64,000 nt of DNA, from contig NC_091325.1 of the NCBI RefSeq assembly GCF_038502225.1, positions 31,746,107-31,810,106 on the forward strand, read 5' to 3'. Of this stretch, positions 1 to 64,000 are shown piece after piece. Numbering within the stretch: position 1 is the first letter of the stretch; every line of letters starts with the position of its first letter. The stretch is from Cherax quadricarinatus. Its lineage: Eukaryota; Arthropoda; Malacostraca; Decapoda; Parastacidae. The position numbers and the translations under genes were made by a program. The notes beneath the pieces were generated by a model. The model searched no databases, had not been told where the DNA came from, and saw nothing but the letters and a program-made list of their open reading frames with translations.

Positions 1-1150
1 CTTGGACTGCAAGAAGGCCTTTGACACAGTTCCTCACAAGAGATTAGTGCAGAAGCTAGAGCATCAGGCGCATATAACAGGAAGGGCACTGCAATGGATC
101 AGAGAATACCTGACAGGGAGGCAACAACGAGTCATGGTACGTAATGATGTATCACAGTGGGCACCTGTGACGAGCGGGGTCCCACAGGGGTCGGTCCTAG
201 GACCAGTGCTATTTTTGGTATATGTGAACGACATGACGGAAGGGTTAGACTCAGAAGTGTCCCTGTTTGCAGATGATGTGAAGTTAATGAGGAGAATTAA
301 ATCTGATGAGGACCAGGCAGGACTTCAAAGAGACCTGGACAGACTGGACACCTGGTCCAGCAAATGGCTTCTCGAATTTAATCCTGCCAAATGAAAAGTC
401 ATGAAGATAGGGGAAGGGCACAGAAGACCACAGACAGAGTATAGGCTAGGTGGCCAAAGACTGCAAACCTCACTCAAGGAGAAAGATCTTGGGGTAAGTA
501 TAACACCGAGCATGTCTCCGGAAGCACACATCAATCAGATAACTGCTGCAGCATATGGGCGCCTGGCAAACCTGAGAACAGCATTCCGACACCTTAGTAA
601 GGAATCATTCAAGACACTGTACACCGTGTATGTCAGGCCCATACAGGAGTATGCAGCACCTGTTTGGAACCCGCACTTGATAAAGCACGTCAAGAAACTA
701 GAGAAAGTACAAAGGTTTGCAACAAGGTTAGTTCCAGAGCTAAGGGGAATGTCCTATGAAGAAAGATTAAGGGAAATCGGCCTGACGACACTGGAGGACA
801 GGAGGGTCAGGGGAGACATGATAAAGACATATAAAATACTGCGTGGAATAGACAAGGTGGACAAGGACAGGATGTTCCAGGGAGGGGACACAGAAACAAG
901 AGGCCACAATTGGAAGTTGAAGACACAAATGAGTCAGAGAGTTAGTAGGAAGTATTTCTTCAGTCATAGAGTTGTAAGGCAGTGGAATAGCCTAGAAAAT
1001 GACGTAGTGGAGGCAGGAACCATACACAGTTTTAAGACGAGGTTTGATAAAGCTCATGGAGCGGGGAGAGAGAGGGCCTAGTAGCAACCGGTGAAGAGGC
1101 GGGGCCAGGAGCTAGGACTCGACCCCTGCAACCACAAATAGGTGAGTACA
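1..1150 (+). pseudogene. F1 LINE copy a: RT domain and 3' end, cut by window edge
   Basis: This is the C-terminal half of a non-LTR reverse transcriptase followed by its 3' UTR. Visible RT motifs are GVPQGSVLGPVLF and FADDVKLM (about 261-285), followed by the thumb and the family-typical C-terminal domain ending at 1081. The reading frame is continuous from 2 to 1081 except for one TGA at 392-394. The other copies have TGC (Cys) there, in the context AKCKVMK, so this is a point nonsense mutation. The 3' UTR has the family signature (gaggcggggccagg ... cgacccctgcaaccacaaatagg) and ends in two copies of AAATAGGTGAGTAC. The motif set is typical of CR1/jockey-type LINEs; the exact clade is not determined. 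The 5' part lies outside the window. Confidence 0.9.
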
Positions 1151-1172
1151 AATAGGTGAGTACACACACTTT

Positions 1173-2100
1173 GGTATAAGTGAATTACATGACGAAAGGA
1201 ATAGACTATGAAGTGTTTCTTTTTGCAGTCGGTGTGAAGTTAATGTGGAGAATTTAATCGGAGGTCCAGGAGGACTACAAAGACATCTGGACAGGCTGCT
1301 GGCCTGGTCTAGCAACTGGCTCGTGCAGTTCAACCCCTCCAAGTGCAAAGTCATGAAGATCGGGGAAGGGCTATGAAGACCGCAGACGGAGTACAGCCTA
1401 GGGAGCCAAATACTACAAACCTCACTCAAGGAAAAGGATCTTGGAGTGAGTATAACACCGAACATATCTTCAGAGGTGCACATCAACCAAATAACTACTA
1501 CACTATATGGGCGATTAGCAATCCTGTGAATAGTTTTCAGAAGTCTCAGAAAGGAGTCGTTCAGGACTGTACACCGTGTAAGTCATGCGCATACCGGAGT
1601 ATGCAGCACCAGTTTGGAACCCACACCTGGGCAAGTGCGTCAGGAAATTAGACAGAGTGCAAAGGTTTGCAACGAGAGTAGTCCCGGAGCTATGGGTTAT
1701 GCCCTACAATGAGAGGTTAAGGAAAATTGACCTGACGACACTGGATGATAAGAGGGACTGGAGAGACATGATAACAATATATAAAATACCGAGAAGAATC
1801 AGCAAGGTAGACAGAGATAAGATGTTCCAGAGATGGAACACAGCGACAAGGGGTCACAAGAAGAAGTTGAAAAATCAGATGAGTCACAGAGGTGTTAGGA
1901 AGTATTTCTTCAGTCACAGAATTGTCAACAATTGGAATAGTCATGAAAGTGAGATGGAGGCAATAACCATATATAGTTTTAGCAACAGGTATGGTAAAGC
2001 TCACGGAGCAGGGAGTGTGTGACTTAGTAGCGACCACTGAAGAGGTGGTGCTAGGAGCAATGAATCGACCCCAGCAACCACTGTTAGGTGAGTACAATTA
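1173..2100 (+). pseudogene. F1 LINE copy b, decayed 3' half
   Basis: This is a second, older copy of the same family, starting abruptly at the LVYVND part of the RT (ttggtataagtgaa) just after the (GTGAGTACAC) tail of copy a. Several frameshifts and stops are visible. Recognisable blocks are the FADD region (degraded to a non-catalytic sequence near 1225), the thumb region, and the C-terminal domain in frame at 1585-2022. The 3' end carries the family tail (caaccactgttaggtgagtacaattaggtgaata). It is clearly non-functional. Confidence 0.85.
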
Positions 2101-2103
2101 GGT

Positions 2104-2937
2104 GAATACAGTGTACGTCATGCCCATACTGGAGTATGCAGCATCGGTTTGGAACACACACCTGGTCAATCACGTCAAGAAACTAGAGAAAAAGTCTGCA
2201 ACGAGACTAGTCTCGGTACTAAGTGACATGCCCTACAAGGAGAGGTTAAGGGAAATCGACCTGACGATACTAGAGGACAAGAGACGGAAAGGAGGGACAT
2301 GATGACGTAAATACTGATAGGAATTGACAAGGTAGACAGATACAGGATGTTCCAGAGATGGAACACAGCAACAATTGGTCACAACTGAAAGTTGAAGTCT
2401 CAGATGAGTTACAGGGATGTTAGAAGTATTTCTTCAGTCATGGAGTTGTTTATGCCCAGTTGGGTTCATATTTCGCGGTACTATGGTGCTGACACCTAGT
2501 GGTATAGGCCTACCTTGCTTAGCCCGCACCACGCTTCCCCTTTCTCACTCTGGCAACCGACTTGACTCTGGCAGCCGATGTGACTCTGTCAGAAAGTGTT
2601 TACTCCGTCTCTCTATCCTGGGCATGACCCTCCAAGCCTGGGCTACTTTTAAACACAATGCCTGTGTACTAGACCCCAAATAAAGCAACGTAACCTCCGA
2701 AGAGTATCAATCATCCTCGGTTGCACAGGACAAAAGTCAATTGTAATAGTTGTCAGGAAGTGGAACAGTCTGATGAATGATGTAGTGGAGGCAGGTACCA
2801 TACGTAGCTTTAAGATGTATGATAAAGCTCATGGAGCAGGGAGAGTGAACCTAGAAGCGACCAGTGAAGAGGCAGGGCCAGGATCTATTAATCGACCCCT
2901 ACAACCACAAATACGTGAGTATGTACAACCACAAATG
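2104..2937 (+). pseudogene. F1 LINE copy c, 3' fragment split by an insertion
   Basis: This fragment starts inside the tail of copy b with the sequence encoding YVMPILEYAA and runs to the family 3' UTR (cgacccctacaaccacaaatacgtgagta), which leads into (CA)n. It is interrupted at 2450-2747 by an unrelated 298-bp segment; the LINE homology resumes exactly at agttgtcaggaagtgg. Multiple frameshifts make it a pseudogene. Confidence 0.85.
2450..2747. mobile_element. Possible solo LTR inserted in F1 copy c
   Basis: This 298-bp segment has no LINE homology and is flanked on both sides by AGTTGT (2444-2449 and 2748-2753), a candidate 6-bp target duplication. It contains an AATAAA polyadenylation-like signal near 2680 and a promoter-like GC-richer first half, as expected of an LTR. 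No internal coding sequence or clear terminal inverted repeats are seen. The ends do not give a clean TG...CA, so the LTR call is tentative; a MITE or SINE is the alternative. Confidence 0.4.
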
Positions 2938-2957
2938 CACACACACACGCACACACA

Positions 2958-3045
<88 letters not shown>
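2937..3045. repeat. (CA)n microsatellite
   Basis: This is an almost pure CA tract with a few CG and CC interruptions at its left end. It directly continues the 3' tail of F1 copy c and ends where copy d starts. Long frames of His-Thr or Val-Cys across it are artefacts of the repeat. Confidence 0.97.
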
Positions 3046-3046
<1 letters not shown>

Positions 3047-5405
3047 CCAGAGAGAGAGGAGAGGATGAACCAGCAAGGTTGGACCTTGTATTCACCATGA
3101 GTAGTTCGGACATCGAGGGTATCATGTATGAAAGGCCCCTGGGAGCTAGTGATCATGTGGTTCTGTGCTTCGACTACATAGTTGAGCTCCAAGTGGAGAG
3201 AGTAGCAGGAATAGGCTGGGAAAAACCAAACTACAAAAGGGGGAACTACTCAGGCATGAGGAACTTCCTTCAAGACATTCAGTGGGAGAGGGAACTGACA
3301 GGAAAACCAGTACAAGAAATGATGGACTATGTAACAACAAAATGCAAGGAGGCAGAGGAGAGGTTTGTTCCCAAGGGAAACAGAAATAATGGGAAGAACA
3401 GAACGAGTCCTTGGTTCACCCAAAGGTGTAGGGAGGCAAAAACTAGGTGTACTAGAGAATGGAAAAGGTACAGAAGACAGAGAACTCAGGAAAATAAAGA
3501 AATCAGCCGAAGAGCCAGAAACGAATATGCACAGATGAGAAGGGAGGCTCAGAGACAATATGAAAATGACATAGCATCAAAAGTAAAGACTGACCCGAAG
3601 CTGTTGTACAGCCACATCAGGAGGAAAACAACAGTCAAGGACCAGGTAATCAGACTGAGGAAGGGTGATGGGGAATTCACAAGAAACGACCGAGAGGTAT
3701 GTCAGGAGCTCAACACAAGATTTAAAGAAGTATTTACAGTGGAAACCAGTAGGACTCCAAGAAATCAGAACAGGGGGGCACACCAGCAAGTGCTGGATGA
3801 GGTACATATAACCAAGGAGGAGGTGAAGAAGCTGCTATGCGAACTTGACACCTCAAAGGCGGTGGGACCAGACAACATCTCTCCATGGGTCCTTAAAGAG
3901 GGAGCAGAGATATTGTGTGAGCCATTAACAAAGATCTTCAACACATCATTTGAAACTGGGCAACTCCCTGAGGTATGGAAAATGGCAAATGTAGTCCCAA
4001 TTTTTAAAAAGGGAGACAGACATGAGGCACTAAACTACAGACCTGTATCACTAACGTGTATAGTATGCAAGGTCATGGAGAAGATCATCAGGAGGAGAGT
4101 GGTGGGGCACCTGGAAAGAAACAAGTATATAATTGACAACTAGCACGGTTTCAGGGAAGGAAAATCCTGTGTCACAAACCTACTAGAGTTTTATGACAAG
4201 GTGACAGAAGTAAGACAAGAGAGAGAGGGGTGGATCGACTGCGTATTTTTGGACTGCAAGAAGGCCTTCGACACAGTTCCTCACAAGAGGTTACTGCAAA
4301 AGCTAGAGGACCAGGCACACATAACAGGAAAGGCACTGCAATGGATCAGAGAATATCTGACAGGGAGGCAACAACGAGTCATGGTACGCGACGAGGTGTC
4401 AGAGTGGGCGCCTGTGACAAGCGGGGTTCCACAGGGGTCAGTCCTAGGACCTGTGCTGTTCTTGGTATACGTGAACGACATAACGGAAGGGATAGACTCA
4501 GAAGTGTCCTTGTTTACAGACGATGTGAAGCTAATGAGAAGAATCGAATCGGACGAGGATCAGGCAGGACTACAAAGAGATCTGGACAGGCTATAAGCCT
4601 GGTCCAGCAACTGGCTCCTTGAATTTAATCCTGCCAAATGCAAAGTCATGAAGATTGGGGAAGGGCAAAGAAGACCGCAGACACAATATAGTTTAGATGG
4701 CCAAAGACTGCAAACCTCACTCAAGGAAAAAGATCTGGGGGTGAGTATAACACCGAGCATATCTCCTGAGGCGCACATAAATCAGATAACTGCTGCAGCA
4801 TACGGGCGCCTGGCAAACCTACGGATAGCGTTCCGATACCTCAGTAAGGATTCGTTTAAGACTCTGTACACCATCTACGTCAGGCCCATACTGGAGTATG
4901 CAGCACCAGTTTGGAATCCACACCAAGTCAAGCACGTCAAGAAATTAGAGAAAGTGCAAAGGTTTGCAACAAGACTAGTCCCAGAGCTACGGGGATTGTC
5001 CTATGAAGAAAGGTTGAGGGAAATCGGCCTGACGACACTGGAGGCCAGGAGGGGCAGGGGAGACATGATAACGACATATAAAATACTGCGTGGAATAGAC
5101 GAGGTGGACAAAGACGGGATGTTCCAGAGATGGGACACAGACACAAGAGGTCACAATTGGAAGTTGAAGACTCAGATGAATCAAAGGGATGTTAGGAAGT
5201 ATTTCTTCAGTCATAGAGTAGTCAGGCCATGGAATAGCCTAGAAAGTGATGTGGTGGAGGCAGGAACCATACATAGTTTTAAGGCGAGGTATGATAGAGC
5301 TCATGGGGCAGGGAGAGAGAGGACCTAGTAGCAATCAGCGAAGAGGCGGGGCCAGGAGCTGTGAATCGACCCCTGCAACCACAAATAGGTGAGTACAAAT
5401 AGGTG

Positions 5406-5408
<3 letters not shown>
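3046..5408 (+). pseudogene. F1 LINE copy d: EN C-terminus, linker, full RT, 3' UTR
   Basis: This copy is long and only lightly damaged. It starts at the end of the apurinic-like endonuclease (RLDLVFTMSS, ASDHVV), continues through the linker rich in Arg and Lys, and then the RT (AVGPDNISPWVLKEG, NYRPVSLT, DCKKAFDTVPHKRL, GVPQGSVLGP) and the C-terminal domain to 5328. One frame runs from about 3055 to 5328 with only two internal stops: TAG at 4141-4143, where the family has CAG (QHGF becomes stop-HGF), and TAA at 4594-4596. In addition the catalytic FADD box reads FTDD near 4510. The 3' UTR ends with AAATAGGTGAGTAC twice, then (CA)n. It is inactive but recent. Confidence 0.92.

Positions 5409-5439
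<31 letters not shown>
5409..5439. repeat. (CA)n tail of F1 copy d
   Basis: A pure CA tract of about 30 bp immediately follows GGTGAGTA of the LINE 3' end. Confidence 0.95.
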
Positions 5440-5441
<2 letters not shown>

Positions 5442-5650
5442 GTCCATACACCAAATTTATATCATCTGGGTAATATTCATATTCTTTGCCTGATATTAAT
5501 TTTTATTAATATCTCTAAAAATTCTGAATATTTTCCAAAAAAAAGAAAAGTTCTAAAGCGTTCTGAATATTCTAAAAACTTCTACAAATAATATGTTTCG
5601 TAGGTATCTCCTGGTCCAAATTCATTTAAAATCACCGTTTCTCCGGAAGA
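5440..5650. other. AT-rich spacer
   Basis: This is A+T-rich sequence without recognisable coding or repeat structure. It lies between the LINE tail and the minus-strand ORF1 remnant. Confidence 0.5.
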
Positions 5651-5654
5651 TCAT

Positions 5655-6230
5655 CTCTCCAGCTACCTCTCATATCTCTCCTACTCTCTCGAGCAGGGGT
5701 TCCCATCCTGGGCTGCTCATCCTCTCTCTAAGACAAAAGGCCCTGTCCATAAACTTAACGTGATTGGCTCCAACTAAAACAATGTTCTTACCTTCACTGG
5801 CAGTATTTGTCGTGACGTTCTCGACGGTCTTCCTTGGGATGGTAGTTGTTGGAATAGTCTTCGCAGGGATGGTCTTGATTGTGGTGTCTAGGGTCGTTAA
5901 CTCACACTCGTCTGCCAATGCTTCCTTGGTGTTTGTCGTGATGTTCCCAGTAGTCAACTCACATTCATCGGGTAGCACAGAAAATGGGTTCGAAGTTTCC
6001 TCAGTAGCCTCCTGGTTCTTTTTCGTTTCTGCCACTCCGTCCAGCTTCTTGATCCTCAGCTTCGTTCCATGCTGTCAGGCCACTATCCAGGTCCCTTTTT
6101 GACTTGAGGACTCACAACAGAAGGATTACTCTTGTTTTCCTCCGTCAATCGCTGTGTCTTGAGCTTAGCTACTCTCAGCTCCTCCTTAAACTACTGGTAA
6201 AGTTGGTTCAGATTCACAGAGAGCACACTA
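5655..6230 (-). pseudogene. LINE ORF1 remnant: coiled coil plus start of esterase-like domain
   Basis: On the minus strand, bases about 6230-6130 encode a Leu/Glu/Lys-rich heptad segment (LNQLYQ, then FKEELRVAKLKTQRLTEENK). After a frameshift, an open frame at 6035-5670 runs through a Thr-rich linker with two DECELTT repeats into NIVLVGANHVKFMDRAFC. In CR1-type LINEs ORF1 often carries an SGNH-hydrolase (esterase) domain whose first block reads like V-G-D-S-x-V-x-x-x-D-x-x-F-C. Here the GDS is GAN, so the nucleophile serine is missing. The downstream esterase blocks are lost or scrambled. The family assignment is by recall of the motif order; the decay is visible. Confidence 0.5.
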
Positions 6231-6239
6231 GATACGTCT

Positions 6240-6890
6240 TCACGGGGTTAGGTACATATCACCTGGGCAACATATTCAAATTTGTGTTCTGGAATATATA
6301 AACTTGGCAATTTTATAGTCAAAAAATACTGTTCATACTCTTAAAAAAAGAAATATTTTTCACAATAATACGTAACGTGTTCTTTGTCAGGCGAGCAATT
6401 GAACTTGTGCAAGAATAGCTTGTGTGAGGTGTTGTTACCTTCTCTGAGTGAGGTGTAAACTCAGGGTAACATGTACAACTTACTTATCTTGCCTCTTTTT
6501 TGGCCGGGTCACCATATGGAGAAGACCTGGGCCAGGATGTCGTCCTTAACGTACATTTACCTCCCTCTTCTTATTCAGTCGAATCAAGACAGGCGCATGG
6601 AGGCGCATGGCTTCTTCCGATAGGAAGACGTCACGATGTTCCACAGACTCAACTGAGGACCCGGATTTGGAAATGTGGGGTGCACAATTCTTGCGAAGAA
6701 TCTGGAAGACCACTCACTGCACACTTGGGACAACGAAGCAAGCGACATCAGCCGAGCCAGTGAGATAGGGATGGATCAAGAAATTCTCATCCCAACACCA
6801 GATATACTGGATGGAGAAAGTTGGCAGGTAGCAGGAGCCACGAAGTCCCAGAGGAGACACAATGTTACCATTCCTCAGATAGTGTAAGCC
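6240..6890. other. Uncharacterised spacer, possibly 5' part of the zinc-knuckle ORF1
   Basis: The first 200 bases are AT-rich and featureless. From about 6490 base composition becomes more balanced, with short frames such as STDPDLEMWGAQFLRRIW that could be the degraded start of the following retrotransposon ORF1. I see no RNA gene or other feature. Confidence 0.35.
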
Positions 6891-7480
6891 AAGCCATTTG
6901 AATTCAACAAATTCAGGTTGATAAGCAAAGGACACCACGACACCGCGTATTCTGCTATAATTCATCTAGAAAAAAAGTACGCCCTGAAGATATTAGTGTC
7001 CCCAAATCTGAAATGGGACTTCATTCTCACTCCCCGAATCACACAGTCCTATGAGGTCCTGCAGGAGGTGAACGACTTCGAATCACCAATTGTTCTAGCA
7101 GAAGTAAAATCCAAAGAGCGGGTAACTAAATGCGCTACCCACTAGACATGCCTCTCGATGGAATCCATGGTAACAAGAACATCCTGAAAGTTTAACGGCT
7201 TCGAACCTAGATGGATGGCAACGTGCCTACGAGGGTCTTCATCCAACATAGAGGACTTCTCCCAGCTCAACCGGATCTCGGTAGCTGGGGAAAATACCAG
7301 GTTAGGTCGTACAACCCAGGACCTTTGAAATGCTTCATGTGTTAGAGGTACAACCACCTCAGCGTCCCATGTCATTTTAAAGAAATATGCGGCATCTGTG
7401 GCGGGGTCTCACTCGACCAAGGACTGCTGGGGAAACTGAAGAGAGGTGAAGCTATGGAACCTCGATATCCGAGGTTTGTT
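6890..7480 (+). pseudogene. Retrotransposon ORF1/gag-like protein with two CCHC zinc knuckles, broken
   Basis: The plus strand at 6918-7145 has an open stretch (LEKKYALKILVSPNL, FILTPRITQSYEVLQEVN) resembling the RRM-like part of nucleic-acid-binding ORF1 proteins. Further on, after frameshifts, comes a textbook CX2CX4HX4C knuckle at 7331-7372 (C-FM-C-xRYN-H-LSVP-C), but one spacer codon is TAG (7343-7345). It is followed by a second knuckle, CGICGG then SHSTKDC, split by a +1 frameshift. ORF1 proteins of this kind bind RNA in the retrotransposition particle. No matching EN or RT follows directly, so the element is truncated or the rest has decayed. Confidence 0.65.
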
Positions 7481-7484
7481 TAAT

Positions 7485-8440
7485 AAAATAGAAAACTGGC
7501 ACATCAAATAAATATAAAAATACACCCGATTAAGATAAACTAGTGATTAGCGGTTGAAGTCCACCAGAAGAAGCATTCTTTTGCTATAACTTGCAACACA
7601 GTTTAAATAATGAAACTGGAAACCTGATAATTACACAACACAAACTGAACACCATTTTTTAACGTTGATCAGTGGTGAAAATTTAAAGCTGACCAGATAA
7701 ACAATCTCCAGCAATTGACTTAATTGCAGAGATTACATTTTTTAACAATATCCGTAAAATTTCCAATTTTTACCTACTCAATGTAAACTTATGGAGTATC
7801 ATCATTCTTACAGAATTCCTCGTTATTAATATTTTGAAGCCGATAGGAAGAAATAATCTTAAGTTATTGATTATAAATGCATTTAATATAATTGGCAAAC
7901 TAGGACTTATGCCACCCAATAGCAGCATGAACCTTGCGTTAGGAAACTACAGCAGTGATGAAAATATAAGCCAGTCGGATCAGTCAGTCTTAATTTAGGG
8001 CACAGATTCATATGATTCCCCATTTTTTTTAATTATTTTCTTACATCAACAAATCTGCCTGCACGCAGACAAAACTTAATGCATCAGCTATTTAGTATTG
8101 CAGCCTTTCCGAACAGGTAAACGTAAATTTATTGAACGCAATTTTAACGGGAATAATTTTTTTTTACACTATTTTGCTCATAAAATAGTAAAATATAAAC
8201 GTACACAATACACTCGGATCACGACTTTTGACCAGCAAAGTGAGACCAGTTATGTCTGTGCTTTCACCAAATTCAACTTCAGTAACGGAAACATACTATG
8301 TGATGAAATTAACAATATCCTCTATGAAACAAGCTGCGAGGACATCCTAAACAACACGGATCCGAACCTTTGCATAAAAAGATTTAACTTTGTGGCACTT
8401 TAGGTATGCCTGAGGCACATTCCTTAATAAAAAAATAAGA
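7485..8440. other. AT-rich region without recognised gene
   Basis: About 950 bp of A+T-rich DNA. It contains one open frame of 101 codons at 8098-8403 with no motif I recognise; it sits just upstream of a decayed family-2 LINE and could be its degraded EN end, but I cannot support that. No RNA gene or tandem repeat is seen. Confidence 0.4.
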
Positions 8441-8454
8441 GAAGATGTAAACTA

Positions 8455-9235
8455 GAAAGAGAGATATGGTCTCTCTGCAGGCTAAGGAGAAGAATCACAG
8501 AGCTGCTCAAAGGGCCACTCTATCTGAAATACGAAAGGAGGCACTGGCCAGAGTAATGAAAAATGCAGAAGGAATCAAACTGAAGCTGAGAAACAAAGAA
8601 AGAACTTAAAGCAATATGTGAAATTGAAAAATAACAAAATATTTTTTTTCTAATGTCAAATGTATGGCAAAAACCACATCTGCTTAAGGGATATAGTACT
8701 TACAGAAATGAATGAGATACTGAACTCCCAGTATAACGCAGCATTTAGTGGGCTTTTAATCAGACTAGGGGTCAACAATGTAAATGAAATTTTTATGACC
8801 TAGATTCAAAATTTAGCTAGTTCAATAATTTCTGGTATAATCCTAACACCACAAGACTTTGAAAAAAAATAAATGACATGCCCATGCACTCTGCCCAAGC
8901 CCAGACAATCAAAACTCCTTCATCATCATATAAAGCAAGAAATCCCTTTCACGTGCCTAAAATATTCTAGGGAGAGGTAGCATAGAGACAGGGATCATCC
9001 CACAGTCACTACAGATAACGGATGTAGCTCATTCCACGAAACAATTGCAAAGAATTACAGATCAATAGCACTAACGTCCCACATCAAAATAAACTTTTAA
9101 AGGGTTCTAAGAAGCAAGATTGCCTACAACTTGGACACCCAACAGTTGCACAACGCAGGGCAGTATGGGTTTAGAGCAGTTCGCTCCTGCCCTCTCAACC
9201 ACTGGACCATTATGACATGGTCAGGGTGTTCTGGA
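8455..9235 (+). pseudogene. Family-2 (F2) LINE, heavily decayed RT N-terminal part
   Basis: The translation in shifting frames matches the intact F2 copy at 55.7-57.8 kb block by block: EIRKEALARV (there DTRKEALTRE), KLKLRNKER, KYFFSNVK, GIIPQSLQITD, ITDQ with LTSHIK, and QYGFRAVRSC-like sequence near 9160. It ends where F2 continues with HYDMALDALEE. There are many stops and frameshifts. Orientation is plus. Confidence 0.75.
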
Positions 9236-9462
9236 GGCGTTGACCAGTCGAACACCCTTCAGGTATACTCCAGGTATAAACCCTTTTATTTCACTCTCCC
9301 CCTTCAGTGACTATTGGTCACATTTTTTGACTCTGAAGCAACGCCTCTGAGAGTTTTGGAAGGTGTCCAACCCTTTCTACGATTCAAGGAATTGTTCCAA
9401 CAACTTTTGACAAAGGTCCGCTGAAATTTTAATGCCGATTGAATAATCCAAAAGCATCCAGA
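9236..9462. other. Unassigned sequence between two LINE remnants
   Basis: No motif is recognised. It separates the F2 remnant from the RLE LINE 3' fragment. Confidence 0.4.
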
Positions 9463-9870
9463 TGGTATCATCCTTCAAGCCTGGACAGACGGCAAGCAAG
9501 TGGTGAGGGACGACACATGTGCATTCACATTGGCTGACACATATCTCCAATACACCAGGGTGGAAGGAGGGGGCAGCTGCCAGCTTTGGGGAGTCCCAAA
9601 AGTTTTGAAAATACGGTGAGCTTACACATCATTATATGTTTGTTTTCAAAGGCTCAGAGACCATTGTCCCATGGGGAAAGAGTGTATCTAAGTTCCATAA
9701 GGAGCTAGGCAAAAGACTCATCAAGGAAACTAGGTATCCCAGGCCAGCTAGTTTTTTGTTTTAACGAATCAGCACTGTGGTTCAGAAGGGTAATGCCTGC
9801 TTTATCTACGGTACACGCCCCAGCTCTGAGGAACTGGAAGAGATTTTCTCATTGTAATCTGTGTCAAGGA
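9463..9870 (+). pseudogene. RLE LINE copy 2: 3' end only
   Basis: This segment aligns base for base with 23,290-23,705 of the nearly intact RLE LINE. It starts at the PDG of the nuclease domain (catccagatggtatc) and runs to the terminal motif SSEELEEIFS and a TAA followed by about ten bases. Small indels and stops mark it as dead (for example ttttaacg for the FLFQR segment). Its value is diagnostic: at the position of the TAA at 23,392 in the long copy, this copy has TAC (Tyr). Confidence 0.9.
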
Positions 9871-9918
9871 GAATTTAGGAAAGGTAGGAGCTGTGGAGAC
9901 CAAGTGTTTACGGTGAAG

Positions 9919-10250
9919 ATGACTCAAGAAATCGTAATGACACGATTGCAAATAAACCATACCCCCGGCCGGGATTGAACCCGCGGTCATAGAGTCTCAA
10001 AACTCCAGCCCGTCATGTTGACGGCAGTGAAGGGACTTGAGCTAGAGTTCGTCACGGCCACGCTAGCTGGAGATTCGTCTGTAAAAACTTGCATTTGTGG
10101 TCACAGAGGTGCCTGTGCTAACCTTCCTATGGTGTAGAAATATACCTAGTTGGATGAATCTTATTGTGGCTAGCTGGTCTAGTGGCTAACGCGACGGGGT
10201 GGAGTTTTGAGACTCTATGACCGCGGGTTCAATCCCGGCCGGGGGTATGG
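9919..10250. mobile_element. Inverted pair of tRNA-derived SINE units, inserted as one block
   Basis: The right arm (plus) has an A box TGGTCTAGTGG (10175-10185) and a B box GGTTCAATCCC (10226-10236), the internal Pol III promoter of tRNA-derived SINEs. The left arm holds the same sequence inverted (rc B box at 9971-9981; its A box is degraded). The whole 332-bp block is flanked by TTTACGGTGAAG at 9907-9918 and 10251-10262, a 12-bp target duplication, so both arms were inserted together. A similar pair occurs at 61.8 kb. Confidence 0.8.
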
Positions 10251-10265
10251 TTTACGGTGAAGCAT

Positions 10266-10612
10266 TGTAGATGAATGGTTCAGTGAACCGACACGTTGAT
10301 AAATTAGACACATGTGCAACTCTTGGGTATCTTTACTGAGGAAACATTTCGCCACACAGTGGCTTCATCAGTCCATACAAAGGAGAAATGTGAAGAACAG
10401 GAGATTGAGGTAATTAGTCCCTCAACCTTGAGTCGATGTGGTCAATCCAGTCCATTGATGGACTGACCACATCGACTCAAGGTTGAGGGACTGATTACCT
10501 CATTCTCCTGTTCTTCACGTTTCTCCTTTGTATGAACTGATGAAGCCACTGTGTGGCGAAACGTTTTCTCAGTAAAGATACCCAAGAGTTGCACATGTGT
10601 CTAATTTATCAG
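10266..10612. mobile_element. Palindromic hammerhead-like element P1
   Basis: This is a 347-bp near-perfect palindrome. The right arm reads CTGATGA, then A, stem GCCAC-TGT-GTGGC, then GAAACGTTTT (10,541-10,570 region), followed by AAAGATACCC and GTTGCACATGTGTC; the left arm is its inverse. It is flanked by CGGTGAAGCAT at 10255-10265 and 10613-10623 (11-bp duplication). The left end carries an extra unpaired tail with the hairpin GGTTC-AGT-GAACC. CTGATGA-stem-GAAAC is the hammerhead ribozyme core layout, known from Penelope-like elements. The extra A after the core and the missing clear stem III make cleavage activity uncertain. Confidence 0.8.
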
Positions 10613-11401
10613 CGGTGAAGCATAGAGTAGAACATTATTTAGATAACAGTAAAGATGAGTTCAGTGCATATATGGAATGGGAAAAGGCATGTTTCTGGGT
10701 GGATAGAGAAGCAATGAGGCAAATATTGCAAATGTATGGAATAGGTGGCAGGTTACTGAAAGCAGTTAAGACTTTTCAGGAGGACAGTGAGGCCCAGGTT
10801 AGAGTATATAGAAGAGAGGGAGATTGTTTTCAAGTAGAAGTAGACCTTAGACAGGGATTCATGGTGTAACCAAAGCTGTTCAATAAATTTATAGATAGGA
10901 TTGTAAAAGAAATTAATCCTAGTGTGTTGGCAAGAAGTGTGAGATTAAAAGATGAAGAACATAACACAACGGGGGAGTTGTCATAAAAGCTTTTTGCTGA
11001 TGATTCTGTGCTTTTGGGAGATTCTGAAGAGAAGTTGCAGAGATTTGTGGATGAGTTTGGTAGGGTATGAAAAAGAAGGAAATTAAAAGTGAACATAGAA
11101 ATAAGCAACGTGATGAGGATAGTAAAAAAATTGTAAGTAATGAAGGATTGGATATCAGATTGGAGAGAGGGAATATTGGGGAAGAGAATGTATTCAAATA
11201 TTTTGGAGTGGACTTGTCAGCAGATAGGATTGTAAAAGACGCGGTGAATCATAGAACTGATGAAGGGGAATAAGGGGTTGGAACACTGAGGAGAATATGG
11301 AGACAAGTAACATTATCCATGGAAGCAAACAGTGGAATGTATGAGAGTATAGTAGCACTACGGGTCTGATATGGGTGTGAAGCATGGGTAGTGAATGTTG
11401 C

Positions 11402-11761
<360 letters not shown>

Positions 11762-12779
11762 TGTGGAAATTTATTTGGTCCAAATAGTTCCACAGCTCAG
11801 ATCCAGCATGAGCGTCTGGTCGTCTGAGCCGAGCGACCCTTAAACCCTCCCAAACAAGCAAGGCATTCTCTGGTTGGCGGTTGGTAAGCTTATTTAATTT
11901 ATAGATTTACTCTTCAGGGAAGGAGTAGGTAGGTTTACTGGTAATACACTAATATTAGGTTTACTAAGGCATCTGTAGATAATGATAGAGTAGACCTAAG
12001 ACCTTAACATAGGTAGTAATAGGCCGATAATGTAGGCAAACACTAGGATAAGTTAGCTAGGGAGAACTGGCAGCCCTAGCTTGAATGGCGGGGCGCAGGT
12101 CACAAAGACAGAATAGCGTCCTTCTTACGATAGACTTCGACTGGACAAGACGTGCCGTGAACATCAGGCGGTGCCCCCACGTGTCTTCACATCTGAGACC
12201 TGGGGAAATCTGGTAGAGACACCTCGATGTACCGTAGATGATCTCCTCCATCAGCCCATACAGTAAGACGAGATATTCACCTTTTCCCGTAGGATCTGGC
12301 CAGTGACTTAGGAGATCGTGAGTTGAGTTAACTGAGGGCTTGGCGTGCTACAGAGAGAGTATGCCCAGTAAGTACCAGCGTCTCAGAGTCGTCTGAAGCT
12401 AGCGTCTGAGTCTGCATAGTTATACTAGGGAATACATACCCTCTTGGATATAGGAATTTCTGAGGTGCAGGCAGGACACTAATAACGATTGAATATTGCA
12501 GGAATTAATGCTCCCGGTTGCACGTGGTTCCCAAGGGGAAGTCCAAGGGGGCTAAAGCTAGGCTTAGGAAGTTGAAGATCAGGATATATGCTGCAACACC
12601 AAGTAAGTTAGTCCTTTATACGTGCATGCAGGCGAGGTTTCTTGCAATACCAATCATTTGTGAAAAAATCTGTCCTATAAGCCACTTGTGAGGCTGAGGT
12701 ACCCATCTCAGAGCTCGGTGTCAACAGAGTTTGCCAGGGTAGGCGACTCACTTGGAGGCAGCCCAGACAAATTTTCACA
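11762..12779 (+). repeat. 5' LTR of BEL/Pao element
   Basis: Begins TGTGGAAATT and ends TTTTCACA, giving TG...CA ends. It is identical in length to the 3' LTR with a constant offset of 7463 bp, so there is no net indel. Confidence 0.96.
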
Positions 12780-12783
12780 AAAG

Positions 12784-12801
12784 TGGTCCTTCGAAAATCG
12801 G
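12784..12801 (+). promoter_or_regulatory. Primer binding site, probably tRNA-Tyr
   Basis: TGGTCCTTCGAA starts four bases after the 5' LTR. TGG pairs with the tRNA CCA end and TCCTTCGA is complementary to the discriminator plus acceptor stem of a tRNA whose 5' end is CCTTCGA, which is the conserved start of eukaryotic tRNA-Tyr. The match beyond 12 bases is uncertain. Confidence 0.65.
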
Positions 12802-13746
12802 ATGTGGAATAGCTAGGTTAAGCTATCATAGCTAGGCCACAGTTAGGAACCAGTTTAACAAAGTTAGGTTAAGCTATCATAGCTAGGCCACAGGTTAAGC
12901 TATCATAGCTAGGCCACAGTTAGGAACCAGTTTAAAAAAGTTAGGTTTAAGTTAGCACACCTAGGTCAAAGTTACTCAGAGGCTAGGCCAAGCTGACTAT
13001 ACACAGAAGTTGTTATTTGCAGTAATTTACAGGCAGGCCAGGTAGGCTAGAGAAGCTTGTGAATTTAATTATTTACAGTGATTACAAGTAATCCAGAGTA
13101 GGAGACTTGTGTGTTAATTACTTACAGTGGATTTGCAAGGTAGCCACAGTTAGGCTAGGCCTGTGCAATATTTACAAAAGGTTATAGTAGCTAGGACAGA
13201 TTTAACCTAGTTATTATTTACAGGGAGTTATAAAGCCAGGTTTAAGTTATAGCACACTAGCTAGGTTAGGATTTACCTTATCCAACCATCCACGCTAAAC
13301 AGAGTAAGCTGGGCACAGTTAGGCCAAGCTGTTTACATACATTATTTATTTACTGTTTCACAAGTTGAATTGTTGAATTTGCTTGTGTTAACCAAGTGAT
13401 TTTAATTTGTATACTGCCCTATTAGTGTGTGATTTTCATTGTCTTTGATTCATGTTAATGTGGGATTTGTGAATTATACCTGAGACTAGGTTAAGTCCTG
13501 TAATTATTTGCTGGCATTGTACAGTTAAGTGCTAGGTTAAGCTTTCACATCGATACACATTTTGATTGGGATTTGAGAGCTAACAGTGTACATTTTTGAT
13601 TCATAGTAGAGTCAATATAACAAAGGGAATTGTTAAGCTTGTTGAGAAGCCTTAAGACTCGTTCATTCTTACCTAACACCGTGACGTGCTGTGGGGTGGA
13701 CTGGGTAAAGTACAATTAGTGTCACACTCCTCATTAAACTTCGACA
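12802..13746 (+). other. BEL/Pao leader with short tandem repeats
   Basis: This is an untranslated leader of about 945 bp. It contains three imperfect copies of a unit with GGTTAAGCTATCATAGCTAG between 12,818 and 12,920, and many further CTAGGTTAAG/GTTAGGCC-like words. Many short stops in all frames leave the ATG at 13,747 as the first long-frame start. Confidence 0.7.
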
Positions 13747-16700
13747 ATGGCAGATGGGGGTTCAGGAGAGTCTGGTTCAGTGCTAACAAAATTAAAACGA
13801 TCAGTAGCAGCATACAAAGGGCATCTGAACAGAACGCGTAACAGGTGCAAGGCTACTTGCCAACGCAGTAATGTAGACTGCGATGATTTGCAGAACTGCT
13901 TGAAGAGTTTGGGGGAAAAGTGGGAAGCCTATGAACAAGCATTCACAGCATATGAGCTACAGGCTATTGAGGATGAGGAATCCCAGGGAAGTCTTCAGCA
14001 GGCTATGGACGAATTCACTAAGGATGATGTAGATTGTCATCAGGAGATGAATATGTACAAAGATAAGTTAAGTACATTAAAGGCTAGTATTCCAAGGATG
14101 GTGTTGAACACCGCAGGTACCCCAAACAACCACACACCTGTCAATATGTTGCCCAAGTTGCCCCAGCTGAATTTACCAACGTTTGACGGAACCTTAACAG
14201 AGTACATTGGTTTCTGGGATCAGTTTAGAGCCCAGATAGATGACAGAAATGATTTGTCAGATGCCGTCAAGTTGCAGTATTTGCGGTCGCAACTCAAGGG
14301 TAAAGCCTTAGATCTGGTCCGGCACTACCCGATTACTGACGCTAATTATCAACATGCCAAAGACCAATTAGAAGACATGTTTGGCAACACTGAGGAGATA
14401 AAGGTAGCTATACTTTATCGGTTGTTGGATCTAGAGGCTTGCCGACATGACCGTCAAAGTCTAGAGAAGTTCCGTATTGAGGTTATGAGCTTGTCCAATA
14501 GTTTCAGAGATTTGCATGATGAGAATGATTCAAAATGGATCCTTAGCCAGGTGATTCAGAGGAAACTGGCTAGCACGACAGTGCATGAGTTACACTTAAA
14601 ACATCGGACGAATAGGTTCACGATAGACCAAATTGTTGAAGGGTTAGGGGATCTCATATCTCACCTGAGCATAGGTCAGGGGGAGAAATTACCTACCAAG
14701 GAGAAGTCGGTCGACTTCCCCAGACATTCGAGAGATAGACCTAAACCACCTCCCACTAAAGTAGGCACGTATTATGCCCAGGGCGAACCCTCCACCCACA
14801 GGGCCAAGGGAGAAGCCACTAAAGCGGCCAGTATGAGACGGTGCGTGTTTTGTGATGAAGAACACGCTAGTTCAGGGTGTTCAAGCTTCACCACCTATAA
14901 CCAAAGGGTTCAACGGCTAAGAGAGTTGAGACTTTGTTTCAAGTGTTGTGGAGAACATTTTGCCAGGGACTGTAACACCATGCTCAGGGAGTGTCGGGGC
15001 TGCCGGAAGGGAAAGCACCACAGTGCACTGTGTCCTAATGATGCCGGATTAGCACAAGTTAAGGAGAGCAAACCGCAAGAAAGGGCGGAGAGCAAGAACA
15101 AGTCAGAAGTAACGATGAGTGTGGTGAGTACGGCACCGAGAATTTGTTCTGGTGAGCAATTTCAAGGCTCGGTGGCCTTGCCCACCATAATGGCGGTGGT
15201 CGCGAACGGGAAGAAGTCTGAAACAACCCGTTTGTTCTTCGACAGTGGGGCACAGAGATCCTTCATAGCGGAGAGTCTAGCCACTAGGTTGAAGCTGGAG
15301 ACAGTTGGTAAAGTTGACATGAAGGTGGAAGGGTTTGGTGGGGAAGTCCCACGCAGGTCTTATCCAGTAGTCAATGTGACGGTCAGGTTAGCCGGGCATC
15401 GACGGGAAATTTCAGCCTTGATGGTGAAGAGGCTGCCCAATATCATTACCACTAGGGGACTGGCTGAAGCAGTCAAACGTTTGAGGGAGTTGGGTGTGAA
15501 GCTAGCAGAACCAGACATTGCTACAGACAATGTTAGTAATGTAGGCATATTGGTAGGAGGGGATTACCTAGACGAGTTCGTGTCTACGAGAAGGGTTATC
15601 AAGGAAGGTGTGGGCCTGTACAGGACTCCAGCGGGGTACATCGTAGGAGGCAGAATATCAGCTCACTTCCCTGCGACCCCGGGAAAGGAGGGCTCTGGTA
15701 TTACAGCGACTGAGGCTGTACTGGTGATGCAGATTGGTGTGCACGAAGGCCTGTCAGAGGCGCAAGTTGGCATATCCGACAGTGAGCCGGTCCATAAACT
15801 ATGGGACCTGGATGTAGTAGGGATTAAAGGTGACCAGCCGCCCCCCGAACACGAAGAGACGTATCGAGATTACTTGAACCATGTGCAGTTCAGGGACGGG
15901 CAGTATTGGGTGCGACTCCCATGGAAACCGGGCCACCCAACGCTGCCCACTAATTTCAAGAGGGCACGTGGTCAGTTGAATTCATTGGTGAACAGCCTGA
16001 CCAGGAAGGGTCTGGTGGGGAAATATGATGATATTATTAAGGAACAGCTGGGCCTTGGGTTCATCGAGAAAGTGCCCAATGCCAGCCCTGGGGAAAACAC
16101 CCATTATCTTCCACACATGGCAGTCACCAAGGAGTCGGTAACCACTCCCATCAGAGTAGTCTTCAACTGCAGCTCGCAGGCGAGTCCCCGAGAGCCATCG
16201 TTGAACGACTGTCTGCTCACAGGGCCCTCCCTGACGCAGAAATTAGCAGATGTGTTGTTGAGATTCAGGACGGAACAGTACGCCTATGCGGCAGACATTA
16301 GCAAAGCCTTCCTACGTATTGGGTTGCAGCCACAGGATAGGGACTACACAAGGTTCTTGTGGCTGGCTAACAGGGAGATGCCCAAGCAAGGGTATGATAC
16401 CTATAGATTCAGGGCAGTGTTGTTTGGTGCCACTAGTTCACCATTCCTATTACAGGCTACCATAGACTACCACCTTGTGAACTGTAACAGCCCGCTTAAA
16501 GAATTACTGAAGACCCTATTTTATGTAGACAACATGCAGGGTACCACCTCAGATGAAAGGCTGTTGATGGATATTTACCGAGAGTCTAATCAGGAGATGC
16601 TCTCAGCTAACATGCCATTGAGAGAATGGGTGACAAACAATCCAACGTTGCGGGGCATGGTGGAACATGACTATACTGGCTACTCAGTGCCTGAGGTAAC

Positions 16701-19194
16701 ATCGGTGTTGGGACTAGAGTGGGAAGTCAAGGAAGACAGACTTAGGCTAAAGAGGAAGCCTGATGGGGAAGGGAAGCTGACCAGGAGGTCTTTGCTGAGC
16801 AAAGTGCAGACTGCCTTCGATCCTTTGGGTTTGTTGACACCCATCACCATTCGAGGGAGGATGCTAGTACAACAGACCTGGGAGCTGAACCTAGGTTGGG
16901 ACGACCCACTGCCAGAAACAGTCTGCCAGGAGTGGGATCTGGTTAACAAAGACCTAGCGGAATTGCACGAGTTCACATTCCCCAGGTCCATCGGGTGCAC
17001 CGGGCGGGATTATGACTTGCACGTCTTTTGTGATGCCTCCTCCAGGGCCTATGGGGCAGTAGCGTATCTGGTGGCCGGGGACCAAGTCAATCTGGTCACC
17101 AGTCGTGCGCGGGTGACACCCCTGAAGGATTGCTCGATCCCAAAGCTAGAGCTCACAGCGATGTTGCTGGGAGCAAGACTGGGTAAGTACGTAGAGGAGG
17201 TGTTAAGTAATCTGAGGGTGACACACACCTATGTATGGACAGACTCGGAGGTGGCCTTACAGTGGGTCCAGAATGACAGGTCTAAGCTCCCCTATGTCAG
17301 GAATCGGGTAAAGGAGATACGGGAACTACAGTCAACGTCAACAATTCTGTATGTGCCTACAGATCAAAACCCAGCCGACCTGATAAGCCGAGGGGTGACA
17401 CACAGAAAGTTGAGTAAAAGCGAGCTTTGGTTCAAAGGCCCAGACTGGTTACCGGCAAGGGATTGCTGGCCGGAGCAGAAATTCGTGGAGACAATCAGCA
17501 GCATAGTACATTTCGCGGGGGAACACGACACTGAATTATTTGACCCCAGGCGCTACTCCTCGTGGAGAAAACTTATAGGAGTCACGGAAATGGTATTTCG
17601 ATTCGTGAGGAAGCTGCATGACAAGGTAAGCCAGGGTCGACAGTTGTCTCTAGTGGGTCCCAGAGAATATTGGATAAGGCAGTACCAAAGGGGGAGGTTT
17701 CCAGGAGTGCTGGAAGTACTTGCGACCCGGCAGCAGGTTATGGCCTCAGGACGCGTGTCCAACGATGACGACTCAGGGAACAGCAAATTGGTTCACTCAT
17801 TGGGATTGTTCCTAGATCATGCGGGGCTAATAAGATGCAGGGGAAGAATACAAAACTCTGAGCTCAGCTATGGGGCCAAACATCCCGTGCTGCTGGGAAA
17901 GGAGGGATGGGCGACAGAGCTATTGATACAAGATGCCCATCAGAGGACCTTACATGGGGGGTTTGGAGATACCCTCACCTGCCTAAGTCAGAATTACTGG
18001 GTACTGAAGGGTCGAGCTGCCGTCAAAAGGGAGCTAAAGAGTTGCACGGTCTGCCGGCGGTACGATGGGAGGACCCTACCCTACCCAGGTCCACCACCGC
18101 TGCCTCAGGAGCGGGTACATAGTGACAGGCCCTTTGAGACTGTAGGAATAGACTATACGGGGGCTATCACATTGAAGAACCCAGGAGACGTTAAGGAGGG
18201 CCCTCAGAAAGTATATGTCTGCCTGTTTACCTGTGCCACTACTCGAGCGGTGCATTTGGAGTTGGCAGAAGATATGACGACAGAGACTTTCGTGAAGTTG
18301 TTCAGGAGGTTTACTGCCAGATTCTCGTGCCCGCGATTGATTATCTCGGACAATGGCACAAGCTTTAGGGGGGCCGATAAAGTTTTCAGGAATCTTAGGG
18401 ACAACGGAGAAGTACGAGAACACCTGAAGAGAATAGAGTGCGAGTGGAGGTTCATAGCTCCCAGGGCACCCTGGCAAGGGGGATTCTATGAACGCATGGT
18501 GGGCACAGTCAAAAGGTGCATTCGGAAGGTCTTGCACGGCAGGAGGGTGAGCTGTGATGAACTGAGGACAGTGTTAGTTGAGATAGAGGCAAGAGTTAAT
18601 AACAGGCCTCTGACCTACGTACAAAATGGGATTGACGAGCAAGAAGCTCTCACCCCCAATCACATGCTGTTTGGAAGAAGAATTGAGCCCTTCCCCGCAA
18701 TTTTGAGTCAGTCTTCCAAGGAGCTGGATTATTATGGGCCAGATGGTCCCCCCATCAATGAAGAACTGCACAGGAGTCACAACAGACTGGTGAACATCCT
18801 GGACAAATGGAACCAGGTGTGGCGAAGGGATTACTTGACAACCTTGCGAGAACATTTCTATGGTGCCGACCCCGAGGCGAATAAGATGATGCTAAGTGAA
18901 GGGGACCTGGTGCTGGTAGAATCCGAGGCACCGAGGGCATACTGGCCTCTTGGCCTGGTAGTGTCAACCCACCCAGACAAGGCTGGGCGGTTGAGAATGG
19001 TGAAAGTGAGAATGAACGGTGTCGAGACTATAAGACCCATCAACAGGCTTTTGCCTCTCGAGGTCCACACGGTGGGACTGGGACATGAGAAATCAGACCA
19101 GAGGTTGAGCGAGCTGAGCGGCCGGACGACCCGTCGAACGGCGCTCGAGTCCAGGGCCCACTGGGGGGGCCTGCGGGAGGCAGACTTGATCTAG
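13747..19194 (+). CDS. BEL/Pao gag-pol polyprotein
   Basis: One uninterrupted frame of 1815 residues encodes all structural and enzymatic parts of the element. Gag-like region: coiled N-terminus and a DUF1759-type segment (LPTFDGTLTEYIGFWDQFRA, about 145-165). A Cys/His zinc-knuckle array follows (about 365-435: RRCVFCDEEH, LCFKCCGEHFARDC, CRGCRKGKHHSALC). Aspartic protease: FFDSGAQRSF with catalytic Asp at residue 499. RT: first Asp in YAADISKAFL (850), FGATSSPF, and YVDN at 926-929 where YxDD is usual. RNase H: VFCDASSRAYGA (Asp 1096), KLELTA, WTDSEVALQW. Integrase: zinc site (HGGF ... CTVCRR), then GIDYTG (Asp 1469), SDNGTSF (Asp 1535) and FYERMVGTVK (Glu 1582). The C-terminal DUF5641-like block starts at LVLVES. 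The domain order PR-RT-RH-IN and the gag type define BEL/Pao. The ATG is the first in frame. Expression as one polyprotein from the 5' LTR is inferred. Confidence 0.96.
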   Translation: MADGGSGESGSVLTKLKRSVAAYKGHLNRTRNRCKATCQRSNVDCDDLQNCLKSLGEKWEAYEQAFTAYELQAIEDEESQGSLQQAMDEFTKDDVDCHQEMNMYKDKLSTLKASIPRMVLNTAGTPNNHTPVNMLPKLPQLNLPTFDGTLTEYIGFWDQFRAQIDDRNDLSDAVKLQYLRSQLKGKALDLVRHYPITDANYQHAKDQLEDMFGNTEEIKVAILYRLLDLEACRHDRQSLEKFRIEVMSLSNSFRDLHDENDSKWILSQVIQRKLASTTVHELHLKHRTNRFTIDQIVEGLGDLISHLSIGQGEKLPTKEKSVDFPRHSRDRPKPPPTKVGTYYAQGEPSTHRAKGEATKAASMRRCVFCDEEHASSGCSSFTTYNQRVQRLRELRLCFKCCGEHFARDCNTMLRECRGCRKGKHHSALCPNDAGLAQVKESKPQERAESKNKSEVTMSVVSTAPRICSGEQFQGSVALPTIMAVVANGKKSETTRLFFDSGAQRSFIAESLATRLKLETVGKVDMKVEGFGGEVPRRSYPVVNVTVRLAGHRREISALMVKRLPNIITTRGLAEAVKRLRELGVKLAEPDIATDNVSNVGILVGGDYLDEFVSTRRVIKEGVGLYRTPAGYIVGGRISAHFPATPGKEGSGITATEAVLVMQIGVHEGLSEAQVGISDSEPVHKLWDLDVVGIKGDQPPPEHEETYRDYLNHVQFRDGQYWVRLPWKPGHPTLPTNFKRARGQLNSLVNSLTRKGLVGKYDDIIKEQLGLGFIEKVPNASPGENTHYLPHMAVTKESVTTPIRVVFNCSSQASPREPSLNDCLLTGPSLTQKLADVLLRFRTEQYAYAADISKAFLRIGLQPQDRDYTRFLWLANREMPKQGYDTYRFRAVLFGATSSPFLLQATIDYHLVNCNSPLKELLKTLFYVDNMQGTTSDERLLMDIYRESNQEMLSANMPLREWVTNNPTLRGMVEHDYTGYSVPEVTSVLGLEWEVKEDRLRLKRKPDGEGKLTRRSLLSKVQTAFDPLGLLTPITIRGRMLVQQTWELNLGWDDPLPETVCQEWDLVNKDLAELHEFTFPRSIGCTGRDYDLHVFCDASSRAYGAVAYLVAGDQVNLVTSRARVTPLKDCSIPKLELTAMLLGARLGKYVEEVLSNLRVTHTYVWTDSEVALQWVQNDRSKLPYVRNRVKEIRELQSTSTILYVPTDQNPADLISRGVTHRKLSKSELWFKGPDWLPARDCWPEQKFVETISSIVHFAGEHDTELFDPRRYSSWRKLIGVTEMVFRFVRKLHDKVSQGRQLSLVGPREYWIRQYQRGRFPGVLEVLATRQQVMASGRVSNDDDSGNSKLVHSLGLFLDHAGLIRCRGRIQNSELSYGAKHPVLLGKEGWATELLIQDAHQRTLHGGFGDTLTCLSQNYWVLKGRAAVKRELKSCTVCRRYDGRTLPYPGPPPLPQERVHSDRPFETVGIDYTGAITLKNPGDVKEGPQKVYVCLFTCATTRAVHLELAEDMTTETFVKLFRRFTARFSCPRLIISDNGTSFRGADKVFRNLRDNGEVREHLKRIECEWRFIAPRAPWQGGFYERMVGTVKRCIRKVLHGRRVSCDELRTVLVEIEARVNNRPLTYVQNGIDEQEALTPNHMLFGRRIEPFPAILSQSSKELDYYGPDGPPINEELHRSHNRLVNILDKWNQVWRRDYLTTLREHFYGADPEANKMMLSEGDLVLVESEAPRAYWPLGLVVSTHPDKAGRLRMVKVRMNGVETIRPINRLLPLEVHTVGLGHEKSDQRLSELSGRTTRRTALESRAHWGGLREADLI

Positions 19195-19224
19195 ACTTAG
19201 CGCCTACCTTCGCCGGCGGGAGGA

Positions 19225-20242
19225 TGTGGAAATTTATTTGGTCCAAATAGTTCCACAGCTCAGATCCAGCATGAGCGTCTGGTCGTCTGAGCCGAGCGAC
19301 CCTTAAACCCTCCCAAACAAGCAAGGCATTCTCTGGTTGGCGGTTGGTAAGCTTATTTAATTTATAGATTTACTCTTCAGGGAAGGAGTAGGTAGGTTTA
19401 CTGGTAATACACTAATATTAGGTTTACTAAGGCATCTGTAGATAATGATAGAGTAGACCTAAGACCTTAACATAGGTAGTAATAGGCCGATAATGTAGGC
19501 AAACACTAGGATAAGTTAGCTAGGGAGAACTGGCAGCCCTAGCTTGAATGGCGGGGCGCAGGTCACAAAGACAGAATAGCGTCCTTCTTACGATAGACTT
19601 CGACTGGACAAGACGTGCCGTGAACATCAGGCGGTGCCCCCACGTGTCTTCACATCTGAGACCTGGGGAAATCTGGTAGAGACACCTCGATGTACCGTAG
19701 ATGATCTCCTCCATCAGCCCATACAGTAAGACGAGATATTCACCTTTTCCCGTAGGATCTGGCCAGTGACTTAGGAGATCGTGAGTTGAGTTAACTGAGG
19801 GCTTGGCGTGCTACAGAGAGAGTATGCCCAGTAAGTACCAGCGTCTCAGAGTCGTCTGAAGCTAGCGTCTGAGTCTGCATAGTTATACTAGGGAATACAT
19901 ACCCTCTTGGATATAGGAATTTCTGAGGTGCAGGCAGGACACTAATAACGATTGAATATTGCAGGAATTAATGCTCCCGGTTGCACGTGGTTCCCAAGGG
20001 GAAGTCCAAGGGGGCTAAAGCTAGGCTTAGGAAGTTGAAGATCAGGATGTATGCTGCAACACCAAGTAAGTTAGTCCTTTATACGTGCATGCAGGCGAGG
20101 TTTCTTGCAATACCAATCATTTGTGAAAAAATCTGTCCTATAAGCCACTTGTGAGGCTGAGGTACCCATCTCAGAGCTCGGTGTCAACAGAGTTTGCCAG
20201 GGTAGGCGACTCACTTGGAGGCAGCCCAGACAAATTTTCACA
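19225..20242 (+). repeat. 3' LTR of BEL/Pao element
   Basis: 1018 bp, beginning TGTGG after the purine tract and ending TTTTCACA. It differs from the 5' LTR only at 20049. Confidence 0.96.
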
Positions 20243-20745
20243 AGCACCATGCACCATGCTTCCAGTTAACTTGGAAATGATTGTGTCGATGCATGGACTA
20301 TTTAGAGGCATATGTTATGGAAAAACAATGTGAAATTAATGTTAACGAGGGAGTGACCAGTCAGTGCATCCACCCCCACGTCACGGGGGTGGGTGGAAGA
20401 GGGCGGGATGTGTAACTGGATGTGTAACTAGATGGTAAGTGAACACATTGGTTCAGCAGTGCCCATACCCACATTGTTCATAGTGTACATGGGAAACAAA
20501 TAAAGTTATTGTGTATTGTAAGACAGTGTGAACAATATATAGTGCGCAAGTCCATGTGTATTGTACTTCCCGGGATAACCCCACTCAACAACCTGCGCCT
20601 CCCCCACCTAATTCCCAGGGGAAGTTTTCCCCTTCCCCTCCCGGCCCCTCAAACTCCACCAGGCCACCATGGTCAAGTTCACTACCTTCCACGCACCATA
20701 CCCACCCAGCATGTCATATTCCACTCCTATTGTCTAGTCTAGCAG
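20243..20745. other. LTR-like/5' UTR-like segment before the RLE LINE
   Basis: Features seen: a strong hairpin CCACCCCC-ACGTCAC-GGGGGTGG (20370-20392) whose loop contains a CRE-like ACGTCA, a duplicated TGTGTAACT(G/A)GATG, an AATAAA at about 20500 followed by a GT-rich stretch, then a C-rich segment up to the ATG at 20746. This could be the 5' UTR of the RLE LINE or an older solo-LTR end (about 20,400-20,575) fused to it; I cannot decide which. Confidence 0.35.
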
Positions 20746-23697
20746 ATGGATGCCAACCAGGAGGAAGCAAGCAGCCAGGGAAATGGCACGGTTGGCAATA
20801 CTAGGAGAGGCAAGTGTCGGTCATGCTTACAGCTTCGTTGTCTCAACTCGAATGGTTTCCTCCGCAAGCACGGTAGTTGCCCTGGTTCAGGATGTCCTCC
20901 TGTGGAAAGTGATGATCCAGAGCCACCTCAGGCACCTGAACCCTCACCAACAGATTTCATCTCATCAGACAATCTCTTGGAAGCAATTAAAGCAACTGGT
21001 ACCAGGACACTCACACATATTCCTAAAGCAGCCCGTCCACACGCAGTTGGGAAACTTACAGACCTCCTGAAAAAAGTAAACGATGGTTCCACTATCTTAA
21101 ATGCTCCACCAACCATCAAGGCATGGCACAACTTGCTACTTTTTGGCAATGTCTGCTTAGCTGTGCCGGAAAGAAGGGGAAAGAGGCTAGCCTCAATGAT
21201 AATTAAATCCTTAAGAGATTTTCCTAGAGTTGATAACCTCATTCGCCTTCCCCGTCAATACAAAAAAGGGAGAGGCAGAACCCCCACTCACTCTACTGAC
21301 AGTGAAAAAGTCAGAGTCCAGGTGAGCAAGAAAATTGAAGAGGGCAACACAGTGGAGGCAATAAGAATTATTACCAGTGAAGATACAGTTGCTCCCAGGG
21401 ATGCTGACACGGCTGAAGCACTTAGAGGAAAGCACCCTGCCAGGGAAACCAGTGGCACCAACAGTTCCAACACCTCTGTCCCCACTATGGAACCATTGAT
21501 AGTGGAAGACTCAGACATTTACAAAACAATAATGTCGTTCCCATCTGGCTCTGCTGGGGGTTACACTGGAATAAGGCCACATCATTTAAAGGAAATGGTT
21601 AATCCAGTTATTGGAGAAATTGCAGAGACACTGCTTTCAGAGATCACAAGGTTCGTCAACAATTCCTTGGCTGGTCTGATCCCTGATGAAATTAGACCTT
21701 TCTTTTTTGGTGCAACACTTTGTGCACTTAAAAAGAAGGATGGAGGAATTCGGCCAATTGCAGTAGGCAACACCTTACGCCGCCTCGTATCCAAAGCTGC
21801 TGTCCGAAGTATTCGTGCACAGGCAGCCATGATGCTTCAACCAAACCAGCTTGGCTTTGGGGTCTCTCAAGGAAGTGAAGCAGCGGTTCATGCAACAAGG
21901 GCGTATATCAACAACCTGCCTGAGGACAATGCAGTGGTAAAATTAGATTTCAAGAATGCGTTCAATCTCCTGAAAAGAGACGTGGTATTAGCAGCAGTAC
22001 AAGAACATTTCCCTGGTCTCTTCCCTTTTGTTTCAGCCGGGTATAGCAAGGAATCAATGCTTCTCTTTGGAGAGCATGAAATTACATCATCGGAGGGTGT
22101 CCAACAAGGAGATCCTCTTGCACCATTTCTCTTCTGTATAGCAGTTAGGGAAATCACAGTCAGACTGACCAGCGAGCTAAACATCTGGTTCCTAGATGAT
22201 GGCACACTAGCAGGTACAAAAGAGTCCCTCCTACATGACCTTACACAGGTAATGACACGGGGACAGGAAATGGGTCTCATCCTGAATCCATCCAAATGTG
22301 AAATCATCTCAGTCAGTCAACAAGTGATAAATGCAGTGAGATCAAAACTACCAGGAGCAGCAGTCATTGCCCCCACAAATAGTGTCTTGCTAGGAGCACC
22401 TCTGGGAAGCAATGCCATTGACACAATTCTCAGGAAGAAATTGAAAGAGTTAAGGAGAATGGAACAACGAATAGGCAATCTGGACACCCACGATGCCTTG
22501 TACCTTCTCACAAAGTGCTTGAGTCTGCCGAGGTTGACATATTTCCTAAGATGTGCACCTTCATATGATAACCCTATACTGCACGAATATGACAGTATTC
22601 TGAGGCAGATTTTTACGAAAGTACTTAACCTTACTCTAGAAGACGGGCAGTGGAACCAAGCTACACTTCCAGTCAGACTAGGAGGCATTGGTGTCCGCAA
22701 GTCATCACAGATTGCGTTACCTGCTTTTTTGTCCTCGTGTATTGCATCCAGAGAGCTTGTAGCAGCGATTCTCCCTGAACATCTTAGGGACAAGATAGGA
22801 GTCCAGGACCAAAAATTCATTGACGGAGCAATGATCTGGGATAATCTAACGGGCTCTGGAGCCAGACCTGCTCCCCCCAACAACTACAAACAATCGCACT
22901 GGGATGGTCCAATAGTGGAAAATATTGCCTCAACAATGCTTCAGAGTGTGTCAGGGAAGGATAGTGCCCGCCTCCTGGCAGTGAGAGCCCCTCATGCTGG
23001 GGACTTTCTGTTGGTTGTTCCCAACTCCAGCCTTGGCACACGTCTCGACCCACAGACCATCCGCATCGGTGTTGCCCTTCGACTTGCCGCCCCTATTCTC
23101 GCCGAACACAGGTGTATTTGTGGCAGTGAAGCAGCAGACCGATTCGGGTACCATGGTCTTGTGTGCCGTAAATCCGAGGGAAAGATTGCAAGACATGAGG
23201 AGGTTAATAACATTATCAAGAGGAGCCTCACAACAGCTGGATGCCCAGCAGTAAGGGAGCCACCCCAACTATGCAGATCTGATGGCAGCCAGAAGCGTCC
23301 AGATGGTATCACCCTTCAAGCCTGGACAGATGGGAAGCAGGTGGTGTGGGACTATACATGTGCATCTACCTTGGCTGATACCTATCTCCAATAAACCAGG
23401 GAGGAAGGAGGGGCAGCTGCCAGCTTCAGGGAGTCCCAAAAGTCTAGAAAATATGGAGAACTTGCCCATCATTATATGTTTGTTCCCATAGGCTCAGAGA
23501 CCCTTGGCTCATGGGGAAAGAGTGCATCTAAATTCCTTAAGGAGCTGGGAAAAAGACTCATCAGGGTAACTAGGGATCCTAGGGCAGCTAGTTTTCTGTT
23601 CCAGCGGCTCAGTGCGGCTGTTCAAAGGGGTAATGCCTGCTGTATTTTGGGCATACGCCCCAGCTCTGAGGAGCTGGATGAGATTTTCACCTTATAA
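20746..23697 (+). pseudogene. RLE-type LINE ORF (RT plus C-terminal restriction-like nuclease), one nonsense codon
   Basis: A single frame of 983 codons is broken only by TAA at 23,392-23,394 (codon 883). N-terminus: a Cys-rich finger (CRSCLQLRC ... HGSCPGSGCPP, about residues 25-52). RT: HHLKEMV, KKKDGGIRPIAVGNTLRRLV, KLDFKNAFN, GVQQGDPLAPF (451 on) and the active site FLDD (482-485). C-terminus: CIC ... YHGLVC zinc-binding pattern (from 790), RPDG (851-854) and WDYT (Asp 869), i.e. the PD...D signature of restriction-like endonucleases in R2/NeSL/Hero-type LINEs. After the stop the same frame continues with a strongly patterned domain (KYGEL, FVPIGSETLGSWG, RAASFLFQRLSAAVQRGNA) to 23,697. 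The older copy at 9.5 kb has TAC at the stop position, so the stop is a recent mutation. Clade within RLE LINEs is not determined. Confidence 0.88.
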
Positions 23698-23784
23698 TCG
23701 GTGATACACACGTAACACCATGTAGCGTATATGCCACCTTTATATCAATAATGTATCTCTTAAATCTTCTGTACCATATTATGT

Positions 23785-23788
<4 letters not shown>
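23698..23788. other. RLE LINE 3' end and junction
   Basis: The LINE similarity shared with the 9.5-kb copy ends about ten bases after the stop (TAATCxGTG), so the 3' UTR is extremely short. The flanking sequences of the two copies differ after this point. The rest is AT-rich and unassigned. Confidence 0.6.

Positions 23789-23862
<74 letters not shown>
23789..23862. repeat. (TA)n microsatellite
   Basis: Pure TA tract of about 74 bp. Confidence 0.97.
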
Positions 23863-23865
<3 letters not shown>

Positions 23866-23950
23866 GGACAAGCCACGGGGGGGGGGTGGAAATCTTTTGC
23901 TCAAGTACTTTCACAAATCTCAGTGCGTCATCAGGAGCTGTGCAATGTTG
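23863..23950 (-). ncRNA. Hammerhead-like motif at the start of the Penelope-like fragment
   Basis: The minus strand reads CTCCTGATGACGCACTGAGA, then TTTGTGAAAGTACTTGAGC. This contains the core CTGATGA, a short stem II (GCAC or CAC with GTG) and GAAAG. It is next to a Penelope-type RT on the opposite strand. Penelope-like elements are known to carry hammerhead ribozymes in their terminal repeats, often with one repeat inverted. Only a 3-4 bp stem II is seen and stem III is not verified. Confidence 0.5.
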
Positions 23951-23959
23951 CAAGGGATC

Positions 23960-24505
23960 AACCAAAGGAGGGAGAGAGGTCTCAGAGTAGCATAGGTGAT
24001 AAAAACTTTGTGTTACTTTATGCAAATTCGTGTTTGAAGGGAAATTCTATACTCAAAAACAAGGCATGGCAATGGGAAATCCCCTTAGCCCCTTACTCAG
24101 CAACCTATATATGGAATTCTATGAGACCAGATTTCTTAAAGACATTCTCCCAGATAAAGCTAGTTGGGTCAGATACGTAGATGATGTTCTCTGTCTGTGG
24201 CCTAATGATCACAACATTGATGAGTTTCTTCCCAGAATCATTGGCTTAGTACCTTCCATTAAGTTCACCACAGAACATGAAATAAATAACACTTTGCCGT
24301 TCCTAGATGTTTTAATCCATCGTGTCGATAGGAAATTCAAATTTCCAGTTTACAGGAAGTCCACCAACGTGTCGTCATACATTCACGAAACCAAGATAAA
24401 AAGGAGTGTGTTCCTCACAATGTTTCTGAGATCATTGCGCATCTGCAGTTCACAGTACCTAAAGGACGAAATCAGCAAGATATTCAACATAGCCACAAAA
24501 CTAAG
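23960..24505 (+). pseudogene. Penelope-like element RT fragment
   Basis: From about 24,020 the frame reads FEGKFYTQKQGMAMGNPLSP, LLSNLYMEFYE, WVRYVDDVLC (catalytic YVDD), LPFLDVLIHR and FPVYRKSTNVSSYIH. These are diagnostic Penelope-type RT blocks (GMAMGNPLSP and YRKxT). The upstream part (23,960-24,020) is frameshifted and the fingers are missing. The GIY-YIG endonuclease expected downstream is absent: homology stops at about 24,505, where a MITE-like repeat begins and supplies the last codons (YYKFLH). It is truncated and inactive. Confidence 0.88.

Positions 24506-25162
<657 letters not shown>

Positions 25163-25249
<87 letters not shown>
25163..25249. repeat. (TA)n microsatellite between M2 and M3
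   Basis: Nearly pure TA tract of about 87 bp. Confidence 0.97.
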
Positions 25250-25252
<3 letters not shown>

Positions 25253-25616
25253 GTGCAAAATAGGTAAAACTTGTGATTTTGGCTTAAATAGCAATGCTCT
25301 TCTTGCCGAATAAGGCAATGAAATATTTGTGTATGCAATAATTTCACAGAAATCATTCTGAACCTAACGAAAGCAATATATTTTATTGTTTAAACTTGTC
25401 TAAAATATATTTAGTTGGATTATGCTAAATTAAATTGTGCTTATTATAGTAAGGTTAGGTAAGTTTCCCAAGGGTGTTTTGGTACAACATTATTAATTTT
25501 TACATTAACATAAATGAAAAAAAACGAATAAGAGAATTTTTTAGAAAGGATTTAATTTTAAACGGGTTCTTGCAAAATGACTATTTTGTATATATGTGGT
25601 ACCTATTCGGCACGAC
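25250..25616 (-). mobile_element. MITE-like repeat M3, inverted relative to M2
   Basis: 367 bp, starting GTCGTGC and ending ACCTATTCGGCACGAC. The internal order is the reverse complement of M2 (for example aaatatatttagttgg against ccaactaaatatattt). It is followed by ATATATAC. Confidence 0.75.
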
Positions 25617-25867
25617 ATATATACAAAATTACCACTGGAAAAAGCAATGAATATCCAAGTGCTTGCGCAATTTCTCATGTAAAACCGTAAAAACAGTTTT
25701 ACTGATATATAGCGTTCTCAAGGTAGATAGCGTTCAACCCTAGTAATCAGGTTATTGTAAATTTCCCTCTAAAGGAATCATTTACATAAATATTCTTTAA
25801 AACAAGTTGATGATCTGTGTCACATAAATCATATAAATATAGGTTGCATTTCTATCTATAATTTAAG
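25617..25867. other. Unassigned AT-rich spacer
   Basis: No gene or repeat is recognised; it ends at the target duplication of element P2. Confidence 0.45.
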
Positions 25868-25880
25868 TAACGCAACACAT

Positions 25881-26508
25881 ACTCAAAAAACCCGCACATA
25901 AAAGAGAGAAGCTTACGACGACGTTTCGGTCCAACTTGGACCATTTACAAAGTCACACTAACCAGAAGTGGAGCAGGACGGCTATATATAGGCAGGAAGA
26001 GGTGGTGGTAGTAGTAGTAGCAGTAGTAGTAGTACAAGAATGGTATATAATACCGACAAGATGTAATTAAGACACATGCACAACACCCGGGCATCCCCAT
26101 CGTAGACGTTTCGCCATCCAGCCAGCCACTGGATGACGAAACGTCCACAACAAAGACAACCAGACGCCGCACATGTGTCTTAATTTCTTTGTTGTGGACG
26201 TTTCGCCATCCAGTAGCTGGCTGGATGGCGAGACGTCTACGATGGGGATGCCCGGGTGTTGTGCATGTGTCTTAATTACATCTTGTCGGTATTATATACA
26301 ATTCTTGTACTACTACTACTGCTACTACTACTACTACTACTACCACCACCTCTTCCTGCCTATATATAGCCGTCCAGCTCCACTTCTGGTTAGTGTGACT
26401 TTGTAAATGGTCCAAGTTGGACCGAAACGTCGACGTAAGCTTCTCTCTTTTATGTGCGGGTTATTTGTGTATCGTTCCAGTCACGGTATTGTGCCTTTTT
26501 ATGTTATT
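25881..26508. mobile_element. Palindromic hammerhead-like element P2 (two modules per arm)
   Basis: A 628-bp palindrome flanked by TAACGCAACACAT at 25868-25880 and 26509-26521 (13-bp duplication). Outer module, right arm: TTTGTAAAT, stem GGTCC-AACTT-GGACC inverted as GGTCCAAGTTGGACC, then GAAACGTC; the left arm is the inverse. Inner modules carry a different stem (CCATCCAG ... CTGGATGG) next to GACGTTTCG or its inverse. The arms also contain an imperfect trinucleotide stretch (GTAGTAGTA/TACTACTAC) and a CCCGGGTGTTG/TGTGCATGTGTC block shared with P1. The right end has an unpaired tail (about 26,464-26,508) with a small hairpin. Confidence 0.78.
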
Positions 26509-26521
26509 TAACGCAACACAT

Positions 26522-26754
26522 TTAATTCATCAAATTAAAGTAAACCATTTTAAGTTATTTCTATGACAGAAAATGTCCAACTGACAATGACAAACTAATA
26601 AAAATGATAATTTTCCAAAGTTATCAGTTGTTTAAAGTAATTCTAGAAGTGGTGATACGTGATACTGCTGACACAAACACTGGAGAGACTTATCATATTC
26701 CTCATTGTTCTTAAACAAAGTATTATTTATCCACAAACATTTTAGGCATTCCAG
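26522..26754. other. Unassigned spacer before satellite
   Basis: AT-rich, no recognised feature. Confidence 0.45.
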
Positions 26755-29700
26755 ACATCTTTTAGCATTAGAAAAAAGTGGGACATCAATATAGCATTAG
26801 TAACAAGTGGTACATCAACATAGCATTAGTAACAAGTGGTGCATCAACATAGCATTAGTAACAAGTGGTACGTCAAAGTAGCATTAGTAACAAGTGGTAC
26901 GTCACCATTGAATTAGTAACAAGTGGGGCATCAACGTAGCATTAGTAACAAGTGGTACATCAACATAGCATTAGTAACAAGTGGTTTATCAACATAGCAT
27001 TAGTAACAAGTGGTTCATCAGCGTAGCATTAGTAACAAGTGGTACATCAACATGCATTAGTAACAAGTGGTACATCAACATAGCATTAGTAACAAGTGGT
27101 ACATCAACATAGCATCAGTAACAAGTGGTACATCAACATAGCATCAGTAACAAGTGGTACATCAACATAGCATTAGTAACAAGTGGTACATCAACATAGC
27201 ATTAGTAACAAGTGGTACATCAACATAGCATTAGTAACAAGTGGTACATCAACATAGCATTAGTAACAAGTGGTACATCAACATAGCATTAGTAACAAGT
27301 GGTTTATCAACATAGCATTAGTAACAAGTGGTACATCAACATAGCATTAGTAACAAGTGGTACATCAACATAGCATTAGTAACAAGTGGTATATCAACAT
27401 AACATTAGTAACAAGTGGTATATAAACATAGCATTAGTAACAAGTGGTTTATCAACATAGCATTAGTAACAAGTGGTACATCAAACATAGCATTAGTAAC
27501 AAGTGGTACATCAACATAGCATTAGTAACAAGTGGTTTATCAACATAGCATTAGTAACAAGTGGTACATCAACATAGCATTAGTAACAAGTGGTACATCA
27601 AACATAGCATTAGTAACAAGTGGTTTATCAACATAGCATTAGTAACAAGTGGTACAACAACATAGCATTAGTAACAAGTGGTATATCAACATAGCATTAG
27701 TAACAAGTGGTACATCAACATAGCATTAGTAACAAGTGGTTTATCAACATATCATTAGTAACAAGTGGTACATCAACATAGCATTAGTAACAAGTGGTAT
27801 ATCAACATAGCATTAGTAACAAGTTGTATATCAACATAGCATTAGTAACAAGTGGTACATCAATATAGCATTAGTAACAAGTTGTACATCAACATAGCAT
27901 TAGTAACAAGTGGTACATCAACACAGCATTAGTAACAAGTGGTTTATCAACATAGCATTAGTAACAAGTGGTACATCAACATAGCATTAGTAACAAGTTG
28001 TACATCAACATAGAATTAGTAACAAGTGGTTTATCAACATAGCATTAGTAACAAGTGGTACATCAACACAGCATTAGTAACAAGTGGTACATCAACATAG
28101 CTTTATTAACAAGTGGTACATCAACATAGCATTAGTAACAAGCGGTACATCAACATAACATTAGTAACAAGTGGTACATCAACATAGCATTAGTAACAAG
28201 TGGTACAACAACATAGCATTAGTAACAAGTGGTATGTCAACGTAGCATTAGTAACAAGTGGTACGTCACCATTGCATTAGTAACAAGTGGGACATCAACG
28301 TAGCATTAGTAACAAGTGGTACATCAACATAGCATTAGTAACAAGTGGTTTATCAACATAGCATTAGTAACAAGTGGTACATCAACATAGCATTAGTAAC
28401 AAGTGGTACATCAACATAGCATTAGTAACAAGTGGTACATCAACATAGCATTAGTAACAAGTGGTACATCAACATAGCATTAGTAACAAGTGGTACATCA
28501 ACATAGCATTAGTAACAAGTGGTACATCAACATAACATTAGTAACAAGTGGTACATCAACATAGCATTAGTAACAAGTGGTATATCAACATAGCATTAGT
28601 AACAAGTGGTACATCAACATAACATTGCTAACAAGTGCTATATGAACATAGCATTAGCAACAAGTGGTACATCAATATAGCATTAGTAACAAGTGGTACA
28701 TCAACATAGCATTAGTAACAAGTGGTACATCAACATAGCATTAGTAACAGGTGGTACATCAATATAGCATTAGTAACAAGTGGTACATCAACATAGCATT
28801 AGTAACAAGTGGTACATCAACATAGTATTAGTAACAAGTGGTACATCAACATAGCATTAGTAACAAGATAGCATTAGTAACAAGTGGTACATCAACATAT
28901 CATTAGTAACAAGTGGTACATCAATATAGCATTAGTAACAAGTGGTACATCAACATAGCATTAGTAACATATAGCATTAGTAACAAGTGGTACATCAACA
29001 TAGCATTAGTAACAAGTGGTACATTAACATTGCATCAGTAACAAGTGGCACATCAACATAGCATTAGTAACAAGTGGTACATCAACATTAGCATTTAGTA
29101 ACAAGTGGTACATCAACATAGCATCAAGTGCTATATGAACATAGCATTAGCAACAAGTGGTACATCAACATAGCATTAGTAACAAGTGGTACATCAACAT
29201 AGCATCAGTAACAAGTGGTACATCAACATAGCATCAGTAACAAGTGGTACATCAACATAGCATCAGTAACAAGTGGTACATCAACACAGCATTAGTAACA
29301 AGTTGTACATCAACATAGCATTAGTAACAAGTGGTACATCAACATAGCATCAGTAACAAGTGGTACATCAACATAGCATTAGTAACAAGTGGTACATCAA
29401 CATAGCATTAGTAACAAGTGGTACATCAACATAGCATTAGTAACAAGTGGTACATCAACATAGCATTAGTAACAAGTGGTACATCAACATAGCATTAGTA
29501 ACAAGTGGTACATCAACATAGCATTAGTAACAAGTGGTACATCAACATAGCATTAGTAACAAGTGGTACATCAACATAGCATTAGTAACAAGTGGTACAT
29601 CAACATAACATTAGTAACAAGTGGTACATCAACATAGCATTAGTAACAAGTGGTACATCAACATAGCATTAGTAACAAGTGGTACATCAACATAGCATTA

Positions 29701-32700
29701 GTAACAAGTGGTACATCAACATAGCATTAGTAACAAGTGGTACATCAACATAGCATTAGTAACAAGTGGTACATCAACATAGCATTAGTAACAAGTGGTA
29801 CATCAACATAGCATTACATCAACATAACATTAGTAACAAGTGGTACATCAACATAGTATTAGTAACAAGTGGTACATCAACATAGCATTAGTAACAAGTG
29901 GTACATCAACATAGCATTAGTAACAAGTGGTACATCAACATAGCATTAGTAACAAGTGGTACATCAACATAGCATTAGTAACAAGTGGTACATCAACATA
30001 GCATTAGTAACAAGTGGTACATCAACATAGCATTAGTAACAAGTGGTACATCAACATAGTATTAGTAACAAGTGTAACAAGTGGTACATCAACATAGCAT
30101 TAGTAACAAGTGGTACATCAACATAACATTAGTAACAAGTGGTACATCAACATAGCATTAGTAACAAGTGGTACATCAACATAGCATTAGTAACAAGTGG
30201 TACATCAACATAGCATTAGTAACAAGTGGTACATCAATATAGTATTAGTAACAAGTGGTACATCTTTTAGCATTAGTAACAAGTGGTACATCAACATAGC
30301 ATTAGTAACTAGTGGTACATCAACATAGTATTAGTAACAAGTGGTACATCAACATAGCATTAGTAACAAGTGGTACATCAACATAGTATTAGTAACAAGT
30401 GGTACATCTTTTAGCATTAGTAACAAGTGGTATATCATCATAGTATTAGTAACAAGTGGTACTTCAACATATTATTAGTAACAAGTGGTACATCAACATA
30501 GTATTAGTAACAAGTGGTACATCAACATAGTATTAGTAACAAGTGGTACATCAACATAGTATTAGTAACAAGTGGTACATCAACATAGTATTAGTAAAAA
30601 GTGGTACATCAACATAGTATTAGCAGCAAGTGGTACATCAACATAGTATTAGTAACAAGTGGTACATCAACATAGTATTAGTAACAAGTGGTACATCAAC
30701 ATAGTATTAGTAACAAGTGGTATTAGTAACAAGTGGTACATCAACATAGTATTAGTAACAAGTGGTACATCAACATAGTATTAGTAACAAGTGGTACATC
30801 AACATAGTATTAGTAACAAGTGGTACATCAACATAGTATTAGTAACAAGTGGTACATCAATATAGCATTAGTAACAAGTGGTACATCGACATAGTGTTAG
30901 TAACAAGTGGTACATCAACATAGTATTAGTAACAAGTGGTATATCAAAATAGTATTAGTAACAAGTGGTACATCAACATAGTATTAGTAACAAGTGGTAC
31001 ATCAACATAACATTAGTAACAAGTAGTATATCAACATAGTATTAGTAACAAGTGGTACATCAATATAGCATTAGTAACAAGTAGTATATCAACATAGTAT
31101 TAGTAACATGTGGTACATCTTTTAGCATTAGTAACAAGTGGTACATCAACATAGTATTAGTAACAAGTGGTACATCAACATAACATTAGTAACAAGTGGT
31201 ACATCAACATAGTATTAGTAACAAGTGGTACATCAACATAGTATTAGTAACAAGTGGTACATCAACATAGTATTAGTAACAAGTGGTACATCAACATAGT
31301 ATTAGTAACAAGTGGTACATCAACATAGTATTAGTAACAAGTGGTACATCAACATAGTATTAGTAACAAGTGGTACATCAACATAGTATTAGTAACAAGT
31401 GGTACATCAACATAGTATTAGTAACAAGTGGTACATCAACATAGTATTAGTAACAAGTGGTACATCAACATAGTATTAGTAACAAGTGGTACATCAACAT
31501 AGTATTAGTAACAAGTGGTACATCAACATAGTATTAGTAACAAGTGGTACATCAACATAGTATTAGTAACAAGTGGTACATCAACATAGTATTAGTAACA
31601 AGTGGTACATCAACATAGTATTAGTAACAAGTGGTACATCAACATAGTATTAGTAACAAGTGGTACATCAACATAGTATTAGTAACACGTGGTACATCAA
31701 CATAACATTAGTAACAAGTTGTACATCAACATAGCATTAGTAACAAGTGGTACATCAACATAGCATTAGTAACAAGTGGTACATCAACATAGCATTAGTA
31801 ACAAGTGGTACATGAACATTGCATTAGTAACAAGTGGTACATCAACATAGTATTAGTAACAAGTGGTACATGAACATAGCATTAGTAACAAGTGGTACAT
31901 CAACATAGTATTAGTAACAAGTGGTACATCAACATAGCATTAGTAACAAGTGGTACATCAACATAGCATTAGTAACAAGTGGTACATCAACATAGCATTA
32001 GTAACAAGTGGTACATCAACATAGTATTAGTAACAAGTGGTACATCAACATAGTATTAGTAACAAGTGGTACATCAACATAGTATTAGTAACAAGTGGTA
32101 CATCAACATAGCATTAGTAACAAGTGGTACATCAACATAGTGGTACATCAACATAGCATTAGTAACAAGTAGTATATCAACATAGCATTAGTAACAAGTG
32201 GTACATCAACATAGCATTAGTAACAAGTGGTACATCAACATAGCATTAGTAACAAGTGGTACATCAACATAGCATTAGTAACAAGTGGTACATCAACATA
32301 GCATTAGTAACAAGTGGTACATCAACATAGCATTAGTAACAAGTGGTACATCAACATAGCATTAGTAACAAGTGGTACATCAACATAGCATTAGTAACAA
32401 GTGGTACATCAACATAGCATTAGTAACAAGTGGTACATCAATATAGCATTAGTAACAAGTGGTACATCAACATAGCATTACTAACAAGTGGTACATCAAC
32501 ATAGTAATAGTAACAAGTGGTACATCAACATAGCACATCATCAACATAACATTAGTAACAAGTGATACTTCAATATAGCATTAGTAACATAGTAACAAGT
32601 GGTACATCAACATAGTAATAGTAACAAGTGGTACATCAACATAGCATTAGTAACAAGTGGTACATCAATATAGCATTAGTAACAAGTGGTACATCAACAT

Positions 32701-33558
32701 AACATTAGTAACAAGTGATACATCAACATAGGATTAGTAACAAGTGGTACATCAACATAACATTAGTAACAAGTGGTACATCAACATAGCATTAGTAACA
32801 AGTGGTACATCAACATAGCATTAGTAACATATAGCATTAGTAACAAGTGGTACATCAACATAGGATTAGTAACAAGTGGTACATCTACATAACATTAGTA
32901 ACAAGTGGTACATGAACATAGCATTAGTAACAAGTGGTACATCAACATAACATTAGTAACAAGTGGTACATCAACATAGCATTAGTAACAAGTGGTACAT
33001 CAACATAGCATTAGTAACAAGTGGTACATCAACATAACATTAGTAACAAGTGGTACATCAACATAGCATTAGTAACAAGTGGTACATCAACATAACATTA
33101 GTAACAAGTGGTACATCAACATAGCATTAGTAACAAGTGGTACATCAACATAGCATTAGTAACAAGTGGTACATCACCATAGTCATAGTAACAAGTGATA
33201 CATCAACACAACATTAGTAACAAGTTGTACATCAACATAGCATTAGTAACAAGTGGTTCATCAACATAGTATTAGTAACAAGTGGTACATCAACATAGCA
33301 TTAGTAACAAGTGGTTCATCAACATAGTATTAGTAACAAGTGGTACATCAACGTAGGATTAGTAACAAGTGGTACATCAACATAGCATTAGTAACAAGTG
33401 GTTCATCAACATAACATTAGTAACAAGTGGTACATCAACATAGTATTAGTAACAAGTGGTACATCAACATAGCATTAGTAACAAGTGGTTCATCAACATA
33501 GTATTAGTAACAAGTGGTACATCAACGTAGCATTAGTAACAAGTGGTACATCAACATA
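26755..33558. repeat. 29-bp satellite array, about 230 copies
   Basis: Unit tacatcaacatagcattag followed by taacaagtgg (29 bp), head to tail for about 6.8 kb. Because 29 is not a multiple of 3, no long frame results. Variants are clustered: TTTATC in place of TACATC is common at 26.98-28.4 kb, and TAGTATT in place of TAGCATT dominates about 30.3-31.7 kb. Occasional partial units and deletions occur (28,865, 28,975, 29,815, 30,070, 32,140). There are no spacers, so this is not a CRISPR array. Confidence 0.98.
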
Positions 33559-34640
33559 TGTCCCAGCAAGCACAATAGATGATAAATTTCGTCTATGAAA
33601 TCAATATCTCAAGTCATTTACCAAAAAATAATATAATTATTCACTGTTAAAATATGAAGTATTTCCATAATCCCATAAAAACAATAATAAGACTCAAGTA
33701 TTATCTGTGTTTATTGTTGCTTGAATAATATAAATTTAAAAACTACACATCGCACATCTTTAAGTTTCCTGTAATAGTACTTATGTGTTTTCAGTATAAG
33801 ATTTAATATAATCTTCACCAGCTTCATTTTTAAGCTTTTATATTCAAACATCAGCCGCCATTCTTGGAGTGTGTTAGCTGACTTTTGTTCCCTCAAGTCT
33901 CTCTCCACCAATCAGTATTCATCTTCATTTCCCTCTCATATTTAGGCTTCATTTTCATTTCCATTCAATTAATTTCCGCTCTGCTTCTCCATCTTTACTA
34001 ATGACGTTTTGCTTCTTTCTCAGAATATCATGTCCTATCATCACATGTCCTCATATAAGGATAATTTTCCTTACTTGGTGACTGATGTTCCTTTGAGTAG
34101 AAGAGAAAGGTAGTCTCTGTATGCTATGTCCATAGTGTGTTGCAGTGTTGCATGTCTGACAGTGCAACATGTTGATATGCCTGCCTCTCCATTTGACATT
34201 GTTAAGTCCTCGTTCTCTTCAGTTGCTCTTTTTCTCAATAACTACTTAATGTTCTAAGGAAAATTCTGTCTACCAATATCTGTCTTTATCTGTTCTTGCC
34301 CTTGAAGCATAAACATGAAATGTGATGTGAAATATCAGCAAGTCGCATGACTGCCTTGTTACTTTCCCCGTCAAACTGCATTACACCAATTCTCATTCGC
34401 CTAACTCGATCAAACGTGTTAGACACTTCAAACTTAAGTTCGGAAAGCATCGGTAGCATCATTAACTTTCTTAATGACGTTAACATTTTTTTCACAAGCC
34501 AGTGATATCATTTCCATCACAGTTGGTCTCATATTCTTATGGGACTAATACAAATTAAACACTCAGATCAATACGTTTCATATCCGTGTCAGGCCTCCAC
34601 GACAGATCTTACTTTAATATGTAGATAATTATGTATATAA
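33559..34640. other. Single-copy-looking AT-rich DNA
   Basis: About 1.1 kb with no recognised coding potential. Two short minus-strand open frames (33,711-33,911 and 34,286-34,495) show no motif. Confidence 0.45.
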
Positions 34641-34659
34641 TTAATTATAGGTCAAAAGG

Positions 34660-37490
34660 AAGTTATTTATAGTAGCAGCAGCGGTAGAAGTAGCCGCGGG
34701 AGTAATAGTAGCAGCAATACATGTGTGGTAAGTGGCAGCAGCAAGAATAGTAGCAGCTATACATGTGTGGTAAGTGGCAGCAGCAAGAATAGCAGTATTA
34801 AGAAAATTATTCATGGGTAGTTGTAACAATATTTGTTGTTGTATCAACACCAGAAGTAGAGGCAGTTATAGAAGCAATAATATAATAGTAGCAGCCAGCA
34901 CAGCAGCAGCAACAACCAGCAGTAGCCCTTAATGAAGCACGTAGCAGCAGCAGCAGCATAGCAGCCACACAGCAGCAGCAGCAGCAGCCTCAACAGCAGC
35001 TACAGTAGCAGCAGTAGTATAGCAGCAATTAGCTAGCAGCAAGCAGCAGCCTAACTAGTAGCATTAGCAGCAGCAGCCCAATAGCAGCATCAGCAGTGCG
35101 CCAAGCAGCCCCACTAAGTTACATTCAGCAGCAGCAGCAGCAGCAGCAATACAGCATGCAGCGTTGCTAGCCTTAACTAGAGCATTAGCAGCAAGCTGCA
35201 GCAGCCCTTAACAGCAGCACAGCAGCAGCAGCAGCAGCCCTATAGCAGCACCTAGCAGCAGCGCTGGGCAGCCCTCCTAATGACTTAGCAGCAGCAGTTA
35301 GCAGCCTTCACAGCAGCACTATGCTGCTGCAGCCCAGCCCTAACAGCAGCACTAGCAGCAGCAGGGCAGCCCTAACCAGCAGCATCAGCAGCAGCCCTCA
35401 ACAGTACTAGCAGCAGCAGCAGCAAGTAGCTACCAGCAGCACTAGCAGTAGCAGCAGCCCTAACAGCAGCACCTGCAGCAGTTGCAGTCTTAACAGCAGC
35501 ACTAGCAGCAGCTGCCAGCCTAACAGCAGCACAGCAGCAGCCTTAACAGCAGCATTAGTGCAGCAACAGCACAGCCCTAATAGCAGCATTAGCAGCAGCA
35601 GCAGTAGCCTTAACAGCAGCACAGCAGCAGCTCTTGCTAGCCCTTAACTAGCAGTATAGCAGCAGCAAACAATGAGCCCTTAACAGCAGCATTAGCAGCA
35701 GCAGCAGCTACAACAGCACTAGCAGCAGCAGCAAGCAGCCCTCCTAACAACAGCATTAGCAGCAGCAGCAGCAGCAGTCTTAACAGCAGCACTAGCAGCA
35801 GCAGCAGCCTCCAACTGCTTGCTACAGCAGTGTTGCATAAGTAGCCTTAACAGCAGCACAGCAGCAGTAAGGAGCAAGGAGCCCTCAGCAGCAGCATTAG
35901 TTAGCAGCACAGCCAAGCAGCACAGCAGTGCTTGCCAAGCAGCTAACAGCAGCACTAGCATGCAGCAAGGCAGCTCAATAACAGCACAGCAGCAGCTTGC
36001 TGCAGCCCTAACAACAGCATCAGCAGCTTGCCAGTAGCCCTAACAGCAGCACAGCAGCAGCAGCAGCCTAACAACAGCATAGCAGCAGCAGCAAGTTCAG
36101 CCCTAACAGCAGCACTAGCAGCAGTGCCAAGCAGCTAACAGCAGCACCAGCAGCTGTTGCTGCAGCCCTAACAGCAGCACAGCAGCAGTTGCTGGCAGCC
36201 TTAACAGCAGCATTAGCACAGTAGCCCTAACCAACAGCACTAGCAGCAGCAGCAGCAGCCCAACAGCAGCACAGGGCAGCAGCAAACAGCCCTAACAGCA
36301 GCACCAGCAGCAGCAGCATAGCCCTAACAGCAGCACTAGCAGCAGCTGCTTAGCCTCAATACAGCAGCAATGTGCTGCAGCCCTAACAGCAGCACTAGCA
36401 GCTTGCTAACAGCAGGCCCTAACAGCAGCACTAGCAGCAGCAGCAGCCCTAATAGCAGCACTAGCAGCAGCTGCAGCTAATAGCAGCACAGCAGCAGCAA
36501 CATTACGAGCCTTCCCAACAGCAGCACTAGCAGCAGCAGCAAGCAGCCCTTAACAGCAGCTAGCAGCAGCAGCAGCAGCCCTAACAACAGCATTAGCAGC
36601 AGCAGCAGCAGTAGCTAACAGCAGCACAGCAGCAGCAAGCAGCCCTCCTTAACAGCTTGCACAGCAGCAAGCGCTGCAGCCCTAACAGCAGCACAGCAGC
36701 AGCAACAGCTTAATGGAGCCCCTCTAATTAGCACCAGCAGCAGCAGCAGCGCAGCCCTAACCAGCAGCACTAGCAGGTGTTGCAAGCTAGCCCTAACAGC
36801 AGCACAGCAGCGTTGCCAGCAGCCCTAACAACAGCACAGCAGTTGCCAGCTGTGCCCAATAACAGCAATTAGCAGCAGCAGCAGCTGCAGCCCTTCCAAC
36901 AGCAGCACTAGCAGCTTGCTGTTGCAGCCCTAACAGCAGCACTAGCAGCAGCTAAGCAAGCCCTAACAACAGCATCAGCAGCAGCTGCAGCTAGCCCTAA
37001 CAACAGCACAGCAGCAGCAGCTTAGGCTTCCTAACTAGCAGCAGCAGCAGCAGCAGCAGCTCTAATAACAGCACAGCAGCAGCAGCAGCAAGCAGCCCTT
37101 AACAGCAGCACAGCAGCAGTGCTGCAGCCCTAACAGCAGCACAGCAGCAGCAGCTGCAAGCCAGCCCTTAACAACAGCACAGCAGCAAGCAGTAGCAGCA
37201 GCCCTAACAGTTGCACCAGCAGCAGCAGCAGCGCAGCCCAACAGCTGCACCAGCAGCAGCAGCAGCAGCTCCCACAGCAGCAGCAGCAGCAGCCCTAACA
37301 GCAGCATTAGCAGCCTGCAGCCCTAACTGTTGCTACCAGCAGCAGCAGCAGCAGCAGCCCTGACAGCAGCAATTAGCAGCAGCAGCAGAGCAGCCCTAAC
37401 AGCAGCACCAGCAGCAGCAGCAGCCCTCCAATTATTGCACTGCAGCAGCAGCAGCTAGTAACAGCAGCATTAGCAGCAGCAAGTAGCCTA
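34660..37490. repeat. AGC-rich minisatellite with CCCTAACAGCAG units
   Basis: Irregular repetition of a unit close to CCCTAACAGCAGCACTAG plus several AGC triplets (about 30-36 bp, varying by AGC number). At the left edge, two 39-bp copies containing ATACATGTGTGGTAAGTGGC occur at 34,717-34,790. Scattered patches read in complement-like form (TTGCTG, GCTTGC), which may be real decay or consensus error in a difficult repeat. Leu-rich frames here are repeat artefacts. Confidence 0.9.
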
Positions 37491-37736
37491 ATAGCAGTAT
37501 TAGTAGTAGCAGTAGTTTTAATAGTAGTATTAGTAGTAGTAGTAGCAGTAGTTTTAATAGTAGTATTAGTAGTAGTAGTAGCAGTAGTTTTAATAGTAGT
37601 ATTAGTAGTAGCAGCAGTAGTTTTAATAGTAGTATTAGTAGTAGCAGCAGTAGTTTTAATAGTAGTATTAGTAGTAGTAGCAGTAGTTTTAATAGTAGTA
37701 TTAGTAGTAGTAGTAGCAGTAGTTTTAATAGTAGTA
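37484..37736. repeat. TAG-rich minisatellite, C-to-T counterpart of the AGC array
   Basis: Seven or so units of TTTTAATAGTAGTATTAG plus TAG triplets (30-36 bp). Position by position this equals the neighbouring CCCTAACAGCAGCACTAG unit with nearly every C changed to T. Confidence 0.9.
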
Positions 37737-38058
37737 ATATCGATTCAATTTTGTCTAGCTTGTTTTGTTTTAAATTATAAGGAGCAGTTTAATTATTCCC
37801 CAGATATGACATACCAACATGAGTAGTAACAAGAGCAGAAATAGTAGTAGTAGCAGCAGTAGTAGTAGTTTTAGTAGAAGTAACAATAGCAGGAGTAGTA
37901 GCAGTAGCAGCAGTTGCAGTAATGTTATGGATGAGGGTAGCTCTCCTGTACAGCAGCAGACACTGCCTTAATACACTCTACTTGTACTCTAACAAATTAT
38001 TTTATGCTATAAATCTAGTCTACAAAAGGGCACTCAATTTCTAATGGTCTCAGTCCCT

Positions 38059-38062
<4 letters not shown>
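37737..38062. other. Spacer with further TAG/CAG triplets
   Basis: Mostly unassigned; 37,820-37,920 contains imperfect AGT/AGC triplets related to the preceding array. Confidence 0.5.
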
Positions 38063-38155
<93 letters not shown>

Positions 38156-38480
38156 ACCCCTTGCTCTTCCTTCACCTCCTCCCTTCTCTCCCACCTTTAA
38201 ATCTTCCCTTATTCCTTCCCTTCTCTTCCATCCACACCTCTCCATTCATTTTTTCTCACTCTCCCTTCCATATCTTCCACCCTTACCTCTCCCCTCTGTC
38301 CCACCCCTCTCTCCCTTCAACCTATCTCACACATACCTCTCATTTTCTATCCTCTGTCTACTCTCATACTCTTATCCCTCCGTTTCCTCTTCTCCCAACT
38401 CTCGCACTCCTACCTCTCCCTCACTTTCTCCCCTCTCTCCATCCTCTACCTCTCCCCTCACTTCCTCCCCTCGCAGCATG
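38063..38480. repeat. (CT)n microsatellite and pyrimidine-rich flank
   Basis: Pure CT for about 90 bp (38,063-38,152), followed by about 320 bp of C/T-rich low-complexity sequence. Confidence 0.95.
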
Positions 38481-38960
38481 ATGACAGAGACAGTGAGGCT
38501 GTAGCCGCTGGTGGGAGTGGAAGTGTGTGTTCGCGCTCCGTGTGTGTGTATGTGTGAGTGCTGGGCTGTGTACAGCCTCAGTTTACTCTCACTGCTGTGA
38601 CTGGGTGCTGTCTTGTGCTCATCACAGTGGGACTTCCCAGTCTCAGATATTTTAATGAATGTTAAATTATATGTTATTAACAACGATGCAACACATTATA
38701 CAACCTCAGAGCATATAAATAATATACCTTCTTTGTGTTCCCCGTTACTCTTAACCAGTAAACTCTGAAATTAGCTTGCTTAATTATCTTTTAACTAAGT
38801 GTGAGTTGATGTTAAATAAGAATAGAAAACACTGACCTTAATTACAAATATGAATACCTTGCCATACATGATAGCTGAGGAACACTAATATAAACTGAGC
38901 TCAGTGCTCAGAATGAAGAGTATGAGGAACAATAACTACCTCAACTTCCCATGTATGATG
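38481..38960. other. Unassigned spacer
   Basis: The first 150 bp are GC-richer (GTGTGTG-containing), the rest AT-rich. No gene recognised. Confidence 0.45.
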
Positions 38961-38967
38961 TAGCACC

Positions 38968-39041
38968 AACCCTGGGCCAGTACCAACCCTGGGCCAGCAC
39001 CAACCCTGGGCCAGCACCAACCCTGGGCCAGTACCAGGCAA
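38968..39041. repeat. 17-bp minisatellite, four copies
   Basis: Unit ACCAACCCTGGGCCAG plus C or T, four tandem copies with almost no divergence. Confidence 0.9.
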
Positions 39042-39121
39042 ACTACATCAGCTTTGTTATCATACAAACTACTGAAAAGAGATTTCACCCCCTTGATTCA
39101 CACATCAGGTGAGTACCCTCT

Positions 39122-39465
39122 TCCTCCAGTGACTCGCACCAGTAAGAATCACCAGTGACTCGCACCAGTAAGAATCAGCAGTGACTCTCACCAGTGACTC
39201 TCACAGTGACTCACCAGTGAGTATCACCAGTGACTCTTACCAGTGACTCTCACCAGTGAGTATCACCAGTGACTCTCACCAGTGACTCTCACCAGTGACT
39301 CTCACAGTGACTCTCACCAGTGAGTATCACCAGTGACTCTCACCAGTGAGTATCACCAGTGACTCTCACCAGTGAGTATCACCAGTGACTCTCACCAGTG
39401 ACTCTCACCAGTATCACTAGTGACTCTCACCAGTATCACCAGTGACTCACCAGTGAGTATCACGC
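39122..39465. repeat. CACCAGTGACTCT minisatellite
   Basis: About 27 short units alternating CTCACCAGTGACT and ATCACCAGTGAGT (roughly 11-13 bp). Each unit contains CAGTGA, the half-palindrome of CACTG. Confidence 0.88.
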
Positions 39466-40020
39466 TACTTCCACTCCCATTTCATGGATAATTTGTTTAA
39501 TATCATCAAAACACAATTCTATTATTACCACACAGGGAGTCGTAGCATCTGCACCAATAATGTAACTTGGTTATGTTTAGACTCGCAGTACCAGGATGGG
39601 TATGACATATATAATAAAACAATGAAACTACAAAAGTAATTCCCTGAATACATGTCCTGTGATACAGGTAAGATGTAATTACTATCATTTCAATTATCTT
39701 CATTCATAATTTCTTTTACATCCTATATACGTAAAACAAAAAAACATAATTCATATGTAAGAATCATCTACATAAAACATATATTCAAAATGGTTATCAA
39801 GAATGTTTATACCAGAGAATGCAAATAATGTTTATGCAAACATTATTTGCATAAACTATCTGACTGACTTTGTTTCGCACGGTCACTAGTTGCGTCAGTG
39901 TCGTATAAATTAGCACTGTTACTCTCTGTGTTTAGCACGCGTTACCAGGTTTTATCATACATGTGATGTGCTTCCTCCGAAAGGTGTAAGGCAAGATTAT
40001 TACACACGTGGCTGTGCGGG
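39466..40020. other. Unassigned AT-rich spacer
   Basis: No gene recognised. A 20-bp inverted repeat around 39,810-39,855 (GCAAATAATGTTTATGC / GCAAACATTATTTGC) could form a hairpin. Confidence 0.5.
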
Positions 40021-40049
40021 AGTGATATCTGAATCGACACTACCTGAAC

Positions 40050-41330
40050 AATGCAGATACTGACACAACCACAGCCGAGAAGGTACTGACACACACACAC
40101 ACACAGCCATGCAGGTACTGACACACACAGCCATGCAGATACTGACACACACAGCCATGCAGGTACTGACACACACAGCCATGCAGATACTGACACACAC
40201 AGCCATGCAGATACTGACACACACAGCCATGCAGGTACTGACACACACAGCCATGCAGATACTGACACACACAGCCATGCAGGTACTGACACACACAGCC
40301 ATGCAGGTACTGACACACACAGCCATGCAGATACTGACACACACAGCCATGCAGGTGACTGACACAGCCATGCAGGTACTGACACACAGCCATGCAGGTA
40401 CTGACACAGCCATGCAGGTACTGACACACAGCCATGCAGATACTGACACACACAGCCATGCAGGTACTGACATACACAGCCATGCAGATGCTGACACACA
40501 CAGCCATGCAGGTACTGACACACACAGCCATGCAGGTGACTGACACACACAGCCATGCAGATACTGACACACAGCCATGCAGGTACTGGATACACACAGC
40601 CAGGCTGATACTGACACACACAGCCATGCAGATACTGACACACACAGCCATGCAGTTACTGACACACACAGCTATGCAGATACTGACACACACAGCCATG
40701 CAGGTACTGACACACACAGCCATGCAGGTACTGACACACACAGCCATGCAGGTACTGACACACACAGCCATGCAGGTACTGACACACACAGCCATGCAGG
40801 TACTGACACACACAGCCATGCAGGTACTGACACACACAGCCATGCAGGTACTGACACACACAGCCATGCAGGTACTGACACACACAGCCATGCAGGTACT
40901 GACACACACAGCCATGCAGATACTGACACACACAGCCATGCAGGTACTGACACACACAGCCATGCAGGTACTGACACACACACCCATGCAGGTACTGACA
41001 CACACAGCCATGCAGGTACTGACACACACAGCCATGCAGGTACTGACACACACAGCCATGCAGGTACTGACACACACAGCCATGCAGGTACTGACACACA
41101 CAGCCATGCAGGTACTGACATACACAGCCATGAAGATACTGACACACATAGCCATGCAGGTGCTGACACACACAGCCATGCAGGTACTGACACACACCGC
41201 CATGCAGGTACTGACACACACAGCCATGCAGGTACTGCCACACATAGCCATGCAGGTGCTGACACACACAGCCATGCAGGTACTGACACACACCGCCATG
41301 CAGGTACCAGATACTGACGCAACCAAAGCC
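40050..41330. repeat. 24-bp satellite, about 50 copies
   Basis: Unit TACTGACACACACAGCCATG then CAGG (24 bp). Because the length is a multiple of three, all six frames stay open for hundreds of codons (up to 452 on the minus strand), all made of an eight-residue repeat. Variants GATACTGAC and GGTACTGAC mix in the left third, while 40,680-41,130 is nearly homogeneous. Confidence 0.97.
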
Positions 41331-42330
41331 GGGAAGGTATTGATACACATGGAGCTATGCAGGTACTGACACACAGAGCCATCCAGGTACTGAGGCAAAC
41401 AGAGCCTGGAATGTACTGATACACTCAGTCATGCAGGTACTCACACAACCAGAGCTATGCAGCTACTGACACAACCAAAGCCGGGAAGGTATTGACACAG
41501 CCATGACGCAACGTGAACCATCCATGAAGGCACTGACACAACCAGAGCCAGGAAAATACGGACACAACCAGCCATGTAGGTACTGACAAATCCTGGACTT
41601 TCAGTTACTTACACAATCAGAGCCAACCAGGAACCGACACAACCAGAACCCTACAGGTGTTTACATAAGCCAAGCAACATAGGTACTTAAACAACACCAG
41701 CTACGAAAGTACTTACACAACCAGAGACAGACAGATACTGACACGACGTAGGCATCTACTGACGCCCCCAGAACGAGAAAGATGCTGACATACCCAGATC
41801 CATACAGGTACTGAATTACCAGAGCCAGGCAGGTGCCGATACAACCAGAGTCAGACATGAGCTGACACAACAAAATTAAAGCAGGTGTTGTCTCATCCAC
41901 AGCCATAAAATTACTAACAGATTAAGAGCCACACAGGTGCTGACACATCCAGTTCTTTCACATAATGATACAAACAGAATTATCCAGATGTTGACACAAC
42001 TAAAGCCAAGCAGATGTTGACACAAAAAACATACGGGTACTGATACATCTACAGCCAGTCGCGTAGTAACACAATCAGAGTCTGGAAAGGAATGACGCAA
42101 CCAGCTTCATGTAGGTATTGGAGAAACCAGAGCTAGAAAAGTACTGACACAAACAGAACAAGACAGGTACTAACAGAACCTGAGCTAATCATGAACTTCT
42201 AAAATCTGAGCTAGACACGTGGTGACACACCTTGAACTAGGAAGGTGCTAATCCACGCAGAGCAGGTATTGAAGACCTTGAGACGATCAGATACTAGAAC
42301 TAAGAAGATACTGGAGCAAAAAGAACCATG
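41331..42330. repeat. Decayed flank of the 24-bp satellite
   Basis: Continues with degenerate units of the form CAGGTACTGACACAACCAGAGC for about 1 kb, with divergence rising away from the core. Confidence 0.8.
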
Positions 42331-42454
42331 TAGTTACTGACAATGGATGAGCCAAATTATCGGAATCGGTAGGTATCAACAATTTCTGCGGTATCAGTAC
42401 TCGATGTTGGAGTCGTTCATAAAATAGACGATACCAGAAGATACCTGTGACTCA

Positions 42455-42663
42455 GCACGAGTCACAGGGATGTTAGGAAGTATTTCTTCAGTCACAGAGT
42501 CGTCAGGAATAGCCTAGCAATTGATGTAGGGGAGGGGGGAACCATACATAGCTTTAAGACGAGGCATGACAAAGCTTAGGAAGCAGAGAGAGGACCTAGT
42601 AGCGATCAGTGGAGAGGCGGGGCCAGGAGCTGAGTCTTGACCCCTGCAACCGCAATTAGGTGG
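42455..42663 (+). pseudogene. F1 LINE copy e, 3' end only
   Basis: Begins at the segment encoding RDVRKYFFSH and runs through the 3' UTR (gaggcggggccaggagct ... caaccgcaattagg) into (CA)n. Strongly 5' truncated. Confidence 0.88.
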
Positions 42664-42706
<43 letters not shown>

Positions 42707-42724
42707 AATATACATACACACAAG

Positions 42725-42822
<98 letters not shown>

Positions 42823-42857
42823 ATACATACACACAAGAACACATACATATATATACA

Positions 42858-42952
<95 letters not shown>
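42664..42952. repeat. (CA)n microsatellite between F1 copies e and f
   Basis: Long CA tract with two interruptions (around 42,700-42,725 and 42,820-42,855, containing ATACATACACACAAG-like words). Confidence 0.96.
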
Positions 42953-42955
<3 letters not shown>

Positions 42956-43120
42956 TAGTCAGGAAGTGTAATAGCCTAGCAAGTGAAGTAGTGGAGGCAT
43001 GATATGAGGTATGATAAAGCTCATGGAGCAGGGAGAGAGAGTACCTAGTAGCAATCGGTGAAGAAGAGGGGCCAGGAGCTGAGTCTCGACTCCTGCAGCC
43101 ACAATTAGGTGAGTACACAT
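42953..43120 (+). pseudogene. F1 LINE copy f, 3' end only
   Basis: Starts inside the CA tract with gagtagtcaggaagtg (the VVRKW segment), has a small internal deletion after gaggcatga, and ends with ccacaattaggtgagtacac. Confidence 0.87.
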
Positions 43121-44674
43121 GCATACTCAAACACGTGCACACACCTGTACACACAAAGTTTGCAGACTACACAAGTTAGCACATCCTAACAGGAAAATAA
43201 TGGGATCCCTAAAGAAGGAACACAGAGAGAAGTTAAGTGAGGATTTCTGGTCTGAGAGCGGAGCATGGACAAAAAGGCTTAAGAACTTCATGGAAAATCA
43301 GTGGGAGAAAAGGCTAAACAAGCTTTGCAATACAATGGTGAAGTTGATCCCTTCAGTGAGAAGTGGGAGTTACATGCTGTAGCTGCTGAGGTGAAGATAC
43401 AGAGCCTTGTTGGTGAACTGAAAGACCTGAATCTGGATATAAAGACCAAGACCAAAAGGAGAAAGGTGATAGGAATAGAAACATCAGTGGCAAGTGAGAG
43501 GATTGAAAAATGGGTAAGGAACTACAGTGTTCCTTGTGGAAGGAATATTAGGCCAACGAAATGTCCGAGAGATGTTTAGGGAAATAATGATGGAGATGCT
43601 GAAATCCGTTCCAGAGATATAGAAGGGAAAAGGAAAGAGAGAGCTCACTAATTATTCATGAGCTTAAAGATGCTGAAGGGAGGACCTAAGATGAAATATG
43701 ATATGGGGGAAAAAATAGAAATTGAAAGCATAATCTCAATTACAGGAGAGAAGGACATGTCCCACGTTACAATTTTTCAGAGAACTGGGCATATTCAAGG
43801 AAAAAATCGCCCAGGTAACTGGACTTTCATGACAAAAGTGGAACGAAACAAGATTCCACAACAGAAATCATTATTAAAACATTCGAAAATATCAGCAAGT
43901 GTACACTGACTGCAACAGAAGATGAAAAGAATGGGAATAACAGAGTGTGTGTAAGAAGACGATAGTGACAGGAAAGAGAGGCAGGACAGGTATCAGCAGA
44001 CAGGAAAGCTCAGTCTCTGGGGGAACACCAAACACAACTGCCCAAAGATTAACCCCCATATCACCCCCACAACCTCTGCCACAACATGCCAACCAAACAC
44101 AGTTACCAGAAACAAACCACACTCCACATTTCCCTGCAGCGGCAGGAAAGAGTTACTGAGGCATCCCCAGACATTATAACACTCATTGAGACACAGTTCA
44201 TGGGGATGATAGCAGATGCGATTTTCTCAGCAGAATATCATATCCTGATGAAAGACAGTGAGCAGAGGGGTAAGAGGTGTTGCAGTGCTCAGTAAAAACC
44301 AGTGGACTTTGGAGATGGGAGGAATGGACAGAGAGGAAGCGGATGACTACATAGTTGGAACACTTTAGACCAAGGGTTCAAAGGTAATAACTGAAGTGAT
44401 GTACAACCCGCCACTGAACAACAAGAGACCAAGAAAAAATCTGATTTGAGCTACAGAGAAAAGGTGGATACACTAGACGAGGTGGCCACATGGATAGAGC
44501 AAATTTACTTGTCATAGAAGATTTCAACCACAAGGAGATTAAGAGGGAAAAACCTATAGCCACATGAGAACTAAGATGCAGGAAGCAATAAGCTCATATA
44601 TGCTGATCAGCACAACTTAGTGGAAGGGAAACCCTGTGTCACAAACCTACTTGAGTTCTACGATTAGGTAACAG

Positions 44675-44804
<130 letters not shown>

Positions 44805-44877
44805 TTAAATTTCATTTTTCTTTTTTTTTTTTATGGTAATGCAAGGTTTTCTCCACAGTACCTCACAAGAAACTGCT

Positions 44878-45244
44878 GATAAATTAGACACATGTGCAAC
44901 TCTTGGGTATCTTTATTAAGGAAACGTTTCGCCACACAGTGGCTTCATCAGTCCATACACAGGAGAAACTTGAAAAACAGGAGGAGAATGAGGTAATCAG
45001 TCCCTCAACCTTGAGTCGATGTGGTCAGTCCATCAATCTTGAATAGAATAGATTGATGGACTGACCACATCGACTCAAGGTTGAGGGACTGATTACCTCA
45101 TTCTCCTCCTGTTCTTCAAGTTTCTCCTATGTATGGACTGATGAAGCCACTGTGTGGCGAAACGTTTCCTTAATAAAGATACCCAAGAGTTGCACATGTG
45201 TCTAATTTATCAACGTGTCGGTTCTGTGAACCATTCATCTACAT
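44878..45244. mobile_element. Palindromic hammerhead-like element P3
   Basis: A 367-bp palindrome closely related to P1. Right arm: CTGATGA-A-GCCAC-TGT-GTGGC-GAAACGTTTCC, then AATAAAGATACCC and GTTGCACATGTGTC. Flanked by GAAACTGCT (44869-44877) and GAAACCGCT (45245-45253), a 9-bp duplication with one mismatch; the F1 LINE reading resumes across it. The unpaired tail, with hairpin GGTTC-TGT-GAACC, is on the right end here, on the left in P1. Confidence 0.8.
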
Positions 45245-46330
45245 GAAACCGCTACAAAAGCAGGATTAACAGGAAAAGCCCTACAGTGGATTACATAATA
45301 GGAAAGAAACAATGAGTTATGGTACATGAGGTGTCGGAGTATGCTGAAGTGTCGAGTGGGGTTCCCACAAGGGTTAGTCCCATGGCCGATGCTGTTTCTT
45401 GCATATGAGAATGATTTGACAGAAGAGATAAGAGTGAATGGTGTCTCTGTTTGAAAACAACGTGAAACTAATTAGGAGAATACAAATTGATGAGAATCAG
45501 GTAAGACTATAAACAGATTAGGACAGGCTATCAGCCTGGTCTGATTAATGACTTTTGGAGTTTAATCCCACCAAGTGCAAAATCGTGAAACTTGGAGAAG
45601 GCCAAAGTAGCCCACAGACGGAGTACAGCCACTGGGGTCTAAGGCTGCAAACTTAACTCAAGGAAAAGAATTTTGGGGTGAGCATCACAACGAATCCATC
45701 CCTTGAGATGCACAAAACCAAATTACTGTTGTAGCATATGGGCGCCTGGTAAACCTAATAATACTATTTCTACATCTAATTAAGAAGTCATTTATGACAC
45801 TGTATTCTATATGCGTCAGTTCCATACTGGAATATGCAGCACCAGTGTGGAACACACACCAAGTGAAACACGTCAAGAAATTAGAAAAAGTGCAATTGAT
45901 TTGCAACAAGACTAGTCCTAGAGCAAATGGGAATGTCCTACAAGGAAAGGTTAATGGAACTCAAATTGTTGTCACTAGGGATAGGAGAGATAGGGGAGAA
46001 ATGATAACGACGTATAAAATACTGAGAGGAATTGACAAGGTGGAAAAGACAGGAATGTTTCAGAGATTCCACACAGGAACAAGGGGACACAACTGGAAGT
46101 TGAAAACTCAGATGAGCCAAAGAGATGTTAGGAAGTATTTGTTTAACCTCAGTGTTGTCAGGAAGTGTATCAATCTGGAGCGTGAAGTAGTGGAGGCAGG
46201 ATCCATACAGTGCTTTAAGAAGAGGTATGATAAAGCTCTTGAAGCTGGGAGAGGGTGGATCTATTAGCGAGTAGCGAAGAGGCGGGGCCAGGAGGTGTGA
46301 ATCGACCCCTGCAACCACAAACAAGGGAGT

Positions 46331-46352
46331 ACACACACACACATACACACAC
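46331..46352. repeat. Short (CA)n tail of F1 copy g
   Basis: ACACACACACATACACACACAC directly after the LINE 3' end; copy h starts inside it. Confidence 0.85.
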
Positions 46353-46663
46353 AGGAGACGTGAAAACGACATACAAAATACTGTGTGGAATTGACAAGGT
46401 GGACAGAGACAGGTTGTTCTAGAGATGGGACACAGAAAATTCAGATAAATCAAAGAGATGTTAGGAATATTTCTTTAGTCATATAGTTTTCAGGAAGTGG
46501 AATAGTCTGACAAGTGACGTAGTGGAGGCAGGAACCATACATAATTTTAAGACGAGGTATGATCAAGTTCATGGAGCAGGGAGGGAGAGAACTTAGTAGC
46601 GATAAGTGAAGAGACGGAGCCAGGAGCTATGTATCGACCCCTGCAATCACAAATAGGTGAGTG
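46353..46663 (+). pseudogene. F1 LINE copy h, 3' end
   Basis: Starts at the GDMITTYKIL region (ggagacgtgaaaacgacatac) and has the nonsense change ttctagagatgg (TAG for the CAG of FQRW), then a small deletion and the 3' UTR ending caatcacaaataggtgagtgc. It shares its mutations with the end of copy i. Confidence 0.87.
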
Positions 46664-46742
46664 CACACACACACGCACACACACTCACACATACACACAC
46701 ACTCACACATACACACACAAAGACATACACACACAAACTCAA

Positions 46743-46773
<31 letters not shown>

Positions 46774-46855
46774 AACACACACACACACACATACACACAC
46801 ACACACAGGAACAAGCACTTGTAAGCTGTAGTACACACACAAACACACACATACA
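46664..46855. repeat. (CA)n tract with specific interruptions
   Basis: CA repeat interrupted by CGC, CTC, CATAC and AAAGACATAC words in an order that recurs at 51,798-51,880. Confidence 0.93.
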
Positions 46856-46889
46856 CAGGATTTCACACCGTCCTGTGAACTGACCATCT

Positions 46890-47813
<924 letters not shown>

Positions 47814-47815
47814 CA

Positions 47816-48919
47816 TGGTGGGGACTCACAGGAACCAAGGATCAGATGAGAATGGTTCTGGTAGGGAGGAGTGGATGGAGGAGCAGTGGAAAAGGATGGA
47901 ACAAGAGTGGGAGAGAAAATTAGGAGAGCTTTCTGAAAAAAATGGAGAAAGAGCTCTCTGTGAAATTGGAAAAGAGGTTGGAGAAGGAGACAAAGAATTG
48001 GGAGGCACAAGTCGATACTGCAGTAGCCAAGATAAGGGTCCTAGAAGTTGAGATAAACAGGCTGAAGCGAGTTACAGGGGCAGTGACCAGAGAAGACACA
48101 GCATATGAAGCTGCAAGGCCGAACAGGAAGAAAGGAATTATGAATTATGCTAAGGTTATATCAGCCTGCCAAGGAGGACCAAAGAGTGAAAGGGAAGAAC
48201 AGATGGTTGCAGATGGAGAGGGTGATAGGTCGAATGCTGAGGCACAACCAGGCTATCAAGAGCCACTGGAAAAATCAAGGGAGAAACTGACCACATACAG
48301 GCAGGATCCAGAGTCACAGAGGGTGAGGCAATGGGAGGAAGAAAGGGCAAAATCAGTGTTTATCCATGGGCTTCAGGAGAGAAAGGAAAGGACACACACT
48401 GAAAGGAAGCAGGAAGAAAGAAAGAAAATTGAGAAAATCATCACGGAAATAGGTGAAGAGATGGACGAGATTGTAAATTTTCAGAGAATAGGGGGGTACT
48501 CGAAGGGGAGAAACCGACCAATCAAGCTGATTCTCAGGACGGAAACAGTGCGGAACAGGATCCTCCAAGAGAAACCACGATTGAAATACTCGGAAGAGTA
48601 CAAGAGGGTGTTCCTAGACAGAGACAGAACAAAATCAGAACGACAGCAGCTGAGGGAGAGGACAAAAAAGCGAAAGGAGCTAGGAAAAGAGACAAGGATG
48701 GAACCAGCAGATGTCAGTCAGAGCAGAACAGAACAGCAAGGGCAAGCACACACACAACTATTCTCAGAACCATACAACCTCATCACCACCCAATCCCAAC
48801 ACACTATAATCCATACCCACAGCCTCCACCCAACACCGAGCTATAGAATTCCCACAGTATGCCACCAGGTCTCCCACCCTCACAGGCCCCCCAAACCACA
48901 GTGTTGGAAAGGAAACTGA
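47816..48919 (+). pseudogene. F1 LINE copy i, ORF1 (RNA-binding protein), one frameshift
   Basis: Starts MVGTHRNQGSDENGSGREEW. A run of seven A's at 47,935-47,941 shifts the frame, after which KELSVKLEKRLEKETKNWEA continues as a strong coiled coil with heptads (VAKIRVLEVEINRLKR). An RRM-like region follows: SVFIHGLQERKE, MDEIVNFQRIGGYSKGRNRP, IKLILRTETVRNRIL and FLDRDRTKSERQQLRERTKK. The C-terminus is Gln/His/Pro-rich. ORF1 proteins of this type trimerise through the coiled coil and chaperone the LINE RNA. The frame ends at 48,919, overlapping the start of the endonuclease frame (KLKVWYTNADGV). Confidence 0.8.
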
Positions 48920-51797
48920 AGGTATGGTACACAAACGCTGATGGAGTAACAAATAAGTGGGAGGAGTGGCATGAAAGAGTCAAAGAAGCATCACCGGACA
49001 TCATAGCTCTACAGAAACCAAGCTTACAGGTATGATAACAGATGCCATCTTTCCAACGGGATACCAATTCCTGAGGAAAGACAGAGGGAACAGGGGGTGG
49101 AGGATGGCGTTGCTGTTCAAAAAATCGCTGGAATTTTGATGAGCTGGAGAGAGGAGACAGCGGAGAAGAAAGTGATTACATAGTGAACACTTCACTCTGG
49201 AGGTCCCAAGGTAGTAATAGCAGTGATGTATAACCCACCACAGAACAGCAGGAGGCCAAGGCAAGAGTACGACGAGAGCAATAGAGCGATGGTTGACACA
49301 CTGGCTAGAGTGCTCAGAAGAGCTCATGCATGCAGGGCAAAGCTCCTGATCATGGGTGACTTTAACCACAAGGAGATCGATTGGGAGAACTTGGACCCAC
49401 ATGGGGACCAAGATACATGGAGGGCTAAGATGATGGAGGTGGTACTGGAAAACTTCATGTGCCAACACGTAAGGGACACTACAAGAGAGAGGAGGAGGAT
49501 GAACCAGCAAGGCTGGACTTAGTATTCACATTGAGTAGTGCAGATATCGAGGACATCACATATGAAAGACCCCTTGGGGCCAGTGACCATGTGGTTTTAA
49601 GCTTCGAATACACAGTAGAGCTACAAGTGGAGGCAGAAGCAGGAAGGCCAGGACGAATGAAGCCAAACTACAAGAAAGGGGACTACACAGGAATGAGGAA
49701 CTACCTGAATGGGGTTCAGTGGGACAGAGAACTGGCAGGGAAGCCAGTTAATGAGATGATGGAATATGTAGCAACAAAATGCAAGGAGGCTGAGGAGAGG
49801 TTTGTACCCAAGGGTAACAGGAATAATGAAAAAGCCATGATGAGCCCATGGTTTACCCAAAGGTGCAGGGAGGCAAAAACCAAGTGTGCTAGGGAGTGGA
49901 AGAAATATAGAAGGCAAAGGACCCAGGAGAATAAGGAGAACAGTCGTAGAGCCAGAAACGAATATGCACAGATAAGAAGGGAGGCCCAAAGACAATATGA
50001 AAATGACATAGCAGCGAAAGCCAAATCTGACCCGAAACTGCTGTACAGCCACATCAGGAGGAAAACAACAGTCAAGGACCAGGTAATCAGGCTAAGGAAG
50101 GAAGGAGGAGAGACAACAAGAAATGACCGTGAAGTATGTGAAGAACTCAACAAGGGATTCAAAGAAGTGTTCACAGAGGAGACAGAAGGGACTCCAGAAA
50201 GACGGAGAGGTGGGGCACACCACCAAGTGCTGGACACAGTGCACACAACCGAGGAAGAAGTGAAGAGGCTTCTGAGTGAGCTAGATACCTCAAAGGCAAT
50301 GGGGCCAGATAACATCTCCCCATGGGTATTGAGAGAGGGAGCAGAGGCGCTATGTGTACCCCTAACAACAATATTCAATACATCTATCGAAACAGGGAGA
50401 TTGCCTGAGGCATGGAAGACAGCAAATGTGGTCCCAATCTTTAAAAAAGGAGACAGACATGAAGCATTAAACTACAGACCAGTGTCGCTGACATGTATAG
50501 TATGCAAAATCATGGAGAAGATTATCAGGAGAAGAGTGGTGGAACACCTAGAAAGGAACGATTTCATCAACAGCAGCCAACATGGTTTCAGGGACGGGAA
50601 ATCCTGTGTCACAAACCTACTGGAGTTCTATGACATGGTGACAGCAGTAAGACAAGAGAGAGAGCGGGGTGGGTGGATTGCATTTTCTTGGACTGCAAGA
50701 AGGCCTTTGACACAGTTCCACACAAGAGACTGGTGCAAAAACTGGAGGACCAAGCAGGGATAACAGGGAAGGCACTACAATGGATCAGGGAATACTTGTC
50801 AGGAAGACAGCAGCGAGTCATGGTACGTGGCGAGGTGTCAGAGTGGGCACCTGTGACCAGCGGGGTCCCGCAGGGGTCAGTCCTAGGACCAGTGCTGTTT
50901 CTGGTATTTGTGAACAACATGTCGGAAGGAATAGACTCTGAGGTGTCCCTGTTTGCAGATGACGTTAAGTTGATGAGAAGAATTCACTCGATCGAAGACC
51001 AGGCAGAACTACAAAGGGATCTGGACAGGCTGCAGACCTGGTCCAGCAATTGGCTCCTGGAGTTCAATCCCACCAAGTGCAAAGTCATGAAGATTGGGGA
51101 GGGGCAAAGAAGACCGCAGACGGAGTACAGTCTAGGGGGCCAGAGACTACAAACCTCACTCAAGGAAAAAGATCTTAGGGTGAGTATAACACCAGGCACA
51201 TCTCCTGAAGCGCACATCAACCAAATAACTGCTGCAGCACATGGGCGCCTAGCAAACCTCAGAACAGCATTCCGACATCTTAATAAGGAATCATTCAGGA
51301 CCCTGTACACCGTGTATGTTAGGCCCATATTGGAGTATGCGGCACCAGTTTGGAACCCACACCCAGCCAAGCACGTGAAGAAACTAGAGAAAGTGCAAAG
51401 GTTTGCAACAAGACTAGTCCCAGAGCTAAGAGGTATGTCCTACGAGGAGAGGTTAAGGGAAATCAACCTGACGACACTGGAGGACAGGAGAGATAGGGGG
51501 GACATGATAACGACATACAAAATACTGAGAGGAATTGACAAGGTGGACAGAGACAGGATGTTCTAGAGATGGAACACAGGGGAACAGTTCAGATAAATCA
51601 ATCACAGATGTTAGGAATATTTCTTCAGTCATATAGTAGTCAGTAAGTGGAATAGTCTGGGAAGTGACGTAGTGGAGGCAGGAACCATACATAATTTTAA
51701 GACGAGGTATGATCAAGTTCATGGAGCAGGGAGAGAGAGAACTTAGTAGCGATAAGTGAAGAGACGGAGCCAGGACCCCTGCAATCACAAATAGGTG
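48915..51797 (+). pseudogene. F1 LINE copy i, ORF2 (EN-RT) and 3' UTR, several frameshifts
   Basis: EN: VWYTNADGVTNKWEE (N-terminal Asn motif), then ASPDIIAL and ETKLTG in the next frame (one base lost near 49,010), MYNPPQNSRRPRQEYDE, LLIMGDFNHKEIDWE and, in the third piece, LDLVFTLSS and ASDHVV. The linker and RT frame runs 49,459-50,690 (AMGPDNISPWVL, NYRPVSLTC, QHGFRDGKSC), then a one-base loss near 50,690 moves the RT to the frame 50,673-51,566 (DCKKAFDTVPHKRLV, GVPQGSVLGP, SLFADDVKLM). It ends at TAG 51,564-51,566 (FQRW to F-stop-RW). The 3' end has a small deletion and the normal tail into CA. With ORF1 this is the most complete F1 copy, about 4 kb. Domain order EN then RT is typical of CR1/jockey-group LINEs. 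Confidence 0.88.
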
Positions 51798-52014
<217 letters not shown>

Positions 52015-52019
52015 TAATA

Positions 52020-53788
52020 ATAGGTACAATAATGAACAGAAGTCCAGGATGGAGTAAATCTGTCAAGCAGCCTTCTATGTTTCACTTAAAGGCAGTCTTA
52101 GTTACTCAAGAGTACAGGTAAATTGTAAATTTGAAGGGCAGGAAACCGTAGAGCCAGAAGGAAGTGAAGGAGGTGTGTTGCAATATCTAGATATTATCAT
52201 ATATGGTCTGATGAGCAAATTGGATAAGGAATGCAAAACAAAAATAATTTTCTTTCTAGAGGAAACTGAGATGTGTAACATGGCAAGCGAGAAGCACTTG
52301 AAGTATGTGAAAAACACTGTAATGGCTGAATAGAGGACTCATTTACTAAACAAGATGAGAATACAGTGAGCTGATGAATATTTTCAAAGAACTGGGAGGT
52401 AATCTGAGAAAAATAGCATCCCAAAAAAGTTAATTCTCTAAACAGTCACCTGCCCCTCCTGTACTGATGTATAAACACCATCCCCAGTCCTTCCTGAGCC
52501 ATTCCAGGCATTTTCTCAACGAGCAGAAATATTAATTCACAACAGAGTATACTACAGGAAAGAAAGCTCAATGTGGAACACAAAGTGGATGAATTGCCGA
52601 CCAAAAGTGAAGCGAATATAGAATGGATATTGGGCATCATAGGCATTACAGAGACGAAACTCCCCGAAATGATAACATATTCATTATTTCCTGTAGAGTA
52701 CCAGGTAATGAGGAAAGAACGAGGTGACATAGAAGGGGAAGGGATGACTTGTTAATTTGAAATTAGTGAAGTTTTGGAGAGATGAAAATGAGCTAGTTGA
52801 TTAAATAATGAGATACAATCAAAACTGGGGGATCCTGGGGACCCATAGCAATGGTAACAGTGATTTACAACCAATCACCAAGCAATAGGAGACCAAGTCA
52901 GCAATATAAAGAGAATGACATGGCAGTGATTGACACCTTAGCAAAAGCAGCAAGGAGAACTTATGTGGCTAAAGTGAAGATTTTAACCATTGGTGATTTC
53001 AGCCTAAATGATACTGACTGAGAAAACTGGGACCCACATGGGGGTAGGATGGGGAAAGTAGTTAGGGAAACATTCATATCAGCAAGTTTAGGACAACAAG
53101 GGAAGGAAAAGGATTAGAATCCATCAAGATTAAGATAATATAAGATTGGATCTTGTTTTAACCACAAGTACATCACATATAGGTGAAAAAGAAAATGAGA
53201 GCCCCTGTGTGCTAGTGACCGCACACTACTGATCTTCATATTTCTTGTGGAACTAAATATTGAGGGTGAAGAGGCAGGTGACGGGGTGTGAGACACAAGA
53301 CTTCAGGAAAGGGAACCTTGAAGAAATGAGAGAGTTCTTAAATACGGTGTAGTGGGAAAGGGAGCTCGAAGGAAAGTAACCGAATAAGATGATGGTACAC
53401 TAGCCGTGAAGTTCCAGGATGGAAAAGAGAAATTCATTCCAAGAAGAATGGGAATTCTCAACCAAAGATGCAGAGAAGAAAATCGAAAATAAGAAGAGCT
53501 TGATAAAGCTGCAGAACGGGAAAGAAAATCGAAAACAGAGAAGAGAGAGGGAGTGCAAGAAACAAATTTGCAAAGGTGTGTAAAGATTTTAAACAGCAGT
53601 TTAAGCGTGATACAACAGCAAAACGCAATACGAAGCCAAAACTACGTCACAGCCACATCAGAAGAGAGAAGCCAGTAAAAGACATCGAATATCGATTCAA
53701 GAAGGAAGAGGAATATAACACTTGCAACTGTAAAGAAGTCTCTGAAGTACTGAACATACGATTTAAACACGTATTCTCAATGGGAGCA
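52020..53788 (+). pseudogene. F1-related LINE (F1'), left part: ORF1 end, EN and linker, old
   Basis: A very decayed relative of F1. Traces: FQRTGR and IPKKLIL near 52,390-52,430 (ORF1 end), ERKLNVEHKVDELPTK, GIIGITETKLPEM (EN glutamate motif, 52,637-52,675), VIYNQSPSNRRPSQQY (52,860), TIGDFSLNDTD (52,990) and the linker CKDFKQQFKRDTTAK, RHSHIRREKPVKD, VSEVLNIRFKHVFS (to 53,787). It is interrupted here by the family-3 LINE and resumes near 58,395. Confidence 0.75.
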
Positions 53789-55699
53789 TAAGAACATAAG
53801 AAAGGAACACTACAACAGGCCTACTGGCCTATGCGAGGCAGGTCCAATTCTCCCACCGGCTTAAGCCAATGCTTTGACCTAGTCAGGTCAGTCACGTCAC
53901 TTAAGGGAGGAGCACGGCCTCCGACCTAGTAGCACAAGCTAGTCAGGTCCAACTCACACCCTCCCACACCCACTCATGTATTTACACAACCTATTTTTAA
54001 AACTACACAACGTCTTAGCTTCAATGACGGTACTCGGGAGTTTGTTCCATTCATTCCAGTGCTTTCTTATATCCTTCGTGAATCTGAATTTTTCCAATTT
54101 AAAGCCATTGCTGCGAGTCCAGTCTATGTTAGATATTTTCAGCACGCTATTTACATCCCCTTTATTAATTCCTGTTTTCCATTTACACACCTCAATCATA
54201 TCCCCCCTAATTCTATGCCTTTCTAGATAGTGCAGATTCAGGGCCCTCAGTCTATCCTCATAGGGAAGATTTCTGATACATGGGATCAACTTTGTCATCC
54301 TCCTTTGTACGTTTTCCAGAGCATTTATATCCATTCTGTAATACGGTGACCAGAACTGAGCAACATAATCTAAATGAAGCCTAACCAATGATATATAGAG
54401 TTGTAATAAAGTTGGTAGAATTACCGACAATATGTAAAGTAAAAGGACACAAGTGCAACTAATGTGACATTTATTGTGGCAACGTTTCGCTCTCCAGGAG
54501 CTTTATCAAGCCATTGAATGGCTTGATAAAGCTCCTGGAGAGCGAAACGTTGCCACAATAAATGTCACATTAGTTGCACTTGTGTCCTTTTACTTTACAT
54601 ATATAGAGTTGAAGAACAACCTGAGGACTTCTATTATTTATACTTCTTGCTATGAAGCCAAGGATTCTGTTAGCTTTATTGCGAACACTAATGCACTGTT
54701 GTCTTTGTTTCAGATTACTGCTAATCAGAACTCCTAAATCCTTTTCGCAATCAGTAATAATAAGATCTTCATTATTTAATTTATATGTGGCATGGTTATT
54801 TTCCTGTACAACATTTAGAACTGTGCATTTGTCTATACTAAACTGTATGTGCCACTTCTCTGTCCATTGATTTAATGTCCTCATTAGAATGAATTGGACG
54901 GCCTATTTTGGTGTCATCAGCAAATTTGCTTATGTCGCTGTTTATTCACTCATCTATGTCGTTTATGTAAATTGTGAACAACAACGGGCCCAATATTGAC
55001 CCCTGTGGAACACCGCTTGTGACGTGCCCCCATTCTGATTTCTCCCCATTTATGCAAAGTCTCTGCTGCTTATTTGTCAACCGGGCCTCTACCCAGGAAA
55101 AAAATTCTCCTATTCCGTGTGCCTTAAGTTATCTTAATAGCCTCTGATGTGGAACTCTATCGAAAGTCTTTCTGAAGTCCATATACACAATATCATATTC
55201 AATACTATGATCTACCTCCTCAAATACCTTAGTGAAGAAAGTTAGTAAATTCATAAGACAGGAACGCCCCTTTGTAAGACCGTGTTGAGATTCATTAATC
55301 AATTTATGCCCTGTAAGATGGCTACGAATTGCTTCGGCAATTATTTATTCCATAAATTTACCAACTATTGGTCTATAGTTTGAAGCTATGGACCTATCAC
55401 CTGGCTTGTAACACAGGTATTACATTTGCAATTTTCCACTTGTCTGGCACAATGCCAATTTGTTGTGATATATTGGAAAGATTAGCCAAAGGTTTGCTAA
55501 GTTCCTCTTTACATTCCCTTAACACCCTTGCAAACAGTTCGTCAGGGCCTGGGGATTTGTAGGTTTTAATTTCTCAATTTGTCTGAGGACAATAACACTA
55601 GTTACCCTAATTATGCATGGTTTGTTATCGTCTTGTTCTATACATTTTATTATTTCTGGAATTTCGCTAGTATCTTCCTGAGTAAAAACTGAGAGGAAG
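53789..55699 (-). pseudogene. Family-3 (F3) LINE, RT and 3' end (minus strand), part 1
   Basis: Minus strand. The 3' tail at 53,789-53,815 ends with ATAAGAACATAAGAA complement-type repeats (TTCTTATGTTCTTAT). RT blocks read on the minus strand: ALTNCLQGC region, [56 protein letters not shown] (about 54,900), WHIQFSIDKC, CEKDLGVLISSNLK, then LVRLHLDYVAQFWSP and the C-terminal domain (NVQRRMTKLIPCIRNLPYEDRL) to about 53,954. It is CR1-like by motif, with many stops. It contains the P4 insertion (54,404-54,598) and is split by an F2 insertion at 55,700. Confidence 0.85.
54404..54598. mobile_element. Palindromic hammerhead-like element P4
   Basis: A 195-bp insertion flanked by ATATATAGAGTTG at 54391-54403 and 54599-54611 (13-bp duplication). 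It is an almost perfect hairpin around 54,515. Right arm: CTTGATAA, stem AGCTC-CTGG-GAGCG-type, GAAA (54544-54547), then ACGTT (54547-54551) and AATGT (54561-54565), which can pair as a 5-bp stem III directly before C (54566). The core is degenerate (CTTGATAA for CTGATGA). The left end carries the unpaired tail. The disrupted F3 RT reads through cleanly when the insertion and one duplication copy are removed. Confidence 0.82.
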
Positions 55700-57811
55700 C
55701 ATGTTCTAGGCATATTCCCCTAAGAAAGAAGAAGAGCAGGAGTAAACTGGAGAGAAAAAGACGCTCCCTCTACAGAAGACGACGAAGAGTCACTGAGCTC
55801 CTCAGGAGTGCTAGAATATCTGATACACGAAAGGAGGCGCTGACCAGGGAAGTGGAAACTATCGAACTTAAGCTAAATGACTCTTACAGGAACCAGGAGA
55901 GGCAGGAGGAGCTTAAAGCTATTAGTGAAATTGAAAGAAATTCAAAATATTTCTTTTCATATGCCAAAAACAAGGCAAATACACAGATGACAACAAGGAA
56001 ATGAGTGAAATATTGAAATCCCAGTACGACTCTGTGTTTAGTGAACCACTAATCGGTCTGAGGATCGACGACCTAAATGATTTCTTCATGAATGAGCCTC
56101 AAAACTCCATAAATGTATGCCAGATTTCCGACATTACCCTATCTCCGATAGATTTCGAAAAAGCCATTGACAACATGCCTATGCACTCAGCCCCGGGCCC
56201 AGACTCGTGGAACTCTGTTTTCATTAAGAACTGCAAGAAACCCCTCTCGCGTGCCCTAAGTACACTATGGAGGAGGAGCTTGGACATGGGTGAAATTCCA
56301 CAGTCACTTAAAACAACGGATATAGCCCCACTCCATAAAGGTGGCAGCAAAGCATTAGCTAAGAACTATAGACCAATAGCTCTGACGTCCCACATCATAA
56401 AAATCTTTGAAAGAGTGCTAAGAAGCAGGATTGCAAATCACCTGGATTCCCAAAATCTGCACAATCCAGGGCAACATGGGTTCAGGGCAGGTCGCTCCTG
56501 CCTCTCACAACTACTGGATCACTATGACATGGCCTTGGATGCACTGGAAGAAAATCAGAATGCAGATGTAATATACACAGACTTTGCAAAAGCATTTGAC
56601 AAATGCGATCATGGCGTAATAGCCCATAAAATACGTGCTAAAGGAATAACTGGGAAAGTGGGGAGATGGATCTTCAACTTCCTAACAAATCGAACACAAA
56701 GAGTAGTGGTCAACAGAGTTAAATCGGAGGCTGCCATAGTGAAGAGCTCTGTTCCACAAGGCACAGTACTCGCCCCCATCTTGTTCCTTATCCTCATATC
56801 AGACATAAACAGAGATATACACCACAGCACCGTATCATCCTTTGCGGATGATACTAGGATCTGCATGAGGCTGTCATCTGCTGAGGACGCGGTTAACCTC
56901 CAAGAAGATATAAACAAAGTTTTCCAGTGGGCAACGGTAAACAATATGATGTTCAATGAGGACAAATTCCAACTACTCCGTTATGGAAAACTGGAGGAGA
57001 TAATAACTAGAACAGAGTATACTACTGACTCCGGCCATACAATAGAGCGGAAAAATAATGTAAGGGACCTGGGAGTAGTAATGTCTGAGGATCTCACTTT
57101 CAAGGATCACAACAGTGCCACGATCGCACGTGCAAAGAAAATGATAGGATGGATAATGAGAACTTTCAAAACGAGAGATGCCAAGCCCATGATGATCCTT
57201 TTCAAATCACTTGTTCTCTCTAGGCTGGAATACTGCTGTACATTAACATCTCCATTCAAAGCAGGTGAAATCGCAGATCTAGAGAGTGTACAGAGATCCT
57301 TTACTGCACGTATAAGTTCTGTCAAGCACCTTAACTACTGGGAACGCTTGGAAGCACTTGACTTGTACTCGTTGGAACCCAGGAGGGAGAGATATATCAT
57401 AATCTACACTTGGAAAATCTTGGAAGGAATGGTCCCAAATCTGCACACAGAAATCACTCCCTACGAAAGTAAAAGACTGGGCAGGCGATGCAAAATGCCC
57501 CCAATAAAAAGTAGGGGCGCCATTGGTACACTAAGAGAAAACACCATAAGTGTCCGGGGCCCAAAACTGTTCAACAGCCTCCCATCAAGCATTAGGGGAA
57601 TTGCCAATAAACCCCTGGCTGCCTTCAAGAGAGAGCTGGACAGATAGCTAAAGTCAGTGCCGGATCAGCCGGGCTGTGGCTCGTACGTTGGACTGCGTGC
57701 GGCCAGCAGTAACAGCCTAGTTGATCAGGCCCTGATCCATCGGGAGGCCTGGTCATGGACCGGGCCGCGGGGGCGTTGATCCCCGGAATAACCTCCAGGT
57801 AACCTCCAGGT
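55700..57811 (+). pseudogene. F2 LINE copy a: RT and 3' end, one nonsense codon
   Basis: A 5'-truncated LINE inserted into F3 in opposite orientation. It starts in the EN-RT linker (basic segment, VTELLRSARISDTRKEALT) and has an open frame 56,001-57,647. RT blocks: MPMHSAPGPDSWNSVFIKNC, KNYRPIALTSHIIKIFERVL, GQHGFRAGRSCLSQLL, YTDFAKAFDKCDH, SSVPQGTVLAPILF and FADDTRI (residues 281-284 of this frame are FADD), then the thumb and C-terminal domain (LEYCCTLTSPFKAGEI, YWERLEALDLYSLEPRRER). TAG at 57,645-57,647 replaces Tyr of copy b; the frame continues to TGA at 57,777. The 3' end is AACCTCCAGGT repeated. No stop lies between 56,001 and 57,645, so it is recent. The frame lacks EN because of 5' truncation. 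Confidence 0.9.
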
Positions 57812-58395
57812 AAGTAGGTGCTCAAAAGTTCACACATTTCCTTATCACTGTCAGTGATCTGACCTGAGTTGCTCTTAAGTGGGCCTATCTTATCCCTAAT
57901 CTTACTTCTATATACCTGAAAGAATCCTTTCTTGTTTTTCTTATTCCTTTTTATATTTCTCTCTTTAATTGAATATATTGATTTCTTAACTGCATTTCCC
58001 CTCTTTTGATACGCTTATATATGCCTCTCTTTTGACCAATGAGATATTTTAATCTATTGTTTATCCATTTGGGATCCTTTTTGCTAGATCTAATATCTAC
58101 TTGGCACAAAAGTCGTCGGGCAGCCAGCACTATGCTCTGAAATACGTCATACTGGCAACCAAGATCATCTACCTGACCCATAGTCAGATCATCCCAATTT
58201 AGCCCACCCAGGTAATTTCTCAGTCCCATGAAGTCGGCCAAGTGGAAATCTGGGACAGAGACTTGATTGCAGTTATCTGGGTAATTCTATGATATATTGA
58301 AACTAAGTGATATGTGATAGCTTTCCTCTAACTCATCATTAACCACAAGATTATTACTAGTGACTCTTTGTCGGCAAGAACCAAGTCAAGCAGGT
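57812..58395 (-). pseudogene. F3 LINE, part 2: EN C-terminus and EN-RT linker
   Basis: Minus-strand continuation of F3 beyond the F2 insertion. From 58,395 downward: NLLDLVLADKESLV (end of EN), SVPDFHLADFMGLRNYLGGL, VFQSIVLAARRLL, KKDPKWINNRLKYLIGQKRGIYKRIKRGE (58,100-58,000) and MCELLSTY up to the junction, where FLSVFTQED continues on the other side at 55,690. AAG is present at both junctions. The element is 5' truncated near 58,395, where the older F1' sequence resumes. Confidence 0.82.
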
Positions 58396-59875
58396 TGTAA
58401 TAATAGATAACCTAGAGCAACTGGTACCTCGACGAGTACTGGAAAACATACTCAGCAGCGTAATAGATAAAACAAAATTATGCGAGCTGGATACATCAGT
58501 TGCAATGTCACCTGAAAAGTTGTCACCATCGTTTATGTGAAAAGAAGGGGAAACACTGTGAGCCACTTGCTTGGATCTATATCTAATTAATGGACACTAG
58601 ACAGCTCCCAGACATCTGGAAAAGAACGAGTACGTTGCCAATATTTAAGAAAGAAGACAGGAATCATATAATTAAGACCAGTAACACAGACATGCATGTC
58701 ATATAAAGAAATGAAGAAAATAATTAGAGGAGAGTGGCAGAACACATTGGAAGGAAGCGATTTCATAACCAATAATTAACACGGGTTTATAAATGACAAA
58801 TCATGTCTTACTAACCTGCTGGAGATCTATGACAAAGTGATAGAAGTGAGACAGGCGGAACATGGGCAGCTTGCATATTCTTGTACTGCAAGAATGCATT
58901 TGATAGAATACCTTACGTGAGACTAGGGCAAAAATTTGAGGTACAGACAGGAATAGCAGTGAATATATTCCTGGGTTCAAAGAGTGATTGTCCGGTTAGA
59001 GAAAACAAAAGAACAAAGAGTAATAAGCGGGGTTCTCTAATGATCGGTGTTAGGGTCAGTACTGTTTCGGATATATGTGAATGACTTACGAAATAGGAAT
59101 GAGGCATATGTATATCTGTTTGTTGATGATATAAAACTAACAAGAGTTTTAAAAATAATGACAAGAAAAGATTACAAATGGATCTGGACAAACTACAGTA
59201 ACACAGACATGCACGTCAGTGAATTCTTGAATTCATTCCCGGGAAATGAACTGTTATAATCATTGGAGAAATGCCAAGATCAGTCACAGAGCACAGAGCT
59301 ACGAGAAAGAAACTGTAGACCTCACTCAAAGAGAAAAACCTAGGATGAGCATCCCTGGAGGCAACCTTAACTAAGTAAAATTTCTAGTCCATGCTCGTCC
59401 GGCAAACCTAAGAGTTGCCTTCAGAAATATCGAGAAATTTATTCAGAACCCTAGATGAAACATAAGTCAGGTACATCTTGGAATACGCATGGAACCAACA
59501 TGGAACCAATACGCATTAAAACATATTAAGAAACGGAAGAAAGTGTCGAGGTATGCAATGTAACTGATGCTTCAGTTTAAGATAAATGATATATGAGGAG
59601 TGGTTAAGTGTTCTTGATGACATTAGAGGAAAGCTGGACAAGAGGAAACATGAAAGCAGCATCAAAATACTTGGGAAAATTGACAGGGTAGACAGGGATT
59701 GGCTGAGAGGCGAGAAAGAGGTACTAGGGGGCATAGTTCAACGTTAAAGTCACAGATGTGTCGGAGGGATATCATAAATTACTTCTTCGGTCTCAGGGTA
59801 GTAAGGAATTGGAACGGCCATGGAGATGTGGTGAAGGCAGGCCACAAGAAGGCATGTGCAACACGAATTACGAGG
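58396..59875 (+). pseudogene. F1-related LINE (F1'), right part: RT remnant
   Basis: Resumes F1' after the F3 insertion. Decayed blocks: KTKLCELDTSVAMSPEKLSPS (58,470-58,535; in F1 ELDTSKAVGPDNISP), LLTCWRSMTK and other frames around 58,810, DCKKAFDTVPHKRL reduced to CKNAFDRIPYVRL (58,884 on), YVNDLRNRNEAYVYLFVDDIKL (59,070-59,135; FVDD for FADD), RPANLRVAFRN (59,398), ALKHIKKRKKV, STLKSQMCRRDIINYFFGLRVVRNW (59,740-59,815). It is cut by F2 copy b at about 59,876; its 3' tail reappears at about 60,800-60,845. Confidence 0.75.
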
Positions 59876-60787
59876 CATACCTGGAGGCTACCTGGAGGTT
59901 ATTCCGGGGATCAATGCCCCCGCGGCCCGGTCCATGACCAGGCCTCCCGATGAATCAGGGCCTGATCAACCAGGCTGTTACTGCTGGCCGCACGCAGTCC
60001 AACGTACGAGCCAGAGCCCGGCTGATCCGGCACTGACTTTAAGTATCTGTCCAGCTCTCTCTTGAAGGCAGCCAGGGGTTTATTGGCAATTCCCCTAATG
60101 CTTGATGGGAGGCTGTTGAACAGTCTTGGGCACCGGACACTTCTGGTGTTTTCCCTTAGTGTACCAATGGCGCCCCTACTTTTAATTGGGGGCATTTTGC
60201 ATCGCCTGCCCAGTCTTTTACTTTCGTAGGGAGTGATTTCTGTGTGCAGATTTGGGACCATTCCTTCCAGGATTTTCCAAGTGTAGATTATGATATATCT
60301 CTCCCTCCTGCATTCCAACGAGTACAAGTCGAGTGCTTCCAAGCGTTCCCAGTAGTTAAGGTGCTTGACAGAACTTATACGTGCAGTAAAGGATCTCTGT
60401 ACACTCTCTAGATCTGCAATTTCACCTGCTTTGAATGGAGATGTTAATGCACAGCAGTATTCCAGCCTAGAGATAACAAGTCATTTGAAAAGGATCATCA
60501 TTGGCTTGGCATCTCTCGTTTTGAACGTTCTCATTATCCATCCTATCATTTTCTTTGCACGTGCGATCGTGGCACTGTTGTGATCTTTGAAAGTGAGATC
60601 CTCAGACATTACTACTCCCAGGTCCCTTACATTATTTTTCCGCTCTATTGTATGGCCAGAGTCTGTAGCTTACTCTGTTCTAGTTATTATCTCCTCCAGT
60701 TTTCCATAACGGAGTAGTTGGAATTTGTCCTCATTGAACATCATATTGTTTACCGTTGCCCACTGGAAAACTTTGTTTATATCTTCT
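59876..60787 (-). pseudogene. F2 LINE copy b, 3' half (minus strand)
   Basis: Minus-strand copy of the F2 RT C-terminal half plus 3' tail, very similar to copy a. Blocks: MMFNEDKFQLLRYGKLEEII (60,745-60,690), NVRDLGVVMSEDLTFKDH, then the C-terminal domain in an open frame 60,342-59,911 that ends ... FKRELDRYLKSVPDQPG and continues through LRAASSNSLVDQALIHREAW to a stop. Here the Tyr codon lost in copy a is intact. The 3' end is AACCTCCAGGTAGCCTCCAGGTATG. Truncated at its 5' end at atatcttct (60,787). Confidence 0.88.
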
Positions 60788-60794
60788 GGCAAAT

Positions 60795-60850
60795 GGCAAG
60801 TAGAGAGGCAGGGCCATATATATGAAAGTTGAAATAGGTGAATACATTAC
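60795..60850 (+). pseudogene. 3' tail remnant of F1'
   Basis: Contains agtagagaggcagggcc and aaataggtgaataca, the degraded F1 3' UTR signature, at the far side of the F2 copy b insertion. Confidence 0.6.
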
Positions 60851-61395
60851 AAATCATCACATGTGACTAGCAAAGACTTCATTCAGAAAATTGTTCTACT
60901 TAGAGCATTGTTATGTCCTGGATCTCACTGACATTTTTCAAGAAGCATACCATGAATTCAACATACCAGCCACCAAAATTCATCTGATAGCATGAGATGA
61001 TGGTGCCATTGTTGTCAAAGGATACAACTATATATCATGTGTTTTCTACCTTATCTACAATTGGTTATTCATTAGTGTATTCGATAGTAGAGAGTAAAAA
61101 AATATGACCCGCTTCAGTCTCTTCTAACTTGCAGTAAACTAGAGGTTCTTCTAACATAAAATAAAATGCCAAAGATCACGTTCAATCAGATTGTTCTTAC
61201 ACTCTGGAATAGAACTTAATATTGGATTACAAGTGTGAGAAAAATGGAAATGCATTGCTTAGTTAACCCACACTTACTATCAATTAATTGAAGCAAATGA
61301 AATTATTTTACTAAGTTCTTATTTTGTTGAAAATATTTCACACAACAACTATACTTGTTAGTGAAACAAAGCGTTTTGTCTCAAAAATACGGCTT
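60851..61395. other. Unassigned AT-rich DNA
   Basis: No gene, tandem repeat or RNA recognised. Confidence 0.45.
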
Positions 61396-61614
61396 CATGT
61401 ACGGAGGTACCTCGGTATACGACCTTAATTTATTTCAGAAGGCTGTTTAAGTGCCGATCTCTTCAAGTACCGAACGAATTTGCTCCCATAAGGACTAATG
61501 TAAAGCAGATTAATCCATTTCAGACTCCCAAAAATGCACTTACAAAAGCACTTACAAAAATAAACTTACATAATTATTCTAGTCTGGAGGTGGACGTATA
61601 CCGAGGTAACACTG
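61396..61614. mobile_element. pogo/Tigger-like MITE
   Basis: About 219 bp with inverted ends: the left contains TACCTCGGTATACG (61,408-61,421) and the right CGTATACCGAGGTAACACTG (61,595-61,614). Just inside the left end is the run gaatttgctcccataaggac, recalling the internal sequence of Tigger-type elements. TA follows the right end (61,615-61,616); a matching TA at the left end is not clear. No transposase. Confidence 0.6.
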
Positions 61615-61616
61615 TA

Positions 61617-61788
61617 AAGTAACTGAACATTTCATCAACGAAGCTTTAAGTGATCTAAGATTGTAACTCCTGGATAATAAACTATCTGCTCTCAAAGTAT
61701 CAATGTTAATTAACTAGGTTGGAGATTACACCACTGACTACATCACGTTACTCAGCACAATACTAGATCCTAAACATAAAAGTAACTC
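61617..61788. other. Unassigned spacer
   Basis: Nothing recognised up to the target duplication of the second SINE pair. Confidence 0.4.
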
Positions 61789-61796
61789 CTTCAGTG

Positions 61797-62019
61797 TCTC
61801 ACGAAATCGTAATGACACGATTGAAAACAAACCATACCACGGATGGGGTCTGAACCCGCGGTAAGAGAGTCTCAAAACTCCAGACCGTCACGTTAGCCAC
61901 TGGGCCAGCTAGCTAGTTGGATGACTCTTATTGAAGTTACCTGGCCAAGTGGCTAATGCGACGGTCCGGAGTTTTGAGACTGACCGCGGGTTCAAACCCC
62001 ACCCGTGGTATTTTTTTTT
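61797..62019. mobile_element. Second inverted pair of tRNA-derived SINE units
   Basis: Right arm: A box TGGCCAAGTGG (61942-61952), B box GGTTCAAACCC (61989-61999). Left arm: inverted B box GGGTCTGAACC (61846-61856) and inverted A box CCACTGGGCCA (61897-61907), so both promoters are kept in opposite directions. Flanked by CTTCAGTG at 61789-61796 and 62020-62027 (8 bp). Outer sequence (aatcgtaatgacacgatt, a palindrome) matches the 9.9-kb pair. Confidence 0.78.
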
Positions 62020-62027
62020 CTTCAGTG

Positions 62028-62965
62028 CCAGTGCAGCGGATGAGTCACGTAAAATAAACATTGACAATATTAAGAATAAACTAAATCTGAGGAGAGAATT
62101 CAACAGCATAAAAGCTCAATTGGTTTGGTAGCAGCATAAAACAGCATCGAGTGTAATGAAGATAGTCAAGATGATACAATAACACTTGAAAACTGTGAAG
62201 GTTTACTCAGCTCTGTAATAAATTCAGACAGTATTACCAAAGCTGGCTCCTCCTCACGAAAATTAATGAATAGAAAATGAAATAATAATTAACAAAGATA
62301 AACACTTTATTATTTATTAAAGCAAACATAAAACAATAAAACATGACAGTTACATCCTATTTGAAAGAAAAATGAAAAATGAAATGAATAAAATAACATT
62401 TGAACTCAACGCTAATATATATATCTTGGGGTGTCTGGTGTTGGTGACACTTCGTGTTGCTGAAATCTTAGCCGTTGCTGATGTGAGGAAGGGGGGGTCG
62501 CAGGTGTTGGTGACCACCACCGGCTAGTTCTTCACAGAGTATCGCCGTGAGTATTCTATCCCTATGACAGGAAAGCAGGTTCTTTACCGCTGCAATGATG
62601 TGGGGTTACGTCCTGCAATTTCATACAGGTGCACAGGTAATTAAATCCAAAATGGGACGTCTCCAGGATGTTAGTCCGTCTCCATCAGTTTTTCTCGTTG
62701 ATTGACAGGTGACCCTCTGTCATCCAAGCTGAAAAGATAGACAGGTTACTCACTGCTTAAGAAATCACTCTCCATGATAAGTACAATACCTAAAAGATGT
62801 GGTGATTATTACAACAGTCAACTTAGAGCAAGACTGAAAGGACTAAGTTTATTATTGGTCAAAAGTGAAGCTTTCAACTAATAAATCCACTAGAATATAA
62901 GGCAGGCATGTACTTACAGTAGTGCTGGGAGCTGTGAGTCTAGTGATTACTGTTTGGACCAGAGC
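62028..62965. other. Unassigned region, possibly gypsy-associated
   Basis: AT-rich to 62,400, then mixed. It lies on the 3' side of the minus-strand gypsy fragment and could contain LTR sequence (AATAAA on the minus strand near 62,330), but no second LTR copy is visible to prove it. Confidence 0.35.
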
Positions 62966-62971
62966 CTCACA

Positions 62972-63235
62972 CGTCACCTTTCGGGGGGGGGGGAAGAAGG
63001 AGGGGAAGGGATAGCGGGAGCTAGACTGACCCTACCTTAACAAGCAGCCGGCAGTCAAACTATCACTTTCGGGGTGGGGCAAAAAAGGTGGGAATAGTGG
63101 GAGCTTGACTTACCCTACCCTAACAAGTAGCCGGCAAGCAAACTATCACTTTCGGGAAGAGGGGAAAAAAAGGCGTGAATAGCGGGAGCTTGACTTACCC
63201 TACCTTAACAAGTAGCCGGCAATGAAACTATTGTT
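62972..63235. repeat. About 80-bp tandem repeat, three copies
   Basis: Three units each with TCAC(C)TTTCGGG, a purine run, TAGCGGGAGCT(T)GACT and ACCCTACC(T/C)TAACAAG(C/T)AGCC. Starts near 62,972, 63,064 and 63,144. Confidence 0.85.
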
Positions 63236-63277
63236 ACTATATACTCCCTCGCTACTCCAATCTATTGAACTTTTCCC

Positions 63278-64000
63278 TCACACTCCCCTATACCAAGACT
63301 TATATTCAAGGAGTATAAGAAGAATAGGCGAGGAAAAAGTTCTAACATATGGAAGTTGCGTAAGGCAAGAAATCTTCTTCTGACTGTCACGACTTAACCT
63401 GTCAGAGAAATAATTGGATGAACCATTGATATACACAATATGGAACTTAAAAGCCTGGAGTGCCAATATCCACCTCAAGAGGCGACTGTTGGTTCCCTTA
63501 AAAGTTTCTAGGTATATCAAAGGTTTGTGGTCCGTTTCTAAAATTAATTCTTTTCCCAGCAAATAAAATTTAAGTTTGGAGATACCCCACACTAGGGCCA
63601 AACATTCCTTTTCTATGGTGGAGTATCTCGTTTCTGTGGGAAGGAGTTTCTGGCTTAGGAAGCATACAGGGAAGGGAGTACCATCATGGTATTGTAGTAG
63701 CACTGCACCTAAGCCAGTATTGGAGGCATCAGTTCTTAAACAAAATGTTTTATTAATATCTGGAATCTTAAGTATAGGGTCTTTCGAAAAGATGCTTTTA
63801 ATCTCATTAAACTTTTCCCGAGCTATGTCGGAAAGTTCAATAGGTTCCTTCACAGACTTTTTAAGGAAGTCGGATAAGATGCCTGTAAGATCAGTAAGAT
63901 TCGGGATAAACCGTGCAAAAAAAATTAAAAAGAACCAAGAAAGCTATGCATGAGCTTCTTGGTTTTGAGGAATTTAAATTCTAATAAAGCTTTGATCTTA
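63278..64000 (-). pseudogene. Ty3/gypsy pol fragment: end of RT and RNase H (minus strand, cut by window edge)
   Basis: Minus strand. From the window end inward: KIKALLEFKFLKTKKLMHSFLG (frameshifted RT thumb with a stop), ARFIPNLTDLTGILSDFLKK, then an open frame with RNase H: FCLRTDASNTGLGAVLLQ (catalytic Asp in TDAS), PVCFLSQKLL, STIEKECLALVWGISKLKFY (Glu in EKE) and LILETDHKPLIYLE (Asp in TDH), RLLRWILALQAFKFHIVYI. The coding homology ends after SNYFSDRLSRD, before any integrase. This block order is diagnostic for Ty3/gypsy. The frameshift in the thumb shows inactivity; the 5' part lies beyond the window. Confidence 0.88.

What the first reader, a model, noticed from the sequence alone, without database searches (positions are those of the whole stretch)
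10266..10612. Dispersed palindromic elements built from inverted hammerhead-like modules with covarying stem II
Seen: four insertions (10,266; 25,881; 44,878; 54,404) are near-perfect palindromes whose arms carry the layout [C]TGATGA-like, stem-loop, GAAACGT. Stem II differs in sequence but pairs in each family: GCCAC/GTGGC (P1, P3), GGTCC/GGACC (P2 outer), CCATCC/GGATGG (P2 inner), GCTC/GAGC (P4). Different bases with preserved pairing point to selection on RNA or ssDNA structure. Known: hammerhead ribozymes occur in Penelope-like elements (and small 'retrozymes'), normally as tandem direct copies. Inference: these are non-autonomous Penelope-dependent elements organised head-to-head, so one transcript holds a ribozyme and its antisense. 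That arrangement is, to my knowledge, not a standard described form.
Basis: partly seen in the sequence, partly recalled or inferred. Interest (0 to 1): 0.88.

Follow-up and report, generated by a model that had tools for sequence, protein, structure and literature searches.

The report
Head-to-head Penelope retroelement ribozyme palindromes
These four DNA palindromes look like pieces of Penelope-type jumping genes, three of them with a self-cutting RNA motif, and copies from across the genome indicate that such palindromes are made afresh at insertion, probably because both ends of the cut chromosome start copying the element's RNA.

Summary
The four palindromes are real, at the stated places. 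Each lies between target-site duplications (three exact, 11-13 bp; P3 9 bp with one mismatch) and has a one-sided tail of 30-39 nt: the published anatomy of inverted pseudo-LTRs (pLTRs) of Penelope-like elements (PLEs). P1, P3 and P4 carry a minimal type I hammerhead motif on each arm. One copy from each of five families keeps stems I and II paired in 35 of 35 cells, and the core 3-8 pair alternates C-G/U-A. P2 is weaker: its outer arms miss the core consensus, and its inner 'stem II' is an inversion junction.

The head-to-head arrangement is not new. Genome copies bear on an open question, how PLEs make it. Of 41 palindromes (P1, P3, 39 fetched), 39 have one tail, 37 a duplication (6.8% with mismatched flanks), and 30 distinct centres occur. 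Arms resemble their partner arm (1608 site patterns against 40 and 41). Related longer units carry a TATA box 29-33 nt before the point where the longest arms stop. Three of 39 elements pair arms from two subfamilies. The palindrome is therefore made at insertion, best explained by reverse transcription primed from both target ends. A pLTR-to-ORF link and ribozyme activity were not shown.

The parts
10255..10265 (.). P1 target-site duplication, left copy (CGGTGAAGCAT)
10266..10297 (-). P1 one-sided 32-nt tail
   Evidence: compare PLE tail
10298..10449 (-). P1 tail-bearing pLTR arm (reads on the minus strand)
10340..10374 (-). P1 left-arm hammerhead motif (GAAATGTT variant)
10459..10612 (+). 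P1 tail-less pLTR arm
10534..10568 (+). P1 right-arm hammerhead motif
10613..10623 (.). P1 target-site duplication, right copy
25868..25880 (.). P2 target-site duplication, left copy (TAACGCAACACAT)
25881..26508 (+). P2: family F5 inverted pair carrying two copies (inverted to each other) of an older nested hairpin B; nested copies roughly 26050-26172 and 26183-26310 (read by eye)
26409..26431 (+). P2 right-arm stem II and GAAACGTC; core and stem I diverged from hammerhead consensus
26470..26508 (+). P2 one-sided tail (about 39 nt)
26509..26521 (.). P2 target-site duplication, right copy
44869..44877 (.). P3 target-site duplication, left copy (GAAACTGCT, one mismatch to right copy)
44878..45039 (-). 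P3 tail-less pLTR arm
44920..44954 (-). P3 left-arm hammerhead motif
45050..45211 (+). P3 tail-bearing pLTR arm
45135..45169 (+). P3 right-arm hammerhead motif
45212..45244 (+). P3 one-sided tail (33 nt)
45245..45253 (.). P3 target-site duplication, right copy (GAAACCGCT)
54391..54403 (.). P4 target-site duplication, left copy (ATATATAGAGTTG)
54404..54433 (-). P4 one-sided tail (30 nt)
54434..54598 (.). P4 two pLTR arms, head to head, meeting near 54516
54478..54512 (-). P4 left-arm hammerhead motif with U3-A8 core pair
54520..54554 (+). P4 right-arm hammerhead motif with U3-A8 core pair
54599..54611 (.). P4 target-site duplication, right copy
24003..24572 (+). Remnant of a Penelope-type reverse transcriptase (separate insertion)
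   Evidence: RVT_1 4.4e-07; relatives P0001 and P0008 continue into a GIY-YIG-like motif, motif names recalled

Best explanation
The palindromes are ORF-less insertions of Penelope-like element (PLE) pseudo-LTRs. An RNA starts about 30 nt after a TATA box in the pLTR and runs through a minimal hammerhead into the tail region. The PLE enzyme cuts both target strands with a stagger. Both freed 3' ends prime reverse transcription of such RNAs: one starts at the outer site (tail included), the other about 30 nt further in (no tail). Both cDNAs run towards the RNA's 5' end and are joined head to head there, often at an inverted microhomology, and the stagger becomes the target-site duplication. The palindrome is thus made at each insertion and is not itself the replicating unit. 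Shown: anatomy, duplications, tail rule, common source of the two arms, diverse centres. Inferred: RNA start, PLE enzyme, priming from both ends. Not shown: ribozyme cleavage.
For: 41 palindromes (39 fetched plus P1 and P3; L043/L044 are duplicates, L055/L056 probably): one tail in 39, two tails in 2, duplications in 37, against 111 of 1,636 when flanks of different copies are paired. Arms coalesce within the element: 1608 site patterns within element, 40 by side, 41 crossed over 741 pairs of 39 elements; within-element identity .972 against .957 shuffled, 0 of 10,000. 30 distinct left/right junction extents of 41, either arm the longer (24/16, 1 equal), same furthest reach on both sides; an overlap of exactly 4 nt in 9 of 41, 1.8% in the null. 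Related longer copies place a TATA box 32-33 nt before the F1 head and 29 nt before the F2 head. Three of 39 elements (L036, L048, L054) join two complete subfamily haplotypes; 18 discordant diagnostic cells against 2.9 expected. In a published in vitro system a PLE protein cuts and extends both strands and starts at two sites that bound the tail (PMC11167929). Among the 136 scored RT places, 13 of 13 clusters are head to head.
Against: No copy was seen in which these pLTRs run into a PLE ORF: 150 scored F5 tail peptides of 59,307 candidates lie in open frames of 34-318 aa, and letters around the long RT ORFs could not be fetched. 22 of 39 elements have identical diagnostic haplotypes on both arms, against 18% expected for independent templates, so either the two templates usually come from one source or many palindromes arise by self-priming. 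The discordance test rests on five sites chosen after seeing the data: the two T/A sites are strong (P 0.0002 each), the A/C site has P 0.005, and the A/G and C/T sites are weak (0.02, 0.07); later gene conversion could also make discordant arms. The commonest junctions (TCAA/TTGA) would also fit snap-back self-priming. Four elements share one junction. In the Anolis system ribozyme mutants did not change insertion and no reads began or ended at the cut, so the hammerhead may not matter for insertion.
Confidence: 0.65

Rival explanations
1. Snap-back self-priming: one cDNA, primed at the target, folds back at its 3' end and copies itself, giving the second arm. Self-priming, on an antisense template, is the reading favoured in PMC3846280.
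For: Arms are near-identical within elements; 9 of 41 centres overlap by the 4 nt TCAA/TTGA; 22 of 39 elements have identical diagnostic haplotypes; the Adineta authors favour self-priming.
Against: Needs a special stop to end the second arm at the pre-tail site (39 of 41 have one tail); cannot give arms from two subfamilies (L036, L048, L054); P4's centre is a single base between paired arms (sequence).
Confidence: 0.25
2. The palindrome is a replicating unit in its own right: a palindromic RNA or DNA is copied whole, carrying ribozyme and antisense together.
For: Four elements (L031, L034, L035, L046) share one junction and nearly identical arms; with the junction letters included, 75 by-side against 33 crossed patterns, an excess I attribute to these four without having tested it.
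Against: No left or right lineages outside the junction: 40 by-side and 41 crossed against 1608 within-element patterns; 30 junction types of 41; in P2 an older hairpin (own arms 38 of 56 identical) was copied twice (98 of 101 identical) inside a younger palindrome.
Confidence: 0.07
3. Foldback DNA transposon (MITE) with terminal inverted repeats that happens to contain hairpins.
For: Inverted repeats and duplications.
Against: One-sided tail, duplications that vary in length, variable centres, direct tandem units within the arms of L067, longest arms that stop at a TATA-spaced site.
Confidence: 0.02
4. Assembly or chimera artefact.
For: Palindromes are hard to assemble; no reads were available to check.
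Against: 37 of 41 have matching duplications in their own flanking DNA, against 6.8% for mismatched flanks; arms differ by private changes.
Confidence: 0.01

Closest known systems
Inverted pLTRs of Penelope retrotransposons (Adineta vaga Pen families, PMC3846280)
   Same: Head-to-head inverted pLTRs, junction palindromes, 31-bp tail at one end, 8-10 bp duplications, TATA box in the pLTR, solo pLTRs and foreign sequence captured between pLTRs.
   Different: Here the two arms abut with no ORF between them in P1, P3, P4 and the 39 fetched copies, and candidates number in the thousands; that paper reports very low copy number.
Poseidon PLE of Anolis carolinensis with hammerhead (PAc, PMC11167929)
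   Same: [quoted passage not shown] tail bounded by two RT start sites; both strands cut and extended.
   Different: No ORF found joined to these pLTRs; palindromic products are not described in parts 1 and 2 of 4, which is what I read.
Metazoan non-LTR retrozymes (PMC7229834)
   Same: Short tandem units with type I hammerheads; L067 has a 378-nt unit in this size range (passages).
   Different: Minimal PLE-type hammerhead, PLE-like tail and TATA box in the unit, head-to-head array; window copies are not tandem.
Dimeric hammerhead variants of PLEs (Lunse et al.; only seen as a cited title and a review's remark, paper not held)
   Same: Very short stem III (ACGU) that would need a dimer (my reading).
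   Different: Not read; activity untested here.

Membership tests
Penelope-like element insertion | pLTRs in inverted head-to-head or tandem arrangement | tested here: met
   P1-P4 and 39 fetched copies; L067 has inverted and tandem units
Penelope-like element insertion | Optional 30-40 bp tail at one end | tested here: met
   39 of 41 one tail, 2 of 41 two tails; 30-39 nt in P1-P4
Penelope-like element insertion | Target-site duplication (8-10 bp in Adineta) | tested here: met
Penelope-like element insertion | Hammerhead motif in the pLTR | tested here: met
   P1, P3, P4; not P2
Penelope-like element insertion | RT plus GIY-YIG ORF joined to the pLTR | tested here: inconclusive
   None in the palindromes; RT places with frames to 886 aa elsewhere in the genome; no join seen in 150 scored F5 tails
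Hammerhead ribozyme (minimal type I) | Core C3-U-G-A-N-G-A9 and GAAA with stems I and II | tested here: met
   P1, P3 consensus core; P4 with paired change to U3-A8. Not met in P2 outer arm
Hammerhead ribozyme (minimal type I) | Compensatory changes in stems | tested here: met
   5 family representatives, 35 of 35 cells, 1 of 120 permutations reaches this; 5 of the 10 copies were not used: one identical in these cells to F1, four that are diverged copies, two of which (F5 in the window and in L075) do not pair in stem I
Hammerhead ribozyme (minimal type I) | Rfam covariance model above gathering score | tested here: not met
   the motif has no looped stem III
Hammerhead ribozyme (minimal type I) | Self-cleavage | not testable with these tools
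   Needs in vitro transcription
Metazoan retrozyme | Tandem 150-450 bp units with a type I hammerhead | tested here: met
   Only for L067 4600-6303, 378-nt unit; not met by P1-P4
Metazoan retrozyme | Canonical loop-loop tertiary contacts, circular RNA | not tested
   No RNA data
Foldback DNA transposon / MITE | Defined terminal inverted repeats and duplication of fixed length | tested here: not met
   One-sided tail, variable duplications and centres

The most novel reading that the evidence does not exclude
PLE integration is a two-ended reaction: both sides of the staggered cut prime reverse transcription of RNAs, one at each of the two known start sites, and two cDNAs, sometimes from two different source loci, are fused at their RNA 5' ends. 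The numerous ORF-less head-to-head palindromes of this genome would be the natural footprint of it, and a short copy whose right arm starts at the first base after the predicted hammerhead cut (L083) would show that cleaved RNA is sometimes the template.
Probability: 0.5. Interest if true: 0.75.

Novelty: new variant of a known kind. Interest (0 to 1): 0.55.

Why it matters
How Penelope-like elements come to be flanked by inverted pLTRs is left open in the papers I saw (PMC3846280 Discussion; PMC11167929, which calls the later steps yet to be validated). This genome holds many short, complete products of that reaction with clear ends, centres and source subfamilies, so competing models can be told apart by sequence. 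The 378-nt promoter-hammerhead-tail unit in L067 also links ORF-less PLE derivatives with the retrozymes of animals, for which PLEs are a suspected mobiliser (PMC7229834 passages).

Tried and rejected
A viral-contig scan for the core layout gave 19 matches to a 16-base pattern, which I take as chance level by a rough estimate and did not inspect. Four longer patterns gave none, and one scan of prokaryote genomes gave none. The Rfam miRNA-type hits on P1 and P4 are the long hairpins; every hit listed there is below its gathering score. A P1-only paired change in stem I (GAA/TTC) looked like covariation, but each half also occurs singly in other copies, so it is not used. The dimer fold was computed for eight arms: both P3 copies and the F5 right copy pair through the ACGU region between molecules, the other five do so only partly or not, so it proves nothing. 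Reciprocal nearest neighbours within elements were only 2 of 22; subfamily members are nearly identical, and the site-pattern test is used in its place. The head sequence used contains guessed letters at its far 5' end, and later mutations shorten some extents there; the observed mean overlap is -1.7 against 0.8 in the null for that reason, and the null assumes uniform breakpoints. Between elements, right-right identity (.9591) is slightly above left-right (.9563), left-left (.9535) below it.

Rows dropped before counts: L044 (duplicate of L043) in the pattern count and; L044 and L056. keep all 41. In one search five of the ten copies were permuted, one per family; F4 is represented by L023, which reads GAAACGAT. 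The window's F5 copy and L075's F5 copy do not pair in stem I, L027's copy has wobbles and L083's F4 copy one mismatch in stem I; these four and the L067 F1 unit were left out. In one search the queries included pieces of L067 and L083 themselves, and an F2 inverted pair 925 bp apart (L089) was counted as two one-strand loci. The pair-order count covers only the 136 best-scored RT places.

Full report
OBSERVATION. P1 is 10266-10612, P2 25881-26508, P3 44878-45244, P4 54404-54598. Three are bracketed by exact duplications of 11, 13 and 13 bp (P1, P2, P4); P3 has 9 bp with one mismatch (GAAACTGCT/GAAACCGCT). Each has 30-39 extra nt at one end only, outside the inverted pair.

HAMMERHEAD. P1 and P3 arms read GRA-CTGATGA-A-GCCAC-TGT-GTGGC-GAAAYGTT-TYC, P4 arms GGC-TTGATAA-A-GCTC-CTGGA-GAGC-GAAACGTT-GCC. 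Hammerhead numbering is recalled. Stem III could only be ACGU without a loop; PLE hammerheads are described as minimal versions lacking helix III (PMC6155905 passages). With copies from elsewhere in the genome I distinguish five families: F1 (P1/P3), F2 (P4), F3 (L024), F4 (L023), F5 (P2 outer arm; L067 at 7714). Taking one copy each, stems I and II are paired in 35 of 35 cells, and only the true pairing of 120 permutations of the 3' halves reaches that. The core 3-8 pair is C-G in F1 and F4 and U-A in F2, F3 and F5. This pair is a known contact: a double mutant partly restores PAc cleavage. Against this: Rfam models stay below threshold; F5 copies in the window and L075 do not pair in stem I; F5 has U at position 6; the F4 copy reads GAAACGAT; activity is untested.

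PENELOPE ANATOMY. In Adineta, PLEs have head-to-head inverted pLTRs, a 31-bp tail optional at one of them, duplications of 8-10 bp, palindromes at the inverted junction, and solo pLTRs (PMC3846280, passages and Discussion). In the Anolis PLE the protein cuts and extends both strands, reverse transcription starts at two adjacent sites, and the tail is the stretch between them (PMC11167929, parts 1 and 2 of 4). The window elements fit these points. That paper also reports that ribozyme mutants did not change insertion in vitro. A separate Penelope-type RT remnant lies at 24003-24572.

GENOME COPIES. The window's genome is held (3.95 Gb). A P1 search scored 40 places of 4,265 first-look candidates; all 40, P1 included, match on both strands. 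I fetched the other 39 and added P1 and P3. Of these 41, 39 have one tail and 2 (L034, L060) have tails at both ends; 37 have a duplication at the script's threshold, against 111 of 1,636 (6.8%) when flanks of different copies are paired. This set is biased to palindromes by the query. In 24 stretches of 10 kb taken at one fixed position on each of 24 large contigs (212,847 readable bases), 18 pLTR loci of these families were found, 5 with both strands. One of the five (L067) is a large inverted tandem array, and two (L089, L091) are overlapping hits on the two strands of short segments that I did not examine; queries included pieces of L067 and L083 themselves.

PALINDROMES ARE MADE AT INSERTION. 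Over 741 pairs of 39 elements, sites where each element's two arms agree with each other but differ between elements number 1608; sites that follow the arm side number 40, crossed sites 41. Between elements, left-left identity is .9535, left-right .9563, right-right .9591. With junction letters included, in the first 21 elements, the counts are 506, 75 and 33; the side excess I attribute, untested, to four elements with one shared junction. The centres differ: 30 distinct extent pairs of 41. P2 gives independent support: a hairpin B whose own arms agree at only 38 of 56 positions lies in both arms of a younger palindrome, and its two copies agree at 98 of 101, so the outer event copied it twice.

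THE ARMS RUN FROM A PREDICTED RNA START. L067 4600-6303 is a head-to-head array of a 378-nt unit, two on the minus strand then three on the plus strand, with an 8-bp AATAAAAG duplication at 4591 and 6300 and a tail only on the right. The unit contains TATATAAG 33 nt before the head sequence near which the longest F1 arms stop; L083 and L086 give 32 and 33 nt; an F2 copy (L089) gives 29 nt. Run-off at the RNA 5' end would explain the centres. The TATA box itself is not in the palindromes, so this is inferred from related copies. Shorter arms exist (L083 near 6506-6577 and L075 6533-6570). The L083 right arm begins at the first base after the predicted hammerhead cut, a single case.

ONE OR TWO TEMPLATES. 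Five diagnostic subfamily sites give 18 discordant cells in 39 elements where 2.9 are expected from private changes. L036, L048 and L054 each join two complete known haplotypes. Of the other 14 discordant elements 13 differ at one site, which new mutation could explain. 22 of 39 are concordant, against 18% for free mixing. So two templates probably occur, usually from the same source; self-priming cannot be excluded for the rest.

RT-BEARING ELEMENTS. A search with P0001 scored 136 places of 52,058 candidates, with open frames up to 886 aa. Among these 136, thirteen clusters hold neighbours within 6 kb; all thirteen include opposite strands and all are minus-then-plus, head to head (10 '-+', 2 '-++', 1 '--++'). 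The same geometry therefore holds for RT-bearing elements. A direct pLTR-ORF link is missing: 150 scored F5 tail peptides of 59,307 candidates lie in frames of at most 318 aa.

PRIOR WORK. In the listings of seven searches of the paper library and the passages I read, I found no description of ORF-less head-to-head PLE palindromes as an abundant class, nor a test of arm ancestry. The library lacks the two main papers on PLE hammerheads (Cervera and de la Pena 2014; Lunse et al.), so this absence is weak. Host: not named by any search; a decapod crustacean is my recollection from repeat sequences only.

Noticed in passing
13738-19194 +: Uninterrupted 1818-aa BEL/Pao-type frame (Peptidase_A17, DUF1759, Integrase_H2C2).
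   Followed up: partly
20743-23394 +: 883-aa frame with a reverse transcriptase domain, LINE-like.
   Followed up: no
24510-24899 and 25023-25389: Two further palindromes centred on long (TA)n runs with GTCGTGC-type borders; relation to the PLE palindromes unknown.
   Followed up: no
56903-57812 / 59878-60787: 910-nt inverted repeat, 97% complementary, 2 kb apart, in LINE-type RT sequence.
   Followed up: no
L067 4600-6303: Head-to-head array of a 378-nt promoter-hammerhead-tail unit (two minus, three plus), retrozyme-like.
   Followed up: yes
L083 6498-6618: Short palindrome with a 12-bp duplication (TCTTTGAATCTG); its right arm starts at the first base after the predicted hammerhead cut.
   Followed up: partly
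L089 6052-7171: F2 inverted pLTR pair 925 bp apart with a captured LINE RT fragment between.
   Followed up: partly
L031, L034, L035, L046: Four copies share one centre and nearly identical arms; either a recurrent junction or a palindromic source.
   Followed up: no
L043 / L044 (C65 near 1.82 and 2.13 Mb): Same insertion with the same duplication twice on one contig, in opposite orientation: probably a host segmental duplication.
   Followed up: no
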